Source of the DNA: a virus
Length of the DNA stretch: 48,750 nucleotides
Strand: one strand, 5' to 3'
Virus record (IMG/VR): IMGVR_UViG_3300021389_002918
Location: 1-48,750 of that record
Shown here: one piece after another, positions 1 to 48,750 of the stretch
How the letters are laid out: each line of letters starts with the position of its first letter
Numbering within the stretch: the first letter of the stretch is position 1
Notes under the pieces: generated by a model
Told to the model about the DNA's origin: nothing
Databases searched by the model: none
Seen by the model: only the letters and a program-made list of their open reading frames with translations
Program-made: the position numbers and the translations under genes

Positions 1-263
1 CGAGTATACCTATATTGAATCCAAAAAGGTTTACTCGGATCTAATAATAAAGCTTCTAAATTCACATTAGTAAGATCAATATAATCAGAATATGTTACAC
101 CATCAGTTCCCCATCTAAATTGTTTATTGTAATAAACACTAGTATTTTCGCCTTTCGTTACATCAGTATATCCTAATACCTCTACAACATCTTTATAAGG
201 TTCCTGGAGACTTATTAATATAGCATCCCCGTTAGCATCCGTTGTTCTTCCGTTAACTGCCAT
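1..263 (-). CDS. Partial hypothetical protein, probably virion-associated (C-terminus off the left edge)
   Basis: An open frame starts with ATG at 263 and runs off the left edge, giving 87 complete codons that begin MAVNGRTTDANGDAILISLQ. It starts only three bases after the stop of the two-helix membrane protein at 267, which fits one transcription unit. The visible part is polar and aromatic-rich, with no signal peptide or membrane segment. I do not recognise the family. A tail or baseplate role is only an inference from its place in a phage late-type gene string, and the missing C-terminus prevents a better call. Confidence 0.6.
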   Translation of the reverse strand, partial: MAVNGRTTDANGDAILISLQEPYKDVVEVLGYTDVTKGENTSVYYNKQFRWGTDGVTYSDYIDLTNVNLEALLLDPSKPFWIQYRYT

Positions 264-266
264 TAA

Positions 267-533
267 TTAAGAATTTATTTGTTGATCTTCACCAATAGAT
301 TTTTTCTTTCCAAAAATCTTATCAGCCGAAGCAAGACCTAAACCACCAATACATATTGCTGCTACTGCATTAACAAGAGTAGGTTCTACTGGCATATCTG
401 TGTACAGATTAATCATTAGAGCAGTGCATAATGTTACGCCTGCCAAAATACCAATAAACCGTTTTGACGAAGGTGTACCTTTTTCATCTTTTAAAAGACC
501 ACCTAACCAATTGACAATTCTTTTCATATACAA
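267..533 (-). CDS. Small two-helix membrane protein, holin candidate
   Basis: The product is 88 residues. An amphipathic N-terminus is followed by two hydrophobic segments (about residues 26-43 and 54-68) joined by a short polar turn, and the tail is charged (KIFGKKKSIGEDQQ). Two membrane helices plus a charged tail in under 100 residues is the layout of class II holins, which form the inner-membrane lesion that releases endolysin. No endolysin is recognisable next to it, so holin is a hypothesis from topology only. Translation may start at Met1 (533) or Met3 (527). An AATATATAAAC box lies just upstream. It ends three bases before the next start. Confidence 0.6.
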   Translation of the reverse strand: MYMKRIVNWLGGLLKDEKGTPSSKRFIGILAGVTLCTALMINLYTDMPVEPTLVNAVAAICIGGLGLASADKIFGKKKSIGEDQQINS

Positions 534-538
534 ACATT

Positions 539-553
539 ATTTGTTTATATATT
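539..553 (-). promoter_or_regulatory. Candidate late-type promoter, AATATATAAACAAAT
   Basis: Minus-strand AATATATAAACAAAT lies just upstream of the start at 533. The same core AATATATAAA recurs before the genes starting at 6537 (variant), 10290, 11986, 15485 and 34225, and resembles the T4 late box TATAAATA. Its role as promoter is inferred from recurrence and position. Confidence 0.4.
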
Positions 554-557
554 CCCA

Positions 558-1232
558 TCAATAAGGTGTATAATCAGTTTTTACAATAAGGGTGGGATCA
601 TCTTCTTCTAATTTAGGATCAATGTAATCTACTATTTTAAAAGAATCTAATTTTCCGTCAATTTCCATAGATGCTAAAATATCTAAAATTGCAGTAGCCT
701 TCATATAAAAATAAGGCTTTCTATTCAGATACTTGTTTTCTAAGATTTTAAAATCAATTAAGGTTTTATTAAATAAGTCTAATTCTTTCCTATCTAATAA
801 TTTTGTTAGGTCAAAAATACCTTCTAGGATACTAAAATGAAAACTAAGAACCGGTAAACCTGATTCATTTTTTATTAACCTACTGTATTTTTTATCGTCA
901 TTTACACTGAATGTTAAAAACTCTAGGTTTTTTAGTCTACGTAAAATTGAAAGTATAAAGTAGATTGAATTAGGTTTGATTGAAGGATTAGGTAAAAAAC
1001 TGGTATTCTCAGCCTTTTCTATTTCAGCACGTAATCTTTTACTTGTTTTTATTGCAGTAAGAAAGGAAGATACTTTTACTGTATATTCTGAACCATCACC
1101 TAAAGTATTTAAATTTTTACATTCCTTTTTTACTCTACTAATGATTATACTATCAAAGTAATCATATTTAAATAAAGTAAAGGAAATGTGATTAGGTATC
1201 CCTAATTCAAAAGTATTATCAATTAACATCAT
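558..1232 (-). CDS. Hypothetical protein, 224 aa
   Basis: I do not recognise this 224-residue protein. It is soluble, rich in Lys, Leu, Ile and Asp, and predicted mostly helical, with no signal peptide, membrane span, Cys pair or nucleotide-binding motif. Its start overlaps the 3' end of the gp62-like gene by 14 bases, so the two are probably translationally coupled; Met2 at 1229 is an equally possible start. It sits downstream of the RNase H and clamp-loader genes, so a DNA-metabolism role is as plausible as a structural one. The reading frame is intact and its codon use resembles its neighbours. Confidence 0.6.
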   Translation of the reverse strand: MMLIDNTFELGIPNHISFTLFKYDYFDSIIISRVKKECKNLNTLGDGSEYTVKVSSFLTAIKTSKRLRAEIEKAENTSFLPNPSIKPNSIYFILSILRRLKNLEFLTFSVNDDKKYSRLIKNESGLPVLSFHFSILEGIFDLTKLLDRKELDLFNKTLIDFKILENKYLNRKPYFYMKATAILDILASMEIDGKLDSFKIVDYIDPKLEEDDPTLIVKTDYTPY

Positions 1233-1635
1233 TACCCATTTGTTTTTCTAGTATATCTATCGATGATTGGACTAGTGATGGGTTGTGTTTTAGAGCTTCT
1301 TTATATTCTCTTTCTCCGATTTCATTAAATTTCATATAAAGTTCTAATGCCTTAGGATTAGGATTCCATTCCTTTGCCTTTTGCTTAGCAGATTTTTTTA
1401 CTTTAGTGTAAATAAATCCTGGTACTCTATTAAATTTAGATGAAACTAATCGCCATGCTTCTGCTTGGCCAGCAGGATCTATTTTAAGTGAATTAAAAAG
1501 ATTTGCCTGTATAGGAAATTTAATACTCATAAATCTATTTGTCATAAATGAATTTTTAGATTTGTCGTAATTTGTAACCTTATCCCAGTGTTCATCCTTA
1601 CCGAAAAGAACTTTTATATAATCAAATAATTTCAT
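1219..1635 (-). CDS. Putative clamp-loader small subunit (gp62-like)
   Basis: The 138-residue product begins MKLFDYIKVLFGKDEHWDKV and has a KNSFMTNRFMS segment near residue 27. From memory this resembles the FD-x-n-NxFMVNRGLS pattern near the N-terminus of gp62-type clamp-loader small subunits of marine T4-like phages. T4 gp62 (187 aa) is the delta-prime-like arm that joins the four gp44 ATPases to load the gp45 clamp. The gene lies two recognised genes downstream of gp44 and next to RNase H, as expected for a replication cluster. The C-terminal part is basic then helical. The match is by motif only and it is shorter than T4 gp62, so the call is tentative. A CATATAAATATAAA box precedes it. 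Confidence 0.42.
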   Translation of the reverse strand: MKLFDYIKVLFGKDEHWDKVTNYDKSKNSFMTNRFMSIKFPIQANLFNSLKIDPAGQAEAWRLVSSKFNRVPGFIYTKVKKSAKQKAKEWNPNPKALELYMKFNEIGEREYKEALKHNPSLVQSSIDILEKQMGNDVN

Positions 1636-1640
1636 TGAGT

Positions 1641-1656
1641 TATTTTATATTTATAT
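1641..1656 (-). promoter_or_regulatory. Candidate promoter box, CATATAAATATAAA
   Basis: Minus strand carries CATATAAATATAAAATA just upstream of the start at 1635, a member of the TATAxAxxATAAA family seen before replication genes. Function inferred. Confidence 0.35.
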
Positions 1657-1674
1657 GAAAGAAAAAGAAAAAGT

Positions 1675-2898
1675 TTAAAAAATCTTATCTTGTTTTTTAC
1701 CACCTTTTATAAAAGACATGTCATCTGATTCATTATCATCATCTTTAAAAAATGAAGCTTTAAATGAACTATCAGTTTCTTTTGCATATTCTGTATTTTC
1801 CAAAATGGATTTCATAGTAGAAATTGTTTTTAACTGTAAACCTTTTAAATCCATTTTAGATTCTACTGATTTAAACATTTCATCTAGGATACCTTCTGGT
1901 ATAGATTCAGCAGCAAGAACCATAAGATTAACATTAGATTTGAGATTAGAAATAATTTGTTCCCTGCTCATATGTTTTGCATTCATAACTCTTATAGTCA
2001 TATTTGCAAGATCAGTAATATACTCATCATTATAAAGATACATATGAGATAGGTGACCATGCTTTTCTTTAAATTCAGAAATAATAGCAGTTGCTTTATT
2101 TTCACTAATACCGTATCTCCTATTACCTTTTTTATAAAAATATGCAGGTGGTACATTATCGCCGGCATCTCCAGTAAGTACCTTACGGAAACGAAAGTCT
2201 TCAGGGTCAACCTCTATAATAGAAACCTTTTTCTTTGCGACTAATGCCTTAAGTAATTTTTTAGCCTGATTCTCTGGTGATACAGAGGTTTTTAGTACAT
2301 CAAATACATCATCAGATTGTTCTTCTTCAGTTTGAGAATTCATCCATTCAGAAAAACCTTGATAAGTATATAGTTTTTTATGAGCCGGTGAAAATAAAAT
2401 TGTATGAGTATTATTATTTGTACTCTTATCTACTAATTGAACTAAGTCCCTGTCCCCAGTAAACATAATAACTGATTTATCATTTGCAAGGCATTCTGTA
2501 TTCCATGCATACATTAAATCGTCACCTTCAGCGCCATCAATTTTTGAAATGATAACACCTTGCTTAGATAAGATAGAAATAAAGTCGGCAGTTGCCTTAG
2601 AAAAGTTTTCCCAGTTAAGGGCGTCATTTTGTTTACGATTACCTTTATATTCTGCCTCAGGGTAAAAGTCCTTTCTCCATGATCTTGAATCTACAGTCCA
2701 AACAACTTTGTCAATAAGACCTTCAAATAATCTGATTTGATATGCAAAGTCAGTTGCCAATTTTTTAACGAATGCTTGCACATCTTCTTCTGTTCCTAAT
2801 AGACCTGCCTTTTTTGATCTACTAGGAATTACATATAGTGTTCTAAACAGAAAATAATTACCATCTATAACAAATGTATGTCTGCCGGTTTTTTTCAT
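1675..2898 (-). CDS. rnh: RNase H, FEN-1-type 5'-3' flap nuclease (T4 Rnh-like)
   Basis: The 407-residue product belongs to the T4 RNase H/FEN-1 family, which removes RNA primers and short flaps from lagging-strand fragments. Metal-binding acidic residues are visible in order: VIDGN with Asp12, VVWTVDS with Asp70, the YKGNR segment at 84-88, EGDD at 124-127, TGDRD at 147-151, and TGDAGDN at 242-248 opening the helix-hairpin-helix region. T4 Rnh has 305 residues. This one is longer, with an insertion around 185-235 and an acidic, disordered tail of about 35 residues (DDDNESDD) that may bind a partner. It follows the small 51-residue gene downstream of gp44, fitting lagging-strand processing. 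All expected catalytic acids appear present. Confidence 0.92.
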   Translation of the reverse strand: MKKTGRHTFVIDGNYFLFRTLYVIPSRSKKAGLLGTEEDVQAFVKKLATDFAYQIRLFEGLIDKVVWTVDSRSWRKDFYPEAEYKGNRKQNDALNWENFSKATADFISILSKQGVIISKIDGAEGDDLMYAWNTECLANDKSVIMFTGDRDLVQLVDKSTNNNTHTILFSPAHKKLYTYQGFSEWMNSQTEEEQSDDVFDVLKTSVSPENQAKKLLKALVAKKKVSIIEVDPEDFRFRKVLTGDAGDNVPPAYFYKKGNRRYGISENKATAIISEFKEKHGHLSHMYLYNDEYITDLANMTIRVMNAKHMSREQIISNLKSNVNLMVLAAESIPEGILDEMFKSVESKMDLKGLQLKTISTMKSILENTEYAKETDSSFKASFFKDDDNESDDMSFIKGGKKQDKIF

Positions 2899-2913
2899 AT
2901 TATGTGTTATTTA

Positions 2914-2928
2914 ATTTAAATATAACAA
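2914..2928 (-). promoter_or_regulatory. Candidate promoter, TTGTTATATTTAAAT (shared 15-mer)
   Basis: Minus-strand TTGTTATATTTAAAT upstream of rnh (start 2898) is identical over 15 bases to the site at 46887-46901. It is unlike the late-type box and loosely recalls the Bacteroidetes -7 element TAnnTTTG. It may be a host-sigma or second phage-sigma promoter (inference). Confidence 0.42.
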
Positions 2929-2931
2929 GTA

Positions 2932-3087
2932 TTAATTGAATCTGAAAGAAGAGTTCAAAATAATTTCTTCACATTCTTCTTTGGTTAATTTTGATTGTCT
3001 TAGGTCATAATATCTTGCAACTGCGCTACCTAACTCCATGTGATTGGGAAACTTCTTTATTAACTTTTGTAAAAATTGTGTTCTCAT
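2932..3087 (-). CDS. Hypothetical 51-aa protein
   Basis: A 51-residue frame (MRTQFLQKLIKKFPNH... ending NSSFRFN) starts inside the stop of the gp44 gene: the two share an ATGA overlap at 3084-3087. Such coupling is typical of real adjacent phage genes and is the main reason to accept it. The product is basic at the N-terminus and acidic in its last third (LTKEECEEII), probably two helices. I recognise no family. Its position between the clamp loader and RNase H suggests a small replication accessory factor, without direct evidence. Confidence 0.6.
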   Translation of the reverse strand: MRTQFLQKLIKKFPNHMELGSAVARYYDLRQSKLTKEECEEIILNSSFRFN

Positions 3088-4046
3088 GCGCCATTAACTA
3101 TTGTTTGCAGTTCATAAATACAAGCAAGCATTGATACTGCAGGATCTATTACTTGTTGCCTTTGCGATTGATATTTTGCAACCGTTACAATTATCTGTGG
3201 AATAAATTGTATATATGATTGCCTATCTTGTTTTATAAAATCTATAAACTCTGCACCTAAAGAAGATAATACATCATCAGTTCTGTTCGCATAATTAGAT
3301 AACATATATTGATAATTCTTCACAGGATCTTCTCCATCAATAATAAGATCATAAATATCTTTATAAACCGAACTGAATTGTTTAATGTTTTCAACTGTTA
3401 TAGTTTCTACACCTTGTGATTTAAATCCTTGTAATTGATTTAACATATTTCTTAAATCAGGAAATTTTCTTTTCACTAATTCTACGGCTGCATGTTTATC
3501 AATACCTATTCCTTCTTCTTTACATATTTGAAAAATCCTCATAATGTAACTTTTCATTATTTCGGTTTCTTCTTCTTTAGAAAAATCAAAATCAATCATT
3601 TCAAATCTTGACTGAATTGGATCCGGTACTTTATTAATATAATTACACGTTGCAATGAACCTTGCATTTACGGCAAATTGATCCATTGTGGCTCTTAATG
3701 CTTTAAAGAATTGATCAGATACACCATCAATCTCATCAAGTATAATTACTTTCATTTTACCTGGTTCATCCATTATAGAACGGTTAGCACAAAAATCAGT
3801 AATTCTATTTCTTACAACATCCACTGAAGTATCTGTGGACGCATTAATGTAAAGGTATGGGTGTTTAAAATGTTTTACTAATGCTTTAGCAGCTGAAGTT
3901 TTACCGGTACCTGGGCTACCATGTAACAATAAATGTTGATAAACACCTTTACTTAATTTTTCACCAACTCTTTGTGGTGTAATTAAATCATCTAAGGATT
4001 GCGGTCTATACTTCTCTGTCAATAAGACGTTTTGGATATTCTTCAT
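3084..4046 (-). CDS. gp44: Sliding-clamp loader ATPase subunit (gp44-like)
   Basis: This is the AAA+ ATPase of the phage clamp loader, which opens the gp45 clamp and places it on primer-template DNA. With the start at 4046 (MKNIQNVLLTEKYRPQ) it has 320 residues, nearly identical to the 319 of T4 gp44. Visible motifs are EKYRP at 11-15, Walker A GSPGTGKT at 43-50, Walker B ILDEID at 102-107, sensor 1 in ATCNY near Asn135, and an SRF arginine-finger motif at 146-148 (SRC in many relatives). The frame stays open to 4094, but those 16 extra residues would be coded by the promoter-like CATATAAAAATAAA box, so 4046 is preferred. It overlaps the 51-aa gene by ATGA. Confidence 0.95.
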   Translation of the reverse strand: MKNIQNVLLTEKYRPQSLDDLITPQRVGEKLSKGVYQHLLLHGSPGTGKTSAAKALVKHFKHPYLYINASTDTSVDVVRNRITDFCANRSIMDEPGKMKVIILDEIDGVSDQFFKALRATMDQFAVNARFIATCNYINKVPDPIQSRFEMIDFDFSKEEETEIMKSYIMRIFQICKEEGIGIDKHAAVELVKRKFPDLRNMLNQLQGFKSQGVETITVENIKQFSSVYKDIYDLIIDGEDPVKNYQYMLSNYANRTDDVLSSLGAEFIDFIKQDRQSYIQFIPQIIVTVAKYQSQRQQVIDPAVSMLACIYELQTIVNGA

Positions 4047-4056
4047 ATATGAGTTA

Positions 4057-4072
4057 GATTTATTTTTATATG
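4057..4072 (-). promoter_or_regulatory. Candidate promoter, CATATAAAAATAAATC
   Basis: Minus-strand CATATAAAAATAAATC lies 10 bases before the gp44 start at 4046. It is the same box as at 21058 and 43887. It lies in the short divergent gap (4047-4118) between gp44 and the only plus-strand gene, whose own promoter I could not define. Confidence 0.4.
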
Positions 4073-4118
4073 TAAAAATGGAATATAGTTTCAATGAAAT
4101 AAATAAAAAAAATTACCT

Positions 4119-4901
4119 ATGAGAAGGAGCCGAGTAATAAGAAAGATTGTTAAAGTGACAGTTCCTACTGAAACTATTAAAAGTAGAGTAGAAAAAAGAG
4201 GTACTAAAAAAACTACTCATGTTGCTAAAAAAGTTTCTAAACCAGTCCGTATGGAGAGAAAACAGTCTGCACAGGATCTCCACCGTAAATTTGGAGAGTA
4301 TGGGAAGGTAGAACCTATTTGGAAAGGTGAAACCGTATATCTTATAGGTGGTGGCCCTTCATTGGCTAAGTTTAAGTGGAATAGGCTTAATAGTAAAAAG
4401 ACTATAGCAATTAATAAAGCAATACAGTTCTATCCTAATGCAGACGCTCTATATTGGACAGATGGTAGGGTATATACTTGGTTTAGAGAAGATATAGATT
4501 CTTTCAAAGGTTTAAAATATACAATAAGAGCAAACGGAAAAAAAGATATTACTTCACTAAAGAGAGGTAAGAAGCTAGGTATAGAATGGGCAAAGGATAC
4601 ATTGGCTCACGGTAATAATAGTGGATGTGCAGCAATTAATTTAGCAATACATTTAGGTGCTAAAAGAATTATATTATTAGGATATGATATGGGAAGCAAT
4701 GGAACTAATAGCCATTTTCACGATGGGTACCCGGTCAATGCAACTGCTGCCAATATTTATAAAAATCAATTTATACCGGCGTTTGATGCTATTGCAGAGG
4801 ATATTAAAGGAAAGGGAATACAAATTTTTAATGCATGCCCTACAAGTAAGTTAAATGCTTTTAAAAAAATTACTATAGAGGAAGGATTAGCCTTTAGATG
4901 A
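4119..4901 (+). CDS. DUF115/MptE-like Rossmann protein, the only plus-strand gene
   Basis: The 260-residue product has a very basic N-terminal tail (about residues 1-50, many Lys, Arg and Thr), then a Rossmann-type domain starting VYLIGGGPSL near residue 72. It continues with ALYWTDGRVYTW and, later, RIILLGYDMG. GGGPSL plus LLGYDM are typical of the DUF115/MptE-like family, which includes phage proteins of unknown role and the flagellin-glycosylating Maf enzymes that transfer nonulosonic-type sugars. A sugar- or nucleotide-linked transfer is therefore possible (inference) and would fit the glycan cassette at 22-39 kb. Its 3' end overlaps the convergent zinc-ribbon gene by 15 bases. Being opposite to every other gene, it may be a later acquisition or an early gene. 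Confidence 0.75.
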   Translation: MRRSRVIRKIVKVTVPTETIKSRVEKRGTKKTTHVAKKVSKPVRMERKQSAQDLHRKFGEYGKVEPIWKGETVYLIGGGPSLAKFKWNRLNSKKTIAINKAIQFYPNADALYWTDGRVYTWFREDIDSFKGLKYTIRANGKKDITSLKRGKKLGIEWAKDTLAHGNNSGCAAINLAIHLGAKRIILLGYDMGSNGTNSHFHDGYPVNATAANIYKNQFIPAFDAIAEDIKGKGIQIFNACPTSKLNAFKKITIEEGLAFR

Positions 4902-5378
4902 TCTGCGTACATAAGTCATAAACTCCCTCTGTTCACCTTTTAATAATGATTTACAGTGTTTTAAAAATCTAACAGATGAATCTATTATTCTTTTATCAAC
5001 TCTTTTATTCCGTGAGTTATGAGCCTCAGAACATTTTTTACAAACAAAGTTTTCAACCTTCTTAGAATCCATTCTTGATTTTATCTCAACTTTACATACA
5101 GCACAATTCCAATCTACAATATCAGAATCTTTTTCTAATTCTTTTATATTTGTAAAAGTTTCTCTAAAAGGATTCCAAAGTATACGGTTAGGATTTTTTT
5201 CATGTTCATTCATATCCTCAACCTTAAAGATAACCTCAAATGCTTGTGTATCAGAATCTAACCATTTAAGATAGTTATTCTCTAGCATAAATCGTTGCTT
5301 CAAAGGAGGCAGATTCTCCAATAGAATACCATGCCTCCTTTTATACCATCCAAAGTTTATCTTACGGACTTTATACAT
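4887..5378 (-). CDS. Hypothetical zinc-ribbon protein, 163 aa
   Basis: The 163-residue protein carries a four-Cys zinc-ribbon pattern, CAVC near residue 92 and CKKC about 20 residues later, flanked by basic stretches (RNKRVDKR; KSLLKGEQR). The N-terminus (MYKVRKINFGWYKRR) is basic and aromatic. Such ribbons usually bind nucleic acid or stabilise a small fold. I recognise no specific family. It overlaps the 388-aa coiled-coil gene upstream by 8 bases, so the two are probably coupled, and it converges with the plus-strand gene, sharing 15 bases at the 3' ends. A role in head assembly or transcription is speculation. Confidence 0.65.
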   Translation of the reverse strand: MYKVRKINFGWYKRRHGILLENLPPLKQRFMLENNYLKWLDSDTQAFEVIFKVEDMNEHEKNPNRILWNPFRETFTNIKELEKDSDIVDWNCAVCKVEIKSRMDSKKVENFVCKKCSEAHNSRNKRVDKRIIDSSVRFLKHCKSLLKGEQREFMTYVRRSSKG

Positions 5379-6537
5379 TATTCATTAACCTTCTAAACTT
5401 TTCAGAAACAGATTCTTCAAGCGGTTGAAATGATTCTCCTGTAGGTTTAGATAGTGCAGCCAATTTCTTTTTAGCATCAGCTTCCTTTTTCTTAAGTTCA
5501 GCAATATCTTCTTTGCTATCTTCAATTGCCTTTTGTAGCTTTTGAACTTGTTCTTCGGAACCTCTACCAGTTTTTAGATCTCTTTTGGCCTGCTCCAAAT
5601 CCTTAACTGCTTTATTCATTGTAGTTCTTTCAGCTTCTATGTTATCATTATAAGCTTTAATATCAGCTTCTAATTTTGCACCTGGATCATCTTTACCTGT
5701 CTCAGTCTCTGTTTCAGTTTCGGTCTCTGTTTCAGTATTACCTTCAGGATCAAGTGCATTTATCTTTTTCATTATTTCCCCGATGTCATCACCTAACCCT
5801 TGGAATAATTCATCATTACCATCTAACTTAGCTTTTTTCTGTTGGGCTTGTTTAAATTTAATTTCTGCTTGTAATTTAGCCTTTTCATCTTCACCATCTT
5901 TTACTTTATCATATGCAGCTTTAGCCTTTTCAATCTCAGCCTCAACAGCTTTCTTTTCCTTTTCGGCTTTTTCTTTATCTAACTTTTCCTTTTCAGCCCT
6001 TTCCTTTTCGCCTGGTAATTCAACCTGTTCTTTATCTCCACTATCAGATTCATAATCTTTAAGATCTTTTGTAGCATCCGCTGCTTTGGTTGCTAATTTT
6101 TTAATTTTAATCTTAAGTTGTTTTGATTCTTCACCGTCTGCTGCTTTAAGCGCAGTTTCAGCTGCAGCTAAGTTAGCTTTAGTTGTTGCAATAGTTACAA
6201 CCTTTTTAAGAGGGTCTGTTGTAGCAAGATCTTTCATTCTTTGACTAACTGCAGATGCTTTATCCTTAAGTGCCTGATTCTTAGCGGCGTTTGCAGCTTT
6301 TAATGTATCACTAGTCTTTTTATCTAATTCTCCTTTAGATGCTTGTTTCTTCTTTTCGTAATCAACATTATTTAAAGCTATTTGGACTTTAGTCTGTTGA
6401 TACTTCTTAGCATTGTTTTTAATCTTTTTCCATTTTATAGGATTAGACGCAATACCTTTAATATCAGTAATACCTTCATCTACATTTTTATTATTAGATT
6501 CTGATATAAACTCATTATATGATTTTACTCTTTTCAT
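5371..6537 (-). CDS. Coiled-coil, Lys/Glu/Ala-rich protein, probable virion or prohead-core component
   Basis: The 388-residue product is almost entirely charged helix: long Lys/Glu/Ala stretches (residues 60-260 and 285-365) predict extended coiled coil. A (TE)6T run at 268-280 is coded by a degenerate tandem of Thr-Glu codons. The N-terminus MKRVKSYNEFISES and the C-terminal ESFQPLEES have the form of short motifs found at ends of head proteins that meet the gp21 protease (T4 sites are L/I-x-E), so a core or internal head protein is plausible. It lies directly after the major capsid terminator behind its own AATATATAATAAAA box. No enzymatic motif is seen. Confidence 0.65.
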   Translation of the reverse strand: MKRVKSYNEFISESNNKNVDEGITDIKGIASNPIKWKKIKNNAKKYQQTKVQIALNNVDYEKKKQASKGELDKKTSDTLKAANAAKNQALKDKASAVSQRMKDLATTDPLKKVVTIATTKANLAAAETALKAADGEESKQLKIKIKKLATKAADATKDLKDYESDSGDKEQVELPGEKERAEKEKLDKEKAEKEKKAVEAEIEKAKAAYDKVKDGEDEKAKLQAEIKFKQAQQKKAKLDGNDELFQGLGDDIGEIMKKINALDPEGNTETETETETETETGKDDPGAKLEADIKAYNDNIEAERTTMNKAVKDLEQAKRDLKTGRGSEEQVQKLQKAIEDSKEDIAELKKKEADAKKKLAALSKPTGESFQPLEESVSEKFRRLMNNV

Positions 6538-6547
6538 AGTTAGTTTT

Positions 6548-6563
6548 AATTTTATTATATATT
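6548..6563 (-). promoter_or_regulatory. Candidate late-type promoter, AATATATAATAAAATT
   Basis: Minus-strand AATATATAATAAAATT upstream of the start at 6537 shares AATATATAA with the virion-gene boxes. It lies just past the gp23 terminator, so it would restart transcription for the next unit. Confidence 0.4.
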
Positions 6564-6577
6564 AGAGTTTTAAAAAC

Positions 6578-6609
6578 AAAAAAGGTCCGCCTTTCGGCGA
6601 ACCTTTCTT
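6578..6609 (-). terminator. Intrinsic terminator of the major capsid unit
   Basis: On the minus strand AGGTTCGCC-GAAA-GGCGGACCT forms a stem closed by a GAAA tetraloop, followed by a run of six T. One U·G pair is tolerated in minus-sense RNA; the plus-sense copy would have a C·A mismatch. It lies about 25 bases after the gp23 stop. Confidence 0.88.
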
Positions 6610-6631
6610 AAAGTCATATACCTAAATAGGA

Positions 6632-8380
6632 TTAGATAATCGATACACCAGTACCGAAGTTGAATCCTAATGTGTAGTACATAGTTTCTGGGTGGAATCC
6701 AGCGTCTACTAAAGCGAATCTAGATTTAACCGCGATTTTAGGAGCCATAGTTCCTTCTGCGATTGTTTCAACAGATTCAGCCATTAAGTAAGGCATGAAT
6801 ACTAAACCAGGAGAGTTACCATCACCTTTTCTACCTACTGCAACTCTATAGTCAGTCCAAGCCATGTTTGGATCAACATAAATAGTTACACCAGCCAAAG
6901 CACCGATTGGATATAAAGATCCACCAGCCTGGTTGATTGTATTTGATAGTGGGTAAGGTACGAAACCTGCGATATCCTGAAGTGCCGTAGCAATTTCACC
7001 AGAACATACTGCGAAAGTAGCAGGTCCTCTTCTTCCTCTTGTTGCAATCAAGTTAGAAGCAGCAAGAATCTTAGTATACAATCTACGTTGTAATGATCCT
7101 TGAGTTTCACCACCTGTTCCAACAACAGTTAATGCAGTTGAAAGAGTAACATTAGTATTAGAACTGTTATTTGGTCCTAAGTTAATGTTAACCGCAGCAC
7201 CTGCACCTGTTGCGAAAGCAGCAGAAAGGTTTAGTCCATCAACAAGAGATACATTCTGTGCGTTAGTAGCTCCATTTCTGAAGATTCTATCCAAGATGTA
7301 TTTGTTAATAGATTGAGTTAATTCATTTACCAATACAGCTTCTACTTGAGCAACTGCGTCGATTCCGAATTGTTTTAGATCCTGAACTTGTTCTCTAGTC
7401 ACGGCAGCAGCAACTTGGTAAGTTTTAGCAGCAACAGACTTGTTGAATAAGCTTAGTCCCATGATGTTATCTGGAGTAGATTCTCCAACACCTCTTTGGT
7501 AAGGATCAGTTCCATCGATAGACTCATTAGCAAATGTAGGAGCAGAACCGATTGGGTTGTTGTCTTCAAACGCATTACCAGAGAAACCAGGAATATGGTC
7601 TTCTAAAGCTTTAACGTATTCAGCAGCACCGTCCCAGTTACCTAAAGCATCACCAGCAGTTGCAGCAGCAGCATCGTAGAAATCTACAGCGTTAGCAACA
7701 GCTTCATAGATTGCCTCATATCCTTCTTCACCTTGTGCATAAGATCCAGCAGCTAATGCATCAGCAGCATTACCGTTACCTCTTACACGGAAGATTGAAT
7801 ATCCGTCAATTCTAGATTTTCCAACGAAAGTTAATTCGTAAGGAGCAACACCAGTTACTAATGCAGCAGAAGAAGCATAGATTACATCATCTACAGCTAA
7901 ATCAGCAGCACCAGATACCATTGTTACAGGTGCCTTAATTAATAGAGGAGCAGAATCAGTAACTTTATTACCAGCATCTGTTACTCTACCTCCACCGTAT
8001 ACAAAGTCTAGGTAAGTAAGAACTCCCATTGGGCCTTGCATTGGTACTACAGGAACTAAGTCTAAACCTACAGTCTGAGCAGCAACTTGCATAGCAAGTG
8101 GAAGCAAAGAAAAAGGTCTGTCACCAGATCCAGTATCTTGTCCTTGGAATGCATTCATAGTAGTTGGTGCAGCCGGGAAAGTCGGAGCATTCATACCTTG
8201 AACATTCATGTTAGGATTTAAGTGTACAGTATTGTATACACTTTCATTAAGGTTATGGTAGTGACAGTACTTAGACATCCAAGATAACTTAGACTTTTCA
8301 GTAATACCAGTAGCCTCCTCAATGATAGGGCCCCAGGTTTTTTGAACCTCAGCCTCGTTGATTAATTGATTTGCGTACAT
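6632..8380 (-). CDS. gp23: Major capsid protein (gp23-like)
   Basis: The 582-residue product is the HK97-fold major head protein (T4 gp23 has 521). The N-terminal AEVQKTWGPIIEEATGI parallels the T4 propeptide segment AELLNKWKPLLEG. Later segments match T4 in order: KTYQVAAAVTREQVQDLKQF (T4 SRQLKAAYSIELAQDLRAV), RRGPATFAVCSGEIATAL, GVTIYVDPNMAWTDYRVAVG, FMPYLMAESV and the C-terminal KSRFALVDAGF. The first 60-70 residues should be removed by the phage protease during maturation; IIEE and LNES are candidate sites, not proven. A terminator follows it. No clear promoter box lies in the 107-base gap upstream, so it is probably read through from the portal or protease promoters. Confidence 0.96.
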   Translation of the reverse strand: MYANQLINEAEVQKTWGPIIEEATGITEKSKLSWMSKYCHYHNLNESVYNTVHLNPNMNVQGMNAPTFPAAPTTMNAFQGQDTGSGDRPFSLLPLAMQVAAQTVGLDLVPVVPMQGPMGVLTYLDFVYGGGRVTDAGNKVTDSAPLLIKAPVTMVSGAADLAVDDVIYASSAALVTGVAPYELTFVGKSRIDGYSIFRVRGNGNAADALAAGSYAQGEEGYEAIYEAVANAVDFYDAAAATAGDALGNWDGAAEYVKALEDHIPGFSGNAFEDNNPIGSAPTFANESIDGTDPYQRGVGESTPDNIMGLSLFNKSVAAKTYQVAAAVTREQVQDLKQFGIDAVAQVEAVLVNELTQSINKYILDRIFRNGATNAQNVSLVDGLNLSAAFATGAGAAVNINLGPNNSSNTNVTLSTALTVVGTGGETQGSLQRRLYTKILAASNLIATRGRRGPATFAVCSGEIATALQDIAGFVPYPLSNTINQAGGSLYPIGALAGVTIYVDPNMAWTDYRVAVGRKGDGNSPGLVFMPYLMAESVETIAEGTMAPKIAVKSRFALVDAGFHPETMYYTLGFNFGTGVSII

Positions 8381-8460
8381 TTTATTTTGTATTTTTTTCG
8401 CATTTTGGAATTTTTCAATTCCGGTTGTTTAATCGCCTCGGTCCTTTTCTTCTTGACCAT
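8362..8460 (-). CDS. Possible 32-aa strongly basic peptide between scaffold and capsid genes
   Basis: A short frame, ATG at 8460 to TAA at 8362, codes 32 residues beginning MVKKKRTEAIKQPELKNSK and containing 11 Lys or Arg. It overlaps the gp23 start by 19 bases in another frame. T4 places very small, highly charged prohead-core proteins (gp67, gp68) around gene 21-23, so a small core peptide is conceivable. The frame is short and could be chance, and much of it coincides with a hairpin-bearing leader of gp23. Confidence 0.25.
   Translation of the reverse strand: MVKKKRTEAIKQPELKNSKMRKKYKIKCTQIN
8407..8422 (-). other. Leader hairpin with GAAA tetraloop upstream of gp23
   Basis: Minus-strand GGAATT-GAAA-AATTCC is a perfect 6-bp stem with a GNRA-type loop, ending 26 bases before the gp23 ATG at 8380. 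It lacks a U-run, so it is more likely an mRNA-stabilising or processing element than a terminator (inference). Confidence 0.4.
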
Positions 8461-8476
8461 TCGATTAATATCTTTT

Positions 8477-8502
8477 AGATTAAATGATTATCTATTTAAT
8501 CT
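8477..8502 (-). other. Perfect 9-bp inverted repeat at the protease-scaffold stop
   Basis: AGATTAAAT and ATTTAATCT are exact complements around an 8-base loop that holds the stop codon at 8488. No T-run follows on the minus strand. It may be a processing site or weak attenuator between the scaffold and the highly expressed capsid gene (inference). Confidence 0.4.
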
Positions 8503-10290
8503 GAATTTCATTTTTTCTACTAAGTCATTTTTAAAAGATTCATTTACTAATGGCTCTTTAGTGGTTGCAGACTCAGCAGCAGTTTTACTTTCATTAATTG
8601 ATTCTGTAACCATTTGAGAACTTCTTAAGTCTCGCGTTGCCCAGAAATTATTAATTCCATATTGATTACCTACAGGGTGGAACCTAGATTCCGAAATAAT
8701 TTGTTGTTGTCTTGCCTCAGAAAGGTTATTCCACTTTTCTTTAAATTTTTCTGGCATATCAGTAACAACATCTAATTCTCTTTTCTTTTCAACAAAATTA
8801 GATTCCCAAATATTTTCAGCCTGTATAGTTGACATAATAGGTTTAGCATTCATAGATTCTACAATCGCAGCTTGCTTCTCTTCGGATAAAGAATTAAATT
8901 CATTCTTTTTAGATTCTCCTAAGAAATTCATAAAGTGCATTTCAGATACATTTTTAGTTTCAGCGGCTGAAATAAGTTTATTTAATTTTTCTTCAATTGA
9001 ATCTTTATAGTTTTCTGATTCATGAGCTTTACCACATGATTCATACATTTCCTTTAATTTAACTCTATCGCAATCTGGATACTTTTCACAAACTTGTTCG
9101 TATGTCATACCTTCATTAGCACATTTCTGTACTTCTTCTATAGTTGGCATAGCACCTTCCTTCATTCCATATTCATTAACAGTACCTTCATTGATTGATT
9201 CAGCATTAGGTGTGTTTACATTTTCTGCAATATACTCAGAATATTTAATACTTTTTTCTAATCCTTCACCAAGATATTCAGAATAAGCAATATTTTGATC
9301 AACCTTTTCAGCAACATATTCAGAATAATCAATACTCTTTTCTAAGTTTTCAGCAACATAGTTAGAATATTGAATTCCTTTGTCAGCCATTTCAGCTACA
9401 TGCTCAGCATATTGAATACTTCCGTCAAGCTCTTCAGCTAAGTAAGACGCATAGTCTTTAATTGAATTTACATTCTCTGCCAAATAGTCAGAGTATGAAA
9501 TATTTTTATCAAGATTTTCTGATAAGTATTCAGCATAATCAGTAACCTGATTTACTTTCTCTGCAATATGCTCAGTGTACTTAATAAGTTTTTCCATTAC
9601 CTCATCATTATTAGAATTAGTAGATTCTTTAACATTACTTAGAACTCCAGATACATATTCAGTATACTTTTGAAAATCTTCAACAGTTACAAAATTATTA
9701 TTTTCCATCGTTAGATCTTTTTTATTATCGTTATTTTCAGTTTCTTCCATTTCATATATTAATAATGTATCATCATTACTAAAACCAAAAGATTCATTTA
9801 CTCTTGATAACTCAGCATTCTCAAAGCCAGGATCTGCAACCAAGTCATAAGTAAAAAACTTTTTAATTTTAACCTTTCCACTTTCATCTACTGTACCAGC
9901 AGCTCTACTTGAAATATGTAAAGGGATGCCATCTTTGATAAGAGCTTGTGCTTCTTTACCTTTAGATGTATTTAATAATCTGATTTTACCAATAACTTGT
10001 TTTTTATCTTTATCATAATCTAAAGATTCAACAACGTGAGAGACGTTAGCCAAACTAACATCAAAATCTTTAGGGTGATCAAGTTCACCTAATAGTTTAT
10101 TGGTTTTAACTTTTTCTTGTAATTCATTAATATGAGGCATTACTTCTTTTTCCTCATATATCCTGTTATTCTTGTTACGAACACCAAATTCCGTAAACAC
10201 ACCTTCTAATACAACTGAACCATCATCAGCGGTGGTTATATCTAAATTTGATTTTGCTCTTTCAAGAATCAATAATTTTTTTCCTGACAT
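8488..10290 (-). CDS. gp21: Prohead protease fused to scaffold/core protein (gp21-gp22-like)
   Basis: This is a 600-residue fusion. Residues 1 to about 170 are the T4 gp21-type prohead serine protease: VLEGVFTEFG near 28, RNKNNRIYEE at 38-47, catalytic His72 in GELDHPKDF, the Ser127/128 motif HISSRAAG at 125-132, and VADPGFENAEL. Residues 195-360 form a scaffold-like rod: nine contiguous 14-residue repeats of type xxIxYSEYxAExxx, residues 234-359, i.e. two heptads each. Residues 360-600 are acidic and helical with many (L/x)SE or NES sites where a gp21-type protease could cut. T4 encodes protease and core as separate genes of 212 and 269 residues. Met195 could be an internal start giving free scaffold, as lambda C/Nu3 does. 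Confidence 0.88.
   Translation of the reverse strand: MSGKKLLILERAKSNLDITTADDGSVVLEGVFTEFGVRNKNNRIYEEKEVMPHINELQEKVKTNKLLGELDHPKDFDVSLANVSHVVESLDYDKDKKQVIGKIRLLNTSKGKEAQALIKDGIPLHISSRAAGTVDESGKVKIKKFFTYDLVADPGFENAELSRVNESFGFSNDDTLLIYEMEETENNDNKKDLTMENNNFVTVEDFQKYTEYVSGVLSNVKESTNSNNDEVMEKLIKYTEHIAEKVNQVTDYAEYLSENLDKNISYSDYLAENVNSIKDYASYLAEELDGSIQYAEHVAEMADKGIQYSNYVAENLEKSIDYSEYVAEKVDQNIAYSEYLGEGLEKSIKYSEYIAENVNTPNAESINEGTVNEYGMKEGAMPTIEEVQKCANEGMTYEQVCEKYPDCDRVKLKEMYESCGKAHESENYKDSIEEKLNKLISAAETKNVSEMHFMNFLGESKKNEFNSLSEEKQAAIVESMNAKPIMSTIQAENIWESNFVEKKRELDVVTDMPEKFKEKWNNLSEARQQQIISESRFHPVGNQYGINNFWATRDLRSSQMVTESINESKTAAESATTKEPLVNESFKNDLVEKMKFRLNR
9214..9591 (-). repeat. Nine tandem 42-base (14-residue) coding repeats in the scaffold
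   Basis: Residues 234-359 divide exactly into nine units of 14 with no gaps, for example KSIDYSEYVAEKVD and KSIKYSEYIAENVN. Tyr at unit position 5, an aromatic or His at position 8 and Glu at position 11 are nearly invariant. A degenerate tenth unit lies at 205-218. Codons have diverged, so the repeat is old and kept at the protein level. Confidence 0.9.
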
Positions 10291-10302
10291 TTTCTACTAG
10301 TT

Positions 10303-10318
10303 ATTTGATTTATATATT
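10303..10318 (-). promoter_or_regulatory. Candidate late promoter, AATATATAAATCAAAT
   Basis: Minus-strand AATATATAAATCAAAT stands 12 bases before the protease-scaffold start at 10290, matching the AATATATAAA core of the other virion-gene boxes. Confidence 0.45.
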
Positions 10319-10336
10319 ACAATCTTTGTGGAGTTT

Positions 10337-11986
10337 TTATCCAAGTCCTGCTAATGGATCTTCATCGGCAGCCCCTTCTTTCTTCTCCGGTTTAAAATCG
10401 GCCTTATCGGCACCTAAAAGGATCTTTTCAATATCTTCTTCTTTATATCCTTCTTTCTCTAAATCAGCTCTTTCTTTGGCTCTTGCATTTGCCTTAAGGT
10501 CATCTCTCGTAAACCCACCATATCTCTTAACTAAGAATCCTAAATCGAAGTATGGAATTTCCTCCATTTCTGCTGTCATAGTACTTAATTGAGTTTTTAG
10601 GTTACCAATAAAATCAACTCTTTTTGTTTGTAACTCCATTTCTTTCATCTCCTCAAAAACATTATCTTTAACAAAATTAAGCCCTAAACCAGATTTAAAT
10701 GATACATCATTTTTTAATTCAGGATGATTAAGACACATTTGAAGATACATTGGTTTTACCAATATTTCCTGGAATATAGATCTTAAGCGATCAACAAATT
10801 TAGAAAATTTAATTTCATCTCTTAACATACCACTAGCATCCATATCATATGTATTACCACCTTCTTTATCAAATCTTGAGAAAGGAATTTTTGAAGCCAT
10901 TTTTAATCTATCAGCAAAATACTTAAGAGATTCAGTATCTCCTAAATCAGGACCATCACCTCCAATTGTACTAATCTCAGGACTTTTGCCGTCCTTTGAA
11001 GGTAACCAATATTCTTTATTGAATGGCATCATTGGTTTTCCGTTAGTTACAATTTCACCGCTCTCTTGATTAAAATCTACAACCTCTCTATATGAATTCA
11101 TTAACTGTGCGAGAGATTGCTTTGCTCTTGTTTTAGATTTACCACCAACTGGTATAATAAACTGAGTTTTAAATGAAGCATTAGAAACAGCCCAAATGAT
11201 TCTGGTAGTTTCCATAATTCTTAAAAGGTTAAATGATCTTATTAATCTCTCAACATAAGATATTCTCATTGGTGAATTCACTTGAGAATATGAAAGGTAT
11301 ATAATTTGAGAATCCCATAATTTTCTTTCCTTTGCACCCTGTCCTTTATATTGAACCCATTGCTTCTTTCCAGTATCAGTATCAATACCTGGCATTAAGG
11401 AAATAGGGTCCAATTCTTTAAACCCAATAATCTCCGTCTGTTTATCATTATATACTATTTCAAAAGCAAGAAAGCCATCTACTAACCATTTTCTAAAATA
11501 ATTCCACGGCTGTACCGAATCATTAAATCCAAAGTAATTATAAAGGTTATTATATACATCTCCAATTTCATCTTCTATAGAAGCAGCAATATGACCATTG
11601 AAATGAGAATATGCCATGTAATTAGATTCATCAAATACAATTGCTTCATCCGTTATAACATCTAGGATATCTTCTATTTCATCTTGTACTGCATATTGTC
11701 TAAGCTCATCTCTCTTTCTTTCATAATCTCTATCAAAAATAGAAATATTTTTCTTAAGTGTAGTATCAGTTAATGAAAGTGCAGCAAATGCGCTATACAT
11801 ATCATCTGCATCTGAACCCATTGGATTAAAGGTATAACCCATTTGATTTTCAGTAAAACCAACTGCACGGGAATTACGAATAATCATATCATCGTATGCC
11901 ATGCCTAAATTAGAAAGATCCTTTAAAATTTTTCTAACCGGATTACCTGTACTTAATGGTCCTCTTCTATCAGTAAAACCTGCCAT
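10337..11986 (-). CDS. gp20: Portal protein (gp20-like)
   Basis: The 549-residue product is the T4-type portal (gp20, 524 aa), the dodecameric ring at the head vertex through which DNA is packaged and on which prohead assembly begins. Recognisable segments include DEIEDILDVITDEAIVFD near residue 100, YFRKWLVDGFLAFEIVYNDK, DPISLMPGI, RISYVERLIRSFNLLRIMETTRIIWAV, and the conserved FSRFDKEGGNTYDMDASG followed by EIKFSKFVDRLR. A helical, charged C-terminus (residues 490-549) is typical. It lies directly before the protease-scaffold and capsid genes, the classical 20-21-22-23 order, with its own AATATATAAAC box upstream. Confidence 0.95.
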   Translation of the reverse strand: MAGFTDRRGPLSTGNPVRKILKDLSNLGMAYDDMIIRNSRAVGFTENQMGYTFNPMGSDADDMYSAFAALSLTDTTLKKNISIFDRDYERKRDELRQYAVQDEIEDILDVITDEAIVFDESNYMAYSHFNGHIAASIEDEIGDVYNNLYNYFGFNDSVQPWNYFRKWLVDGFLAFEIVYNDKQTEIIGFKELDPISLMPGIDTDTGKKQWVQYKGQGAKERKLWDSQIIYLSYSQVNSPMRISYVERLIRSFNLLRIMETTRIIWAVSNASFKTQFIIPVGGKSKTRAKQSLAQLMNSYREVVDFNQESGEIVTNGKPMMPFNKEYWLPSKDGKSPEISTIGGDGPDLGDTESLKYFADRLKMASKIPFSRFDKEGGNTYDMDASGMLRDEIKFSKFVDRLRSIFQEILVKPMYLQMCLNHPELKNDVSFKSGLGLNFVKDNVFEEMKEMELQTKRVDFIGNLKTQLSTMTAEMEEIPYFDLGFLVKRYGGFTRDDLKANARAKERADLEKEGYKEEDIEKILLGADKADFKPEKKEGAADEDPLAGLG

Positions 11987-12000
11987 ATTGTTTTATCTTT

Positions 12001-12015
12001 TATTGTTTATATATT
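12001..12015 (-). promoter_or_regulatory. Candidate late promoter, AATATATAAACAATA
   Basis: Minus-strand AATATATAAACAATA precedes the portal start at 11986 by 14 bases and overlaps the last codons of the upstream gene. Same core as the boxes at 539, 10303 and 15499. Confidence 0.45.
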
Positions 12016-12582
12016 CTTGTAATATAATGCTTGTGCCTCGTTTATATTTCCACCAAAGAAATGATTTTGATTGTTAACTGCACCTATATACCAATCTTCA
12101 TATCCTAACATTCTTGGTTTTTTAATTCTATCCATTCTATACTGTCTAATAGCATAGGTTATATTATACTTTCTTCCTAATGACTTTTTTAAATTTTCAT
12201 AAGTAAATTCACTTAATCTTGATTGTGCAGCAGGATTACCTGGTGCCTTATTTACTGAAGTAGTTATAACATTTTTAAATGATCTTACTATATCAGAGAG
12301 AAAAGGTATTCTAGTTTCATAAGGAATATAATGTAAATTTAATCCTAGCTGATGATTATCTATACTTTTCCCTAATCCTAAAACTATAGGATAAGTATCA
12401 TAAAAAGTTTCATCAGGTGTAAAATATTCAAATGAATACATTTTACCATTTTCTAATTCTCCCTTAGCAGTACTTCCGATACCGCTTAGGTCTTTGTCTG
12501 ATTGTTTAGATGCACCGCCCCTACCTTTATTTTCTGCAAGGTAAATATCTAAGTCTTCTTGAAATGATCCTACTATTGCCAT
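12007..12582 (-). CDS. Virion-associated protein of unknown role, 191 aa
   Basis: The 191-residue product shows GKMYSFEYFTPDETFYDTYP, then PIVLGLGK and LGLNLHYIPYETR. I remember a similar combination (an F/Y-rich strand, YDTxPxVxxL, LGxNLHYxPxxxR) in conserved, unnamed structural proteins of T4-like marine phages, but I cannot name the homologue. The middle is rich in Arg and Lys and the end is aromatic (YKNI). It lies between the head-completion nuclease and the portal, sharing one base (TAATG) with the former, so a head-tail junction or packaging role is likely (inference). No transmembrane segment or enzymatic motif is seen. Confidence 0.6.
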   Translation of the reverse strand: MAIVGSFQEDLDIYLAENKGRGGASKQSDKDLSGIGSTAKGELENGKMYSFEYFTPDETFYDTYPIVLGLGKSIDNHQLGLNLHYIPYETRIPFLSDIVRSFKNVITTSVNKAPGNPAAQSRLSEFTYENLKKSLGRKYNITYAIRQYRMDRIKKPRMLGYEDWYIGAVNNQNHFFGGNINEAQALYYKNI

Positions 12583-13058
12583 TAGAATAATTTTGAATCT
12601 TCGGTTAAAAGCATTACTTTAAAGTTTCTTAACTTCGCCATTTTATTTAATGCTTCAGTTTTACAAAGGTTTCTTACATATGTTTCATATCCATGTTGAA
12701 AGTTTTTTAATGCCTTTGCTGTTTTTCTTTTTGGTGCTTTAGGTTTTTGTAATTGTGCTTTAGGTTTTATCTCTACTACAAATTCTTCCATTATACCATC
12801 TTTATTCATTTTCATATAAAAATCTGGATAATAATTATGAAACTTTTTGTCTAGCATATTAAAGTATTTTACCGAGAAAGGTTCAGATGCCCATTTTATT
12901 ACTTCTTCATTATGATCACACCAATGACAAAACTTTCTTTCCCAACTACTTCTATATATGATTGGGTGCTCCCCAATGTATTTTTGTGGATTAATAGGAT
13001 TATAATACCCTTGCTTAAATCCAGACTTAGAAGTAGGTTTTACCTTTTTAATCCCCAT
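12582..13058 (-). CDS. gp4: Head-completion protein with nuclease-like fold (gp4/50-like)
   Basis: The 158-residue product resembles T4 gp4 (150 aa), needed to finish filled heads before tail joining. Near residues 34-45 it has the signature PIIYRSSWERKF, then WCDHNEEVIKWASEPFSV, YYPDFYM and FVVEIKPKAQ. The Glu in SSWE, Asp in YPDF and E-x-K in VEIKPK form a PD-(D/E)xK-type nuclease site, suggesting trimming of the packaged DNA end. N- and C-termini are strongly basic, consistent with DNA contact. It lies between the gp55-like sigma gene and the portal region, as expected for late morphogenesis. Confidence 0.85.
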   Translation of the reverse strand: MGIKKVKPTSKSGFKQGYYNPINPQKYIGEHPIIYRSSWERKFCHWCDHNEEVIKWASEPFSVKYFNMLDKKFHNYYPDFYMKMNKDGIMEEFVVEIKPKAQLQKPKAPKRKTAKALKNFQHGYETYVRNLCKTEALNKMAKLRNFKVMLLTEDSKLF

Positions 13059-13064
13059 GTAATA

Positions 13065-13430
13065 TTATATTGTATAAATACCGTCACTATCAGCACTACC
13101 GTTAATTGAAACAGTGCCGGCATATTTTCTAGGGTGAAGCTTATTCCAACCTTTTGCAAATCCTCTTTTAGCTATTTCAGTAAAATAAGCAAATGCATTA
13201 GTACTTTTCTCAGGATTAAAATTTCTCCAATATTTAAATAAATCCATATAAGCAGATGCTATACAATCTTGTCTATCATCAGGATTTGCGTATGATAATT
13301 TTCTAGAACATTTATCTGCTAGTAACATTAGAAATTCTAATGCCTTTGGTGTAAGTTCATCCTGTTCTTTAGATATAATAATCTGCTCCAGGAGATCTCT
13401 ATTATTTAAGTAATTTCTTTTTCTTGCCAT
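13065..13430 (-). CDS. gp55: Late-transcription sigma factor (gp55-like)
   Basis: The 121-residue product matches T4 gp55 (185 aa), the minimal sigma that, with the gp45 clamp and gp33, directs host RNA polymerase to late promoters. The N-terminal YLNNRDLLEQIIISK parallels T4 YVNNKELLQAIIDWK. DDRQDCIASAYMDLFKYWRNF and STNAFAYFTEIAKRGFAKGWNK correspond to the sigma region 2 helices (T4 [21 protein letters not shown] and [20 protein letters not shown]). It is shorter than T4 gp55 and ends soon after region 2, so the clamp-binding tail may be reduced or different. It has its own promoter-like box and begins the head-gene unit after a strong terminator. Confidence 0.85.
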   Translation of the reverse strand: MARKRNYLNNRDLLEQIIISKEQDELTPKALEFLMLLADKCSRKLSYANPDDRQDCIASAYMDLFKYWRNFNPEKSTNAFAYFTEIAKRGFAKGWNKLHPRKYAGTVSINGSADSDGIYTI

Positions 13431-13444
13431 TTCATAAATGTTTA

Positions 13445-13458
13445 TTTATTATTATATA
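13445..13458 (-). promoter_or_regulatory. Candidate promoter, TATATAATAATAAA
   Basis: Minus-strand TATATAATAATAAA precedes the gp55-like start at 13430. The same 14-mer occurs before uvsX (22579) and before the HAD gene (33940). It is nearly adjacent to the terminator at 13460-13493, so it opens the next transcription unit. Confidence 0.45.
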
Positions 13459-13459
13459 C

Positions 13460-13493
13460 AAAAAAAGCCGATAGTTTATTATTACTACCGGCT
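13460..13493 (-). terminator. Intrinsic terminator after the 656-aa gene
   Basis: Minus-strand AGCCGGTAGT-AATAATAA-ACTATCGGCT forms a 10-bp stem with one G·U pair, followed by TTTTTTT. The plus-sense copy would contain an A·C mismatch. It lies 22 bases past the stop at 13515. Confidence 0.88.
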
Positions 13494-13514
13494 CTTTTAT
13501 ATTATAGAGGGTTA

Positions 13515-15485
13515 TTAAATCTTAACATTCAGTTGACCTTTTGGACAGATTGTAGATTTTCCAGTTTTAGGATTGATACATTCTAAAGAATCGTCATCTC
13601 CTAAAGAAGTATAATCTTCAGCACTTACCATAACTTCTTGGCCTTTTCTAAGACCATTACCGTTTTTATTAATTTCAGCTTCAACAAAACCGTCGTTTAA
13701 ATAATCGTTACGACTTTTTTTTTCTGTTACTGCCTCTTCCTTCTTTTCATCCTCATCTTCATAATCTTCGCCGTCGTGAGTTTTAGACTTATCGCCTTTA
13801 TTACCACCTAATACAACTTTATCATATGTTTCTTGTAAAGATTTTTCAAACTTAGAAATTTCCTCTTCTAATAAATTCATAGCCTCAGTAAGTTCTTCAG
13901 TTTCACCAAGCTTATTAATAGCTTCTTTAACTTTAGCTTTCTTTTCTTCTAAGAATGAAATTTTATCAGAGATATCAGATCTTTCTTTTTCAACTTTAGC
14001 GACTTCATCATTTTCAGAAATCAATCTTTCTGAAAGAATTGGGCTAGCATCATAATTAATAAATTCTTTTACTAATTTAACAGCTTCAGTTGCAGAAGGT
14101 ACAAATACCATTTCATTTAAGTGCATTGCAGAATTAACTTTATTTACATAAATTCCTTCTTGAACACCAATCATAGTTAAAAATAAATTTGTAAATTCAG
14201 TTGAAGTAATGTTTGTAAAATTATCCATTTCAGCAAGAAGATCAGCAGATTCAAAGAATCTACATACATTATCAATTTTCCATTGATTTCTATAACCAAA
14301 AAAGTTAAGAGCCATTAAAGATTCTTTTAATTCGATTATGCTTGCATTTGATAAATCAGTCTCTCCTAATTTAATAGTACCTTCAGTTAAGTTGTATTCT
14401 AAGGTTTTATTATTTCCTTCTCCAAATGTAACTAATGTACCGTTCATGTTTTTAAACATTCCTAAACCTTCCAATACATCAAAGAATCTAGAATCTTTAA
14501 CTTCAGTTTCAGTAATTGTTTTTCCATCAAAGTTATAATTCTTTCCATGTAAGTGGAATGTTAATCCGTTTTCTGATTCTAAAACTGGTGAAAGGATTGT
14601 AGAAATAGTTCCACCTCCATTTGCAGTAGCTTTATTATCTTCAGCTTTCATTTCATTTAAAATTGCTTTACAATCTAATGACCATGAATTCTTAGCAGCA
14701 ATAGCAGAAAATTTAGATTTAATATTATCAGAAGATTCTGTTAATAAGGTTTCTAAATCATTTACTAATCCTTCATACATTTTACCTCTTTGTGACTGTG
14801 TTCTTGTAATAGCTTCAGATATTCTGAAAGACCATTTAGAGTCTTGGTAAGATCCTTCAATATAAGATCTTAATTCTTTAATTGGATTTAACCAATCAGA
14901 AGAAGATAAATCTCTATGAAGATTTTTAGCAATGTTAAACTTAAGCATAGGGTTAACACTGTTTTCTATTTCTTCACTGATTACTTCAGTTTCTTCGTTT
15001 TTAAATCTCATAGGAAATGCCTTTAGAGATTCTTCTAAAATGTTAAGGGCATTCTTAGCAGTATAAGAAACTCTCGATTTATCCGAATCCATCTCTTTTA
15101 AGGCCGTAATGCTCTTCATAACATTTTCGTGCAGTTCAGCAATTGTAAATTTCATTTTGTTATGATTTTTTTGTTTATTATTATTTTCTGTGATTTGATT
15201 TCCTTTGAAGGCATTAATTGCGCTCATACCTAATTGTTGAGGTATACCCATACCTACAAGAATTGCAAGCACCTGTGAGTCTGTCATTGGACCACTTTCA
15301 ACAACCTTACCATTCTTACCATCAAGTTTTGTTTTTCCACTCTGGTTAAACAAAACACCAACAATGTCAATTAATTGTTGATTAGGGGTATTAAGATAAG
15401 GGGCATCAGTATTTACACCAGCTTGGCGCTCAATTGCACCGTCCACGTAAACCTGTGTTTGACCTTCTTTAATAACTTTTTCCAT
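13515..15485 (-). CDS. Large unknown protein, probably virion-related, 656 aa
   Basis: I do not recognise this 656-residue protein. The first 110 residues contain TDSQVLAILVGMGIPQQLG and an Asn/Lys-rich linker (NNNKQKNHNK) before MKFTIAELHENVMKSI, so Met111 could be an internal start. A mixed alpha/beta middle (330-480) is followed by a coiled coil (about 500-570: ERSDISDKISFLEEKKAKVK), an acidic linker DGEDYEDEDEKKEE and a small C-terminal domain with KGQEVMVSAEDYTSLGDDDS. ISEEIEN and LNEM-type sites could be protease targets. It has a late-type promoter box and a strong terminator, suggesting high, separate expression, as for a decoration or internal head protein (inference). Confidence 0.6.
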   Translation of the reverse strand: MEKVIKEGQTQVYVDGAIERQAGVNTDAPYLNTPNQQLIDIVGVLFNQSGKTKLDGKNGKVVESGPMTDSQVLAILVGMGIPQQLGMSAINAFKGNQITENNNKQKNHNKMKFTIAELHENVMKSITALKEMDSDKSRVSYTAKNALNILEESLKAFPMRFKNEETEVISEEIENSVNPMLKFNIAKNLHRDLSSSDWLNPIKELRSYIEGSYQDSKWSFRISEAITRTQSQRGKMYEGLVNDLETLLTESSDNIKSKFSAIAAKNSWSLDCKAILNEMKAEDNKATANGGGTISTILSPVLESENGLTFHLHGKNYNFDGKTITETEVKDSRFFDVLEGLGMFKNMNGTLVTFGEGNNKTLEYNLTEGTIKLGETDLSNASIIELKESLMALNFFGYRNQWKIDNVCRFFESADLLAEMDNFTNITSTEFTNLFLTMIGVQEGIYVNKVNSAMHLNEMVFVPSATEAVKLVKEFINYDASPILSERLISENDEVAKVEKERSDISDKISFLEEKKAKVKEAINKLGETEELTEAMNLLEEEISKFEKSLQETYDKVVLGGNKGDKSKTHDGEDYEDEDEKKEEAVTEKKSRNDYLNDGFVEAEINKNGNGLRKGQEVMVSAEDYTSLGDDDSLECINPKTGKSTICPKGQLNVKI

Positions 15486-15498
15486 ATTATAGAATTTG

Positions 15499-15514
15499 AT
15501 TTGTTTTATATATT
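15499..15514 (-). promoter_or_regulatory. Candidate late promoter, AATATATAAAACAAAT
   Basis: Minus-strand AATATATAAAACAAAT, 13 bases before the start at 15485, directly follows the 12-base palindrome CTAAGATCTTAG at 15515-15526. The palindrome next to the box could be an operator (inference). Confidence 0.45.
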
Positions 15515-15532
15515 CTAAGATCTTAGAGTTAA

Positions 15533-16489
15533 TTATCCTTCATCACCATTAGCATTTCTATAAACCTTACTGGCATCTGTTTCTGTTGGTGGTAATGAGG
15601 TATCTATCTCTCTTTCATCATAAGGGCCGCCTACTTCTTTATTTGTAGTAGTATTATATCCTTGGTTACTTAATAAGCTTTCAAAAGGAGCAACCTTTAA
15701 ATCAGTATCGGTAAATTTAAAGGTTTGGAATACTCCACCAAAATAAATTCCCATATTACCATTATCATCGCATCTTAACTGACCAACACCAACAGCATCA
15801 GGATTAAGTTTAATAGCTTCCTGTGTTATATAATCTATTTCCGGTAAAAGAATACCGCTTTCAAATACTGGCATAAATGATCTTAACTCCATATCAAAAG
15901 TAACTTGAAATTCTTTTTTATCATTTAATCCCCATTCAAACAATCTGTCTTGTGAATAATCTTCAGGTACTGACATTGATGCATTAACCCTAAACATTCC
16001 TAAATCAACATTAAATAAAGTACCTTTATATAATTTACTCATAATGGCTTCAGTAACCTTTAACATTTCTAAATTATTAGAACATATTATAGTTACACCA
16101 AAACCTACGGTAACAGGTAAAAAGTTTGTCATTAAAGAAAACGTCTTTAGTACACCGTCCCATTCTCTAACAAACTCGGCTCTTGTAAATTTATTTGTTT
16201 GCTCATCTGAATTAATAGACATTGAATTCATCTGAATAATACCACGAGGTACTACTTCATAATCACCTATTGCCTTACCTGCCTTTTCGGCGTCAAACAT
16301 AAAATTATCTAAAAGAAATCTTTCGTTACCGGATATGGAATAGAAGAAAGGTACTTCAATCTTTTTAAGAGTATCTTCATCTACTTGGTTATAATAATAA
16401 ACCTTTTTACTTAACTCAGCAAGCATACCTACTACTAAGTATCGGAGAATAGTATTATCTTTATTAAATTCTTGATTATAAGCTGACAT
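15533..16489 (-). CDS. Putative tail sheath terminator/stabiliser (gp15-like)
   Basis: The 318-residue product has the general layout of T4 gp15 (272 aa), which caps the contractile tail. An N-terminal ILRYLVVGMLAELSKKVYYY parallels T4 FRRYATLMGDLFSNIQIKR. Next comes the strand IEVPFFYSISGNERFL (T4 IRVPITYASKEHFM), then GVTIICSNNLEMLKVTEAIM (T4 LSIFTRYEDDMFQIVEQIL) and FQVTFDMELRSFMPV (T4 IEWSLTFEVNGWMYPPV). The C-terminal 60 residues are polar and probably disordered. The match is by order of motifs remembered from T4, not by alignment, so it remains tentative. Upstream lies the only box holding an exact TATAAATA. Confidence 0.55.
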   Translation of the reverse strand: MSAYNQEFNKDNTILRYLVVGMLAELSKKVYYYNQVDEDTLKKIEVPFFYSISGNERFLLDNFMFDAEKAGKAIGDYEVVPRGIIQMNSMSINSDEQTNKFTRAEFVREWDGVLKTFSLMTNFLPVTVGFGVTIICSNNLEMLKVTEAIMSKLYKGTLFNVDLGMFRVNASMSVPEDYSQDRLFEWGLNDKKEFQVTFDMELRSFMPVFESGILLPEIDYITQEAIKLNPDAVGVGQLRCDDNGNMGIYFGGVFQTFKFTDTDLKVAPFESLLSNQGYNTTTNKEVGGPYDEREIDTSLPPTETDASKVYRNANGDEG

Positions 16490-16497
16490 TCATTAGT

Positions 16498-16511
16498 CTT
16501 TATTTATATTC
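16498..16511 (-). promoter_or_regulatory. Candidate late promoter with exact T4 box TATAAATA
   Basis: Minus-strand GAATATAAATAAAG contains TATAAATA, the T4 late promoter consensus, 8 bases before the gp15-like start at 16489. The leader would be very short. Confidence 0.45.
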
Positions 16512-16514
16512 TAT

Positions 16515-18185
16515 TTATCCAATAGATTCAATGTTAAATTCACTGAAGCCACCATCTTTAGTTATTTCAATCTTTTTATCAAAATATTCGCTTGGTAAAA
16601 CTGTATGGTTGATAACAAAGGTATTGAGGCCTATATCTTGAATAGTATTATGAAGTATATTAATTATATGGTGAACACCATCAGAGTCAATAGAAGAGAA
16701 GATTTCATCCAAGAATAAAATATTAAGAGAAGGGAACCTTACTTTAATCATTTTCATTAAAGCCATAATAATTACAAAATCAACCTTTTTCTTTTCCCCT
16801 GTGCTTAATGTCTTAGGGCTGATCTCGGTTCCTAAATGATGAAGAGAACAATAAAACTTTTCATTAAACCTAATACCAAAAGGTATACCCATTTCTCTTC
16901 CCATTAGAAGAATATGATTATTAAAAGAAGGAAGTATAGATCTTACTGCCAAATTCTTAATACCGTTTTCTCCCATTATATTTTCTAGGATAGTTAAATA
17001 ATAATCCTCACCTTCACTTTTAAGCTTGCCGGTAGTTTTATCATCTTTACGAACTTTAAAGTCTTTTACTAATTGCTTAAGGTGAGTTGACGATTCAGAC
17101 TCATCCTTGTCTGCCATTTCAATTAACTTATCTTTAATGGCTTCCATTTGAGTTTCTAATTGACCAACCTTAACATGAATCTTTCTACCTTTTTGTCTTA
17201 AGTCTGTTAAATCGGCTTCAGCCTTTTCAGCATCTGTTTTTATTTGATTCCATTCAGTAAATAAAGAATCTAATTTTTCTTCCTTTTCCTTTTTAATATC
17301 TAAATGAAAATCAGAGTTAAGAGGAGCTGTACATGTAGGGCATGCATTGTTTTCATAAAGCTTCAGCTCCTTCTTAACTGTATTGATTTTATTATTTAAA
17401 GAAGATCTTTGGTTATTCTTTTTTCTAGAGTCCTCATCTAATTTTTCAAGATTTATTTTTGTTGCTGCTGTTAGGTCTTTTAGCTTTTTTCTATTTCCAT
17501 TTAATTCTACTAATTTCTCTTTAAGTAATTTAATCTTTTCAGCATCTTTAGATTTACTTACCTTTTCAAATTGTTGAATTTTTTCAATAACCGATTCTAT
17601 AGATTCATTAAGGGTACGGATCTCATCTTCATATGTTCTAATTTCCTCAATAATTGATCTCCGTTTTTCTTTAACAGCTTCTGCCATTTCATTAATAATA
17701 GAGAAACCAAATATTTTATCAATGATTCTTTTCTTGTCATACGGCGACATTGTTATAAAAGACTTAAAATCATTTACAGATAAAATAATTACATTCTTAA
17801 ATACGTGATATGGTATTTCATAAATTTCAGTTTCCAAAAAATCCTGAAGATTTACTTTACCTGCAACATCATATTCAGATCCATTTATTTTCACATTAAA
17901 AATACCTGGATTAATTCCTCTTTCTATTTCAACAGTATTATTTTTAGATTCTAATTCTATTCTACCCCAAAGAGCCCCGTTTACTCTGTTAGGTAAATCT
18001 TTTAATGTAGACCCTTCAACTTTACCATAACATAAATATGTAATTACTTTAGCAAGCGTACTCTTACCTGCGCCGTTTCCACCAAGAACTAAATAAAGAT
18101 CACTTTTATCTTTATCAAATTCTATTACCTGTGTTCGGTTTCCGTAACTTGCAAAGTTTTTAAATTCTACCTTTTTAATCTTCAT
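16515..18185 (-). CDS. gp46: Recombination endonuclease ATPase subunit (gp46, Rad50/SbcC-like)
   Basis: The 556-residue product is the SMC-like ATPase partner of gp47 (T4 gp46 has 560). It has Walker A GGNGAGKS at 35-42, a coiled-coil arm from about 165 to 370 broken by a zinc hook CPTC at 282-285, the ABC signature LSTGEKKKVDF at 460-470, and Walker B LFLDE at 490-494. With gp47 it resects double-strand ends to give 3' overhangs for UvsX-driven, recombination-dependent replication. Its start overlaps the 3' end of gp47 by 11 bases, implying coupled synthesis. All family motifs are intact. Confidence 0.96.
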   Translation of the reverse strand: MKIKKVEFKNFASYGNRTQVIEFDKDKSDLYLVLGGNGAGKSTLAKVITYLCYGKVEGSTLKDLPNRVNGALWGRIELESKNNTVEIERGINPGIFNVKINGSEYDVAGKVNLQDFLETEIYEIPYHVFKNVIILSVNDFKSFITMSPYDKKRIIDKIFGFSIINEMAEAVKEKRRSIIEEIRTYEDEIRTLNESIESVIEKIQQFEKVSKSKDAEKIKLLKEKLVELNGNRKKLKDLTAATKINLEKLDEDSRKKNNQRSSLNNKINTVKKELKLYENNACPTCTAPLNSDFHLDIKKEKEEKLDSLFTEWNQIKTDAEKAEADLTDLRQKGRKIHVKVGQLETQMEAIKDKLIEMADKDESESSTHLKQLVKDFKVRKDDKTTGKLKSEGEDYYLTILENIMGENGIKNLAVRSILPSFNNHILLMGREMGIPFGIRFNEKFYCSLHHLGTEISPKTLSTGEKKKVDFVIIMALMKMIKVRFPSLNILFLDEIFSSIDSDGVHHIINILHNTIQDIGLNTFVINHTVLPSEYFDKKIEITKDGGFSEFNIESIG

Positions 18186-19260
18186 AGTTAGGTGATAATG
18201 TTCTTTTATATAGTTCTTGTACAGATGTCTTTAATCTGTCCTTTAAGTCTTCTTCATATTCTAAAGAATTAATATATTCAGCAGCAATATTCATTAGGTT
18301 AAGTTCCCCGTTAAAATCAGACATTTCACCATCTTCTCTATCATAAGGATTTTCCTCATCATAAATTCTTGGCTCTAATTTTCTGGCAACACCGTCAAGA
18401 TAATCCATAAACATATTAATGTTATACTTTCCTAATACATTTGAAGGTATAAAAACATCCACAAAATTATCCTTAATTTCATTCTTTATATCCTCCATAC
18501 GCATCTCTAAGATATCATTAATATAATACCTTATAAATTCTGGACTCCTTTTATTCATAAAGAATTGATGCTTTCCGGTTTCTAAATCTAATAAGTATAT
18601 ACCTTTTTGATTACCTCTATCAGATCTGGTCATTTGATAAGGATTACCTACTAAAACAAAATTCTGTTTATCTTGCCTATAGTGAATATGACCAGAGTAT
18701 ACCCTTTTAAATCTTTTAAAGATACCTACTTCATTACCGCCTTCATGTAAGTGTTTTGTACTCGGGCTAGTCTGAACTCCTCTGGTTTCAGTATGACAAA
18801 ACATATAATCTATTTTTTCTTTTATTGAATCTAATGTTTCCTTTTCATGTTTATGATCTCTTCTCCAAGGCATCAATAAACATTTAGTTTCTCCGTATTG
18901 TAAAATCTTAGGCTCTTTATGAACGGTAACATTAGGAATATATTTTAAACAATCAACAGATGCAATTTCATTTGAGTTCTTTCTCATTATATCATGATTA
19001 CCTACAATAATATGTACATCTGGAAATATCTTTCCTAATTCTTCAAATACTCTGATTGCCAAATCTTGTGCAGCTAAATTAACGCTTTGTCTATTATCAA
19101 ATACATCACCTAAATGATAAAGAACATCACCTTCTTTGTATTCCTTTTTAACTAAAGGTATAAAAAAGTTAAAAAAGTAATCTTCAATAATGTTAAGCCA
19201 TAAAACAGAATTTGATCTACACCCTAGGTGTGAATCACTAACCATCCAAACTCTTGCCAT
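18175..19260 (-). CDS. gp47: Recombination endonuclease nuclease subunit (gp47, Mre11/SbcD-like)
   Basis: The 361-residue product is a calcineurin-type phosphoesterase (T4 gp47 has 339). Metal-binding motifs are visible: SDSHLG with Asp9 and His11, LGDVFDNR with Asp52, GNHD at 87-90, CHTETRG near 155, and SGHIHYR near 195. It forms the nuclease of the Mre11/Rad50-type complex with gp46. The C-terminus (YEEDLKDRLKTSVQELYKRT) is helical, as in the Rad50-binding part of the family. It starts one base before the stop region of the 165-aa unknown gene and overlaps gp46 by 11 bases, a tight three-gene string. Confidence 0.95.
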   Translation of the reverse strand: MARVWMVSDSHLGCRSNSVLWLNIIEDYFFNFFIPLVKKEYKEGDVLYHLGDVFDNRQSVNLAAQDLAIRVFEELGKIFPDVHIIVGNHDIMRKNSNEIASVDCLKYIPNVTVHKEPKILQYGETKCLLMPWRRDHKHEKETLDSIKEKIDYMFCHTETRGVQTSPSTKHLHEGGNEVGIFKRFKRVYSGHIHYRQDKQNFVLVGNPYQMTRSDRGNQKGIYLLDLETGKHQFFMNKRSPEFIRYYINDILEMRMEDIKNEIKDNFVDVFIPSNVLGKYNINMFMDYLDGVARKLEPRIYDEENPYDREDGEMSDFNGELNLMNIAAEYINSLEYEEDLKDRLKTSVQELYKRTLSPNYED

Positions 19261-19261
19261 G

Positions 19262-19759
19262 TTAAAATAATTTTCTGATTTTTCTTTTCTCTAGGATATT
19301 ATACTTATCATCTAATTCTTTAATAAGCTCATCCTTAAATTTATTTGAAAGTGAGTTATAAAATTTATTAGGGAATACATCAAAGTAATCTGATATAACA
19401 CTAAATAAATCTACTCTAGTATAACCATCACCTATCTTTTCTATAATGTGAGAGTATACACGATTGATTTGTACTTTATTTAATTTTTTAATAACCCCTT
19501 CTGGTGTTGCTTCATTTAAATGTTCATATTCACTACCCTTAATGATTTTATCAATCTTTTTGATTAGCAATTCATAGTGCATTTTATCATCAGGATCCAT
19601 ACTATCGCCATAAGTAGCAGCAACGGTAAAGTTTACTTTATTTTCAGTTACGTCTTGATCACCATAAGTGTTGTTAAAAATTTTATCTTTATCTGCTAAA
19701 GACTTCTGAATAGGTTTGCCATTCTCATCTAATTTTGGTTTTTTCTTTTTACCCCACAT
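19262..19759 (-). CDS. Hypothetical protein, 165 aa, in the replication string
   Basis: The 165-residue protein has a basic, disordered N-terminus (MWGKKKKPKLDENGKPIQKS), then a soluble helical domain from about residue 55 (DDKMHYELLIKKIDKII) to the basic C-terminus EKRKIRKLF. No metal, nucleotide or membrane motif is visible and I cannot name a family. It lies nine bases after the gp41 helicase stop and one base before gp47. The position and size would suit a helicase loader or transcription co-activator (roles of T4 gp59 or gp33), but nothing in the sequence proves either. Confidence 0.65.
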   Translation of the reverse strand: MWGKKKKPKLDENGKPIQKSLADKDKIFNNTYGDQDVTENKVNFTVAATYGDSMDPDDKMHYELLIKKIDKIIKGSEYEHLNEATPEGVIKKLNKVQINRVYSHIIEKIGDGYTRVDLFSVISDYFDVFPNKFYNSLSNKFKDELIKELDDKYNILEKRKIRKLF

Positions 19760-19768
19760 ATTTTTATT

Positions 19769-21052
19769 TTAATTTATATCATCAGTTTCAGTTAACCTCA
19801 TATGCTCATAATCAATATTGAACCTACATCTGGTACCTTTACCTTGACCATCTCTAATTTTAAGTACCTTTAACCAATACTCACGATTTGCATGCATCAT
19901 AGAATCTTGGATAAGAGCATACATAACATCTGCTGTATGCGCAAGACCTGCAGATTCTGCAATGTTTTCCATTCTTACTTCAGTGGCATCCCATGCACCT
20001 CTATTAATTTGAGTTGCAGAAATAACCAACATATCTCTCTTAACTGCTAAGGCACGAAGATCCTCAGCAATTTGTTTAATTTTCATATAAGTATTTTCTG
20101 TATTAGGATTTCTATAATTTGCAAGAATGTTAATATAATCAACAACTAATACATTTACTTTATGATCTTGTGCTTCTTCTAAATCTTTCAGGTAAGCTTC
20201 TATATCTAAAACTGTACCTTGTGATGTTGGCATTTCTTTTACAAAAAGTTTACCTGGTGGTAATAAACCTCGAGATATTTTTTCAAGGCGTCTTTTCATA
20301 TAATCTCTATTACCGGTCTTTTCATCATATTGCGGCATTGGTATACCTAATAGATTTGATCCTATTCTTTTTATTACCTTTTGTGCCGACATTTCTGCCG
20401 ATATGAAAACTACATTATGACCCATCCTAACAAAATTAGCAGCATCATTTGCCAACCAAATAGATTTACCAATGTTCTGTTCACCTGCATAAACGATAAG
20501 AGATTTAGTATCATAACCACCACCTGAAACATTATCAACGAATGTCCATCCCGTTTCAATTTTTTTAGAAGTTCTTTGGATATGATCCTCAGGGTTAAAG
20601 AAGTCTAAACCTACATCAGTATCAAAATTTAAAGAACCATCAGTAGAGATCATACCGATTGCACGAGTTACAACATCTTCAACATTTTCAGGTGATACAT
20701 CTTGTGTCTTAACATATTCAATAGTTCTTACTAACTGTTTATCAAAATGTTTCCACTTAACCCAGGATTCACCGGTTCTCTTTAACCAATCCTGATCATA
20801 TTCATTAATATTAATATCATATATGCTAGATACAATATCATCTGGTATTTCATTTGGATCATCTTTTATTAAAGCCTTCATTTGTTCTCTTGAAGGACTT
20901 TCGCCAAAATCAACATAAAACTTTTTTGATAATTTTGCTATATGATCTAAATCATTATTGGAGAAGAAGCCTGGACCAGTACTTTTTAAATAATGTGGCT
21001 TTTTGAGAAAGTAATTAAAAAATATTTTTTCGTGATCTGTACTGGAATTCAT
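19769..21052 (-). CDS. gp41: Replicative DNA helicase (gp41, DnaB-like)
   Basis: The 427-residue product is the hexameric 5'-3' replicative helicase (T4 gp41 has 475). An N-terminal helical domain is followed by a RecA-type motor: GWTFVDNVSGGGY near 168-180, Walker A GEQNIGKS at 190-197, FISAEMSAQKVIKRI, Walker B VLVVDYINIL, and the H3-type SATQINRGAW with RMENIAESAGLAHTADV. It unwinds ahead of the fork and should load the phage primase, which is not in this window. A TATATAAAAATAAA box precedes its start, and a wHTH-like gene lies upstream. Confidence 0.95.
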   Translation of the reverse strand: MNSSTDHEKIFFNYFLKKPHYLKSTGPGFFSNNDLDHIAKLSKKFYVDFGESPSREQMKALIKDDPNEIPDDIVSSIYDININEYDQDWLKRTGESWVKWKHFDKQLVRTIEYVKTQDVSPENVEDVVTRAIGMISTDGSLNFDTDVGLDFFNPEDHIQRTSKKIETGWTFVDNVSGGGYDTKSLIVYAGEQNIGKSIWLANDAANFVRMGHNVVFISAEMSAQKVIKRIGSNLLGIPMPQYDEKTGNRDYMKRRLEKISRGLLPPGKLFVKEMPTSQGTVLDIEAYLKDLEEAQDHKVNVLVVDYINILANYRNPNTENTYMKIKQIAEDLRALAVKRDMLVISATQINRGAWDATEVRMENIAESAGLAHTADVMYALIQDSMMHANREYWLKVLKIRDGQGKGTRCRFNIDYEHMRLTETDDIN

Positions 21053-21057
21053 CTTTG

Positions 21058-21071
21058 TTTATTTTTATATA
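21058..21071 (-). promoter_or_regulatory. Candidate promoter, TATATAAAAATAAA
   Basis: Minus-strand TATATAAAAATAAA is 5 bases before the gp41 start at 21052. The identical 14-mer precedes the dUTPase gene (43887-43900). Confidence 0.45.
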
Positions 21072-21089
21072 GCAAAAACTATATTTAGT

Positions 21090-21389
21090 TTATTCATAAG
21101 GATTTACTACTACCTCATATGTAGTATATGCAGAATTAGATAATGATACTTTAATAATTTTATCATTTCTAAGTTGCATAAGTATAGAATTAACCTTTTC
21201 ATCGGAAAGACTATACTTCTTTTGTAAAGAGATGTTAGTGAATTTAATCTCCTTTGCTACTTTACCACAGTAATCACGTATTAGTTCATATATGATATCC
21301 TCAGCATCTGGATAGTTTGGTAGTGTTGTATGATTTCCTAATACGTGCTTTACTTTAAGTTTTGCGGTATTAAGACTTTTCTTCAACAT
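21090..21389 (-). CDS. Small protein with possible winged-helix fold, 99 aa
   Basis: The 99-residue product has a basic N-terminus (MLKKSLNTAKLKVKHVLG), a helix (DAEDIIYELIRDYCGKVAKEI), then SLQKKYSLSDEKVNSILMQLRNDKIIKVSLSNSAYTTYEVV. The last part reads like a recognition helix followed by a beta wing, the shape of a winged helix-turn-helix. A DNA- or protein-binding accessory role is plausible but not shown. Its start overlaps the 3' end of uvsX by 20 bases, so it is probably coupled to uvsX. I know no named family for it. Confidence 0.6.
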   Translation of the reverse strand: MLKKSLNTAKLKVKHVLGNHTTLPNYPDAEDIIYELIRDYCGKVAKEIKFTNISLQKKYSLSDEKVNSILMQLRNDKIIKVSLSNSAYTTYEVVVNPYE

Positions 21390-22566
21390 CAGCTTCTAAC
21401 ATTTCGGTTAAATCTTCTACATCTATTTCTTCGCCATATTTAAATTTAGCGGCTACTATAGGTTCCAGTAATTTTAAGACATCTTCGGTTAGAACCTCAG
21501 GTGTAAATAATTGATTAAGTTCAACAGTATCATTAAGGTGCTTAACACAAATCTTTCTAGCAGTTGCAGCCGGTTGAAAATAAATAGTAACTTCTTTACC
21601 ATCTTTTTCATATGTATGTTCTCTACACTCAGCTTTGCCTGGATCGGTTAATTTATTATAAGCATTTGCATTAATAAATCTTCCTCTTTCAACACCACAC
21701 GTGTCCCAACTGATATACTCCTCTAATCCAATATAAGGATTCATACCTTTATTAAAGGAAATATGGAATTTAATATTAGTAGGTTTTGCAAATCTGTTTT
21801 TATTAGGTTTTGCAGTTACAATGATTCCGGTTTGTTCTATACCTTCTTTAAGTTTTGCTTTACCTAAAAATAAGATAATAGATGCAGCATACTCAGGCCC
21901 AGTACCACCACCTCCTACTTGCCTTGAAAACAAATCCTGTGTTTGGTAAGTATGATTTGTAAATAAGAAAGGTATTTTACAAATTCCAAATTGGGTCATA
22001 ATAATTCGGAAGGTAGATTTAAGAAGTTTGGCTCTTGTCATATCTGCCTTACTGCTACCTGTTTTAGCATCATCAATTTCTTTTTGAGTTGCCAAGTTAC
22101 CTGCAGAATCTAACACTACCATAATTTTAGGTAAAGCAATTCCTTTTTTCTTTTGTTCAATTAATACATCAGTAATTGCAGTTACCGAAGTTCTAAATTC
22201 CTGAACAGTATTACATGGCTCATATCTAAACTTTGTTGGATCGATTCCAAATTTTTCTACTAATGTTTTATCTACTGCATTTTCAGAATCATAAAATACA
22301 ATACTATAACCTTGCAATTGTGCCTGTTTTATTGCATTTAAAATTAGATAGGTTTTACCAGTCCCTGAAGGCCCTGCTAAAGCAACTGCCCTATTATTAG
22401 GGTAACCACCAAAAAGAGAACCTGTTAAACATGCATTAAGATGCCAATTTCCGGTTGGTATATAATGATCTATTTCTGAAATTGTAGATTTATCTAATGT
22501 CTCTCCGTATGTAGAGTGTTTTGACATTTCTTTGTTTAAATCTGCGAATGAAAATTCTTTTGCCAT
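21370..22566 (-). CDS. uvsX: UvsX recombinase (RecA-like)
   Basis: The 398-residue product is the phage RecA homologue (T4 UvsX has 391), which coats single-stranded DNA and drives strand invasion for recombination-dependent replication and repair. Walker A GPSGTGKT is at 65-72, with SIVFYDSENAVDKTLVEKFG following. Walker B lies in KIMVVLDSAGNLATQKE, and L1/L2-type loops around FLFTNHTYQTQDLFSRQVGGGGTGP with the Gly-rich stretch. The C-terminus is acidic (DVEDLTEMLEADVEEKS), as in RecA proteins. A TATATAATAATAAA box lies upstream, so it can be transcribed separately from the glycosyltransferases before it. Confidence 0.95.
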   Translation of the reverse strand: MAKEFSFADLNKEMSKHSTYGETLDKSTISEIDHYIPTGNWHLNACLTGSLFGGYPNNRAVALAGPSGTGKTYLILNAIKQAQLQGYSIVFYDSENAVDKTLVEKFGIDPTKFRYEPCNTVQEFRTSVTAITDVLIEQKKKGIALPKIMVVLDSAGNLATQKEIDDAKTGSSKADMTRAKLLKSTFRIIMTQFGICKIPFLFTNHTYQTQDLFSRQVGGGGTGPEYAASIILFLGKAKLKEGIEQTGIIVTAKPNKNRFAKPTNIKFHISFNKGMNPYIGLEEYISWDTCGVERGRFINANAYNKLTDPGKAECREHTYEKDGKEVTIYFQPAATARKICVKHLNDTVELNQLFTPEVLTEDVLKLLEPIVAAKFKYGEEIDVEDLTEMLEADVEEKS

Positions 22567-22578
22567 ATTTGTTTTTAT

Positions 22579-22592
22579 TTTATTATTATATA
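22579..22592 (-). promoter_or_regulatory. Candidate promoter, TATATAATAATAAA
   Basis: Minus-strand TATATAATAATAAA, 12 bases before uvsX (22566), identical to the sites at 13445 and 33940. Confidence 0.45.
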
Positions 22593-22622
22593 GAAAATAT
22601 ATGATTTGTTTACCATGTAAAG

Positions 22623-23552
22623 TTATTTCCCATGATTAATCATTTTTTTAAAATGAGGTATCCAATATTTTTCTAAAATGTTTTCCCAGCTTCTATCAGG
22701 GAACATTTCATTATGTATTTGGGTAGAATATTCATTAAGAATTCTAGGTGATTTATTTAACTCATTAATAATTTCAACAGCCTCTTCTATTGTTTTAAAT
22801 TTCTTAACAGATTTATGATATCTTACTATACCTACATCAGTTGATATAAAAGGAATTTTACATGCAACTGCCTCAGCAAAATATGTAGGTAATCCTTCTG
22901 CGGTAGATGTACATATAATAGCATCAACATCATGATACATATCCTTACCGTTTTTTCTACCACTTAATGTGACTGGTGTAAGATTAGCCTTTTTGCATAT
23001 TTCATGAAACATTTTAGGTCTTTTTATAGATTTCCAATCCTCCTTTGGGTTATTACCAACAAAACCTAATCTTTCTATTTTATTAATTTGCTTAAATGGA
23101 GAAAATCTTTTTAAGTTAACGCCTATTGGTAGTAATGTACTTTCTACGCCTCTTTGTTTTATCTGATTAACAATATAAGGATTAATGCTACAAACAGGTG
23201 TTGTAAACCATCCTTCATACCACCCATGATTAAAATGATCTGCTGGTACATCTACTTCATGGTGATATACAGGAATAAATTTATCTTTAAGTTCTATCTG
23301 TTCTTCTATAGGCAAATCTTTAAACAGCCAACCTCTATCCAATATTGAGGCCAGATAAGGATCTATAATTATAAGATCCCAATTCTTCCATTCTTTTTGG
23401 TTAAATAATTTTACATAATTACTCGGCTCAGCCCAATCAATTAATTCAAAGTAAATATTGGAATACTTTTCATCAATAATGGATTTAATGTCACGATGAA
23501 TTATACCCATGGCACCATTTGTACAATCCCCAAAATATAAAATCTTCATCAT
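22623..23552 (-). CDS. Glycosyltransferase, GT-B type
   Basis: The 309-residue product has the two-domain GT-B layout. The N-terminal half contains KILYFGDCTNGAMG and WDLIIIDPYLAS. The linker TLLPIGVNLKRFSP leads into a C-terminal donor domain with RLGFVGNNP, DAIICTSTAEGLPTYFAEAVACKIPFISTDVG, the Glu-containing donor motif of GT4-type enzymes. It should move a sugar from a nucleotide donor to an unknown acceptor (phage protein, DNA or host glycan). Its start overlaps the next glycosyltransferase as ATGATGA, so either of two Met codons (23552 or 23549) may be used. The pair sits between the C-half of DNA polymerase and uvsX, an unusual place. Confidence 0.82.
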   Translation of the reverse strand: MMKILYFGDCTNGAMGIIHRDIKSIIDEKYSNIYFELIDWAEPSNYVKLFNQKEWKNWDLIIIDPYLASILDRGWLFKDLPIEEQIELKDKFIPVYHHEVDVPADHFNHGWYEGWFTTPVCSINPYIVNQIKQRGVESTLLPIGVNLKRFSPFKQINKIERLGFVGNNPKEDWKSIKRPKMFHEICKKANLTPVTLSGRKNGKDMYHDVDAIICTSTAEGLPTYFAEAVACKIPFISTDVGIVRYHKSVKKFKTIEEAVEIINELNKSPRILNEYSTQIHNEMFPDRSWENILEKYWIPHFKKMINHGK

Positions 23553-24697
23553 CCGTTAAATTCTTTTAAGTAATCTTCTGTGTATAATGATTCATCCCAA
23601 ATTTCATACCACCCTCTACCTGAAGATACGTCGGTAACTTTTCTAAAAAAATCTTCGTACATTGGGGCGATCGCCTCTAATGAAAATCTTTCACCATGCT
23701 TTCTACAATCTTCAGATTTAATTTTACCATCTTGTATATTTTTAACGGCTCTTACATAATCTTCAAAGGTCCTACATCTATAACCAGTTACTCCTTCAAT
23801 ATTATTTTCAGTAAAAGCTCCCCAGTCAGAAGAAATAGTAGGAGTCCCTGCTAATAAATTTTCAACCTGAACTCCACCAAACGGTTCTAAATATTGAGAT
23901 GCAAGAAATGACCCTTTTGCATTTTTCATTAATTCTTTTCTTTCTTCAACCCCTGCATAACCTACAAATTCTATATGATCTGGCCATTCATAATCTTCAT
24001 ACGAAGGATCAAGTTGACCAGCAACCTTTAATTTAACACCAGCAGCTTTACATACCTGTTCTGCTATATGTATACCTTTACCTGTATAAACTCTACCTAA
24101 GAAAAGAAAATAATCTTCTTTATCTTCTTTATATTCAAATTGATCCAAATCAAAATAATTAGGAATAACTATATCATAATTACCTTGTGCGCATGATCCA
24201 ACATTTTTCAATCCACAGTATGCATGATATATTGCATATGATTCAAATATTTTATAAGGAGCCCAATGGCCACCTGCATAACCTATACCAGGTTCAATAA
24301 TTAATAAATCACTATGTGCATCGCAAATAGGCTTTACACCTGCACCCCAAAAAGGTAAAATAATATCATTAGGTTGCTTTCTTTTCTCTATTTCATTAAT
24401 AGCGTTTCTGTAAAAGGTTTGATACGCCTTATCATTCATATCATATTTAAACCATTTACTTTTATAATCATGAGTACCGTAAACCTCAGTCCACACTTTA
24501 TTAGTAATCACAGTTACATCTTCATTCGCCATCGTGTTTGAGTCCTCATGGCCATAATGATAAATAATATGCCCTCTGCCTGCCATCATTTTGCAGAACT
24601 TGAGGGCTTTTTGTGTATATGCGCATGCTACGAAATCTTCATTTGTAATTGTATGCGGTAAACCTAATACATGGATTCTAAATTTTTGATTTTTCAT
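23549..24697 (-). CDS. Glycosyltransferase family 4-like protein
   Basis: The 382-residue product is a GT-B, GT4-like enzyme. It shows GRGHIIYHYGHEDSN near residue 40, DIVIPNYFDLDQFEY linking the domains, FLFLGRVYTGKGIHIAEQV at the start of the donor domain, KLKVAGQ, then SQYLEPFGGVQVENLLAGTP with the Glu that contacts the donor sugar and SDWGAFTENN. The C-terminus WYEIWDESLYTEDYLKEF is aromatic. It is coupled to the downstream glycosyltransferase by ATGATGA and follows the polymerase C-half by 14 bases. Acceptor and donor cannot be read from sequence. Confidence 0.9.
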   Translation of the reverse strand: MKNQKFRIHVLGLPHTITNEDFVACAYTQKALKFCKMMAGRGHIIYHYGHEDSNTMANEDVTVITNKVWTEVYGTHDYKSKWFKYDMNDKAYQTFYRNAINEIEKRKQPNDIILPFWGAGVKPICDAHSDLLIIEPGIGYAGGHWAPYKIFESYAIYHAYCGLKNVGSCAQGNYDIVIPNYFDLDQFEYKEDKEDYFLFLGRVYTGKGIHIAEQVCKAAGVKLKVAGQLDPSYEDYEWPDHIEFVGYAGVEERKELMKNAKGSFLASQYLEPFGGVQVENLLAGTPTISSDWGAFTENNIEGVTGYRCRTFEDYVRAVKNIQDGKIKSEDCRKHGERFSLEAIAPMYEDFFRKVTDVSSGRGWYEIWDESLYTEDYLKEFNG

Positions 24698-24711
24698 TTC
24701 TTAATTTTTTT

Positions 24712-25830
24712 TTAAAATAGGCTTGTTGTATAAATCAAATTTCTATTAAATGATTTAAAGCCCATAGCAGTAACAACCCTATTTATTGGATCTAGGATTG
24801 TTTTTTCAAATTGTCTATCATAATCTATTTTAGGCGCAAATTCATATGGATAGTCACCCGGTGCATATGCGAATACATCACATGATTTATCTTCAGAAAA
24901 ATACATTTTACATTTTTCACCGTTTCCTAAAGGTTGATATTTACCTTTAAGACCTGAATTATTTAATAGATAATTATGATATCCTGCAGATCTTACACCG
25001 ATTGGGCACTTAGATGCAATTTCAAATGTATCATAATCACTTACAATATATTTTTGATAATTATTTACCTTTCGTGAAAAACTTATTTGATCTACATTGG
25101 CTAATCTAAACTGCCTTTTAATATCTTTAAGCAAAGCAGCGAACTTACCCATATCCAATTCAGTTACAGAAAAGATATATGTTAAAAGTTCTTTAAGTTT
25201 TTCTCTAGCAAAAATTGGAGTAGATGACTGGATAATTTCAAAGCCTTTTGAACTGATTTTAGAAAGATCATCATAGTGAATATCTGGATCCTTCCAAACA
25301 ATATTTTGCATATACTTTTTCTTGGCTAGCCATATTGCATTTTTAGCAATACTTTCTAATTCAAACGATAAGAAATTTTCTGCATTATTATCATCAGCAT
25401 ATTTTTGAAGGATCTTTTCAATATAATCATTAAGTCTTACTTTATAAAGCTTAAGTATAAATTCCTTTTCATCCCCTTCCCAGCCTTCTGATTTTTGAAT
25501 TATTTCATCAAATTTAACATACACCGAATCCGTATCAATATAAATACCTACAGGTTTTTCAATTTTACCAGTTACGGTAATACCCATCGCAGCATGAGCT
25601 GGTAAATCCTTATGCCAAAATTCTTTAAAATATTTGTTAACTAATTGTTCAGTATATAAAATTGCATCTTTACCTTGAAGAGTAATTGTTTCTGCTATAT
25701 CAACATTAAAGAAATAAAAATAAGGATTACCAAATGCACCGTAAATAGAGTTAAGCATTAACTTAACAGCTTGTTCATAATTATAGTACTTTGATGCTTC
25801 TTCTTTTATGTTCTGTAATTCCTCAGTCAT
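24712..25830 (-). CDS. gp43: DNA polymerase, catalytic C-terminal half (split gp43)
   Basis: The 372-residue product is the fingers-to-thumb part of a family B polymerase. It opens with MTEELQNIKEEASKYYNYEQ, then motif B KLMLNSIYGAFGN at 23-35 and motif C YIDTDSVYVKF with catalytic Asp99 and Asp101. Palm and thumb segments follow, to AMGFKSFNRNLIYTTSLF. It lacks the exonuclease domain and motif A, which are in the separate gene at 41952-43358. Together the two parts give 840 residues, against 898 in T4 gp43. The break lies in the fingers between motifs A and B. It is not a frameshift remnant: start, leader box and both ends are clean. It presumably assembles with the N-half. Confidence 0.94.
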   Translation of the reverse strand: MTEELQNIKEEASKYYNYEQAVKLMLNSIYGAFGNPYFYFFNVDIAETITLQGKDAILYTEQLVNKYFKEFWHKDLPAHAAMGITVTGKIEKPVGIYIDTDSVYVKFDEIIQKSEGWEGDEKEFILKLYKVRLNDYIEKILQKYADDNNAENFLSFELESIAKNAIWLAKKKYMQNIVWKDPDIHYDDLSKISSKGFEIIQSSTPIFAREKLKELLTYIFSVTELDMGKFAALLKDIKRQFRLANVDQISFSRKVNNYQKYIVSDYDTFEIASKCPIGVRSAGYHNYLLNNSGLKGKYQPLGNGEKCKMYFSEDKSCDVFAYAPGDYPYEFAPKIDYDRQFEKTILDPINRVVTAMGFKSFNRNLIYTTSLF

Positions 25831-25846
25831 TTTTATTTTTTATACG
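25831..25846 (-). promoter_or_regulatory. Candidate promoter, GTATAAAAAATAAAAA
   Basis: Minus-strand CCGTATAAAAAATAAAAA runs directly up to the start at 25830. It resembles the TATAAAAATAAA boxes and follows the sliding-clamp terminator, so it would start the unit holding the polymerase C-half. Confidence 0.35.
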
Positions 25847-25864
25847 GTATGGTTAAAAAGGTTT

Positions 25865-25890
25865 AAAGGGCACCGATTATGATGCCCTTT
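25865..25890 (-). terminator. Terminator after the sliding-clamp gene
   Basis: Minus-strand AAAGGGCATC-ATAATC-GGTGCCCTTT is a 10-bp stem with one U·G pair (C·A mismatch in the plus-sense copy), followed by AAACCTTTTT. The U-run is interrupted, so termination may be partial. It lies 19 bases past the stop of gp45. Confidence 0.75.
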
Positions 25891-25908
25891 ATTATATTGG
25901 AGGTATTA

Positions 25909-26658
25909 TTAATCCTCGTCAGTAATGGCAACAGCCACAGTAAGGTGAGTGTTTGTATCTAATGATTTAAAAACCACTTTATTTTCACATACACTTACCT
26001 TGTAATTTTCTTTATCCAAAAGGTTAATGTATTTTTTATAAATTACTACCTTTGCACCTTTTTCAACATTTGAATCATAAGAGTGACAGAGTGTAGCATC
26101 ATAAGAAGTACCTTTAATGTTAATCCCCTTTTCACCAATGTAAAGAGTAAAAATATCTTCATCTTTATCAAGGTTAAATAATGATTTCATTTTATCTACA
26201 TGGGTAGTAAGTAAATCAAAATCAAACATTTTAGAATCAACACCAAATGCTCTATCTGTTTCTTCTTTACTCATTTCCATAAATGATAATGATGGATCTG
26301 TACATGCCAAATTAATCTGAAGATCTTCATTTTCTAAAATAAAATCACTTGCCATTAATTCACCATCGTATTCAGTATACTTAATTCTACCTTTTACATC
26401 ACCATTAAAATGACTTAATGCATCAATAACTTTAGTACCGTTATAAAAACTAACCTTTACTGGTTCTTTAATATCAGCATCAAAAATATCAGAGGTTGGT
26501 GTGTTAACCAATTTTACGGCATCTCTCTCAGGAAAATACACAGAAGATACCGTACCTTCTTTTGCGATTTTCATAAAGATGAATTTGTCAATTGGGAGTA
26601 ATTTGCGAACGAATGAACTTAATTCATAACCGTCAATTTTGTTAATAGTTGTTTCCAT
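25909..26658 (-). CDS. gp45: Sliding clamp (gp45-like)
   Basis: The 249-residue product is a PCNA-fold processivity clamp (T4 gp45 has 228), a trimeric ring that tethers DNA polymerase and, in T4, activates late transcription with gp55 and gp33. Characteristic parts are the N-terminal FVRKLLPIDKFIFMKIAKEG, the VIDALSHFNGDVKGRIKYTEYDG segment and the C-terminal VAVAITDED. It has no enzymatic motif, as expected. Its own box (ATATAATAATAAAC) and terminator frame it, so it can be made in large amount. It stands at the junction of the glycan cassette and the replication string. Confidence 0.9.
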   Translation of the reverse strand: METTINKIDGYELSSFVRKLLPIDKFIFMKIAKEGTVSSVYFPERDAVKLVNTPTSDIFDADIKEPVKVSFYNGTKVIDALSHFNGDVKGRIKYTEYDGELMASDFILENEDLQINLACTDPSLSFMEMSKEETDRAFGVDSKMFDFDLLTTHVDKMKSLFNLDKDEDIFTLYIGEKGINIKGTSYDATLCHSYDSNVEKGAKVVIYKKYINLLDKENYKVSVCENKVVFKSLDTNTHLTVAVAITDED

Positions 26659-26673
26659 TTAAAAATTTATTTG

Positions 26674-26686
26674 TTTATTATTATAT
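26674..26686 (-). promoter_or_regulatory. Candidate promoter, ATATAATAATAAA
   Basis: Minus-strand ATATAATAATAAAC, 15 bases before the clamp start at 26658; same 12-base core as the sites at 13445, 22579 and 33940. Confidence 0.42.
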
Positions 26687-26709
26687 TGATTATTGTTACT
26701 TAGTTTAAG

Positions 26710-27726
26710 CTAGAATACAGACTTAGTTTTTAATTCTTTCTTTAAAATAAAACCATTTTTCTGTATGCTTTTAAATGAAGGAGGAGTCCAATTTTTATCA
26801 TAAAGGATATCCTTAAGTTCATACTTAGCCTCATACTTAAAACCATACCTCCATTCTAAGCCTGGTAAAAAATCGTTTAACCATAGAGGCTTTTTTACAC
26901 CTATTGCATAATGGATAATTGATGGAACTACTACTTTAAGATACTTATCTGGTGGTGTACCTGCCTTCATCATCTTATCTCTATTTTGCATTAACCTCAA
27001 GTCTTTACTTTCAGTAAATTTAACCTTTCTACCTTCAGCTAAATACCTGTGAATGTTAAAATGATGGAATCTTTGCTCTACAGTCCAGCTTGTATATCCT
27101 GTAAAATTAAAATACTGATGATGAATGAATGGGTGCTTCATAAATCTCTCAAAGTAATATTCTAACTTAGGATCATCACCATATATGATATTACCTGCAT
27201 TAATGGAAAGAGCATTCATTTGTTCTAATGTAAAATCAGTTTCAAAGATTTCATTAAATGCATCCATTACATCATACTTATCTTTATTTCTAATATAAAA
27301 TAAGTTTTCTTTTTTAATACCGAATTCTTCGTACTCATCCCACATGTAACTTAAGTCATTTAAAATAAATACATCGTCATCAGATACTAATGTTCTCTTT
27401 ACTCCAAATTTTTCTTTTAAGTATATAGGCATTAAGATTTTAAATAAACACCCATGGCTCAATAAGAATTCTTTTGACTTACCTTCATAACCATGTTTCT
27501 TAATATAGTAATCATAAAGATCATTAAGAATAATAATTTGAGCATTTTTAAATATATCTAAATCATGCTCTTCAAAAATACCGGTAAGTTTATCTAAATC
27601 TATTTTAGTATTATCCACAAATAGGTAAATATCAAACTTTTCCTTTATCCCCTTAGGATAATAACTACATAAGATATTCGTAAACTCTAGACTGGATACG
27701 CCTATGGCTAAAGCTTTATCTTTCAT
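26710..27726 (-). CDS. Glycosyltransferase, GT8-like (GT-A fold)
   Basis: The 338-residue product shows GT-A features: FKILMPIYLKEKFG, then the metal-binding KRTLVSDDDVFILNDLSYM with the DxD at 116-118, LSINAGNIIYGDDPKL and, later, PSIIHYAIGVKKPLWL, which matches the HYxGxxKPW signature of GT8 enzymes. It should transfer a hexose from a UDP-sugar to an unknown acceptor. It begins two bases after the stop of the cytosine methyltransferase-like gene and is the last gene before the sliding clamp, closing the cassette. A link with DNA modification is possible from the neighbour but unproven. Confidence 0.82.
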   Translation of the reverse strand: MKDKALAIGVSSLEFTNILCSYYPKGIKEKFDIYLFVDNTKIDLDKLTGIFEEHDLDIFKNAQIIILNDLYDYYIKKHGYEGKSKEFLLSHGCLFKILMPIYLKEKFGVKRTLVSDDDVFILNDLSYMWDEYEEFGIKKENLFYIRNKDKYDVMDAFNEIFETDFTLEQMNALSINAGNIIYGDDPKLEYYFERFMKHPFIHHQYFNFTGYTSWTVEQRFHHFNIHRYLAEGRKVKFTESKDLRLMQNRDKMMKAGTPPDKYLKVVVPSIIHYAIGVKKPLWLNDFLPGLEWRYGFKYEAKYELKDILYDKNWTPPSFKSIQKNGFILKKELKTKSVF

Positions 27727-27728
27727 AA

Positions 27729-28991
27729 TTAAATTATACTTTTTACTTTATACTTCTTTTTTGGTTTAGCACCTAATTCTTCAGATGCTATAACCTTTTG
27801 GTTTGTGTTATCTTGTTTTAGGAATGTATAATTGGTCATCTTAGCATTTCCTTCACAGAATTTTTTAACTTCATTGGCCATATCCATCGCAGTTGTAACT
27901 GGTACATTTTGTGCAATGTGATTAACTTGGCGAGAAGATTCAATTTCAAAGTCTAGAGGTAATCCCATTAAGTGCATCATCTCTCTTACATTTAAATAAC
28001 GGTTTTCAATTGGATGAACACCATTAAACATATTTCTACCGATAAGAGCAGAAAAAGAATCATGGAAGAAATGTGGGGATGCATCCCAGTAACCTAACCC
28101 TTGACTTGTTTTATATTGTTGGTGCTCTAACATATCAATAAAAGTCTTTGTAGATTTTTTATTTGAGAAACCTCTTTTAGGATAATGTTTTTCTAACCAT
28201 TTAATACAGTCATCAATCAGATCGTTATTTTCTAAATATTGTGCAATGGTTCCTTTTTTAAATTTTGCAGCAAATTCAGCATGAGTTAATCCTTCTTTTT
28301 CTAAAACATATTCATAAGGCTTAAAGTGATCAGTAACCTTTCCTTCTACCATAAACATATCTTGTTGTGTAGCATCTTCAGGGATTTCACTTAAGTAATC
28401 AATAAGCTTTTTCTTTTCTCTAAATTTCCAGTTTAACATTGGAACTGTTGGTGTATTCCAAAAGAAGTAAAAAGTTCTCATTCTTCTTTGAGGAATTCCA
28501 TGAAGTTCAGTATTTGTTTTAATAAGAGAAAAGCTATATCCGTATTTCTGTCCTATTTCTTTTAACCTATCAACAACACCTTCTCCCATTTTAGTAAAAA
28601 GACCTGGGGCATTTTCACCCCAAAGAACTTTAGGCTTAACGTGTTCTAGGATATACTCTGAGGAATTGTACATCCATTGATTTTGAGTAGCACCAGATCC
28701 TCTAGATGCAGCAGTACCTTTTGCAGAATTTAATTGTGATAAGCCTGCACATGGACAAACTGAATTTACGTAATCAACACCTTCGAATGTTTGATTAGGT
28801 ATTTCCAATTCTTCATGATCTAGCCTATACATTGGCACATCTGGCCAATATCTTTCAATATGACTTTCATTTGCCGCAAACGCATCATAACTCAAATGAA
28901 ATGCCGGTTCATTACCTGCAGATTTTTTACAACCTATAGCACTACCTCCAATAAGAGGTATTATAGTGCCCCATTTTAATTCTTTACTCAT
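27729..28991 (-). CDS. C5-cytosine DNA methyltransferase-like protein
   Basis: The 420-residue product has C5-cytosine methyltransferase motifs in order: IIPLIGGSAIGCKKSAG (motif I region, atypical), VCPCAGLSQLN with catalytic Pro80-Cys81 (motif IV), GENAPG at 125-130 (motif VI; usually ENV), GIPQRRMRTF near 165-174 (motif VIII), RYLNVREMMHLMGLP (motif IX) and QNVPVTTAMDMANEV (motif X). Motif IV has PCAGLSQ instead of the common PCQPFS, and motif I lacks the usual FxGxGG. The catalytic Cys and QRR are kept, so activity is likely; the variations could mean altered substrate. It probably protects phage DNA from restriction or prepares it for further modification. Confidence 0.85.
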   Translation of the reverse strand: MSKELKWGTIIPLIGGSAIGCKKSAGNEPAFHLSYDAFAANESHIERYWPDVPMYRLDHEELEIPNQTFEGVDYVNSVCPCAGLSQLNSAKGTAASRGSGATQNQWMYNSSEYILEHVKPKVLWGENAPGLFTKMGEGVVDRLKEIGQKYGYSFSLIKTNTELHGIPQRRMRTFYFFWNTPTVPMLNWKFREKKKLIDYLSEIPEDATQQDMFMVEGKVTDHFKPYEYVLEKEGLTHAEFAAKFKKGTIAQYLENNDLIDDCIKWLEKHYPKRGFSNKKSTKTFIDMLEHQQYKTSQGLGYWDASPHFFHDSFSALIGRNMFNGVHPIENRYLNVREMMHLMGLPLDFEIESSRQVNHIAQNVPVTTAMDMANEVKKFCEGNAKMTNYTFLKQDNTNQKVIASEELGAKPKKKYKVKSII

Positions 28992-28994
28992 AAT

Positions 28995-29660
28995 CTATTT
29001 TTTGTTATAGTTAAAAACACCGTAATAGCATGCACCACTACCTTCATCCCTATTCTTTATTATAGGTAAGTTACCGTTAAACACCGAAGAATATTCATCA
29101 TAGTGAATAGTACCTACGTTGCCCTTTCCTTCCAACCACTCATTGAGTTTATCTTCCTTAAGTTCATGTGGGTGGCCTTTATGTGCAGGTATATCAATCC
29201 ATTCAAATATTCTAACTACAGGTGCAGCCTTCTTGGCATTATTGATTATTTTTTTAGGATCTACTACATGCTGTAAACAATTATAAATCCAAACTTCATC
29301 ATATTCTTTTTCGTTAACCTCTTCTCCTGGTTTTTGATCATATTTAATATTATTAGCTTTATAGCGATCTAATGTCCATTGCGGATACTTAATAGGATCT
29401 ACAACTTTAGATCCTCCATGATCATGGCATTTAAGTAATAATGAAACAGGACCACCGCCGATGTCTAATATTTTCTTTCCTTTTACAGAAAAAGAGTATG
29501 GTGAATATTTAGTAATGCCCATTAACTTTGCATAAAAAAATTGTTTTATTTCTTCATCAATCGAATTACAGCAATTACCCCAATAATCAGATTCAAATTC
29601 ATACAAAGGATTGTCATCAATATATTCACCGCTTATTTTATAATTTCCTAATTTACCCAT
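28995..29660 (-). CDS. Class I SAM-dependent methyltransferase
   Basis: The 221-residue product has a Rossmann methyltransferase core: KILDIGGGPVSLLL at 63-76 (motif I, SAM binding), VVDPIKYPQ (motif II acid) and YDEVWIYNCLQHVVDPKKII (motifs IV-V). The acidic loops typical of small-molecule or sugar methyltransferases are present and there is no target-recognition domain for DNA. It lies three bases each from the epimerase and the cytosine methyltransferase-like gene in the cassette, so O- or N-methylation of a sugar is the most natural guess. Confidence 0.82.
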   Translation of the reverse strand: MGKLGNYKISGEYIDDNPLYEFESDYWGNCCNSIDEEIKQFFYAKLMGITKYSPYSFSVKGKKILDIGGGPVSLLLKCHDHGGSKVVDPIKYPQWTLDRYKANNIKYDQKPGEEVNEKEYDEVWIYNCLQHVVDPKKIINNAKKAAPVVRIFEWIDIPAHKGHPHELKEDKLNEWLEGKGNVGTIHYDEYSSVFNGNLPIIKNRDEGSGACYYGVFNYNKK

Positions 29661-29663
29661 TTT

Positions 29664-30686
29664 TTAAATTTTTACTTTTTCAATTTCTAAATCTTCCATA
29701 AAAGTTATAGGATCAATATTACCTTCTTCCACCTCATTCTTAAGATATACAATAGTTTCCTTAATTGTATCTATGATATCTTTTTTAGGTTCCCATCCCA
29801 TTGACTTTGCCTTAGATACATCGCCAAAGGAATATACTGCCTCGCCTGCGATTGCATCATAATGATCAAAAGGAATACCGCTTACACCCATTTCATCTGC
29901 GATCATATCCTTTAATTCCATTAGGTTAGTCATTTTACCTGTGCCTAGATTAAATGTTTGGTTTGCAGTATTTTCATTTTCCATGCAGAGAATGTGGAAT
30001 GCATTAACATCAGCAACATTAACGTAATCTCTAGATTTTTTATAATCCCCAAATACGATTGGGTTATGACCACCCATAATTCTTAAAATAAATCCAGCGA
30101 ATACAGGAGGTACTGTTCTTTCATAATCTTGTAAAGGTCCTGCAACATTAAAGTATCTTAATGCAGTATAGTTTAAACCTTTAGTTCTATGATAAGATTC
30201 TGCTAACAGCGCAAGACATGCCTTGGTTGTAGAATATACTGTTGTTGGATCAGATTGTGTTTCATTATAACCTTCTTTACCCATTTCACAGTTTTCATAA
30301 ACAGCCGAAGTTTCGCTAAAGATTATTCTGTTAACTCCTGCTTTAACACAGCCATTCATTACATTAATACTTCCTAAAATATTATTATCAACTGCTTCAT
30401 AAGGGTCATTGTTACAATCATAAATAGATACCCACCCGGCAAAGTGATATACATAATCAGGTTTAAATTCCTCAATTATAGTTTCTACATATTGATTTCT
30501 AATATCAACTTTATGAAAGTTTTCAATTTGATCATGCACTTTAGGAATATAAGTACCGTTAGACATATTATCTACAACAGCAATACATTTGGGATTATGA
30601 CCTCTATTTAATAAATCGTTGATAAAGTTTGTTCCAACGAACCCAGCTCCACCGGTCACTAGGATTTTAGTTTCTGAATTATACAT
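29664..30686 (-). CDS. NAD-dependent UDP-sugar epimerase (GalE-like, extended SDR)
   Basis: The 340-residue product is an extended short-chain dehydrogenase: ILVTGGAGFVGTNF with the GxxGxxG loop at 12-18, DIRNQ, HFAGWVS near 81-87, SETSAVYE with the Ser/Thr near 125-127, catalytic Tyr151 and Lys155 in TVYSTTKACL, and RYFNVAGP. These are the residues of UDP-glucose 4-epimerase-type enzymes that interconvert gluco and galacto forms; dehydratase activity is also possible in the family. It overlaps the upstream GT-B-like gene by eight bases. The exact sugar cannot be read from sequence. Confidence 0.9.
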   Translation of the reverse strand: MYNSETKILVTGGAGFVGTNFINDLLNRGHNPKCIAVVDNMSNGTYIPKVHDQIENFHKVDIRNQYVETIIEEFKPDYVYHFAGWVSIYDCNNDPYEAVDNNILGSINVMNGCVKAGVNRIIFSETSAVYENCEMGKEGYNETQSDPTTVYSTTKACLALLAESYHRTKGLNYTALRYFNVAGPLQDYERTVPPVFAGFILRIMGGHNPIVFGDYKKSRDYVNVADVNAFHILCMENENTANQTFNLGTGKMTNLMELKDMIADEMGVSGIPFDHYDAIAGEAVYSFGDVSKAKSMGWEPKKDIIDTIKETIVYLKNEVEEGNIDPITFMEDLEIEKVKI

Positions 30687-31944
30687 TTATTGTTTCTTTT
30701 TTAGTTACTCGTTCATAGGCTTCCCAGATTTTGTTATCTACATGCTCTCCTGTATAATAAGAATCTTTAAGATATTTTTCTTGGAGATTATAGAATAATT
30801 TCTTATAATGCTCTGGGTTTGCATTTAAGAATTCAATTTTCTTTTTTAAATCTTCTGGTGATTTACATCTAATGAAGTGACCTTCAGGGAACACATTAAA
30901 GTCAGTATCGTAAGATGGGTGTAAGAAAGGTATAATACCATAGTGTAACATTTCTGCATATTTAGAAGTCACCATACCTTCTTTAATAGGAACGCAGAAT
31001 GTATATTTAGTAGCGAGGAGTTCATCCGTCATTGTTTCAATTCTCGTTTCACCTTTAAACCATATAGGATATTTTTCTTTAATCTCATCATCCCATTTTC
31101 CGTAAATATCAGTTTCAATATCTTGATCAACAATATACTCTTTTACTGGATTCCATCGGTCCATTCCACCTGACCCTTTACCTTGATTTTGTAGCATCAT
31201 AAATGAATTTGTCTTTTTCATTTTAAACAATTCATCTGTGTTATACCTTTTCTTATCTAAAAGAAATACCGTTTCAATACCGGAATATTCATAGGTTGAT
31301 GTTATCTTTGCAGTATCTCGGAGTGGAGGATTGCAAAAATATTCTTCTTCTTTGGTAAATGTATTTTGTGCTAAATAATAAGTAGGTCTATTATTAATTC
31401 CCCAATCCTTACATGCAAGAATATATCGGTTATCTACAAGTAATCCAACAATAGGAACTTTCTTTTCCAATTCATTCATTGCTTTAATAATTGGGGCTGC
31501 ATAGTACTTAAAGAAGTCTAATGATTTAACTTGACCAGTACCATCTTTCTTGTTAATATATTCTGGAATATTAACAGTACTAGTTGGCCCAGTATAAAAG
31601 AAAATGTAATCTAAATCTAAACCCTGAATAATTTCAACAGTTTCATCAGTAGACTTTCTCTCTTTCATAGTAGAGTGAAATTCCTTAATATTATTAGGCA
31701 CAGTAGGTTCATCCGTTTGCGGAGGGCCAAATAAAGAATTTACTTTTGGTTTTTGTTTTGCTCTAAACTTTCCTAAATCATTAGGGCTTAATAGCCAATA
31801 TTCAATATTAGGATTTCTATTTGCAATTGAACAAATTAATTGCTTAGGTTCACAATCTCCACCGATTGCGCTCCAACTGTTTTCATTAAACTTAATGGCT
31901 TTACCTAATTTAAAAAAGCCAATCTTTTTTACATTCTCTTTCAT
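30679..31944 (-). CDS. Glycosyltransferase-like protein, GT-B type, 421 aa
   Basis: The 421-residue product begins KKIGFFKLGKAIKFNENSW with a sugar-transferase-like first domain, and has LDLDYIFFYTGPTSTVN and PIVGLLVDNRY. Its second domain holds ETVFLLDKKRYN, IETDIYGKW, YTFCVPIKEGMVTSKYAEMLHYGIIPFLHP and GHFIRCKSPEDLKKKIEFLN. That end resembles, in order, the C-terminal part of T4 beta-glucosyltransferase (LRVWETMASDAVMLID and FYVNNRAELIDRVNELK), suggesting a GT-B fold and perhaps a DNA or protein acceptor. The likeness is by eye only. It is coupled to GalE (overlap) and follows the nucleotidyltransferase by one base. Confidence 0.65.
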   Translation of the reverse strand: MKENVKKIGFFKLGKAIKFNENSWSAIGGDCEPKQLICSIANRNPNIEYWLLSPNDLGKFRAKQKPKVNSLFGPPQTDEPTVPNNIKEFHSTMKERKSTDETVEIIQGLDLDYIFFYTGPTSTVNIPEYINKKDGTGQVKSLDFFKYYAAPIIKAMNELEKKVPIVGLLVDNRYILACKDWGINNRPTYYLAQNTFTKEEEYFCNPPLRDTAKITSTYEYSGIETVFLLDKKRYNTDELFKMKKTNSFMMLQNQGKGSGGMDRWNPVKEYIVDQDIETDIYGKWDDEIKEKYPIWFKGETRIETMTDELLATKYTFCVPIKEGMVTSKYAEMLHYGIIPFLHPSYDTDFNVFPEGHFIRCKSPEDLKKKIEFLNANPEHYKKLFYNLQEKYLKDSYYTGEHVDNKIWEAYERVTKKETINV

Positions 31945-31945
31945 A

Positions 31946-32653
31946 TTAACAATTTTGAATAATGTCTTCTATTACCTGTTTATCTTGTTCATATGTTAGA
32001 TCATACCAACATATATTTAATTCTTCAAATTTTAAATTATCCATCGAGTTTATAAGATGAGTAATTTCATATTCATTTCTATTTGATAATTTAATACTGC
32101 TTAAGTTATCAAATGCTTCTTTAGCAAATATCATATATCCACAGAAGTATCTTCCGTTTACTACACCATGAGGTTTTTCAATAACCACATCTTCTAGGAT
32201 AGTAGCAAGTTGTAAATTCCTTGCTCTAGTTTCATAATCCTTATAAGTAACTACAGTATTATTTGGATCATGGTATTCTAAACCAATATTACCTTGATAA
32301 TAATTATCACCAAAGAGACATAAGAAAGGTTCATAAAATTTACCTTCCCATGCTTTAATTGCAGCACCTGGTCCGTATTCATCATCCTTTTGAAATTCAT
32401 AATAAATGTTTATCTTTTCTTTATACTTTGATAAACTTTCAATAATAGGATGAGATAATTTTGTATTCCTATTTTTAAAAAAGAAGTCAGATTTACTTAT
32501 AGTAACATATGCATCCTCTATTCCATTCTCAATACAAAATTCAATACAGTACTGAATTGTTGATTTTCCTAAAATTGGATCTATAAGTTTATTTGATCCA
32601 TACCTAGTAGACCTTCCGGCTGCTAAAATAATTGCTTTTCTTACTCTGCTCAT
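31946..32653 (-). CDS. Sugar-phosphate or phosphocholine-type nucleotidyltransferase
   Basis: The 235-residue product has the NTP-transferase signature AIILAAGRSTRYGSNKLIDP at 7-26 (glycine-rich loop and Lys), followed by the GPGAAIKAWEGKF base-contact loop, LFGDNYYQ with the metal-binding Asp, and GYMIFAKEAFDNL. This is the fold of RmlA, GlmU and the LicC cytidylyltransferase. It makes an NDP-activated small molecule from a phosphorylated precursor. Its stop overlaps the start of the kinase upstream (ATGA), and a HAD phosphatase stands before that. The trio (phosphatase, kinase, nucleotidyltransferase) looks like one activation route for a head group or sugar. Confidence 0.85.
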   Translation of the reverse strand: MSRVRKAIILAAGRSTRYGSNKLIDPILGKSTIQYCIEFCIENGIEDAYVTISKSDFFFKNRNTKLSHPIIESLSKYKEKINIYYEFQKDDEYGPGAAIKAWEGKFYEPFLCLFGDNYYQGNIGLEYHDPNNTVVTYKDYETRARNLQLATILEDVVIEKPHGVVNGRYFCGYMIFAKEAFDNLSSIKLSNRNEYEITHLINSMDNLKFEELNICWYDLTYEQDKQVIEDIIQNC

Positions 32654-33396
32654 TTGCTATATTTAATTTCTAATTCGTCAAATAATTCGTGCCCTTTCTT
32701 AAGGAACATACCTGCCAATTCATATCTTTCATTTAACTCAAAGAAAGGTACTGCTCCTAGTAAATGGACTGCTAAAAAGAATTTTAATTGATATTCGTCA
32801 TACCATTCATACATTATGTTTTCTGCTTCCCTACAGAACTTAAGATATTTAGAATTCCTTTCATTGTATATATGGGCCTCATATTTCATTACAAATGATT
32901 GCATCAGTTTTCCATAATCATAATAATTCTGTTCTTCGGTACCTCTAGGATCAATAAAAATAAAATCATTATCATATAAGATATTACTTACCGTTAAATC
33001 ACCATGAACAAAACCCCAACCTGAAGAAGCATCTAAATTACCTTCGTAAGTATATCCAGTTCTTCCTTCTAATTTATCTAAATAAGATCTTGTATCTACA
33101 TCAGTACCATAACCATCAAAATCATTTACAATATGAATGAGATCATCTAATTGATCAATTGATTTAATTAAAGGTTGCTCACAAATCTTATCATACCACG
33201 TTGGGTACTTTTTCATTTCAAAGGAAGTATCTGAAATAGGTTTAATTTTTATAAAATTAGGATGGGTGCAGTTTGCTAACCAATCCATTTGCTGTTTAAA
33301 CTTTATAGGATAGACACCTGCTTCTTTAATTACTTTATCATTTTGGAGATATACTCTATCTCCACTGTTTCCTACTAAAACTTTACCAGTATGCAT
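32650..33396 (-). CDS. Sugar/choline-kinase-like phosphotransferase (APH fold)
   Basis: The 248-residue product ends in the aminoglycoside/choline kinase pattern: FVHGDLTVSNILYD with catalytic Asp133 and Asn138 (Brenner motif HGDxxxxN), then FIFIDPRG with the metal-binding Asp149. The N-lobe holds VLVGNSGDRVYLQNDKVIKEAG with the expected Lys. Such kinases phosphorylate small molecules such as choline, ethanolamine or sugars. The start overlaps the HAD gene by 22 bases and the stop overlaps the nucleotidyltransferase by four. Choline versus sugar cannot be decided. Confidence 0.82.
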   Translation of the reverse strand: MHTGKVLVGNSGDRVYLQNDKVIKEAGVYPIKFKQQMDWLANCTHPNFIKIKPISDTSFEMKKYPTWYDKICEQPLIKSIDQLDDLIHIVNDFDGYGTDVDTRSYLDKLEGRTGYTYEGNLDASSGWGFVHGDLTVSNILYDNDFIFIDPRGTEEQNYYDYGKLMQSFVMKYEAHIYNERNSKYLKFCREAENIMYEWYDEYQLKFFLAVHLLGAVPFFELNERYELAGMFLKKGHELFDELEIKYSK

Positions 33397-33926
33397 TTCA
33401 TTTTATTTTTAAGTGCGAATGTTGAATCTACTTCTGAATCACCAACCATAAGAAAATCTTTAGGTTCATAATCATTGAAAGTTTCAAAAATTAAATCTGC
33501 CATATCTGAATGTGGCTTTTTATTTTTCACATCATCTCTTGTTACAATCATATCAAACAAATCACTGCTTATATTATGATAAGACATAATTCTATCTACA
33601 TTTTCTCTAGATGAATTAGATGCAATGATAACCTTTTCAAATTTAGAATTTTCAATAATCCATAAAAGTAATTGATTAACTTTAGTTTTATAAAGATTCT
33701 TTGAAAAAATTTCTCTTTTATAATTTTGTGCTAAATTTGATTCAACTTTAGTTAATTGATATTTCTTTAAAAGAACATCCATACCATAATTAATATCTGC
33801 CATTATGGTCTCTAATGGTATTTCTCTTTTTAGGACTCTCTCCAGCGCACGCCTCCAAGAATCTGCATGAGTATCTATTGTAGAAACTAATGTATCATCA
33901 AAATCTAATATTAAGCACCTCTCCAT
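33375..33926 (-). CDS. HAD-superfamily phosphatase
   Basis: The 183-residue product has the four HAD motifs: LDFDDTLVST with nucleophile Asp8 and Asp10, VIIASNSSREN (motif II Ser), KKPHSDM (motif III Lys), and LMVGDSEVDS (motif IV Asp). A helical cap (residues 20-80) places it with the beta-phosphoglucomutase-like class rather than the cap-less KdsC type, so it is not an obvious Kdo-8-phosphate phosphatase although kdsA is nearby. It opens the downstream half of the cassette, behind its own TATATAATAATAAA box and past a terminator. Confidence 0.85.
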   Translation of the reverse strand: MERCLILDFDDTLVSTIDTHADSWRRALERVLKREIPLETIMADINYGMDVLLKKYQLTKVESNLAQNYKREIFSKNLYKTKVNQLLLWIIENSKFEKVIIASNSSRENVDRIMSYHNISSDLFDMIVTRDDVKNKKPHSDMADLIFETFNDYEPKDFLMVGDSEVDSTFALKNKMKCILVKF

Positions 33927-33939
33927 TTAATCTGTTTGA

Positions 33940-33953
33940 TTTATTATTATATA
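33940..33953 (-). promoter_or_regulatory. Candidate promoter, TATATAATAATAAA
   Basis: Minus-strand TATATAATAATAAA, 13 bases before the HAD start at 33926; same 14-mer as 13445 and 22579. It lies just past the terminator at 33997. Confidence 0.45.
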
Positions 33954-33996
33954 GAGGTTTTTAAAAAGGTTTCAAGTAAATAGGACAATAAAAACT

Positions 33997-34030
33997 AAAA
34001 AAGGACTACCTAATTAAAGATAGTCCTTTT
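33997..34030 (-). terminator. Intrinsic terminator after the Hc1-like gene
   Basis: Minus-strand AAAAGGACTA and TAGTCCTTTT form a perfect 10-bp stem around a 12-base loop, followed by a T-run. It lies 18 bases beyond the stop at 34049 and divides the glycan cassette into two transcription units. Confidence 0.87.
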
Positions 34031-34048
34031 AAATGAGTTTATGTAAGG

Positions 34049-34225
34049 TTACATATTGTTTTTAGTTTCCTGTACATGTAGTCTTAGTTCTTGTGCAAGA
34101 TTCTTAACTTCCTGCATTGATTTTCTAATTCTTACAGCCGCAGCTTTATTTCCTTTCGCGTAAAATTTATCCACGTCTTCGCTTACTGATTCGATTAAAG
34201 CTTTGATTTCTTCAAATTTTTCCAT
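34049..34225 (-). CDS. Histone H1-like (Hc1-type) small DNA-binding protein
   Basis: The 58-residue product, MEKFEEIKALIESVSEDVDK then FYAKGNKAAAVRIRKSMQEV and KNLAQELRLHVQETKNNM, fits the short Hc1-like histone family found widely in Bacteroidetes. Its hallmarks are an acidic first helix, the FYAKGNKAA motif, an R-x-RK-x-MQE segment and LAQEIR-type repeats. Such proteins are thought to bind DNA and help compact it. The gene has its own late-type promoter box (AATATATAAAA) and its own terminator, so it can be expressed strongly and alone. It splits the glycan cassette. A phage copy might organise phage DNA for packaging or compete with the host nucleoid (inference). Confidence 0.87.
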   Translation of the reverse strand: MEKFEEIKALIESVSEDVDKFYAKGNKAAAVRIRKSMQEVKNLAQELRLHVQETKNNM

Positions 34226-34240
34226 AATAGTTAATTTTTA

Positions 34241-34257
34241 TTGTTTTTTTATATATT
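34241..34257 (-). promoter_or_regulatory. Candidate late promoter, AATATATAAAAAAACAA
   Basis: Minus-strand AATATATAAAAAAACAA, 15 bases before the Hc1-like start at 34225, with the AATATATAAA core of virion-gene boxes. Confidence 0.42.
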
Positions 34258-34259
34258 CA

Positions 34260-35162
34260 TTAGAATTTACCTTTTCTGTTTCGATAGAAACTAGTTAATC
34301 TAGGTATGTACATATACTTATGACCTTTATCTTTGATTGCTTTCATCATTCTATTAAACATATCAACATCAGCTGCATTTGTTTTAGATAAAGGTATTTT
34401 AGGTGCAGTGTTTGCTTGTTGTGAAGCATCTCTATATCTTAAATCACCACACATACTCGGTCTCCATGAAACTGCAGAATGGCTAACATCACCATGAGTA
34501 TAACCTAAATTATTAGGTTCTATTGTTGTGGTATGTCTTTCTTCTCTTGGCTGATACATAAACTTTTTTGAACTATTTGTTGCATCTACCTTTTTGCGAC
34601 TTCTTGTAAACACGTAAGCCAATTCAGGATACTGAGTATATGCCTTTGCTAAAAGTTCTAAATGATCTGGTGTCCACTTATCATCATGATCAATTCTTAC
34701 AATATAATCACAACCGTCGTTCTTTGCCATTTGAAGACCTTTATTCATTGCACCACAACCTGCAGTATATCTAAATTGCTGTTTAGTAAATCCTTTATCT
34801 CTTTCACCAGGTGTAGATAGGTTATGGTATTTAATTTTACCTTTTGGAATTACTTCATTCATGACAGTTTTTATTTCTTCATCTCCATCATATTTATCAC
34901 CAACTAAATAAACTACATAATTGTCATATTTCTGATTCTTTATAGATCCTAAAGAATCTTTAAGTAAAGAAGGTGTATCCATAAATTTCTGCCTACCAGT
35001 TTGGGCACCACCGTCAGATATTTTATGAGTAGGCATTACAATACCGAACTTAATCTTTTTATCAATTTCACCGGATAGATTTTTTTCTAGTAAAATTTCA
35101 AAGTTTTTAGAACCTATATAAGATTCTAATAAGTTAAAATCATCAAAGGATATCGCTCTCAT
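34260..35162 (-). CDS. Glycosyltransferase family 2-like protein
   Basis: The 300-residue product has a GT-A, GT2-like core: KFGIVMPTHK at 38-47, LLKDSLGSIKNQKYDNYVVYLVGD, GAMNKGLQMAKNDGCDYIVRIDHDDKWTPDHLE with the metal-binding DHDD at 158-161, and later DVDMFNRMMKAI. An extra N-terminal segment (residues 1-36, MRAISFDDFNLLESYIGSKN) precedes the fold. It follows the PglE-like aminotransferase with a four-base overlap (ATGA) and may add the product of that pathway to an acceptor. It lies upstream of the Hc1-like gene. Confidence 0.88.
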   Translation of the reverse strand: MRAISFDDFNLLESYIGSKNFEILLEKNLSGEIDKKIKFGIVMPTHKISDGGAQTGRQKFMDTPSLLKDSLGSIKNQKYDNYVVYLVGDKYDGDEEIKTVMNEVIPKGKIKYHNLSTPGERDKGFTKQQFRYTAGCGAMNKGLQMAKNDGCDYIVRIDHDDKWTPDHLELLAKAYTQYPELAYVFTRSRKKVDATNSSKKFMYQPREERHTTTIEPNNLGYTHGDVSHSAVSWRPSMCGDLRYRDASQQANTAPKIPLSKTNAADVDMFNRMMKAIKDKGHKYMYIPRLTSFYRNRKGKF

Positions 35163-36274
35163 TTATCAAAAAATGTTTTTATAGACTTTATTATCCTTTT
35201 TAAATCTTTATCTTTTAAATCGGATCCTGAAGGTAAGCATATACCTTGTAAGAATAATAAAGCACTATTTCCATTTATATATTTCCGATATTGAGTTAAG
35301 ATTGGTTGTTGGTGCATAGGCTTCCAAATTCTTCTAGCTTCAATGTTATCTTTTTCCAAATGTTTAATAAGATCTTCTGGTCTATCTTCAGCTTTTAATA
35401 TAGCACAAGTTAACCAACAATTTGATCTATCACCATCACCCTCATTTTGGAATGAATAAAAGTAATCACTTAATTCTTTCCTATAAGTTTCATTTATTTT
35501 TCTAGTTCTTTTAATTCTATCTTCAATAACTTCCATTTGCCCTATACCTATTGCAGCAAGAACGTTACTCATTCTATAATTATAACCTATTTCAGTATGA
35601 TGGTAAAAAGGCATTGGGTCTTTTGCTTGTGTTGATAAAAATCTCATCTTATCAGCCTTTTGTTTATCATTGGTTATTATTACTCCACCACCTGAGGTAG
35701 ATAATAATTTATTTCCATTAAAAGAATAAATGCCAATATTGCCAAAGGTTCCAGTATGTTTATTATTTGTTGTAGAACCAAGACTCTCTGCGGCGTCTTC
35801 AATAATAGGTATGTCATATTCATCTGATAATTTTTTAATTGCTTTCATATTACAAGGTACTCCAAAAATATGCACCGGAATAATTGCTTTAGGTTTTTTA
35901 CCTATAGCAGTTGAATTAAGTATTGCGGTTTCTAATAAAATAGGATCCATATTCCACGTCCCTTCTTCTGAGTCTATAAATATAGGTTCTGCTCCACAAT
36001 AAATAATAGGATTTACCGTTCCTATAAATGTAAGAGAAGAACATAACACAAAATCGCCTTCACTTACACCTAATGCTTTTAATGCTAAATGGATACCTGC
36101 AGTACCTGAAGTAACTGCTACTGCATGTTTTGCACCAGTATATTCTTTTACCATATCCTCAAATTTATTTAAATGAGGTCCTATTGGTGCAATCCAATTT
36201 TGATCAAATACTTCTTTAATATATTCCAATTCTTTGCCTGACATATGAGGCGGTGATAAGTAAATCTTTTTCAT
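35159..36274 (-). CDS. pglE: PLP-dependent sugar aminotransferase (DegT/PglE-like)
   Basis: The 371-residue product is a DegT/DnrJ/EryC1-type aminotransferase that puts an amino group on a 4-keto nucleotide sugar. It starts KKIYLSPPHMSGKELEYIKE, then SGTAGIHLAL at 56-65, PVHIFG, IIEDAAESLGS with the PLP-ring Asp160, and the Schiff-base Lys189 in YSFNGNKLLSTSGGG. The P-P-H-M-S-G-x-E opening and AAESLGS are typical of PglE, which acts on UDP-4-keto-6-deoxy-GlcNAc. Acetyltransferase and dehydratase genes adjoin it, completing the bacillosamine-type route. PglE is favoured by context but a different 4-keto sugar cannot be excluded. Confidence 0.88.
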   Translation of the reverse strand: MKKIYLSPPHMSGKELEYIKEVFDQNWIAPIGPHLNKFEDMVKEYTGAKHAVAVTSGTAGIHLALKALGVSEGDFVLCSSLTFIGTVNPIIYCGAEPIFIDSEEGTWNMDPILLETAILNSTAIGKKPKAIIPVHIFGVPCNMKAIKKLSDEYDIPIIEDAAESLGSTTNNKHTGTFGNIGIYSFNGNKLLSTSGGGVIITNDKQKADKMRFLSTQAKDPMPFYHHTEIGYNYRMSNVLAAIGIGQMEVIEDRIKRTRKINETYRKELSDYFYSFQNEGDGDRSNCWLTCAILKAEDRPEDLIKHLEKDNIEARRIWKPMHQQPILTQYRKYINGNSALLFLQGICLPSGSDLKDKDLKRIIKSIKTFFDK

Positions 36275-36275
36275 A

Positions 36276-36812
36276 TTATTTAATTTTAGCAGGATTTCCG
36301 TATGCAGTTGAATTATCAGGTATATCTTTTGTTACCACAGACCCTGCACCTATCATGCAATTTTTTCCAATTTTTATTCCAGGTAAGATTACTACCCCAG
36401 CTCCGATAAATGTACACTCCCCTATTTCAACACCCCCACATAAAGTTGCATTAGGTCCTATAAATGAAAAGTCTGCTAGAATACAATCATGATCTACGGA
36501 AGCAGCGGTATTAATAATACAATGTTTGCCTATTTTAGTATCTATTTGAACTACAGCTCCTTGTAATATTTGACTCCCTTCACCAATATCATAATTGGAT
36601 ATAATTGCAGAATCAGATATAACCGTTACATATTCTATTTCTCCTAATACTTCTTTAGCTATTCTTTTTCTTGATTTATTATTACCTATTGCTATGACCC
36701 ATGGTCCTTGTTGTAAATCAAAATCTTCATCATTATAAAAGCTTACTTGGCTCCCACCTAAAACAGAATTAATTACTTTTGCATGACCGCCTTTACCGTA
36801 AATGTTAATCAT
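36276..36812 (-). CDS. pglD: Sugar O/N-acetyltransferase (PglD-like, left-handed beta-helix)
   Basis: The product (178 residues from Met at 36812) is a PglD/NeuD-type acetyltransferase. An N-terminal Rossmann-like part opens MINIYGKGGHAKV (GxGGHxKV is the family mark), then hexapeptide repeats form a left-handed beta-helix. Catalytic His108 lies in NTAASVDHDC. ADFSFIGPNATLCGGVEIGE, GAGVVILPGIKIG and MIGAGSVVTKDIP are the acetyl-CoA-binding coils. It would acetylate the 4-amino sugar made by the neighbouring aminotransferase. The frame is open up to 36839, but those nine residues lie inside the upstream gene and lack family features, so 36812 is preferred. It overlaps the dehydratase by eight bases. 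Confidence 0.88.
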   Translation of the reverse strand: MINIYGKGGHAKVINSVLGGSQVSFYNDEDFDLQQGPWVIAIGNNKSRKRIAKEVLGEIEYVTVISDSAIISNYDIGEGSQILQGAVVQIDTKIGKHCIINTAASVDHDCILADFSFIGPNATLCGGVEIGECTFIGAGVVILPGIKIGKNCMIGAGSVVTKDIPDNSTAYGNPAKIK

Positions 36813-37860
36813 TACCTTCTCTTTTAAATTCTGGAACAATACTTTTCATCAATAGAAGTATTTTATAAAAATCATTAGATCTTATTTTTGATAATTTTTC
36901 TATTTTAGGTATTAAAGTTTTAAAATCATAATCTTCATGATTTAACTTCATAATATTATGATCATCTGTAGGTATCATATTTTCGCCATTACATAATAGC
37001 TCTTCATATAATTTTTCTCCTGGTCTTAGTCCGATGTATTTAATTTTAGCATCACTATTAAAATGCTTAATTAAATTTTTGGCTAAATCAGTAATACTAA
37101 CAGGCTCTCCCATATCAAAAAGAAATACCTCTCCACCTTTACCTAATACGCTTGCTTGTAATACTAATTGGCATGCTTCAGGTATAGTCATAAAGTATCT
37201 AATAACCTCTCGATGAGTAACACTAACTGGCCCTCCTCTTTCAATTTGTTTTATAAATGTTGGAATTACTGAACCTTCAGATCCTAATACATTTCCAAAT
37301 CTTGTAACAATAAATTTAGTTGCAGATTTTGTTTCTAAGAACTGAGTATATAATTCTGCTATTCTTTTAGTTGCACCCATTACATTTGTAGGATTAACTG
37401 CTTTATCAGTTGATACCATTATAAACTTTTCAACTTCATTCATATAAGCTGTATTAGAAACATTCATAGTTCCTAATACATTAGTTTTAATTGCTTCTAT
37501 TGGGTTTGCCTCCATCATAGGTACATGCTTGTATGCAGCTGCATGAAAAACTATGTTAGGTTTAAATGAATCAAAAACTTCCTCAAGTCGATACTTATCT
37601 CTTACATCACCTATTACATATTTAATATGAGACTTAGGGAATGATCTACTTATTTCTTGTTCTAAGTGAAACATTGAAGCTTCAGCATTATCATAAACAG
37701 TAACAGTAGAAGTACCGAAATTAATTAGCTGTCTTACTATCTCACTCCCGATTGAACCGGCACCACCAGTTACTAATACTCTTTTTCCTTTTATATAATC
37801 TTTAATTGAATTAAGATCAGTAGAAATAGGATCTCTGCCAAGTAATTTATTATAATCCAA
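36805..37860 (-). CDS. pglF: UDP-GlcNAc 4,6-dehydratase (PglF/FlaA1-like)
   Basis: The 351-residue product is a CapD/PglF-type dehydratase. RVLVTGGAGSIGSEIVRQLI gives the NAD loop GGAGSIG at 32-38, followed by VIGDVRD, FHAAAYKHVPMMEANP and VSTDKAVNPTNVMGATKRIAE, where the usual catalytic Tyr is Met as in this subfamily (TDK then MxxxK). RPGEKLYEELL lies near the C-terminus. The long membrane-bound N-terminus of PglF is missing, so it is the soluble FlaA1-like form. It makes the 4-keto-6-deoxy sugar that PglE and PglD then modify. FlaA1-type inverting enzymes lead instead to pseudaminic acid, so stereochemistry is undecided. Confidence 0.9.
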   Translation of the reverse strand: MDYNKLLGRDPISTDLNSIKDYIKGKRVLVTGGAGSIGSEIVRQLINFGTSTVTVYDNAEASMFHLEQEISRSFPKSHIKYVIGDVRDKYRLEEVFDSFKPNIVFHAAAYKHVPMMEANPIEAIKTNVLGTMNVSNTAYMNEVEKFIMVSTDKAVNPTNVMGATKRIAELYTQFLETKSATKFIVTRFGNVLGSEGSVIPTFIKQIERGGPVSVTHREVIRYFMTIPEACQLVLQASVLGKGGEVFLFDMGEPVSITDLAKNLIKHFNSDAKIKYIGLRPGEKLYEELLCNGENMIPTDDHNIMKLNHEDYDFKTLIPKIEKLSKIRSNDFYKILLLMKSIVPEFKREGND

Positions 37861-38335
37861 AATCTTTAAATTTTAAAATGTTATTTCTCTTTTCTAATAA
37901 ACCTTTTCCAACTAAATTATTAATCACTACTTGCTGCGATTTCATTACTCTCTTCATTGCTTCTTTATAATCAATAAAACCTGCCCAGTCAACTTCCTCA
38001 ACTTGAAGTTGTTTTTTAGGGATTCTTAAATCCTTTAATCCTATCTGTGAAAGATCATCTATCTTAACTATATAATAATATACAATTTTTGTATACTTAT
38101 ATTTTCTTGTGGTTAAAGTAAAGGTATGTTCGGTAGTATCTATAAGTTTTCTAGGAACTTTAATTCCTACTTCTTCTTGAGTTTCCCTGATAGCAGCATC
38201 TAACTTAGATTCACCTTCTTCAATACCACCTTTAGGAATTCCATAAGACCCAAACCAACCTCGATTAGTGGTATGAGCCAATAAAACCTTATTATCATAT
38301 ATGATCGCTAATCCTGCAGAAGTTTTGGTTTTCAT
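37850..38335 (-). CDS. Nudix hydrolase
   Basis: The 161-residue product has a complete Nudix box at 36-58, GGIEEGESKLDAAIRETQEE then VGI, with the R-E-x2-E-E metal site, flanked by NRGWFGSYGIPKGG. Nudix enzymes hydrolyse nucleoside diphosphates linked to another group, such as NDP-sugars, dinucleoside polyphosphates or oxidised dNTPs. It overlaps the PglF-like gene by 11 bases and kdsA by four, so it is inside the sugar operon and could control a nucleotide-sugar pool. The substrate cannot be read from the sequence. Confidence 0.9.
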   Translation of the reverse strand: MKTKTSAGLAIIYDNKVLLAHTTNRGWFGSYGIPKGGIEEGESKLDAAIRETQEEVGIKVPRKLIDTTEHTFTLTTRKYKYTKIVYYYIVKIDDLSQIGLKDLRIPKKQLQVEEVDWAGFIDYKEAMKRVMKSQQVVINNLVGKGLLEKRNNILKFKDFGL

Positions 38336-39078
38336 ATATTATTTATTTGAGACACTAACCAGTCTAATTCTACTTGACTACCAGAGTCAGATATTGCATT
38401 ATCAGGATCTGGGTGTGTTTCAATAAATGAGCCATCATACTCAAAAATCTTTGCAGCTTGTGCATACTGTTTTGCTAACTTACGACTACCTCCAGTTATA
38501 CCTTCACCTGCCATTTGTGTTGAGTGAGTACAATCTAAAATAACTTTATCTGCAAATTCTTTCATTACATCAACTCCTCTAAAATCTACAATAAGTCTAT
38601 CATATCCAAAATTAGATCCTCTTTCAGTTACCCATACTTCACAAGTTGAATCTACTTCTTTAATCTTAGCAACTGCATGCTTCATTGCTTCAGCAGATAA
38701 CCATTGACCTTTTTTAATATTAATAACATTAAAGTTTTTTGCACATTCAACTAAAAGATCAGTTTGTCTACATAAGAAGGCAGGTATCTGAATAACATCC
38801 ACTACCTCAGATAAAGGTAATGCCTGAGAAGGTTCATGAATATCAGTTATAATTTTAATATGAGGATAGAAATGTTTAACTGTTCTCATGATTTCCATCC
38901 CTTCTTCTAAACCAGGGCCTCTATCAGAATGTATAGAAGTTCTGTTTGCTTTATCAAAGGAACCTTTTAAGTACCAATTTTTATCTCTCATCCAAGCATC
39001 TAAAGTTTTTGCTACAGTTAAGAAGTTATCCTCATTTTCAATACTACAAGGACCAAGTATATAAGTATAGTCTTTCAT
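38332..39078 (-). CDS. kdsA: 3-deoxy-D-manno-octulosonate 8-phosphate synthase (KdsA)
   Basis: The 248-residue product matches KdsA along its whole length: YILGPCSIENEDNF, KGSFDKANRTSIHSDRGPGL, IITDIHEPSQA, IPAFLCRQTDLL, NIKKGQWLS, TERGSNFGYDRLIVDFRG, ILDCTHSTQ and ETHPDPDNAISDSGSQ. It condenses phosphoenolpyruvate with arabinose 5-phosphate to Kdo-8-phosphate, the precursor of the inner core of Gram-negative LPS. The Cys in GPCSIEN, with later His, Glu and Asp, indicates the metal-dependent class. No kdsB or KdsD-like gene is seen here, so host enzymes may supply the rest. It starts the sugar operon ten bases after nrdA. Confidence 0.93.
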   Translation of the reverse strand: MKDYTYILGPCSIENEDNFLTVAKTLDAWMRDKNWYLKGSFDKANRTSIHSDRGPGLEEGMEIMRTVKHFYPHIKIITDIHEPSQALPLSEVVDVIQIPAFLCRQTDLLVECAKNFNVINIKKGQWLSAEAMKHAVAKIKEVDSTCEVWVTERGSNFGYDRLIVDFRGVDVMKEFADKVILDCTHSTQMAGEGITGGSRKLAKQYAQAAKIFEYDGSFIETHPDPDNAISDSGSQVELDWLVSQINNI

Positions 39079-39087
39079 AATTTATTT

Positions 39088-40863
39088 TTATCCGTCACAA
39101 CTAATACAGTCTTCCATTGCTTTTTGTGCAATGTCACCTCTTAGTACAGATTCAGTTCTCATATAATATAAAGTTTTAATCCCTTGCTTCCATGCTTCTA
39201 AATGAACCTGATTAATCCACTTTGGTGTAGCTTCTTTAGGAAAGGCAAGATTTAAAGATACTGCTTGGTCTACATATTGTTGTCTAACACCTGCCTGTTT
39301 TACTAATTCCAATTGATTAATTTCTTTAAAGGTTTTAAACACATCTTTAAACGGTACACCTTCTTGGTATTGTGGAACATCTTTACATTTCATTAGTATT
39401 CCTTTTAAGAAACACCAATCATCTAAGAATTTTAAACCTTGCACAGATCCACCATCAGCCATAATTTTATCCCATACCTTTTTATTATCATGACCAATTT
39501 TATCAAGGTAACCTTCTAACTGAGTGTTCTTTCTAATAAAGGTTCCTTTTGCAGATTGATCAGTCCATATATTTGCAGGTACAGGTTCAATCCCTGCGGA
39601 TATTCCACCAGCCAATTTAGAATTAGAAACCGTAGGTGCAACTGCCCTTAAGTGTGTATTTCTGAACCCGGTATCTCTACACCATAAAGGTTCTCCGTAT
39701 TCCTCAGCAAGATCGCGGCTTGCCTTTTCACTTTCTATTTTAATTTGAGAAAATATATTACGAGTTTCGTATTGTGCTTCTAAACCTTCAAACGCGATAC
39801 CTCTTTGTTGTAAATAAGTATGCCATCCTAAAACACCTAACCCAATTGCCCTACCTTTTTCTGCAGTTCTTACTGAGTTTTCAAACCCTTTTCTGTATTT
39901 TGCTTTTTGAATAAATTCTTCAAGTACACCGTCTAGGAACCACGTAGCATCATAAATAAGATTAGTATTTTTCCATTCATCATACTTAGAAAGATTAAGA
40001 GAACTTAGGCAACATACAAATGAATGATTTTCGTCTGTGTGTAAAACAATCTCAGAACAAATATTAGTCATAAACACCTTTAAGCCATTTCTCTTATATG
40101 CTTCAGGGTTTTGTTTATTAACATTACCTCTATACATAATATAAGGTTGACCAGTTTGCCTACGCTTTCTCTGTACTGCGGCATATCTTTTTCTAGATTC
40201 AGCATCACCTTCTAAAACATTTCTCATAAACTTATCCGAAATAATAACACATTGGTTAGTATTCAAACACTGTCTATTAATATCTCCTTTAGGTTCTCTA
40301 ATTTCTAACCATTCCCAAAAGTCCCCATGATCAATGCTTAAGTTTGTACTAGCAGCACCTCTTCTTACTGCACCTTGGTTAGTAGCAAGAATTGTAGAAT
40401 CATTAATTTTAATAAAAGGTACTACACCATCACTTGTACCGTTATCAGTTATAGATGCACCAGCCGGTCTAATCTGATTATGGCATATTCCTACACCGCC
40501 ACCATGTTTAGCCAATAGCATTAATTCAAGGTTCTTTTGGCCTATGTCATTAATAGAATCAGCTACATCAATTCCAAAACAACTAATAGGTAAACCTCTT
40601 TCAGTTCCAGTATTACTTAATACAGGTGATGCTAAATTTAACCATCCCTTCCAAATGTACTTCATAAACTTATCAGCCATTTCTGGTTTTTTAAGCCTAT
40701 TTGCAACGGTTGTTGCAACTCTCCAATATGCATCCTTTGGGGTTTCTCCTGGTAAACAATACCCTCTTGATATTGTATTTAGGTAAACATCAGTATGACC
40801 CCACTCTGGGTAATCAACACCACGTTCCCAACCTAATTCTTTTTCTATTTGATCTGCTGTCAT
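39088..40863 (-). CDS. nrdA: Ribonucleotide reductase large subunit, class I (NrdA)
   Basis: The 591-residue catalytic subunit reduces ribonucleotides to deoxyribonucleotides. Visible motifs are SPVLSNTGTERGLPISCFG, GGGVGICHNQIRPAGA, NICSEIVLHTDENHSFVCCL with the Asn, Cys and Glu of the active site, PTVSNSKLAGGISAGIEP and YYMRTESVL with the radical-transfer Tyr pair. A C-terminal Cys586-x2-Cys589 pair (CISCDG) serves for re-reduction. It is much shorter than T4 NrdA (754). The N-terminal ATP-cone is absent, so overall dATP inhibition through that domain is not expected. It lies 18 bases after nrdB. Confidence 0.95.
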   Translation of the reverse strand: MTADQIEKELGWERGVDYPEWGHTDVYLNTISRGYCLPGETPKDAYWRVATTVANRLKKPEMADKFMKYIWKGWLNLASPVLSNTGTERGLPISCFGIDVADSINDIGQKNLELMLLAKHGGGVGICHNQIRPAGASITDNGTSDGVVPFIKINDSTILATNQGAVRRGAASTNLSIDHGDFWEWLEIREPKGDINRQCLNTNQCVIISDKFMRNVLEGDAESRKRYAAVQRKRRQTGQPYIMYRGNVNKQNPEAYKRNGLKVFMTNICSEIVLHTDENHSFVCCLSSLNLSKYDEWKNTNLIYDATWFLDGVLEEFIQKAKYRKGFENSVRTAEKGRAIGLGVLGWHTYLQQRGIAFEGLEAQYETRNIFSQIKIESEKASRDLAEEYGEPLWCRDTGFRNTHLRAVAPTVSNSKLAGGISAGIEPVPANIWTDQSAKGTFIRKNTQLEGYLDKIGHDNKKVWDKIMADGGSVQGLKFLDDWCFLKGILMKCKDVPQYQEGVPFKDVFKTFKEINQLELVKQAGVRQQYVDQAVSLNLAFPKEATPKWINQVHLEAWKQGIKTLYYMRTESVLRGDIAQKAMEDCISCDG

Positions 40864-40881
40864 TTTTGTCTTTTTTAATTA

Positions 40882-41877
40882 TTACCAAATATCATCCCAA
40901 TCGTCACCTTCACCGGCTTTAGCATAATCAGTTGGTCTGATTGCAAAAAAGTCAGTATGAGTATGACCACCTGTTAAATGATAAAACCAATCTAATTCAT
41001 CTGCTGATTTTTCATCATATTCAAATATTGGTTCTAATCCTAATTCTTGTAATTTTTCGTTTGTTCTTCTATAAATAAAATTCTTAAGGTCATATGCCTT
41101 TAAGTTTTCAATATCTCCTTGTTCAAAAATCTTATCTATGTAATTATGTTCCATGTTTACAATAAGTTTTGCAGCCTCATAAACAGATTCACTAACATCA
41201 GCTCTCAGATTTTTATCCTCCTCGCACATATGATTAAATAATCGGCATCCCATTTTAGAATGTAATGATTCATCCCTCACGGACCATTTCATTTGTTGGC
41301 CTATACCTTTTAATAAGTTTCTCATTTGGAAACTATAAAGAACTGCAAAGGAACTATATAAAGATACACCTTCAGCAAAAGCAGAAAATATTGCAAGACT
41401 CCTAGCAACTTCCTTTCTTGCATCTGCATTTTCTAATAAATCCTTATCAGTATACTCGGCATTTGTAGACATTAAGAATTCAAATTTATCAGCCATTGAA
41501 GGCTCATGTAAAAATGCAGCAAAATCTTCAAGACCTAAAGTTTCATTAAGATAAGAATATGCAACGGCATGAATTGTTTCTTGTGATCCAAACATCATTG
41601 CCATTTGTCTGATTTCATGTTTAGGAAACCATTTAGTTACCATCCCGGTCCAATAATCAGATACTGCACATTCGGTTTGAGCAAAGCCTAAAAGAATATT
41701 TCCAACTAGGTTCTTTTCATGAGGTTTAAGATTTTCATTCCAATCCTTTACATCACCTTGCATTGAAATTTCTGTATGTAGCCAAAATGCTTGGGCTTGT
41801 GGTAACCAACCATCCAAATAATATTCTGGATATTCAAAAGGTTTATATTCGATGCGTTCAGTGAAGAGTTTACTCAT
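40882..41877 (-). CDS. nrdB: Ribonucleotide reductase small subunit, class I (NrdB)
   Basis: The 331-residue product is the ferritin-like radical subunit (T4 NrdB has 388). Metal ligands and the radical site fit the family: Glu in HTEISMQGD, then QETIHAVAYSY with Glu, His three later and a Tyr seven later as in EXXHSRSY, then EGVSLYSSF, and RDESLHSKMG with the last Glu and His. The Tyr that carries the radical is retained. The C-terminus ends DDWDDIW, the usual aromatic/acidic tail that docks to NrdA. A perfect hairpin lies 25 bases upstream of its start. Confidence 0.95.
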   Translation of the reverse strand: MSKLFTERIEYKPFEYPEYYLDGWLPQAQAFWLHTEISMQGDVKDWNENLKPHEKNLVGNILLGFAQTECAVSDYWTGMVTKWFPKHEIRQMAMMFGSQETIHAVAYSYLNETLGLEDFAAFLHEPSMADKFEFLMSTNAEYTDKDLLENADARKEVARSLAIFSAFAEGVSLYSSFAVLYSFQMRNLLKGIGQQMKWSVRDESLHSKMGCRLFNHMCEEDKNLRADVSESVYEAAKLIVNMEHNYIDKIFEQGDIENLKAYDLKNFIYRRTNEKLQELGLEPIFEYDEKSADELDWFYHLTGGHTHTDFFAIRPTDYAKAGEGDDWDDIW

Positions 41878-41902
41878 GTTTAAATTTTTCTTTTTGACTA
41901 AA

Positions 41903-41922
41903 TATGCATCGGCAGATGCATA
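41903..41922 (-). other. Perfect 8-bp hairpin upstream of nrdB
   Basis: Minus-strand TATGCATC-TGCC-GATGCATA is an exact inverted repeat in the 74-base gap between the polymerase N-half and nrdB. There is no T-run, so it is not a canonical terminator. It could bind a regulator, be processed, or form an attenuator. Confidence 0.5.
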
Positions 41923-41951
41923 GTTTGTTTTGTTTAATGTTAATTATTTAT

Positions 41952-43358
41952 TTAAGACTTTTTAAGTTCTTGTTCCAAATCATATGCTTTTTGCTGTAAA
42001 CGGAAAGATTCTTTCTTATATTCCTTTCTTTGTGAATATAACCTAGTAAGAACATCCTTTAAGATTGATCTTTCAGTATCATATACTGCTCCAGTTACTG
42101 ATACAATATTATTGTCACCCTTTTCTTCAGATCTCTTTTCAGGTGATACCTTTTTCTTAAAGCTTTCTGGTGAAACGTTCATCTGTCTCATAATAGAAGG
42201 GTATAGGGAAGCAAAGTCAAATGCAGCAACAGCATTATGCATACCTGTTATAGGCTCTTTTACAAAGGCTCCCTCGAATTGTTCTCTTTTTGCAGGTGGT
42301 GCTTTAGGATCTTTTGCCATTACAAGATTCCTTGTTAAAAATTCCCTTGCCAATAATGCCTCAGTAATTGCAACTGGTGATGCTGCTTTAAAAATACTAA
42401 TCTGACTCATATGAGCAATAGTTAAGGCAATATCCATTGTTTTAATTTTTTCATGAATAAGATAAACTAATGCAGTATCAATTACATTATAGAAAACATA
42501 TTTAGGATAATCCTTTTCATACATATCCTGAATAGTACCTTCATATTTAACTTTCTTAATACCTACAACAGCTTCACCTACAGTATCAAGTTTAAAATCT
42601 TCTTTAATATCAACAGTCCTATCCCATTTAGCATAAATATCTAAATAATCCATTACACCTACATGACAAGGAAATTCATCTCTACCAAACGTTCTTCCTA
42701 ATGGAGAAGCAGATCCGATATCAATCCCTAATTTTTTACATCGGTTAATAATATATTGCCAATCAAATTTTACATAGTTCCAACCTGTCATCATTGGAAA
42801 TTTCTGAACGAAAGACATCATAAAAGTTGACATCATATCATATTCAGTTTTAAAACATTTAAATGTAAATGAAAAATCATCATCTATATTTTTAAAATGT
42901 TCATCTATTTGTTTTTGTATTTTTGTTTGCGTTTGATTATCTAAATCTTTAGTTGCTAAAACGATACATTGTTTTTCTGGAGTAACAATACAAATAGTAG
43001 TAACAGGATTAGGTGCTTTACTTGGTTCAGGAAATGAATCAGTTACCTCAACTTCAATATCTACAAAATATGTTCTAGGAAAATGATAACCGAAAATAAG
43101 TTCTCTATCAGACTTAGATAAGTTATCCATATATTCGATAACCCTATACTTATTTAAGAATCTTGACCTTGCCTTCTTAACTGACCGACCGTCCCAATTT
43201 TTTATTTTTGAATCTGCATTAGGATCACCTTCATCACATACCTCCCAATTAAACATATCTTCTGGTTTAAGATCGTAAGTTTTAAATCTAGTTTTACCAT
43301 CAAGGTTAAAATAAGATACCCATAATTGGCGATCTTCTTGTGTAATATCTAAAAGCAT
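41952..43358 (-). CDS. gp43: DNA polymerase, exonuclease and palm N-terminal half (split gp43)
   Basis: The 468-residue product is the first part of a T4-type family B polymerase. The proofreading 3'-5' exonuclease is complete: TYFVDIEVEV with Asp100 and Glu102 (Exo I), TGWNYVKFDW with Asn194 and Asp199 (Exo II), and YNVIDTALVYL with Asp294 (Exo III). Motif A, AAFDFASLYPSIM with Asp381, follows. The protein then ends in a charged helix (SQRKEYKKESFRLQQKAYDL to EQELKKS), just where the fingers would begin. Motifs B and C are in the gene at 24712-25830. No intein sequence is found at the break. The two charged helices could pair to rejoin the halves (inference). Confidence 0.94.
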   Translation of the reverse strand: MLLDITQEDRQLWVSYFNLDGKTRFKTYDLKPEDMFNWEVCDEGDPNADSKIKNWDGRSVKKARSRFLNKYRVIEYMDNLSKSDRELIFGYHFPRTYFVDIEVEVTDSFPEPSKAPNPVTTICIVTPEKQCIVLATKDLDNQTQTKIQKQIDEHFKNIDDDFSFTFKCFKTEYDMMSTFMMSFVQKFPMMTGWNYVKFDWQYIINRCKKLGIDIGSASPLGRTFGRDEFPCHVGVMDYLDIYAKWDRTVDIKEDFKLDTVGEAVVGIKKVKYEGTIQDMYEKDYPKYVFYNVIDTALVYLIHEKIKTMDIALTIAHMSQISIFKAASPVAITEALLAREFLTRNLVMAKDPKAPPAKREQFEGAFVKEPITGMHNAVAAFDFASLYPSIMRQMNVSPESFKKKVSPEKRSEEKGDNNIVSVTGAVYDTERSILKDVLTRLYSQRKEYKKESFRLQQKAYDLEQELKKS

Positions 43359-43380
43359 ATTTATTTTTTATAAGTAAAAA

Positions 43381-43875
43381 TTAGTAATTGTTTTCTTGTC
43401 TGTTCCAATTCTCTTCATTCTTAGAAAGATAGTAATTATAGAATTCTTGTGGTGTAACACCGATGGCTAAACCTGCATTAAATACAAAATGCATTACATC
43501 GATCCATTCCATTTTTAATTCCTTTAAATCACCAGGAGTTAAATCAGATAACTTTTGTTTTCTAATTTCAGGATTTGCAGATTTCCAAGGTTTCCATGCA
43601 GCATTACCTTCACCATCTTCAATGCCTCCTACTGCATCCATCATTTCATGTAATTCATCGATAATTGCATGATTTGTTACCATGAGAAAATCTACAACAT
43701 CACCTATAGTAAATTCAGAAAAAGGTTTTCTACCTTGTTTCTCAAAATACATAGATTGTGTTTTTGCTTGGAGTGAATAAAGATCTTCTAATGAATTTTT
43801 AGAATGATCATAACCGTTCTCTGAAAAGTAATCTCTTACCTCGAGATCTTTACATTTATTATCAATGTTAGCCAT
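43381..43875 (-). CDS. Dimeric (all-alpha) dUTPase / NTP pyrophosphatase
   Basis: The 164-residue product matches the all-alpha dimeric dUTPase/MazG-like family. An AIIDELHEMMDAVG helix carries acidic metal ligands, a Trp/Lys-containing loop WKPWK follows, then EWIDVMHFVFNAGLAIG with Glu and Asp, and the tail YYLSKNEENWNRQENNY with the Lys, Asn and Arg that hold the nucleotide. It splits dUTP or dUDP to dUMP, keeping uracil out of phage DNA and supplying dTMP synthesis. It lies just before the polymerase N-half, next to the RNR genes, and has a TATATAAAAATAAA box. Confidence 0.85.
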   Translation of the reverse strand: MANIDNKCKDLEVRDYFSENGYDHSKNSLEDLYSLQAKTQSMYFEKQGRKPFSEFTIGDVVDFLMVTNHAIIDELHEMMDAVGGIEDGEGNAAWKPWKSANPEIRKQKLSDLTPGDLKELKMEWIDVMHFVFNAGLAIGVTPQEFYNYYLSKNEENWNRQENNY

Positions 43876-43886
43876 AAAATATTTGA

Positions 43887-43900
43887 TTTATTTTTATATA
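43887..43900 (-). promoter_or_regulatory. Candidate promoter, TATATAAAAATAAA
   Basis: Minus-strand TATATAAAAATAAA, 11 bases before the dUTPase start at 43875; identical to the box before gp41 (21058). Confidence 0.45.
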
Positions 43901-43918
43901 GCTAATCTATACATTTGT

Positions 43919-44755
43919 TTACATGTAAGCAGAAGGATTTGGGAGACCACTATAATGATCCCATAGTGCATCTTCATCCCATTTAGAATCATACCAAAAC
44001 ATTCTTCCATTTTTATCTTTTCTCTTTGCCATATTAGGATTACCGTAGCATCTCATAAATTTTCTAAGAGGTTCTGGATCTGTACTAAACGGACTTTCCC
44101 AATCTTTTAATTGACCGCCACCTAAAGCATATGCCTGTAAAGGAATATCTCTACATAGTACAAAAATATCAGGTTCTCTTTTAAGAATATCTCTAGCAGA
44201 AGCAAAAGGATTAATATGAGGAAGGCGATAAAGTATTTCTGCTCTAAGATAATTTCCTATACCGTTAAAGTAAGACTGGTTCATCAGTACTGTGTGTATA
44301 GGGTGATTAAATGCAGCTTTATCTAAGTTATGAATAATATTATCAGTAAAGGCATCATATTCAGTTGTAGGATCTGGTCCTCTGTTAGGAGACCAATCAT
44401 CTACCCATTTCCACTTACCGAATCTACGGACATCTACAAATGATAATGTAGTTCCATCTTTTTCAACAAACATAAGATGAGAATGCTTTTTTTCATTTCC
44501 TGTATTTGTATGGGCAAAATGACCGCTCATTCCCATAGTCATTAAGAGGTGCCTTTTTTCCTGTGAGTCATTATTATGAAGAGTAAGCATAAGTTCTTTA
44601 CCCCTACTCTCTGCAGATATTCTAAAGAACTTAAAGGGTACTTCAATATCTTTACCTTTATGAACTGGATTCTTTTTAATGTTTACAAATTTTAATCCGT
44701 TTGCCGATTTATTGATATAATCGGCGGTTAATCTAAGTTCAGCTAATTCTGGCAT
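43919..44755 (-). CDS. Fpg/Nei-family DNA glycosylase, zinc-less finger type
   Basis: The 278-residue product is an Fpg/Nei base-excision enzyme. The N-terminus MPELAEL carries catalytic Pro2 and Glu3. RGKELMLTL holds the conserved Lys, followed by MGMSGHF and VDVRRFG. LMNQSYFNGIGNYLRAEILY is the helix-two-turn-helix. In the C-terminal finger the usual four Cys are absent: RCYGNPNMAKRKDKNGRMFW keeps the GR with the catalytic Arg but not the second CxxC, a zinc-less finger like NEIL1. The MPELAELRLTADYIN start also recalls NEIL1. It should remove oxidised bases from phage DNA. It is four bases after the EHxVPV gene, in a DNA-repair neighbourhood. Confidence 0.9.
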   Translation of the reverse strand: MPELAELRLTADYINKSANGLKFVNIKKNPVHKGKDIEVPFKFFRISAESRGKELMLTLHNNDSQEKRHLLMTMGMSGHFAHTNTGNEKKHSHLMFVEKDGTTLSFVDVRRFGKWKWVDDWSPNRGPDPTTEYDAFTDNIIHNLDKAAFNHPIHTVLMNQSYFNGIGNYLRAEILYRLPHINPFASARDILKREPDIFVLCRDIPLQAYALGGGQLKDWESPFSTDPEPLRKFMRCYGNPNMAKRKDKNGRMFWYDSKWDEDALWDHYSGLPNPSAYM

Positions 44756-44758
44756 ATT

Positions 44759-45268
44759 TTAACAGTTAAATCCTTTAATGTAAATATCTAAGGAGGTTAA
44801 TAATTCAGGAGTTCTTACGCCGCTCCTACATACGGCATCCAATGTTTTTTGTTCAGTTTTAAGTATCCAAGCAATCTTAAGATTATTAACTAAGACATCA
44901 TGAATATTCTTAACTGTGATTTTTTCTAAGTCATAAAGCTTTTTTGCTATTTGAGATACTGGTACAATATGTTCTTGGTGAAAGATACCATTTTGCCTAC
45001 CTATATCTCTCAATCCGCTTTTATGATTTTGTTCTTTCCACCTTACCCACTGTAGTCTTTCTTCCGCATCAGGTATTTCCATTTTCTTTGCTTCACTTAA
45101 TGCACCTAAAGAATACATATAAGGTATTCCATGTTGTCTAGGATTATCAGAAGAGAATCTAATTATTCTGGATATAGCATACTTGGTATCTTTATCATCA
45201 GGATTTTCATCATACCATTTAAGTAACGGGTATAATGTTTCGGCATATAATTTTATTCTTGGTATCAT
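44759..45268 (-). CDS. Unknown protein with EHxVPV motif, 169 aa
   Basis: The 169-residue product contains IFHQEHIVPVSQIAKKLYDL near residue 98, then NNLKIAWILKTEQKTLDAV and, last, RTPELLTSLDIYIKGFNC. The His-x2-His and EHxVPV pattern, followed by a KIAxILKxEQ strand, resembles conserved unnamed phage proteins and hints at an HNH/beta-beta-alpha-metal-type nuclease or a metal-binding fold, but I cannot show the third motif. It begins inside the stop of the sigma-70-like gene (ATGA overlap) and ends four bases before the glycosylase, so it belongs to that unit. A self-standing homing nuclease is possible but unsupported by any inserted intron. Confidence 0.55.
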   Translation of the reverse strand: MIPRIKLYAETLYPLLKWYDENPDDKDTKYAISRIIRFSSDNPRQHGIPYMYSLGALSEAKKMEIPDAEERLQWVRWKEQNHKSGLRDIGRQNGIFHQEHIVPVSQIAKKLYDLEKITVKNIHDVLVNNLKIAWILKTEQKTLDAVCRSGVRTPELLTSLDIYIKGFNC

Positions 45269-45837
45269 CCTTTCATCAGTTTTAGAGCATTACGAATATT
45301 TCCGTTTACCGCCTGAACAGTCAGACCAAGTTCTTTGGCAATTTCAGAGGTTTTCATTTCATGGCAGCCAATACCGAATTTCATTTTAATGATTTCCTGT
45401 TGCTTAGGTTTTAGTTTGGTAAGTAAACCTGCAATAGTATGATTCAGATGTGATTCATTATGAGCAGATTCAATATAAGGTTGATATGAACCTTGGTAAG
45501 TAGCATCCAATACAGATACTTTAGGAGCCTCTTCGGTAAGGTGAGTCTTATGCGCCGGTACTCGGATGGTACGGCTTTTGTTATTAAGAGCTTGGCGAAT
45601 TGTTGCCTTAATCCACCATGAGGCATGGGTGGAGAATTTTGCACCGTTTGATTTTGCAGGGTTCCATTTATCCCTTGCCTGGCATAATCCGATTGTACCT
45701 TCATGGATTAGATCTTCTAATGATAATCCCATACCTTGATATTTTTTAGCAAGGTGAACGACCAATCTTAGGTTACCTAATACTGGGTCTTTTGATGTTT
45801 TGTACTCTCCGATTTGTTTGTAGAATGTGTTATCCAT
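45265..45837 (-). CDS. Sigma-70-family RNA polymerase sigma factor
   Basis: The 190-residue product is a compact sigma factor. LRLVVHLAKKYQGMGLSLED, LIHEGTIGLCQARDKWNP, then AKFSTHASWWIKATIRQALN and RTIRVPAH reproduce regions 2.1-2.4 of RpoD (RpoD reads LRLVISIAKKYTNRGLQFLD, then KFSTYATWWIRQAI). Region 3 is very short, and region 4 is present at the end: LKPKQQEIIKMKFGIG then SEIAKELGLTVQAVNGNIRNA with a helix-turn-helix for -35-type recognition. It is distinct from the gp55-like factor at 13065, so the phage makes two sigmas. T4 has no such factor. It may turn on early or middle genes. Confidence 0.92.
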   Translation of the reverse strand: MDNTFYKQIGEYKTSKDPVLGNLRLVVHLAKKYQGMGLSLEDLIHEGTIGLCQARDKWNPAKSNGAKFSTHASWWIKATIRQALNNKSRTIRVPAHKTHLTEEAPKVSVLDATYQGSYQPYIESAHNESHLNHTIAGLLTKLKPKQQEIIKMKFGIGCHEMKTSEIAKELGLTVQAVNGNIRNALKLMKG

Positions 45838-45906
45838 ATTGTTTTCCGTTTTATAATTATATTATAAATATAATAAAAATAATTGGGAAATAAAAATTTT
45901 TGGGAG

Positions 45907-45933
45907 ACTTTTTTCTCTAAAAATGAAAAAAGT
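45907..45933 (-). other. Hairpin upstream of the sigma-70-like gene
   Basis: Minus-strand ACTTTTTTC and GAAAAAAGT pair perfectly (9 bp) around a 9-base loop in the 109-base gap between the 69-aa and sigma genes. The sequence after it is CTCCC then AAAAATTTTT, so it is a weak or non-canonical terminator or a leader structure. Confidence 0.35.
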
Positions 45934-45946
45934 TATTAACAATTTA

Positions 45947-46156
45947 CTAAAGATTACCTGGCTTTAGTTTATCATTTTCAATATCGGATATAAGAAACTT
46001 AATTCTTTCTTTTGCAATATAAGGTGAATCTTCTTTTAATAAAGTTAAAATTTGATTAAGATTCTTTAAAACTAATCTTTTACTTAAAGTAGGATTTTTA
46101 ACCTTTGGTGTAAAACCTGAATCTATCCAATCCTGTACAGTATCTCTAAAACTCAT
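45947..46156 (-). CDS. Hypothetical protein, 69 aa
   Basis: The 69-residue product (MSFRDTVQDWIDSGFTPKVK...) is basic and helical, with no Cys or membrane span. I recognise no family. A CAATATAAAAATAAA stretch lies before the start at 46156, like the replication-type boxes, and 109 bases separate its stop from the sigma gene start. It may be an early phage protein acting on the host, judging only from size and place near a sigma gene. Confidence 0.5.
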   Translation of the reverse strand: MSFRDTVQDWIDSGFTPKVKNPTLSKRLVLKNLNQILTLLKEDSPYIAKERIKFLISDIENDKLKPGNL

Positions 46157-46245
46157 AACTTATTTATTTTTATATTGATTATAAAAGGTTTGTTTAAAGT
46201 AATAATAAAATAATAGGTGAAACTAATAAGGTGTGTCTATCGCAC

Positions 46246-46536
46246 TTATTCTTGTTCTATCTCAAGTTGTTTAATCCACTGAACTGCTCTTTGGCATAAT
46301 TCAAACTCTTCAGCATTTTCAACTCTGTGGAGATTAAGCTTTAATGCTTCTAGGTAGTTTTCTCTTTTTACTGTAATGTCCATATCAAGACTACTGAGTA
46401 TACCTAATGCAATAACATCAGCACCTTCGTCTAACCCATTACATATTCCTTCTACAACTGCCATAGAAACTTCTGTAGCCTTTAAGCGAGCTTCTTCTTC
46501 GAGCTCTTCCATATTATTTGCATTAAATTCAAGCAT
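46246..46536 (-). CDS. Hypothetical acidic protein, 96 aa
   Basis: The 96-residue product is strongly acidic and helical (MEELEEEARLKATEVSMAVV), with a central EGADVIALGILSSLDMDITV stretch. No known motif is visible. It overlaps the 112-aa gene upstream by eight bases, so the pair is likely co-translated. An acidic, small, early-type protein could mimic DNA or bind a host target (inference). After its stop, a weak stem (AATAAG with CTTATT) is seen but without a T-run. Confidence 0.5.
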   Translation of the reverse strand: MLEFNANNMEELEEEARLKATEVSMAVVEGICNGLDEGADVIALGILSSLDMDITVKRENYLEALKLNLHRVENAEEFELCQRAVQWIKQLEIEQE

Positions 46537-46867
46537 TGATACCGTTCTTTATTTGTAAACATATATGACACTTTTCATATTCTTCATCATCTTGAAAAAC
46601 CTGAATCATGTTATCCAATAATGTATTTGCTTCTGAAATAGTAACACTCTTTGTTTTTATTAGAGACTTCACAGCAAGAACAGATTCTTTAATACTTAGT
46701 TTATCAAAGTCACTGTAAAACTTTTCAGCTTGTTTCTTTGCCCATGTTTTCTGTTCTTCTTCCATATCTGCCATAGCATACATTTTGGCGATTTCATCCA
46801 TTTCAATATCATGATCCTGTGGATTAAAACCATCTTCGGGATCTGAATTGTACCAATCGTTTATCAT
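46529..46867 (-). CDS. Hypothetical protein, 112 aa, with CxxC pair
   Basis: The 112-residue product is acidic at the N-terminus (MINDWYNSDPEDGFNPQDHD), helical in the middle and ends with a CHIC pair near residue 102. One Cys pair is not enough for a full zinc ribbon, though a dimer could share a metal. It starts the unit after the terminator at 46906, behind the TTGTTATATTTAAAT box shared with rnh. I recognise no family. It overlaps the acidic 96-aa gene by eight bases. Confidence 0.55.
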   Translation of the reverse strand: MINDWYNSDPEDGFNPQDHDIEMDEIAKMYAMADMEEEQKTWAKKQAEKFYSDFDKLSIKESVLAVKSLIKTKSVTISEANTLLDNMIQVFQDDEEYEKCHICLQIKNGINA

Positions 46868-46886
46868 ATTTCTTATTTTATTATTT

Positions 46887-46901
46887 ATTTAAATATAACA
46901 A
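46887..46901 (-). promoter_or_regulatory. Candidate promoter, TTGTTATATTTAAAT (shared 15-mer)
   Basis: Minus-strand TTGTTATATTTAAAT upstream of the start at 46867 is identical over 15 bases to the site before rnh (2914-2928). It partly adjoins the terminator to its right. A promoter class separate from the AATATATAAA boxes is inferred. Confidence 0.42.
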
Positions 46902-46905
46902 AACT

Positions 46906-46939
46906 AAAAAAGATCTGAAAGCTAATTCAAATCTTTTTT
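46906..46939 (-). terminator. Intrinsic terminator of the tail-fibre unit
   Basis: Minus-strand AAAAAAGATTTGAA pairs with TTCAGATCTTTTTT over 14 positions with one U·G pair (C·A mismatch in the plus-sense copy), loop TTAGCT, ending in a T-run. It lies 19 bases past the stop at 46959. Confidence 0.82.
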
Positions 46940-46958
46940 CTTAAATCTTTAAATTTAC

Positions 46959-47288
46959 TTATTTCCAAAACTTCAACAAAGCTAAAGCCATACCAAATAA
47001 TGTCTGTACTACAATCCATACTGTTATGGCTTGTGTCTTAAAGGTTTTAAGATCAGCAACATCTTTTACTGTTTGATCTATTTGTGAAGGTGAAGCAACT
47101 TCGTCAACTTCTTTCTTCCATCTCCAAAGTTCTTTTGCAAAATCCTCTTTGACTTTCATTTCTGCAATTTCTCTCTTAAGATCTTGTATCTCAGTATTTA
47201 AAGAATTTATCCCTTCATTGAGTCTTTCTAATTCAGCTATGACTAATTTAGAATATTCATTCCATCCATTTTGACCATTACTTGCCAT
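46959..47288 (-). CDS. Coiled-coil protein with C-terminal membrane anchor (XhlA-like topology)
   Basis: The 109-residue product has an N-terminal WNEYSKLVIAELERLNEGI, a coiled coil (LNTEIQDLKREIAEMKVKED), a WRWKKEVDEV segment and a single C-terminal membrane helix (ITVWIVVQTLFGMALALL) ending in FWK. Coiled coil plus C-terminal membrane helix is the topology of XhlA-type haemolysin/holin-partner proteins and of many unnamed phage proteins beside lysis genes. It overlaps the upstream 58-aa gene by 11 bases and ends the tail-fibre unit before a terminator. A lysis or membrane-association role is inferred. Confidence 0.65.
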   Translation of the reverse strand: MASNGQNGWNEYSKLVIAELERLNEGINSLNTEIQDLKREIAEMKVKEDFAKELWRWKKEVDEVASPSQIDQTVKDVADLKTFKTQAITVWIVVQTLFGMALALLKFWK

Positions 47289-47454
47289 TGCAAAGTTCCT
47301 TTATTTTTTTAATCTTTTCATCAGGGTTCATCTTTTTACAATTGACTATAGACTTAACCTGTTTAAAGCTTGCCTTAATTGATACATCTCTATCAGCTAA
47401 CTTTGAGGTTAAATCTTTTAACTCTTGTATACAGGATGGTTTCTCCATTAACAT
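47278..47454 (-). CDS. Hypothetical 58-aa protein
   Basis: A 58-residue frame, MLMEKPSCIQELKDLTSKLA to the end NPDEKIKKIKELCNGK, spans 47454 to 47278 and overlaps the start of the membrane-anchored gene by 11 bases, which supports coupled translation. It is helical and basic with three Cys. Met3 at 47448 is an alternative start. I recognise no family. It is too short to be found by length alone, so the overlap with its neighbour is the main evidence. Confidence 0.5.
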   Translation of the reverse strand: MLMEKPSCIQELKDLTSKLADRDVSIKASFKQVKSIVNCKKMNPDEKIKKIKELCNGK

Positions 47455-47460
47455 AATTAA

Positions 47461-47592
47461 TTATGATTTATTTATTTCCTTAACTTGTACAGGTTTTTCC
47501 GTTGTTTGGCTTTTTTGCCACATTTTTCTTAGTACCTGTTTAGTTTTAGAAACTGGTTTATCCTTTTTGATTCTTTTGTTACAGCCACACAT
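47461..47592 (-). CDS. Hypothetical 43-aa basic protein
   Basis: A 43-residue frame starts MCGCNKRIKKDKPVSKTKQV at 47592 and stops at 47461. It is strongly basic, opens with a CGC pair and resembles the short Cys-and-Lys peptides often found between phage tail genes. It fills the gap between the Cys-rich gene (stop 47595, only two bases away) and the 58-aa gene (start 47454). The tight packing suggests a real gene but there is no family match. Confidence 0.45.
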   Translation of the reverse strand: MCGCNKRIKKDKPVSKTKQVLRKMWQKSQTTEKPVQVKEINKS

Positions 47593-47594
47593 AA

Positions 47595-47795
47595 TTACCA
47601 TTTATTTTTAGGGCAACTTTCAGTTGACCATTTTGCTTTCTTTTTTAAATAACATCCACAAATGCAACATTTATTACCGCATTTATCGGAGCATCCATTA
47701 CATATTTCTATCCTGGTATTATATTTATCAGAATCTACTTGGTCGCCCCAAATAATGTATTTAAAAAGAGCTATTATAAATCTAATTACTCTCAT
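47595..47795 (-). CDS. Cys-rich small protein with N-terminal hydrophobic helix
   Basis: The product, 66 residues from Met at 47795, opens with MRVIRFIIALFKYIIWGDQV, a probable membrane or amphipathic helix. Then comes RIEICNGCSDKCGNKCCICG followed by CYLKKKAKW and a CPKNKW end, a pattern of at least eight Cys known in small zinc-binding phage and bacterial proteins with a CxxC, CGxC and CP-x-KW ending. The open frame extends to 47879, but that part lies in the fibre gene and lacks this pattern. It starts five bases after the fibre stop. The function is unknown; membrane-linked metal binding is likely. Confidence 0.65.
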   Translation of the reverse strand: MRVIRFIIALFKYIIWGDQVDSDKYNTRIEICNGCSDKCGNKCCICGCYLKKKAKWSTESCPKNKW

Positions 47796-47799
47796 AGTC

Positions 47800-48750
47800 T
47801 TAAGCGATAAAATAATACCCTGTATTATAACTAAAGTTAAAAAATTCAATACCTGCAATTTTGTCAAACGAAAGAGCATATACTACATAATCACCGGTGG
47901 ATAATCTACCGGCAGAAACATCTAGCCCAGTACAGTAAGCGTATTGACCTTTTGAAGCGTCAATTACGAAATTCACTTTATTTTGATTAACCATTGCAAC
48001 AGTACCACCTGTGGCGGTTTGCTCGCAATTATATGTCATCATGTGAACAAATCCATCTATCATCCCACTATTAAAACTTTCAGGTATTGATATTGTCCAT
48101 GTACTAAAGAGGTTATATCCATCTGAATTATACTCCTTTGGTCCATTAATCTTAACACCATTTTCGGCTAAGGTTTGCATGTATAAATTACTATTTGGAG
48201 CTGTACCTGACCAGCCATTCCACTCGGTAGATGACCATGCACTTAATGTACCATTTCGCCCCTGAGTTGGATCAGTTGCCCATAAATATGGTGTCTTTGG
48301 CCCAAATTCGTCAACACGCGCCCATCCTGCATTTGCCATTAGTTGTGTAGTATACTTAGGAACATCGCCACCTGCTCCAGTTGCACCTACCGGCCCTTGA
48401 ACTCCAGTGGCCCCAGTATCTCCCTTATCACCTTTACCACCAGTTGCACCAGTTGCACCTTGTGGACCTCGTGGACCTGTTGCACCTTGTACACCAGTGG
48501 CTCCAGTTGGACCTTGAACACCAGTGGCTCCAGTTGGACCTTGAACACCAGTGGCTCCAGTTGGACCTTGAACACCAGTGGCTCCAGTTGGTCCTTGAAC
48601 TCCAGTGGCTCCAGTTTCACCTTGTGGTCCTTGAACACCAGTTGCACCAGTTTCTCCTTGTGGTCCTTGAACTCCAGTGGCTCCAGTTGGACCTTGAACA
48701 CCAGTGGCTCCAGTTGGTCCTTGAACTCCAGTGGCTCCAGTTTCACCTTG
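47800..48750 (-). CDS. Collagen-like tail-fibre/adhesin protein, N-terminus off the right edge
   Basis: The visible 316 residues read through from the right edge to a stop at 47800. The first ~127 are uninterrupted Gly-x-y triplets, mostly GVQGPTGAT and GPQGETGAT units. They are followed by [20 protein letters not shown] and a 190-residue globular C-terminal domain with Trp/Tyr/Gly-rich strands ([37 protein letters not shown]). Phage tail fibres and head fibres often carry collagen-like stalks of this kind, ending in a receptor-binding tip. It heads the unit that ends at the terminator at 46906. The Met at 48339 is internal and not the start. Domain order and length upstream are unknown. Confidence 0.85.
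48370..48750 (-). repeat. 27-base tandem repeats coding Gly-x-y collagen-like stalk
   Basis: Minus-strand units of about 27 bases code GVQGPTGAT with GPQGETGAT variants, at least ten in the visible part, several identical at DNA level. Such near-identity favours slippage or recombination changing stalk length between isolates. The repeat reaches the right edge of the window. Confidence 0.9.

Follow-up and report, generated by a model that had tools for sequence, protein, structure and literature searches.

A phage-coded short Hc1-domain protein and its late-type promoter-like element in a T4-like lineage of likely Bacteroidota phages

Introduction

What does a phage gain from a short histone H1-like protein, and would such a protein act on the phage's own DNA or on the host nucleoid? 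The question is raised by hc1 (34049-34225, minus strand), a gene in a viral sequence of 48,750 nucleotides (positions 1 to 48,750 of IMG/VR record IMGVR_UViG_3300021389_002918), the whole of which is called the window here. An earlier sequence-only reading of this DNA had described hc1 as an isolated gene for a Hc1-type protein with its own promoter and terminator, and had suggested that the phage condenses or marks its own DNA, or interferes with the host nucleoid. The observation of a phage-coded Hc1-type protein is confirmed in this study, and the interpretation placed on it is partly supported.

The N-terminal part of Hc1 reportedly contains a potential dimerisation site, going by the title of a 1996 study by Pedersen et al. 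According to the relevant passages of PMC3469542, the DNA-binding domain of chlamydial HctA is its C-terminal region, and a title cited in PMC12619734 states that chlamydial Hc1 interacts with DNA and RNA and represses both transcription and translation. Phage-coded proteins of the Hc1 family (PF07432) are already published for jumbo phages: the passages on that gene in PMC12619734 report them from four complete moraphage genomes and speculate on genome compaction, and those same passages hold no analysis of promoter, terminator, neighbourhood, charge or selection. In the literature searched here on Hc1 and histone H1-like proteins, Bacteroidota nucleoids, phage nucleoid proteins and Lak phages, we found no test of the short form. 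What is new here is an indication, from sequence comparison, that hc1 should be grouped with the virion genes. Many Bacteroidota have short Hc1-domain proteins, and a conserved phage version encoded as a single unit offers a small and tractable system.

Protein family and structure

The hc1 reading frame starts with ATG and encodes 58 amino acids. Its PF07432 match covers the full profile (positions 1-57 of 57) with a whole-protein score of 83.5 bits against a gathering cut-off of 23.5; as a full-length match so far above a curated cut-off is not expected of a chance frame, hc1 is a genuine gene. The sequence-only reading had named a homology search as the way to refute the Hc1 relation, and the relation stood. 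Of the two motifs that it quoted, FYAKGNKAA is present exactly, while the stretch given as LAQEIR-type is actually LAQELR. A PHROG search with the hc1 product returned no known family, the best hit being an unnamed one at E 0.021.

The likeness to chlamydial HctA is confined to the N-terminal domain. The HctA equivalog model NF051889 aligns with residues 4-37 at 21.8 bits, far under its cut-off of 100, and the phage protein stops at residue 58 without the basic C-terminal nucleic-acid-binding region of HctA. Its net charge is +0.2, and the range among 35 phage Hc1 proteins is -0.8 to +3.2. By sequence, the phage protein is a member of the Hc1-domain family but is not HctA. With DNA binding assigned to the C-terminal region of HctA and a potential dimerisation site to the N-terminal part, the phage protein contains the portion linked to self-association and is without the one linked to DNA binding in HctA. 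DNA binding by phage Hc1 is something we infer only.

The closer counterparts are the short Hc1 proteins of Bacteroidota, as the sequence-only reading had proposed. Of 198 Bacteroidota genomes sampled, 117 encode PF07432, as does one of 14 control genomes, and our tree places the phage proteins among the bacterial ones. The phage protein resembles these short proteins, for instance those of Mucilaginibacter, Pedobacter, Cyclobacteriaceae and Dyadobacter, in length, family and invariant residues, and shares 53-63% identity with the aligned sequences from Bacteroidota and Balneolia. It has the features of a short type of about 55-60 residues with a helical hairpin and invariant R32, R34, K41, Q45 and R48, a description whose residue list was derived in this analysis rather than curated and whose hairpin was modelled for the phage protein alone. 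These five residues are identical in all 76 distinct phage and bacterial sequences. The two groups nevertheless differ: the phage proteins of the window's lineage have AAAVR in place of the AAGTR seen in almost every bacterial one, and they mostly cluster apart. In the tree, which has 58 columns and is poorly resolved (identical rows were merged and the tail of one bacterial protein, L102, was removed), 23 phage rows form one cluster with support of 92/87, and the phage label requires two changes. A single origin of the phage Hc1 proteins is possible on this tree. L102 itself, from bacterial genome G191, is an 88-residue Hc1-domain protein with an H1-like tail rich in Ala, Pro and Lys and a charge of +8.2.

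An AlphaFold model of the phage protein is a helical hairpin (helices 2-13, 15-24 and 27-57) with a mean pLDDT of 97. The accompanying structure alignment has 32 rows, one from the window and 31 chosen from the 51 loci of phages and bacteria. On helix 3, seven of the nine near-invariant polar residues lie inside one 100-degree arc, an arrangement equalled in roughly 3 to 7% of random draws, and the model thus gives a weak hint of a functional face. A sequence search for relatives of solved structure yielded none (best E 0.16), and a fold search of the model in PDB and BFVD yielded none at E <= 0.001; such fold-match lists say little here, as helical hairpins resemble many unrelated proteins.

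Phage lineage, host and selection

The window carries T4-like genes for a major head protein, a head maturation protease, a portal protein and SbcC/SbcD-like subunits, together with a DnaB-like helicase, UvsX, ribonucleotide reductase and a sigma factor. Its major head protein is nearest to that of LR756500, a 462-kb uncultured phage (56%), followed by those of Prevotella Lak phages (34%) and Tenacibaculum phages (31-34%). That the nearest named phages by this protein infect Prevotella and Tenacibaculum makes the proposed Bacteroidota host likely.

Compared with 31 relatives, hc1 has dN/dS values of 0 to 0.16 for 28 and 0.43 for L032, with saturated dS for the remaining two; loci L031 and L033-L035 were left out of this comparison. 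By this sequence-based measure, hc1 is under strong purifying selection.

Genomic neighbourhood

hc1 stands alone between a family 2 glycosyltransferase gene upstream (34260-35162, minus strand; PF00535) and a HAD-family phosphatase gene downstream (33375-33926, minus strand; PF13419), which has a different promoter-like element, CTATATAA. The isolated unit proposed earlier is therefore borne out. In a pattern scan of viral contigs, we found 35 loci with a Hc1 protein, with the HAD gene next downstream in 28 and the glycosyltransferase upstream in 27. Retention could be asked independently with a conserved gene lacking a Pfam match (25909-26658, minus strand), which in distant relatives comes immediately after hc1. 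A scan with this gene gave 69 loci, and hc1 is present in all 35 that have the full 10 kb upstream; many of the contigs of these 35 also appear in the pattern scan. Among the other 34, seven show hc1 and 27 do not; in these the contig may end short of the slot. With this retention, hc1 counts among the core genes of a T4-like phage lineage of Bacteroidota type.

In distant relatives, hc1 has another setting. Its direct upstream neighbour there is nrdA, encoding the large subunit of ribonucleotide reductase (39088-40863, minus strand, in the window; PF02867, phrog_84), and the order is nrdA, hc1, terminator and the 25909 homologue. At the most distant loci, L281-L289, the hc1 frame starts 317-394 nt ahead of that homologue, and in L281 and L287 it directly follows the end of nrdA; hc1 also adjoins the homologue in LR756500. 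In the window, a sugar cassette separates nrdA, hc1 and the 25909 gene. The adjacency of the three genes in distant relatives suggests that the hc1 slot is older than the cassette now surrounding it. The family B DNA polymerase gene appears to be split into reading frames at 41952-43358 and 24712-25830 (both minus strand). Some 16 kb separate the two frames, a stretch that contains ribonucleotide reductase and the sugar cassette. The cassette includes a C-5 cytosine methyltransferase-like gene (27729-28991, minus strand; PF00145).

Promoter-like elements and terminator

Downstream of hc1, an intrinsic terminator consisting of a hairpin (-16.1 kcal/mol) and a T-run lies at 33999-34030 (minus strand), 18 nt past the stop codon, in agreement with the terminator predicted earlier. 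A folding-based scan found a comparable terminator after hc1 in 30 of 38 related loci, replacing an earlier scan that required perfect stems and detected only five of 35. In LR756500, LR745206 and LR756502, too, hc1 stands as a single gene with a terminator hairpin behind it.

The promoter claim was right in part. A sigma-70 promoter was ruled out, as the 34-nt upstream gap contains no such site, and a region scan for promoter-like sites around hc1 gave no excess (two, against a shuffle mean of 3.2). What does stand upstream is a conserved phage-type element, an exact match to TGAATATATA at 34250-34259 (minus strand), about 33 nt ahead of the ATG. It is kept at -30 to -44 of hc1 in 29 of the 35 related loci and absent in six.

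An element of this type, with the core GAATATATA, is common to hc1 and the genes for portal, protease, tail sheath and tail tube. In the window, GAATATATA precedes the portal gene (10337-11986, minus strand; phrog_213) and the gene for a 656-residue protein without a PHROG match (13515-15485, minus strand), and the head maturation protease gene (8488-10290, minus strand; phrog_207) has the variant TAATATATA. Across six contigs, the late-type class was found at hc1 in 6/6, the protease gene in 6/6, the portal gene in 5/6, the 656-residue gene in 6/6 and a 388-residue gene in 3/3, and at the major head protein gene in 0/6. Among head genes with assigned function it precedes 11 of 18 instances, against one of 100 instances of replication, nucleotide and sugar genes (Fisher p ~4e-10, a value that treats orthologues as independent though they are not). 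Since the element is common to virion genes and rare in these other classes, and precedes hc1 in all six contigs and in the 29 loci mentioned above, hc1 looks like a late gene in the window's lineage.

The signal is one of position before starts, and not of copy number. Exact GAATATATA copies in five contigs fall 20-36 nt ahead of a same-strand called start in 30 of 33 cases, while their number stays within the shuffle range in the window, G010, G004 and G015 and exceeds it in G006 only (nine, against a maximum of seven). TGAATATATA with one mismatch allowed shows no numerical enrichment: it occurs 13 times, fewer than the shuffle mean of 19.6. We infer that GAATATATA is the core of a late promoter, and a phage sigma factor (45265-45837, minus strand; phrog_351) is a candidate for its reader. 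The second element, CTATATAA, is found upstream of SbcC-like, DnaB, UvsX, HAD and dUTPase-like genes (16515-18185, 19769-21052, 21370-22566, 33375-33926 and 43381-43875) and is a candidate middle-phase promoter. Shared promoter-like elements of this kind provide a means of sorting late from replication-phase genes in an uncultured phage group.

Late timing as a trait of the whole group was ruled out, as the late element is missing before hc1 in distant relatives. In the distant contig G225, virion genes carry GATATATAAA and hc1 carries CTATAAAATAAAA, which is nearer to the replication-gene element, and no clear late element precedes hc1 in LR756500. Late timing may thus be lineage-specific, and may have been gained in the lineage of the window.

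Proposed role and alternatives

We tentatively favour, with somewhat less than even confidence, a reading in which the hc1 product is the phage's version of a host nucleoid protein, made late and binding replicated phage DNA for compaction or packaging. A short Hc1-domain gene of the Bacteroidota type would have been captured from a host by T4-like phages related to jumbo phages and then fixed as a core gene. It would be transcribed as a single-gene unit from a late-type promoter, alongside the head and tail genes. The hairpin protein would most likely self-associate, as the chlamydial N-terminal domain suggests, with its invariant Arg, Lys and Gln residues contacting replicated phage DNA; the bound DNA would be held compact or ready for packaging, and the protein may enter the capsid. 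Counted for this explanation are the full-length PF07432 match, the invariant residues, the hairpin model, the late-type element, the retention in 35/35 loci and the single-gene unit with terminator also seen in huge phages; counted against it are the neutral charge, the missing basic tail, the weak clustering of polar residues on helix 3, and the gaps in the element in relatives and at the major head protein gene. If Hc1 were found in virions or on replicated phage DNA, the Hc1 domain would have a role that does not depend on the basic tail of the chlamydial protein.

The protein could instead serve host takeover, forming mixed oligomers with the host Hc1-domain protein that remodel or silence the host nucleoid. 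The frequency of the family in Bacteroidota genomes and the sharing of all invariant residues between phage and host proteins would suit such mixing, and the position beside nrdA in distant relatives, with an element nearer to that of replication genes, suits earlier expression. By the late stage of infection, the host genome has normally been shut down, as in T4. The late-type element in the window's lineage therefore argues against takeover, which we consider rather unlikely, and is easier to reconcile with an action on phage DNA or on virions than with the host nucleoid being attacked early.

It is also doubtful, though worth weighing, that hc1 encodes a small helical protein serving as an adaptor or lying inside the virion, in which the Hc1 domain would be an oligomerisation module without nucleic-acid binding. 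The neutral charge, the absence of a tail, the dimerisation site reportedly present in the N-terminal part of Hc1 and the promoter element shared with structural genes all agree with this role. The strict invariance of five basic or polar residues in phages and bacteria, however, suggests a conserved ligand, and the tailed bacterial protein L102 points to a chromatin context.

Regulation of translation, or another RNA-binding role, late in infection is improbable: the interaction of chlamydial Hc1 with DNA and RNA given by the title cited in PMC12619734 would favour it, but that activity is reported for the full-length basic protein, and the present data do not separate RNA from DNA. That hc1 is a neutral host-derived passenger without function, for which its small size and accessory-cassette location speak and nothing more, is very unlikely indeed given its conservation in all informative loci, a dN/dS far under 1 and a slot seemingly older than the cassette.

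Relatives in other huge phages

A broader proposal would make a histone H1-family domain a fixed late gene of a Bacteroidota jumbo-phage lineage, its product a phage chromatin protein that coats replicated DNA and enters the capsid, with more than one capture by huge phages, Lak included; we regard this as unlikely. A PF07432 model search of 11 huge-phage and viral records found members in seven (LR756500, LR745206, LR756502, Lak-A2 and three viral contigs) and none in Tenacibaculum phages pT24 and PTm1, LR756504 or LR756501. The members in LR756500, LR745206, LR756502 and Lak-A2 score above the Pfam cut-off. The protein of Prevotella phage Lak-A2 (MK250019.1 211493-211660, minus strand; locus L297) scores 77.9 bits. 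A palindrome similar to the hairpins above can be recognised by eye downstream. Its sequence is divergent and its gene lies far from the head gene, from which we suspect that Lak-A2 made a separate capture. LR745206 has a second, weak PF07432 match (LR745206.1 246465-246620, plus strand; 26.2 bits).
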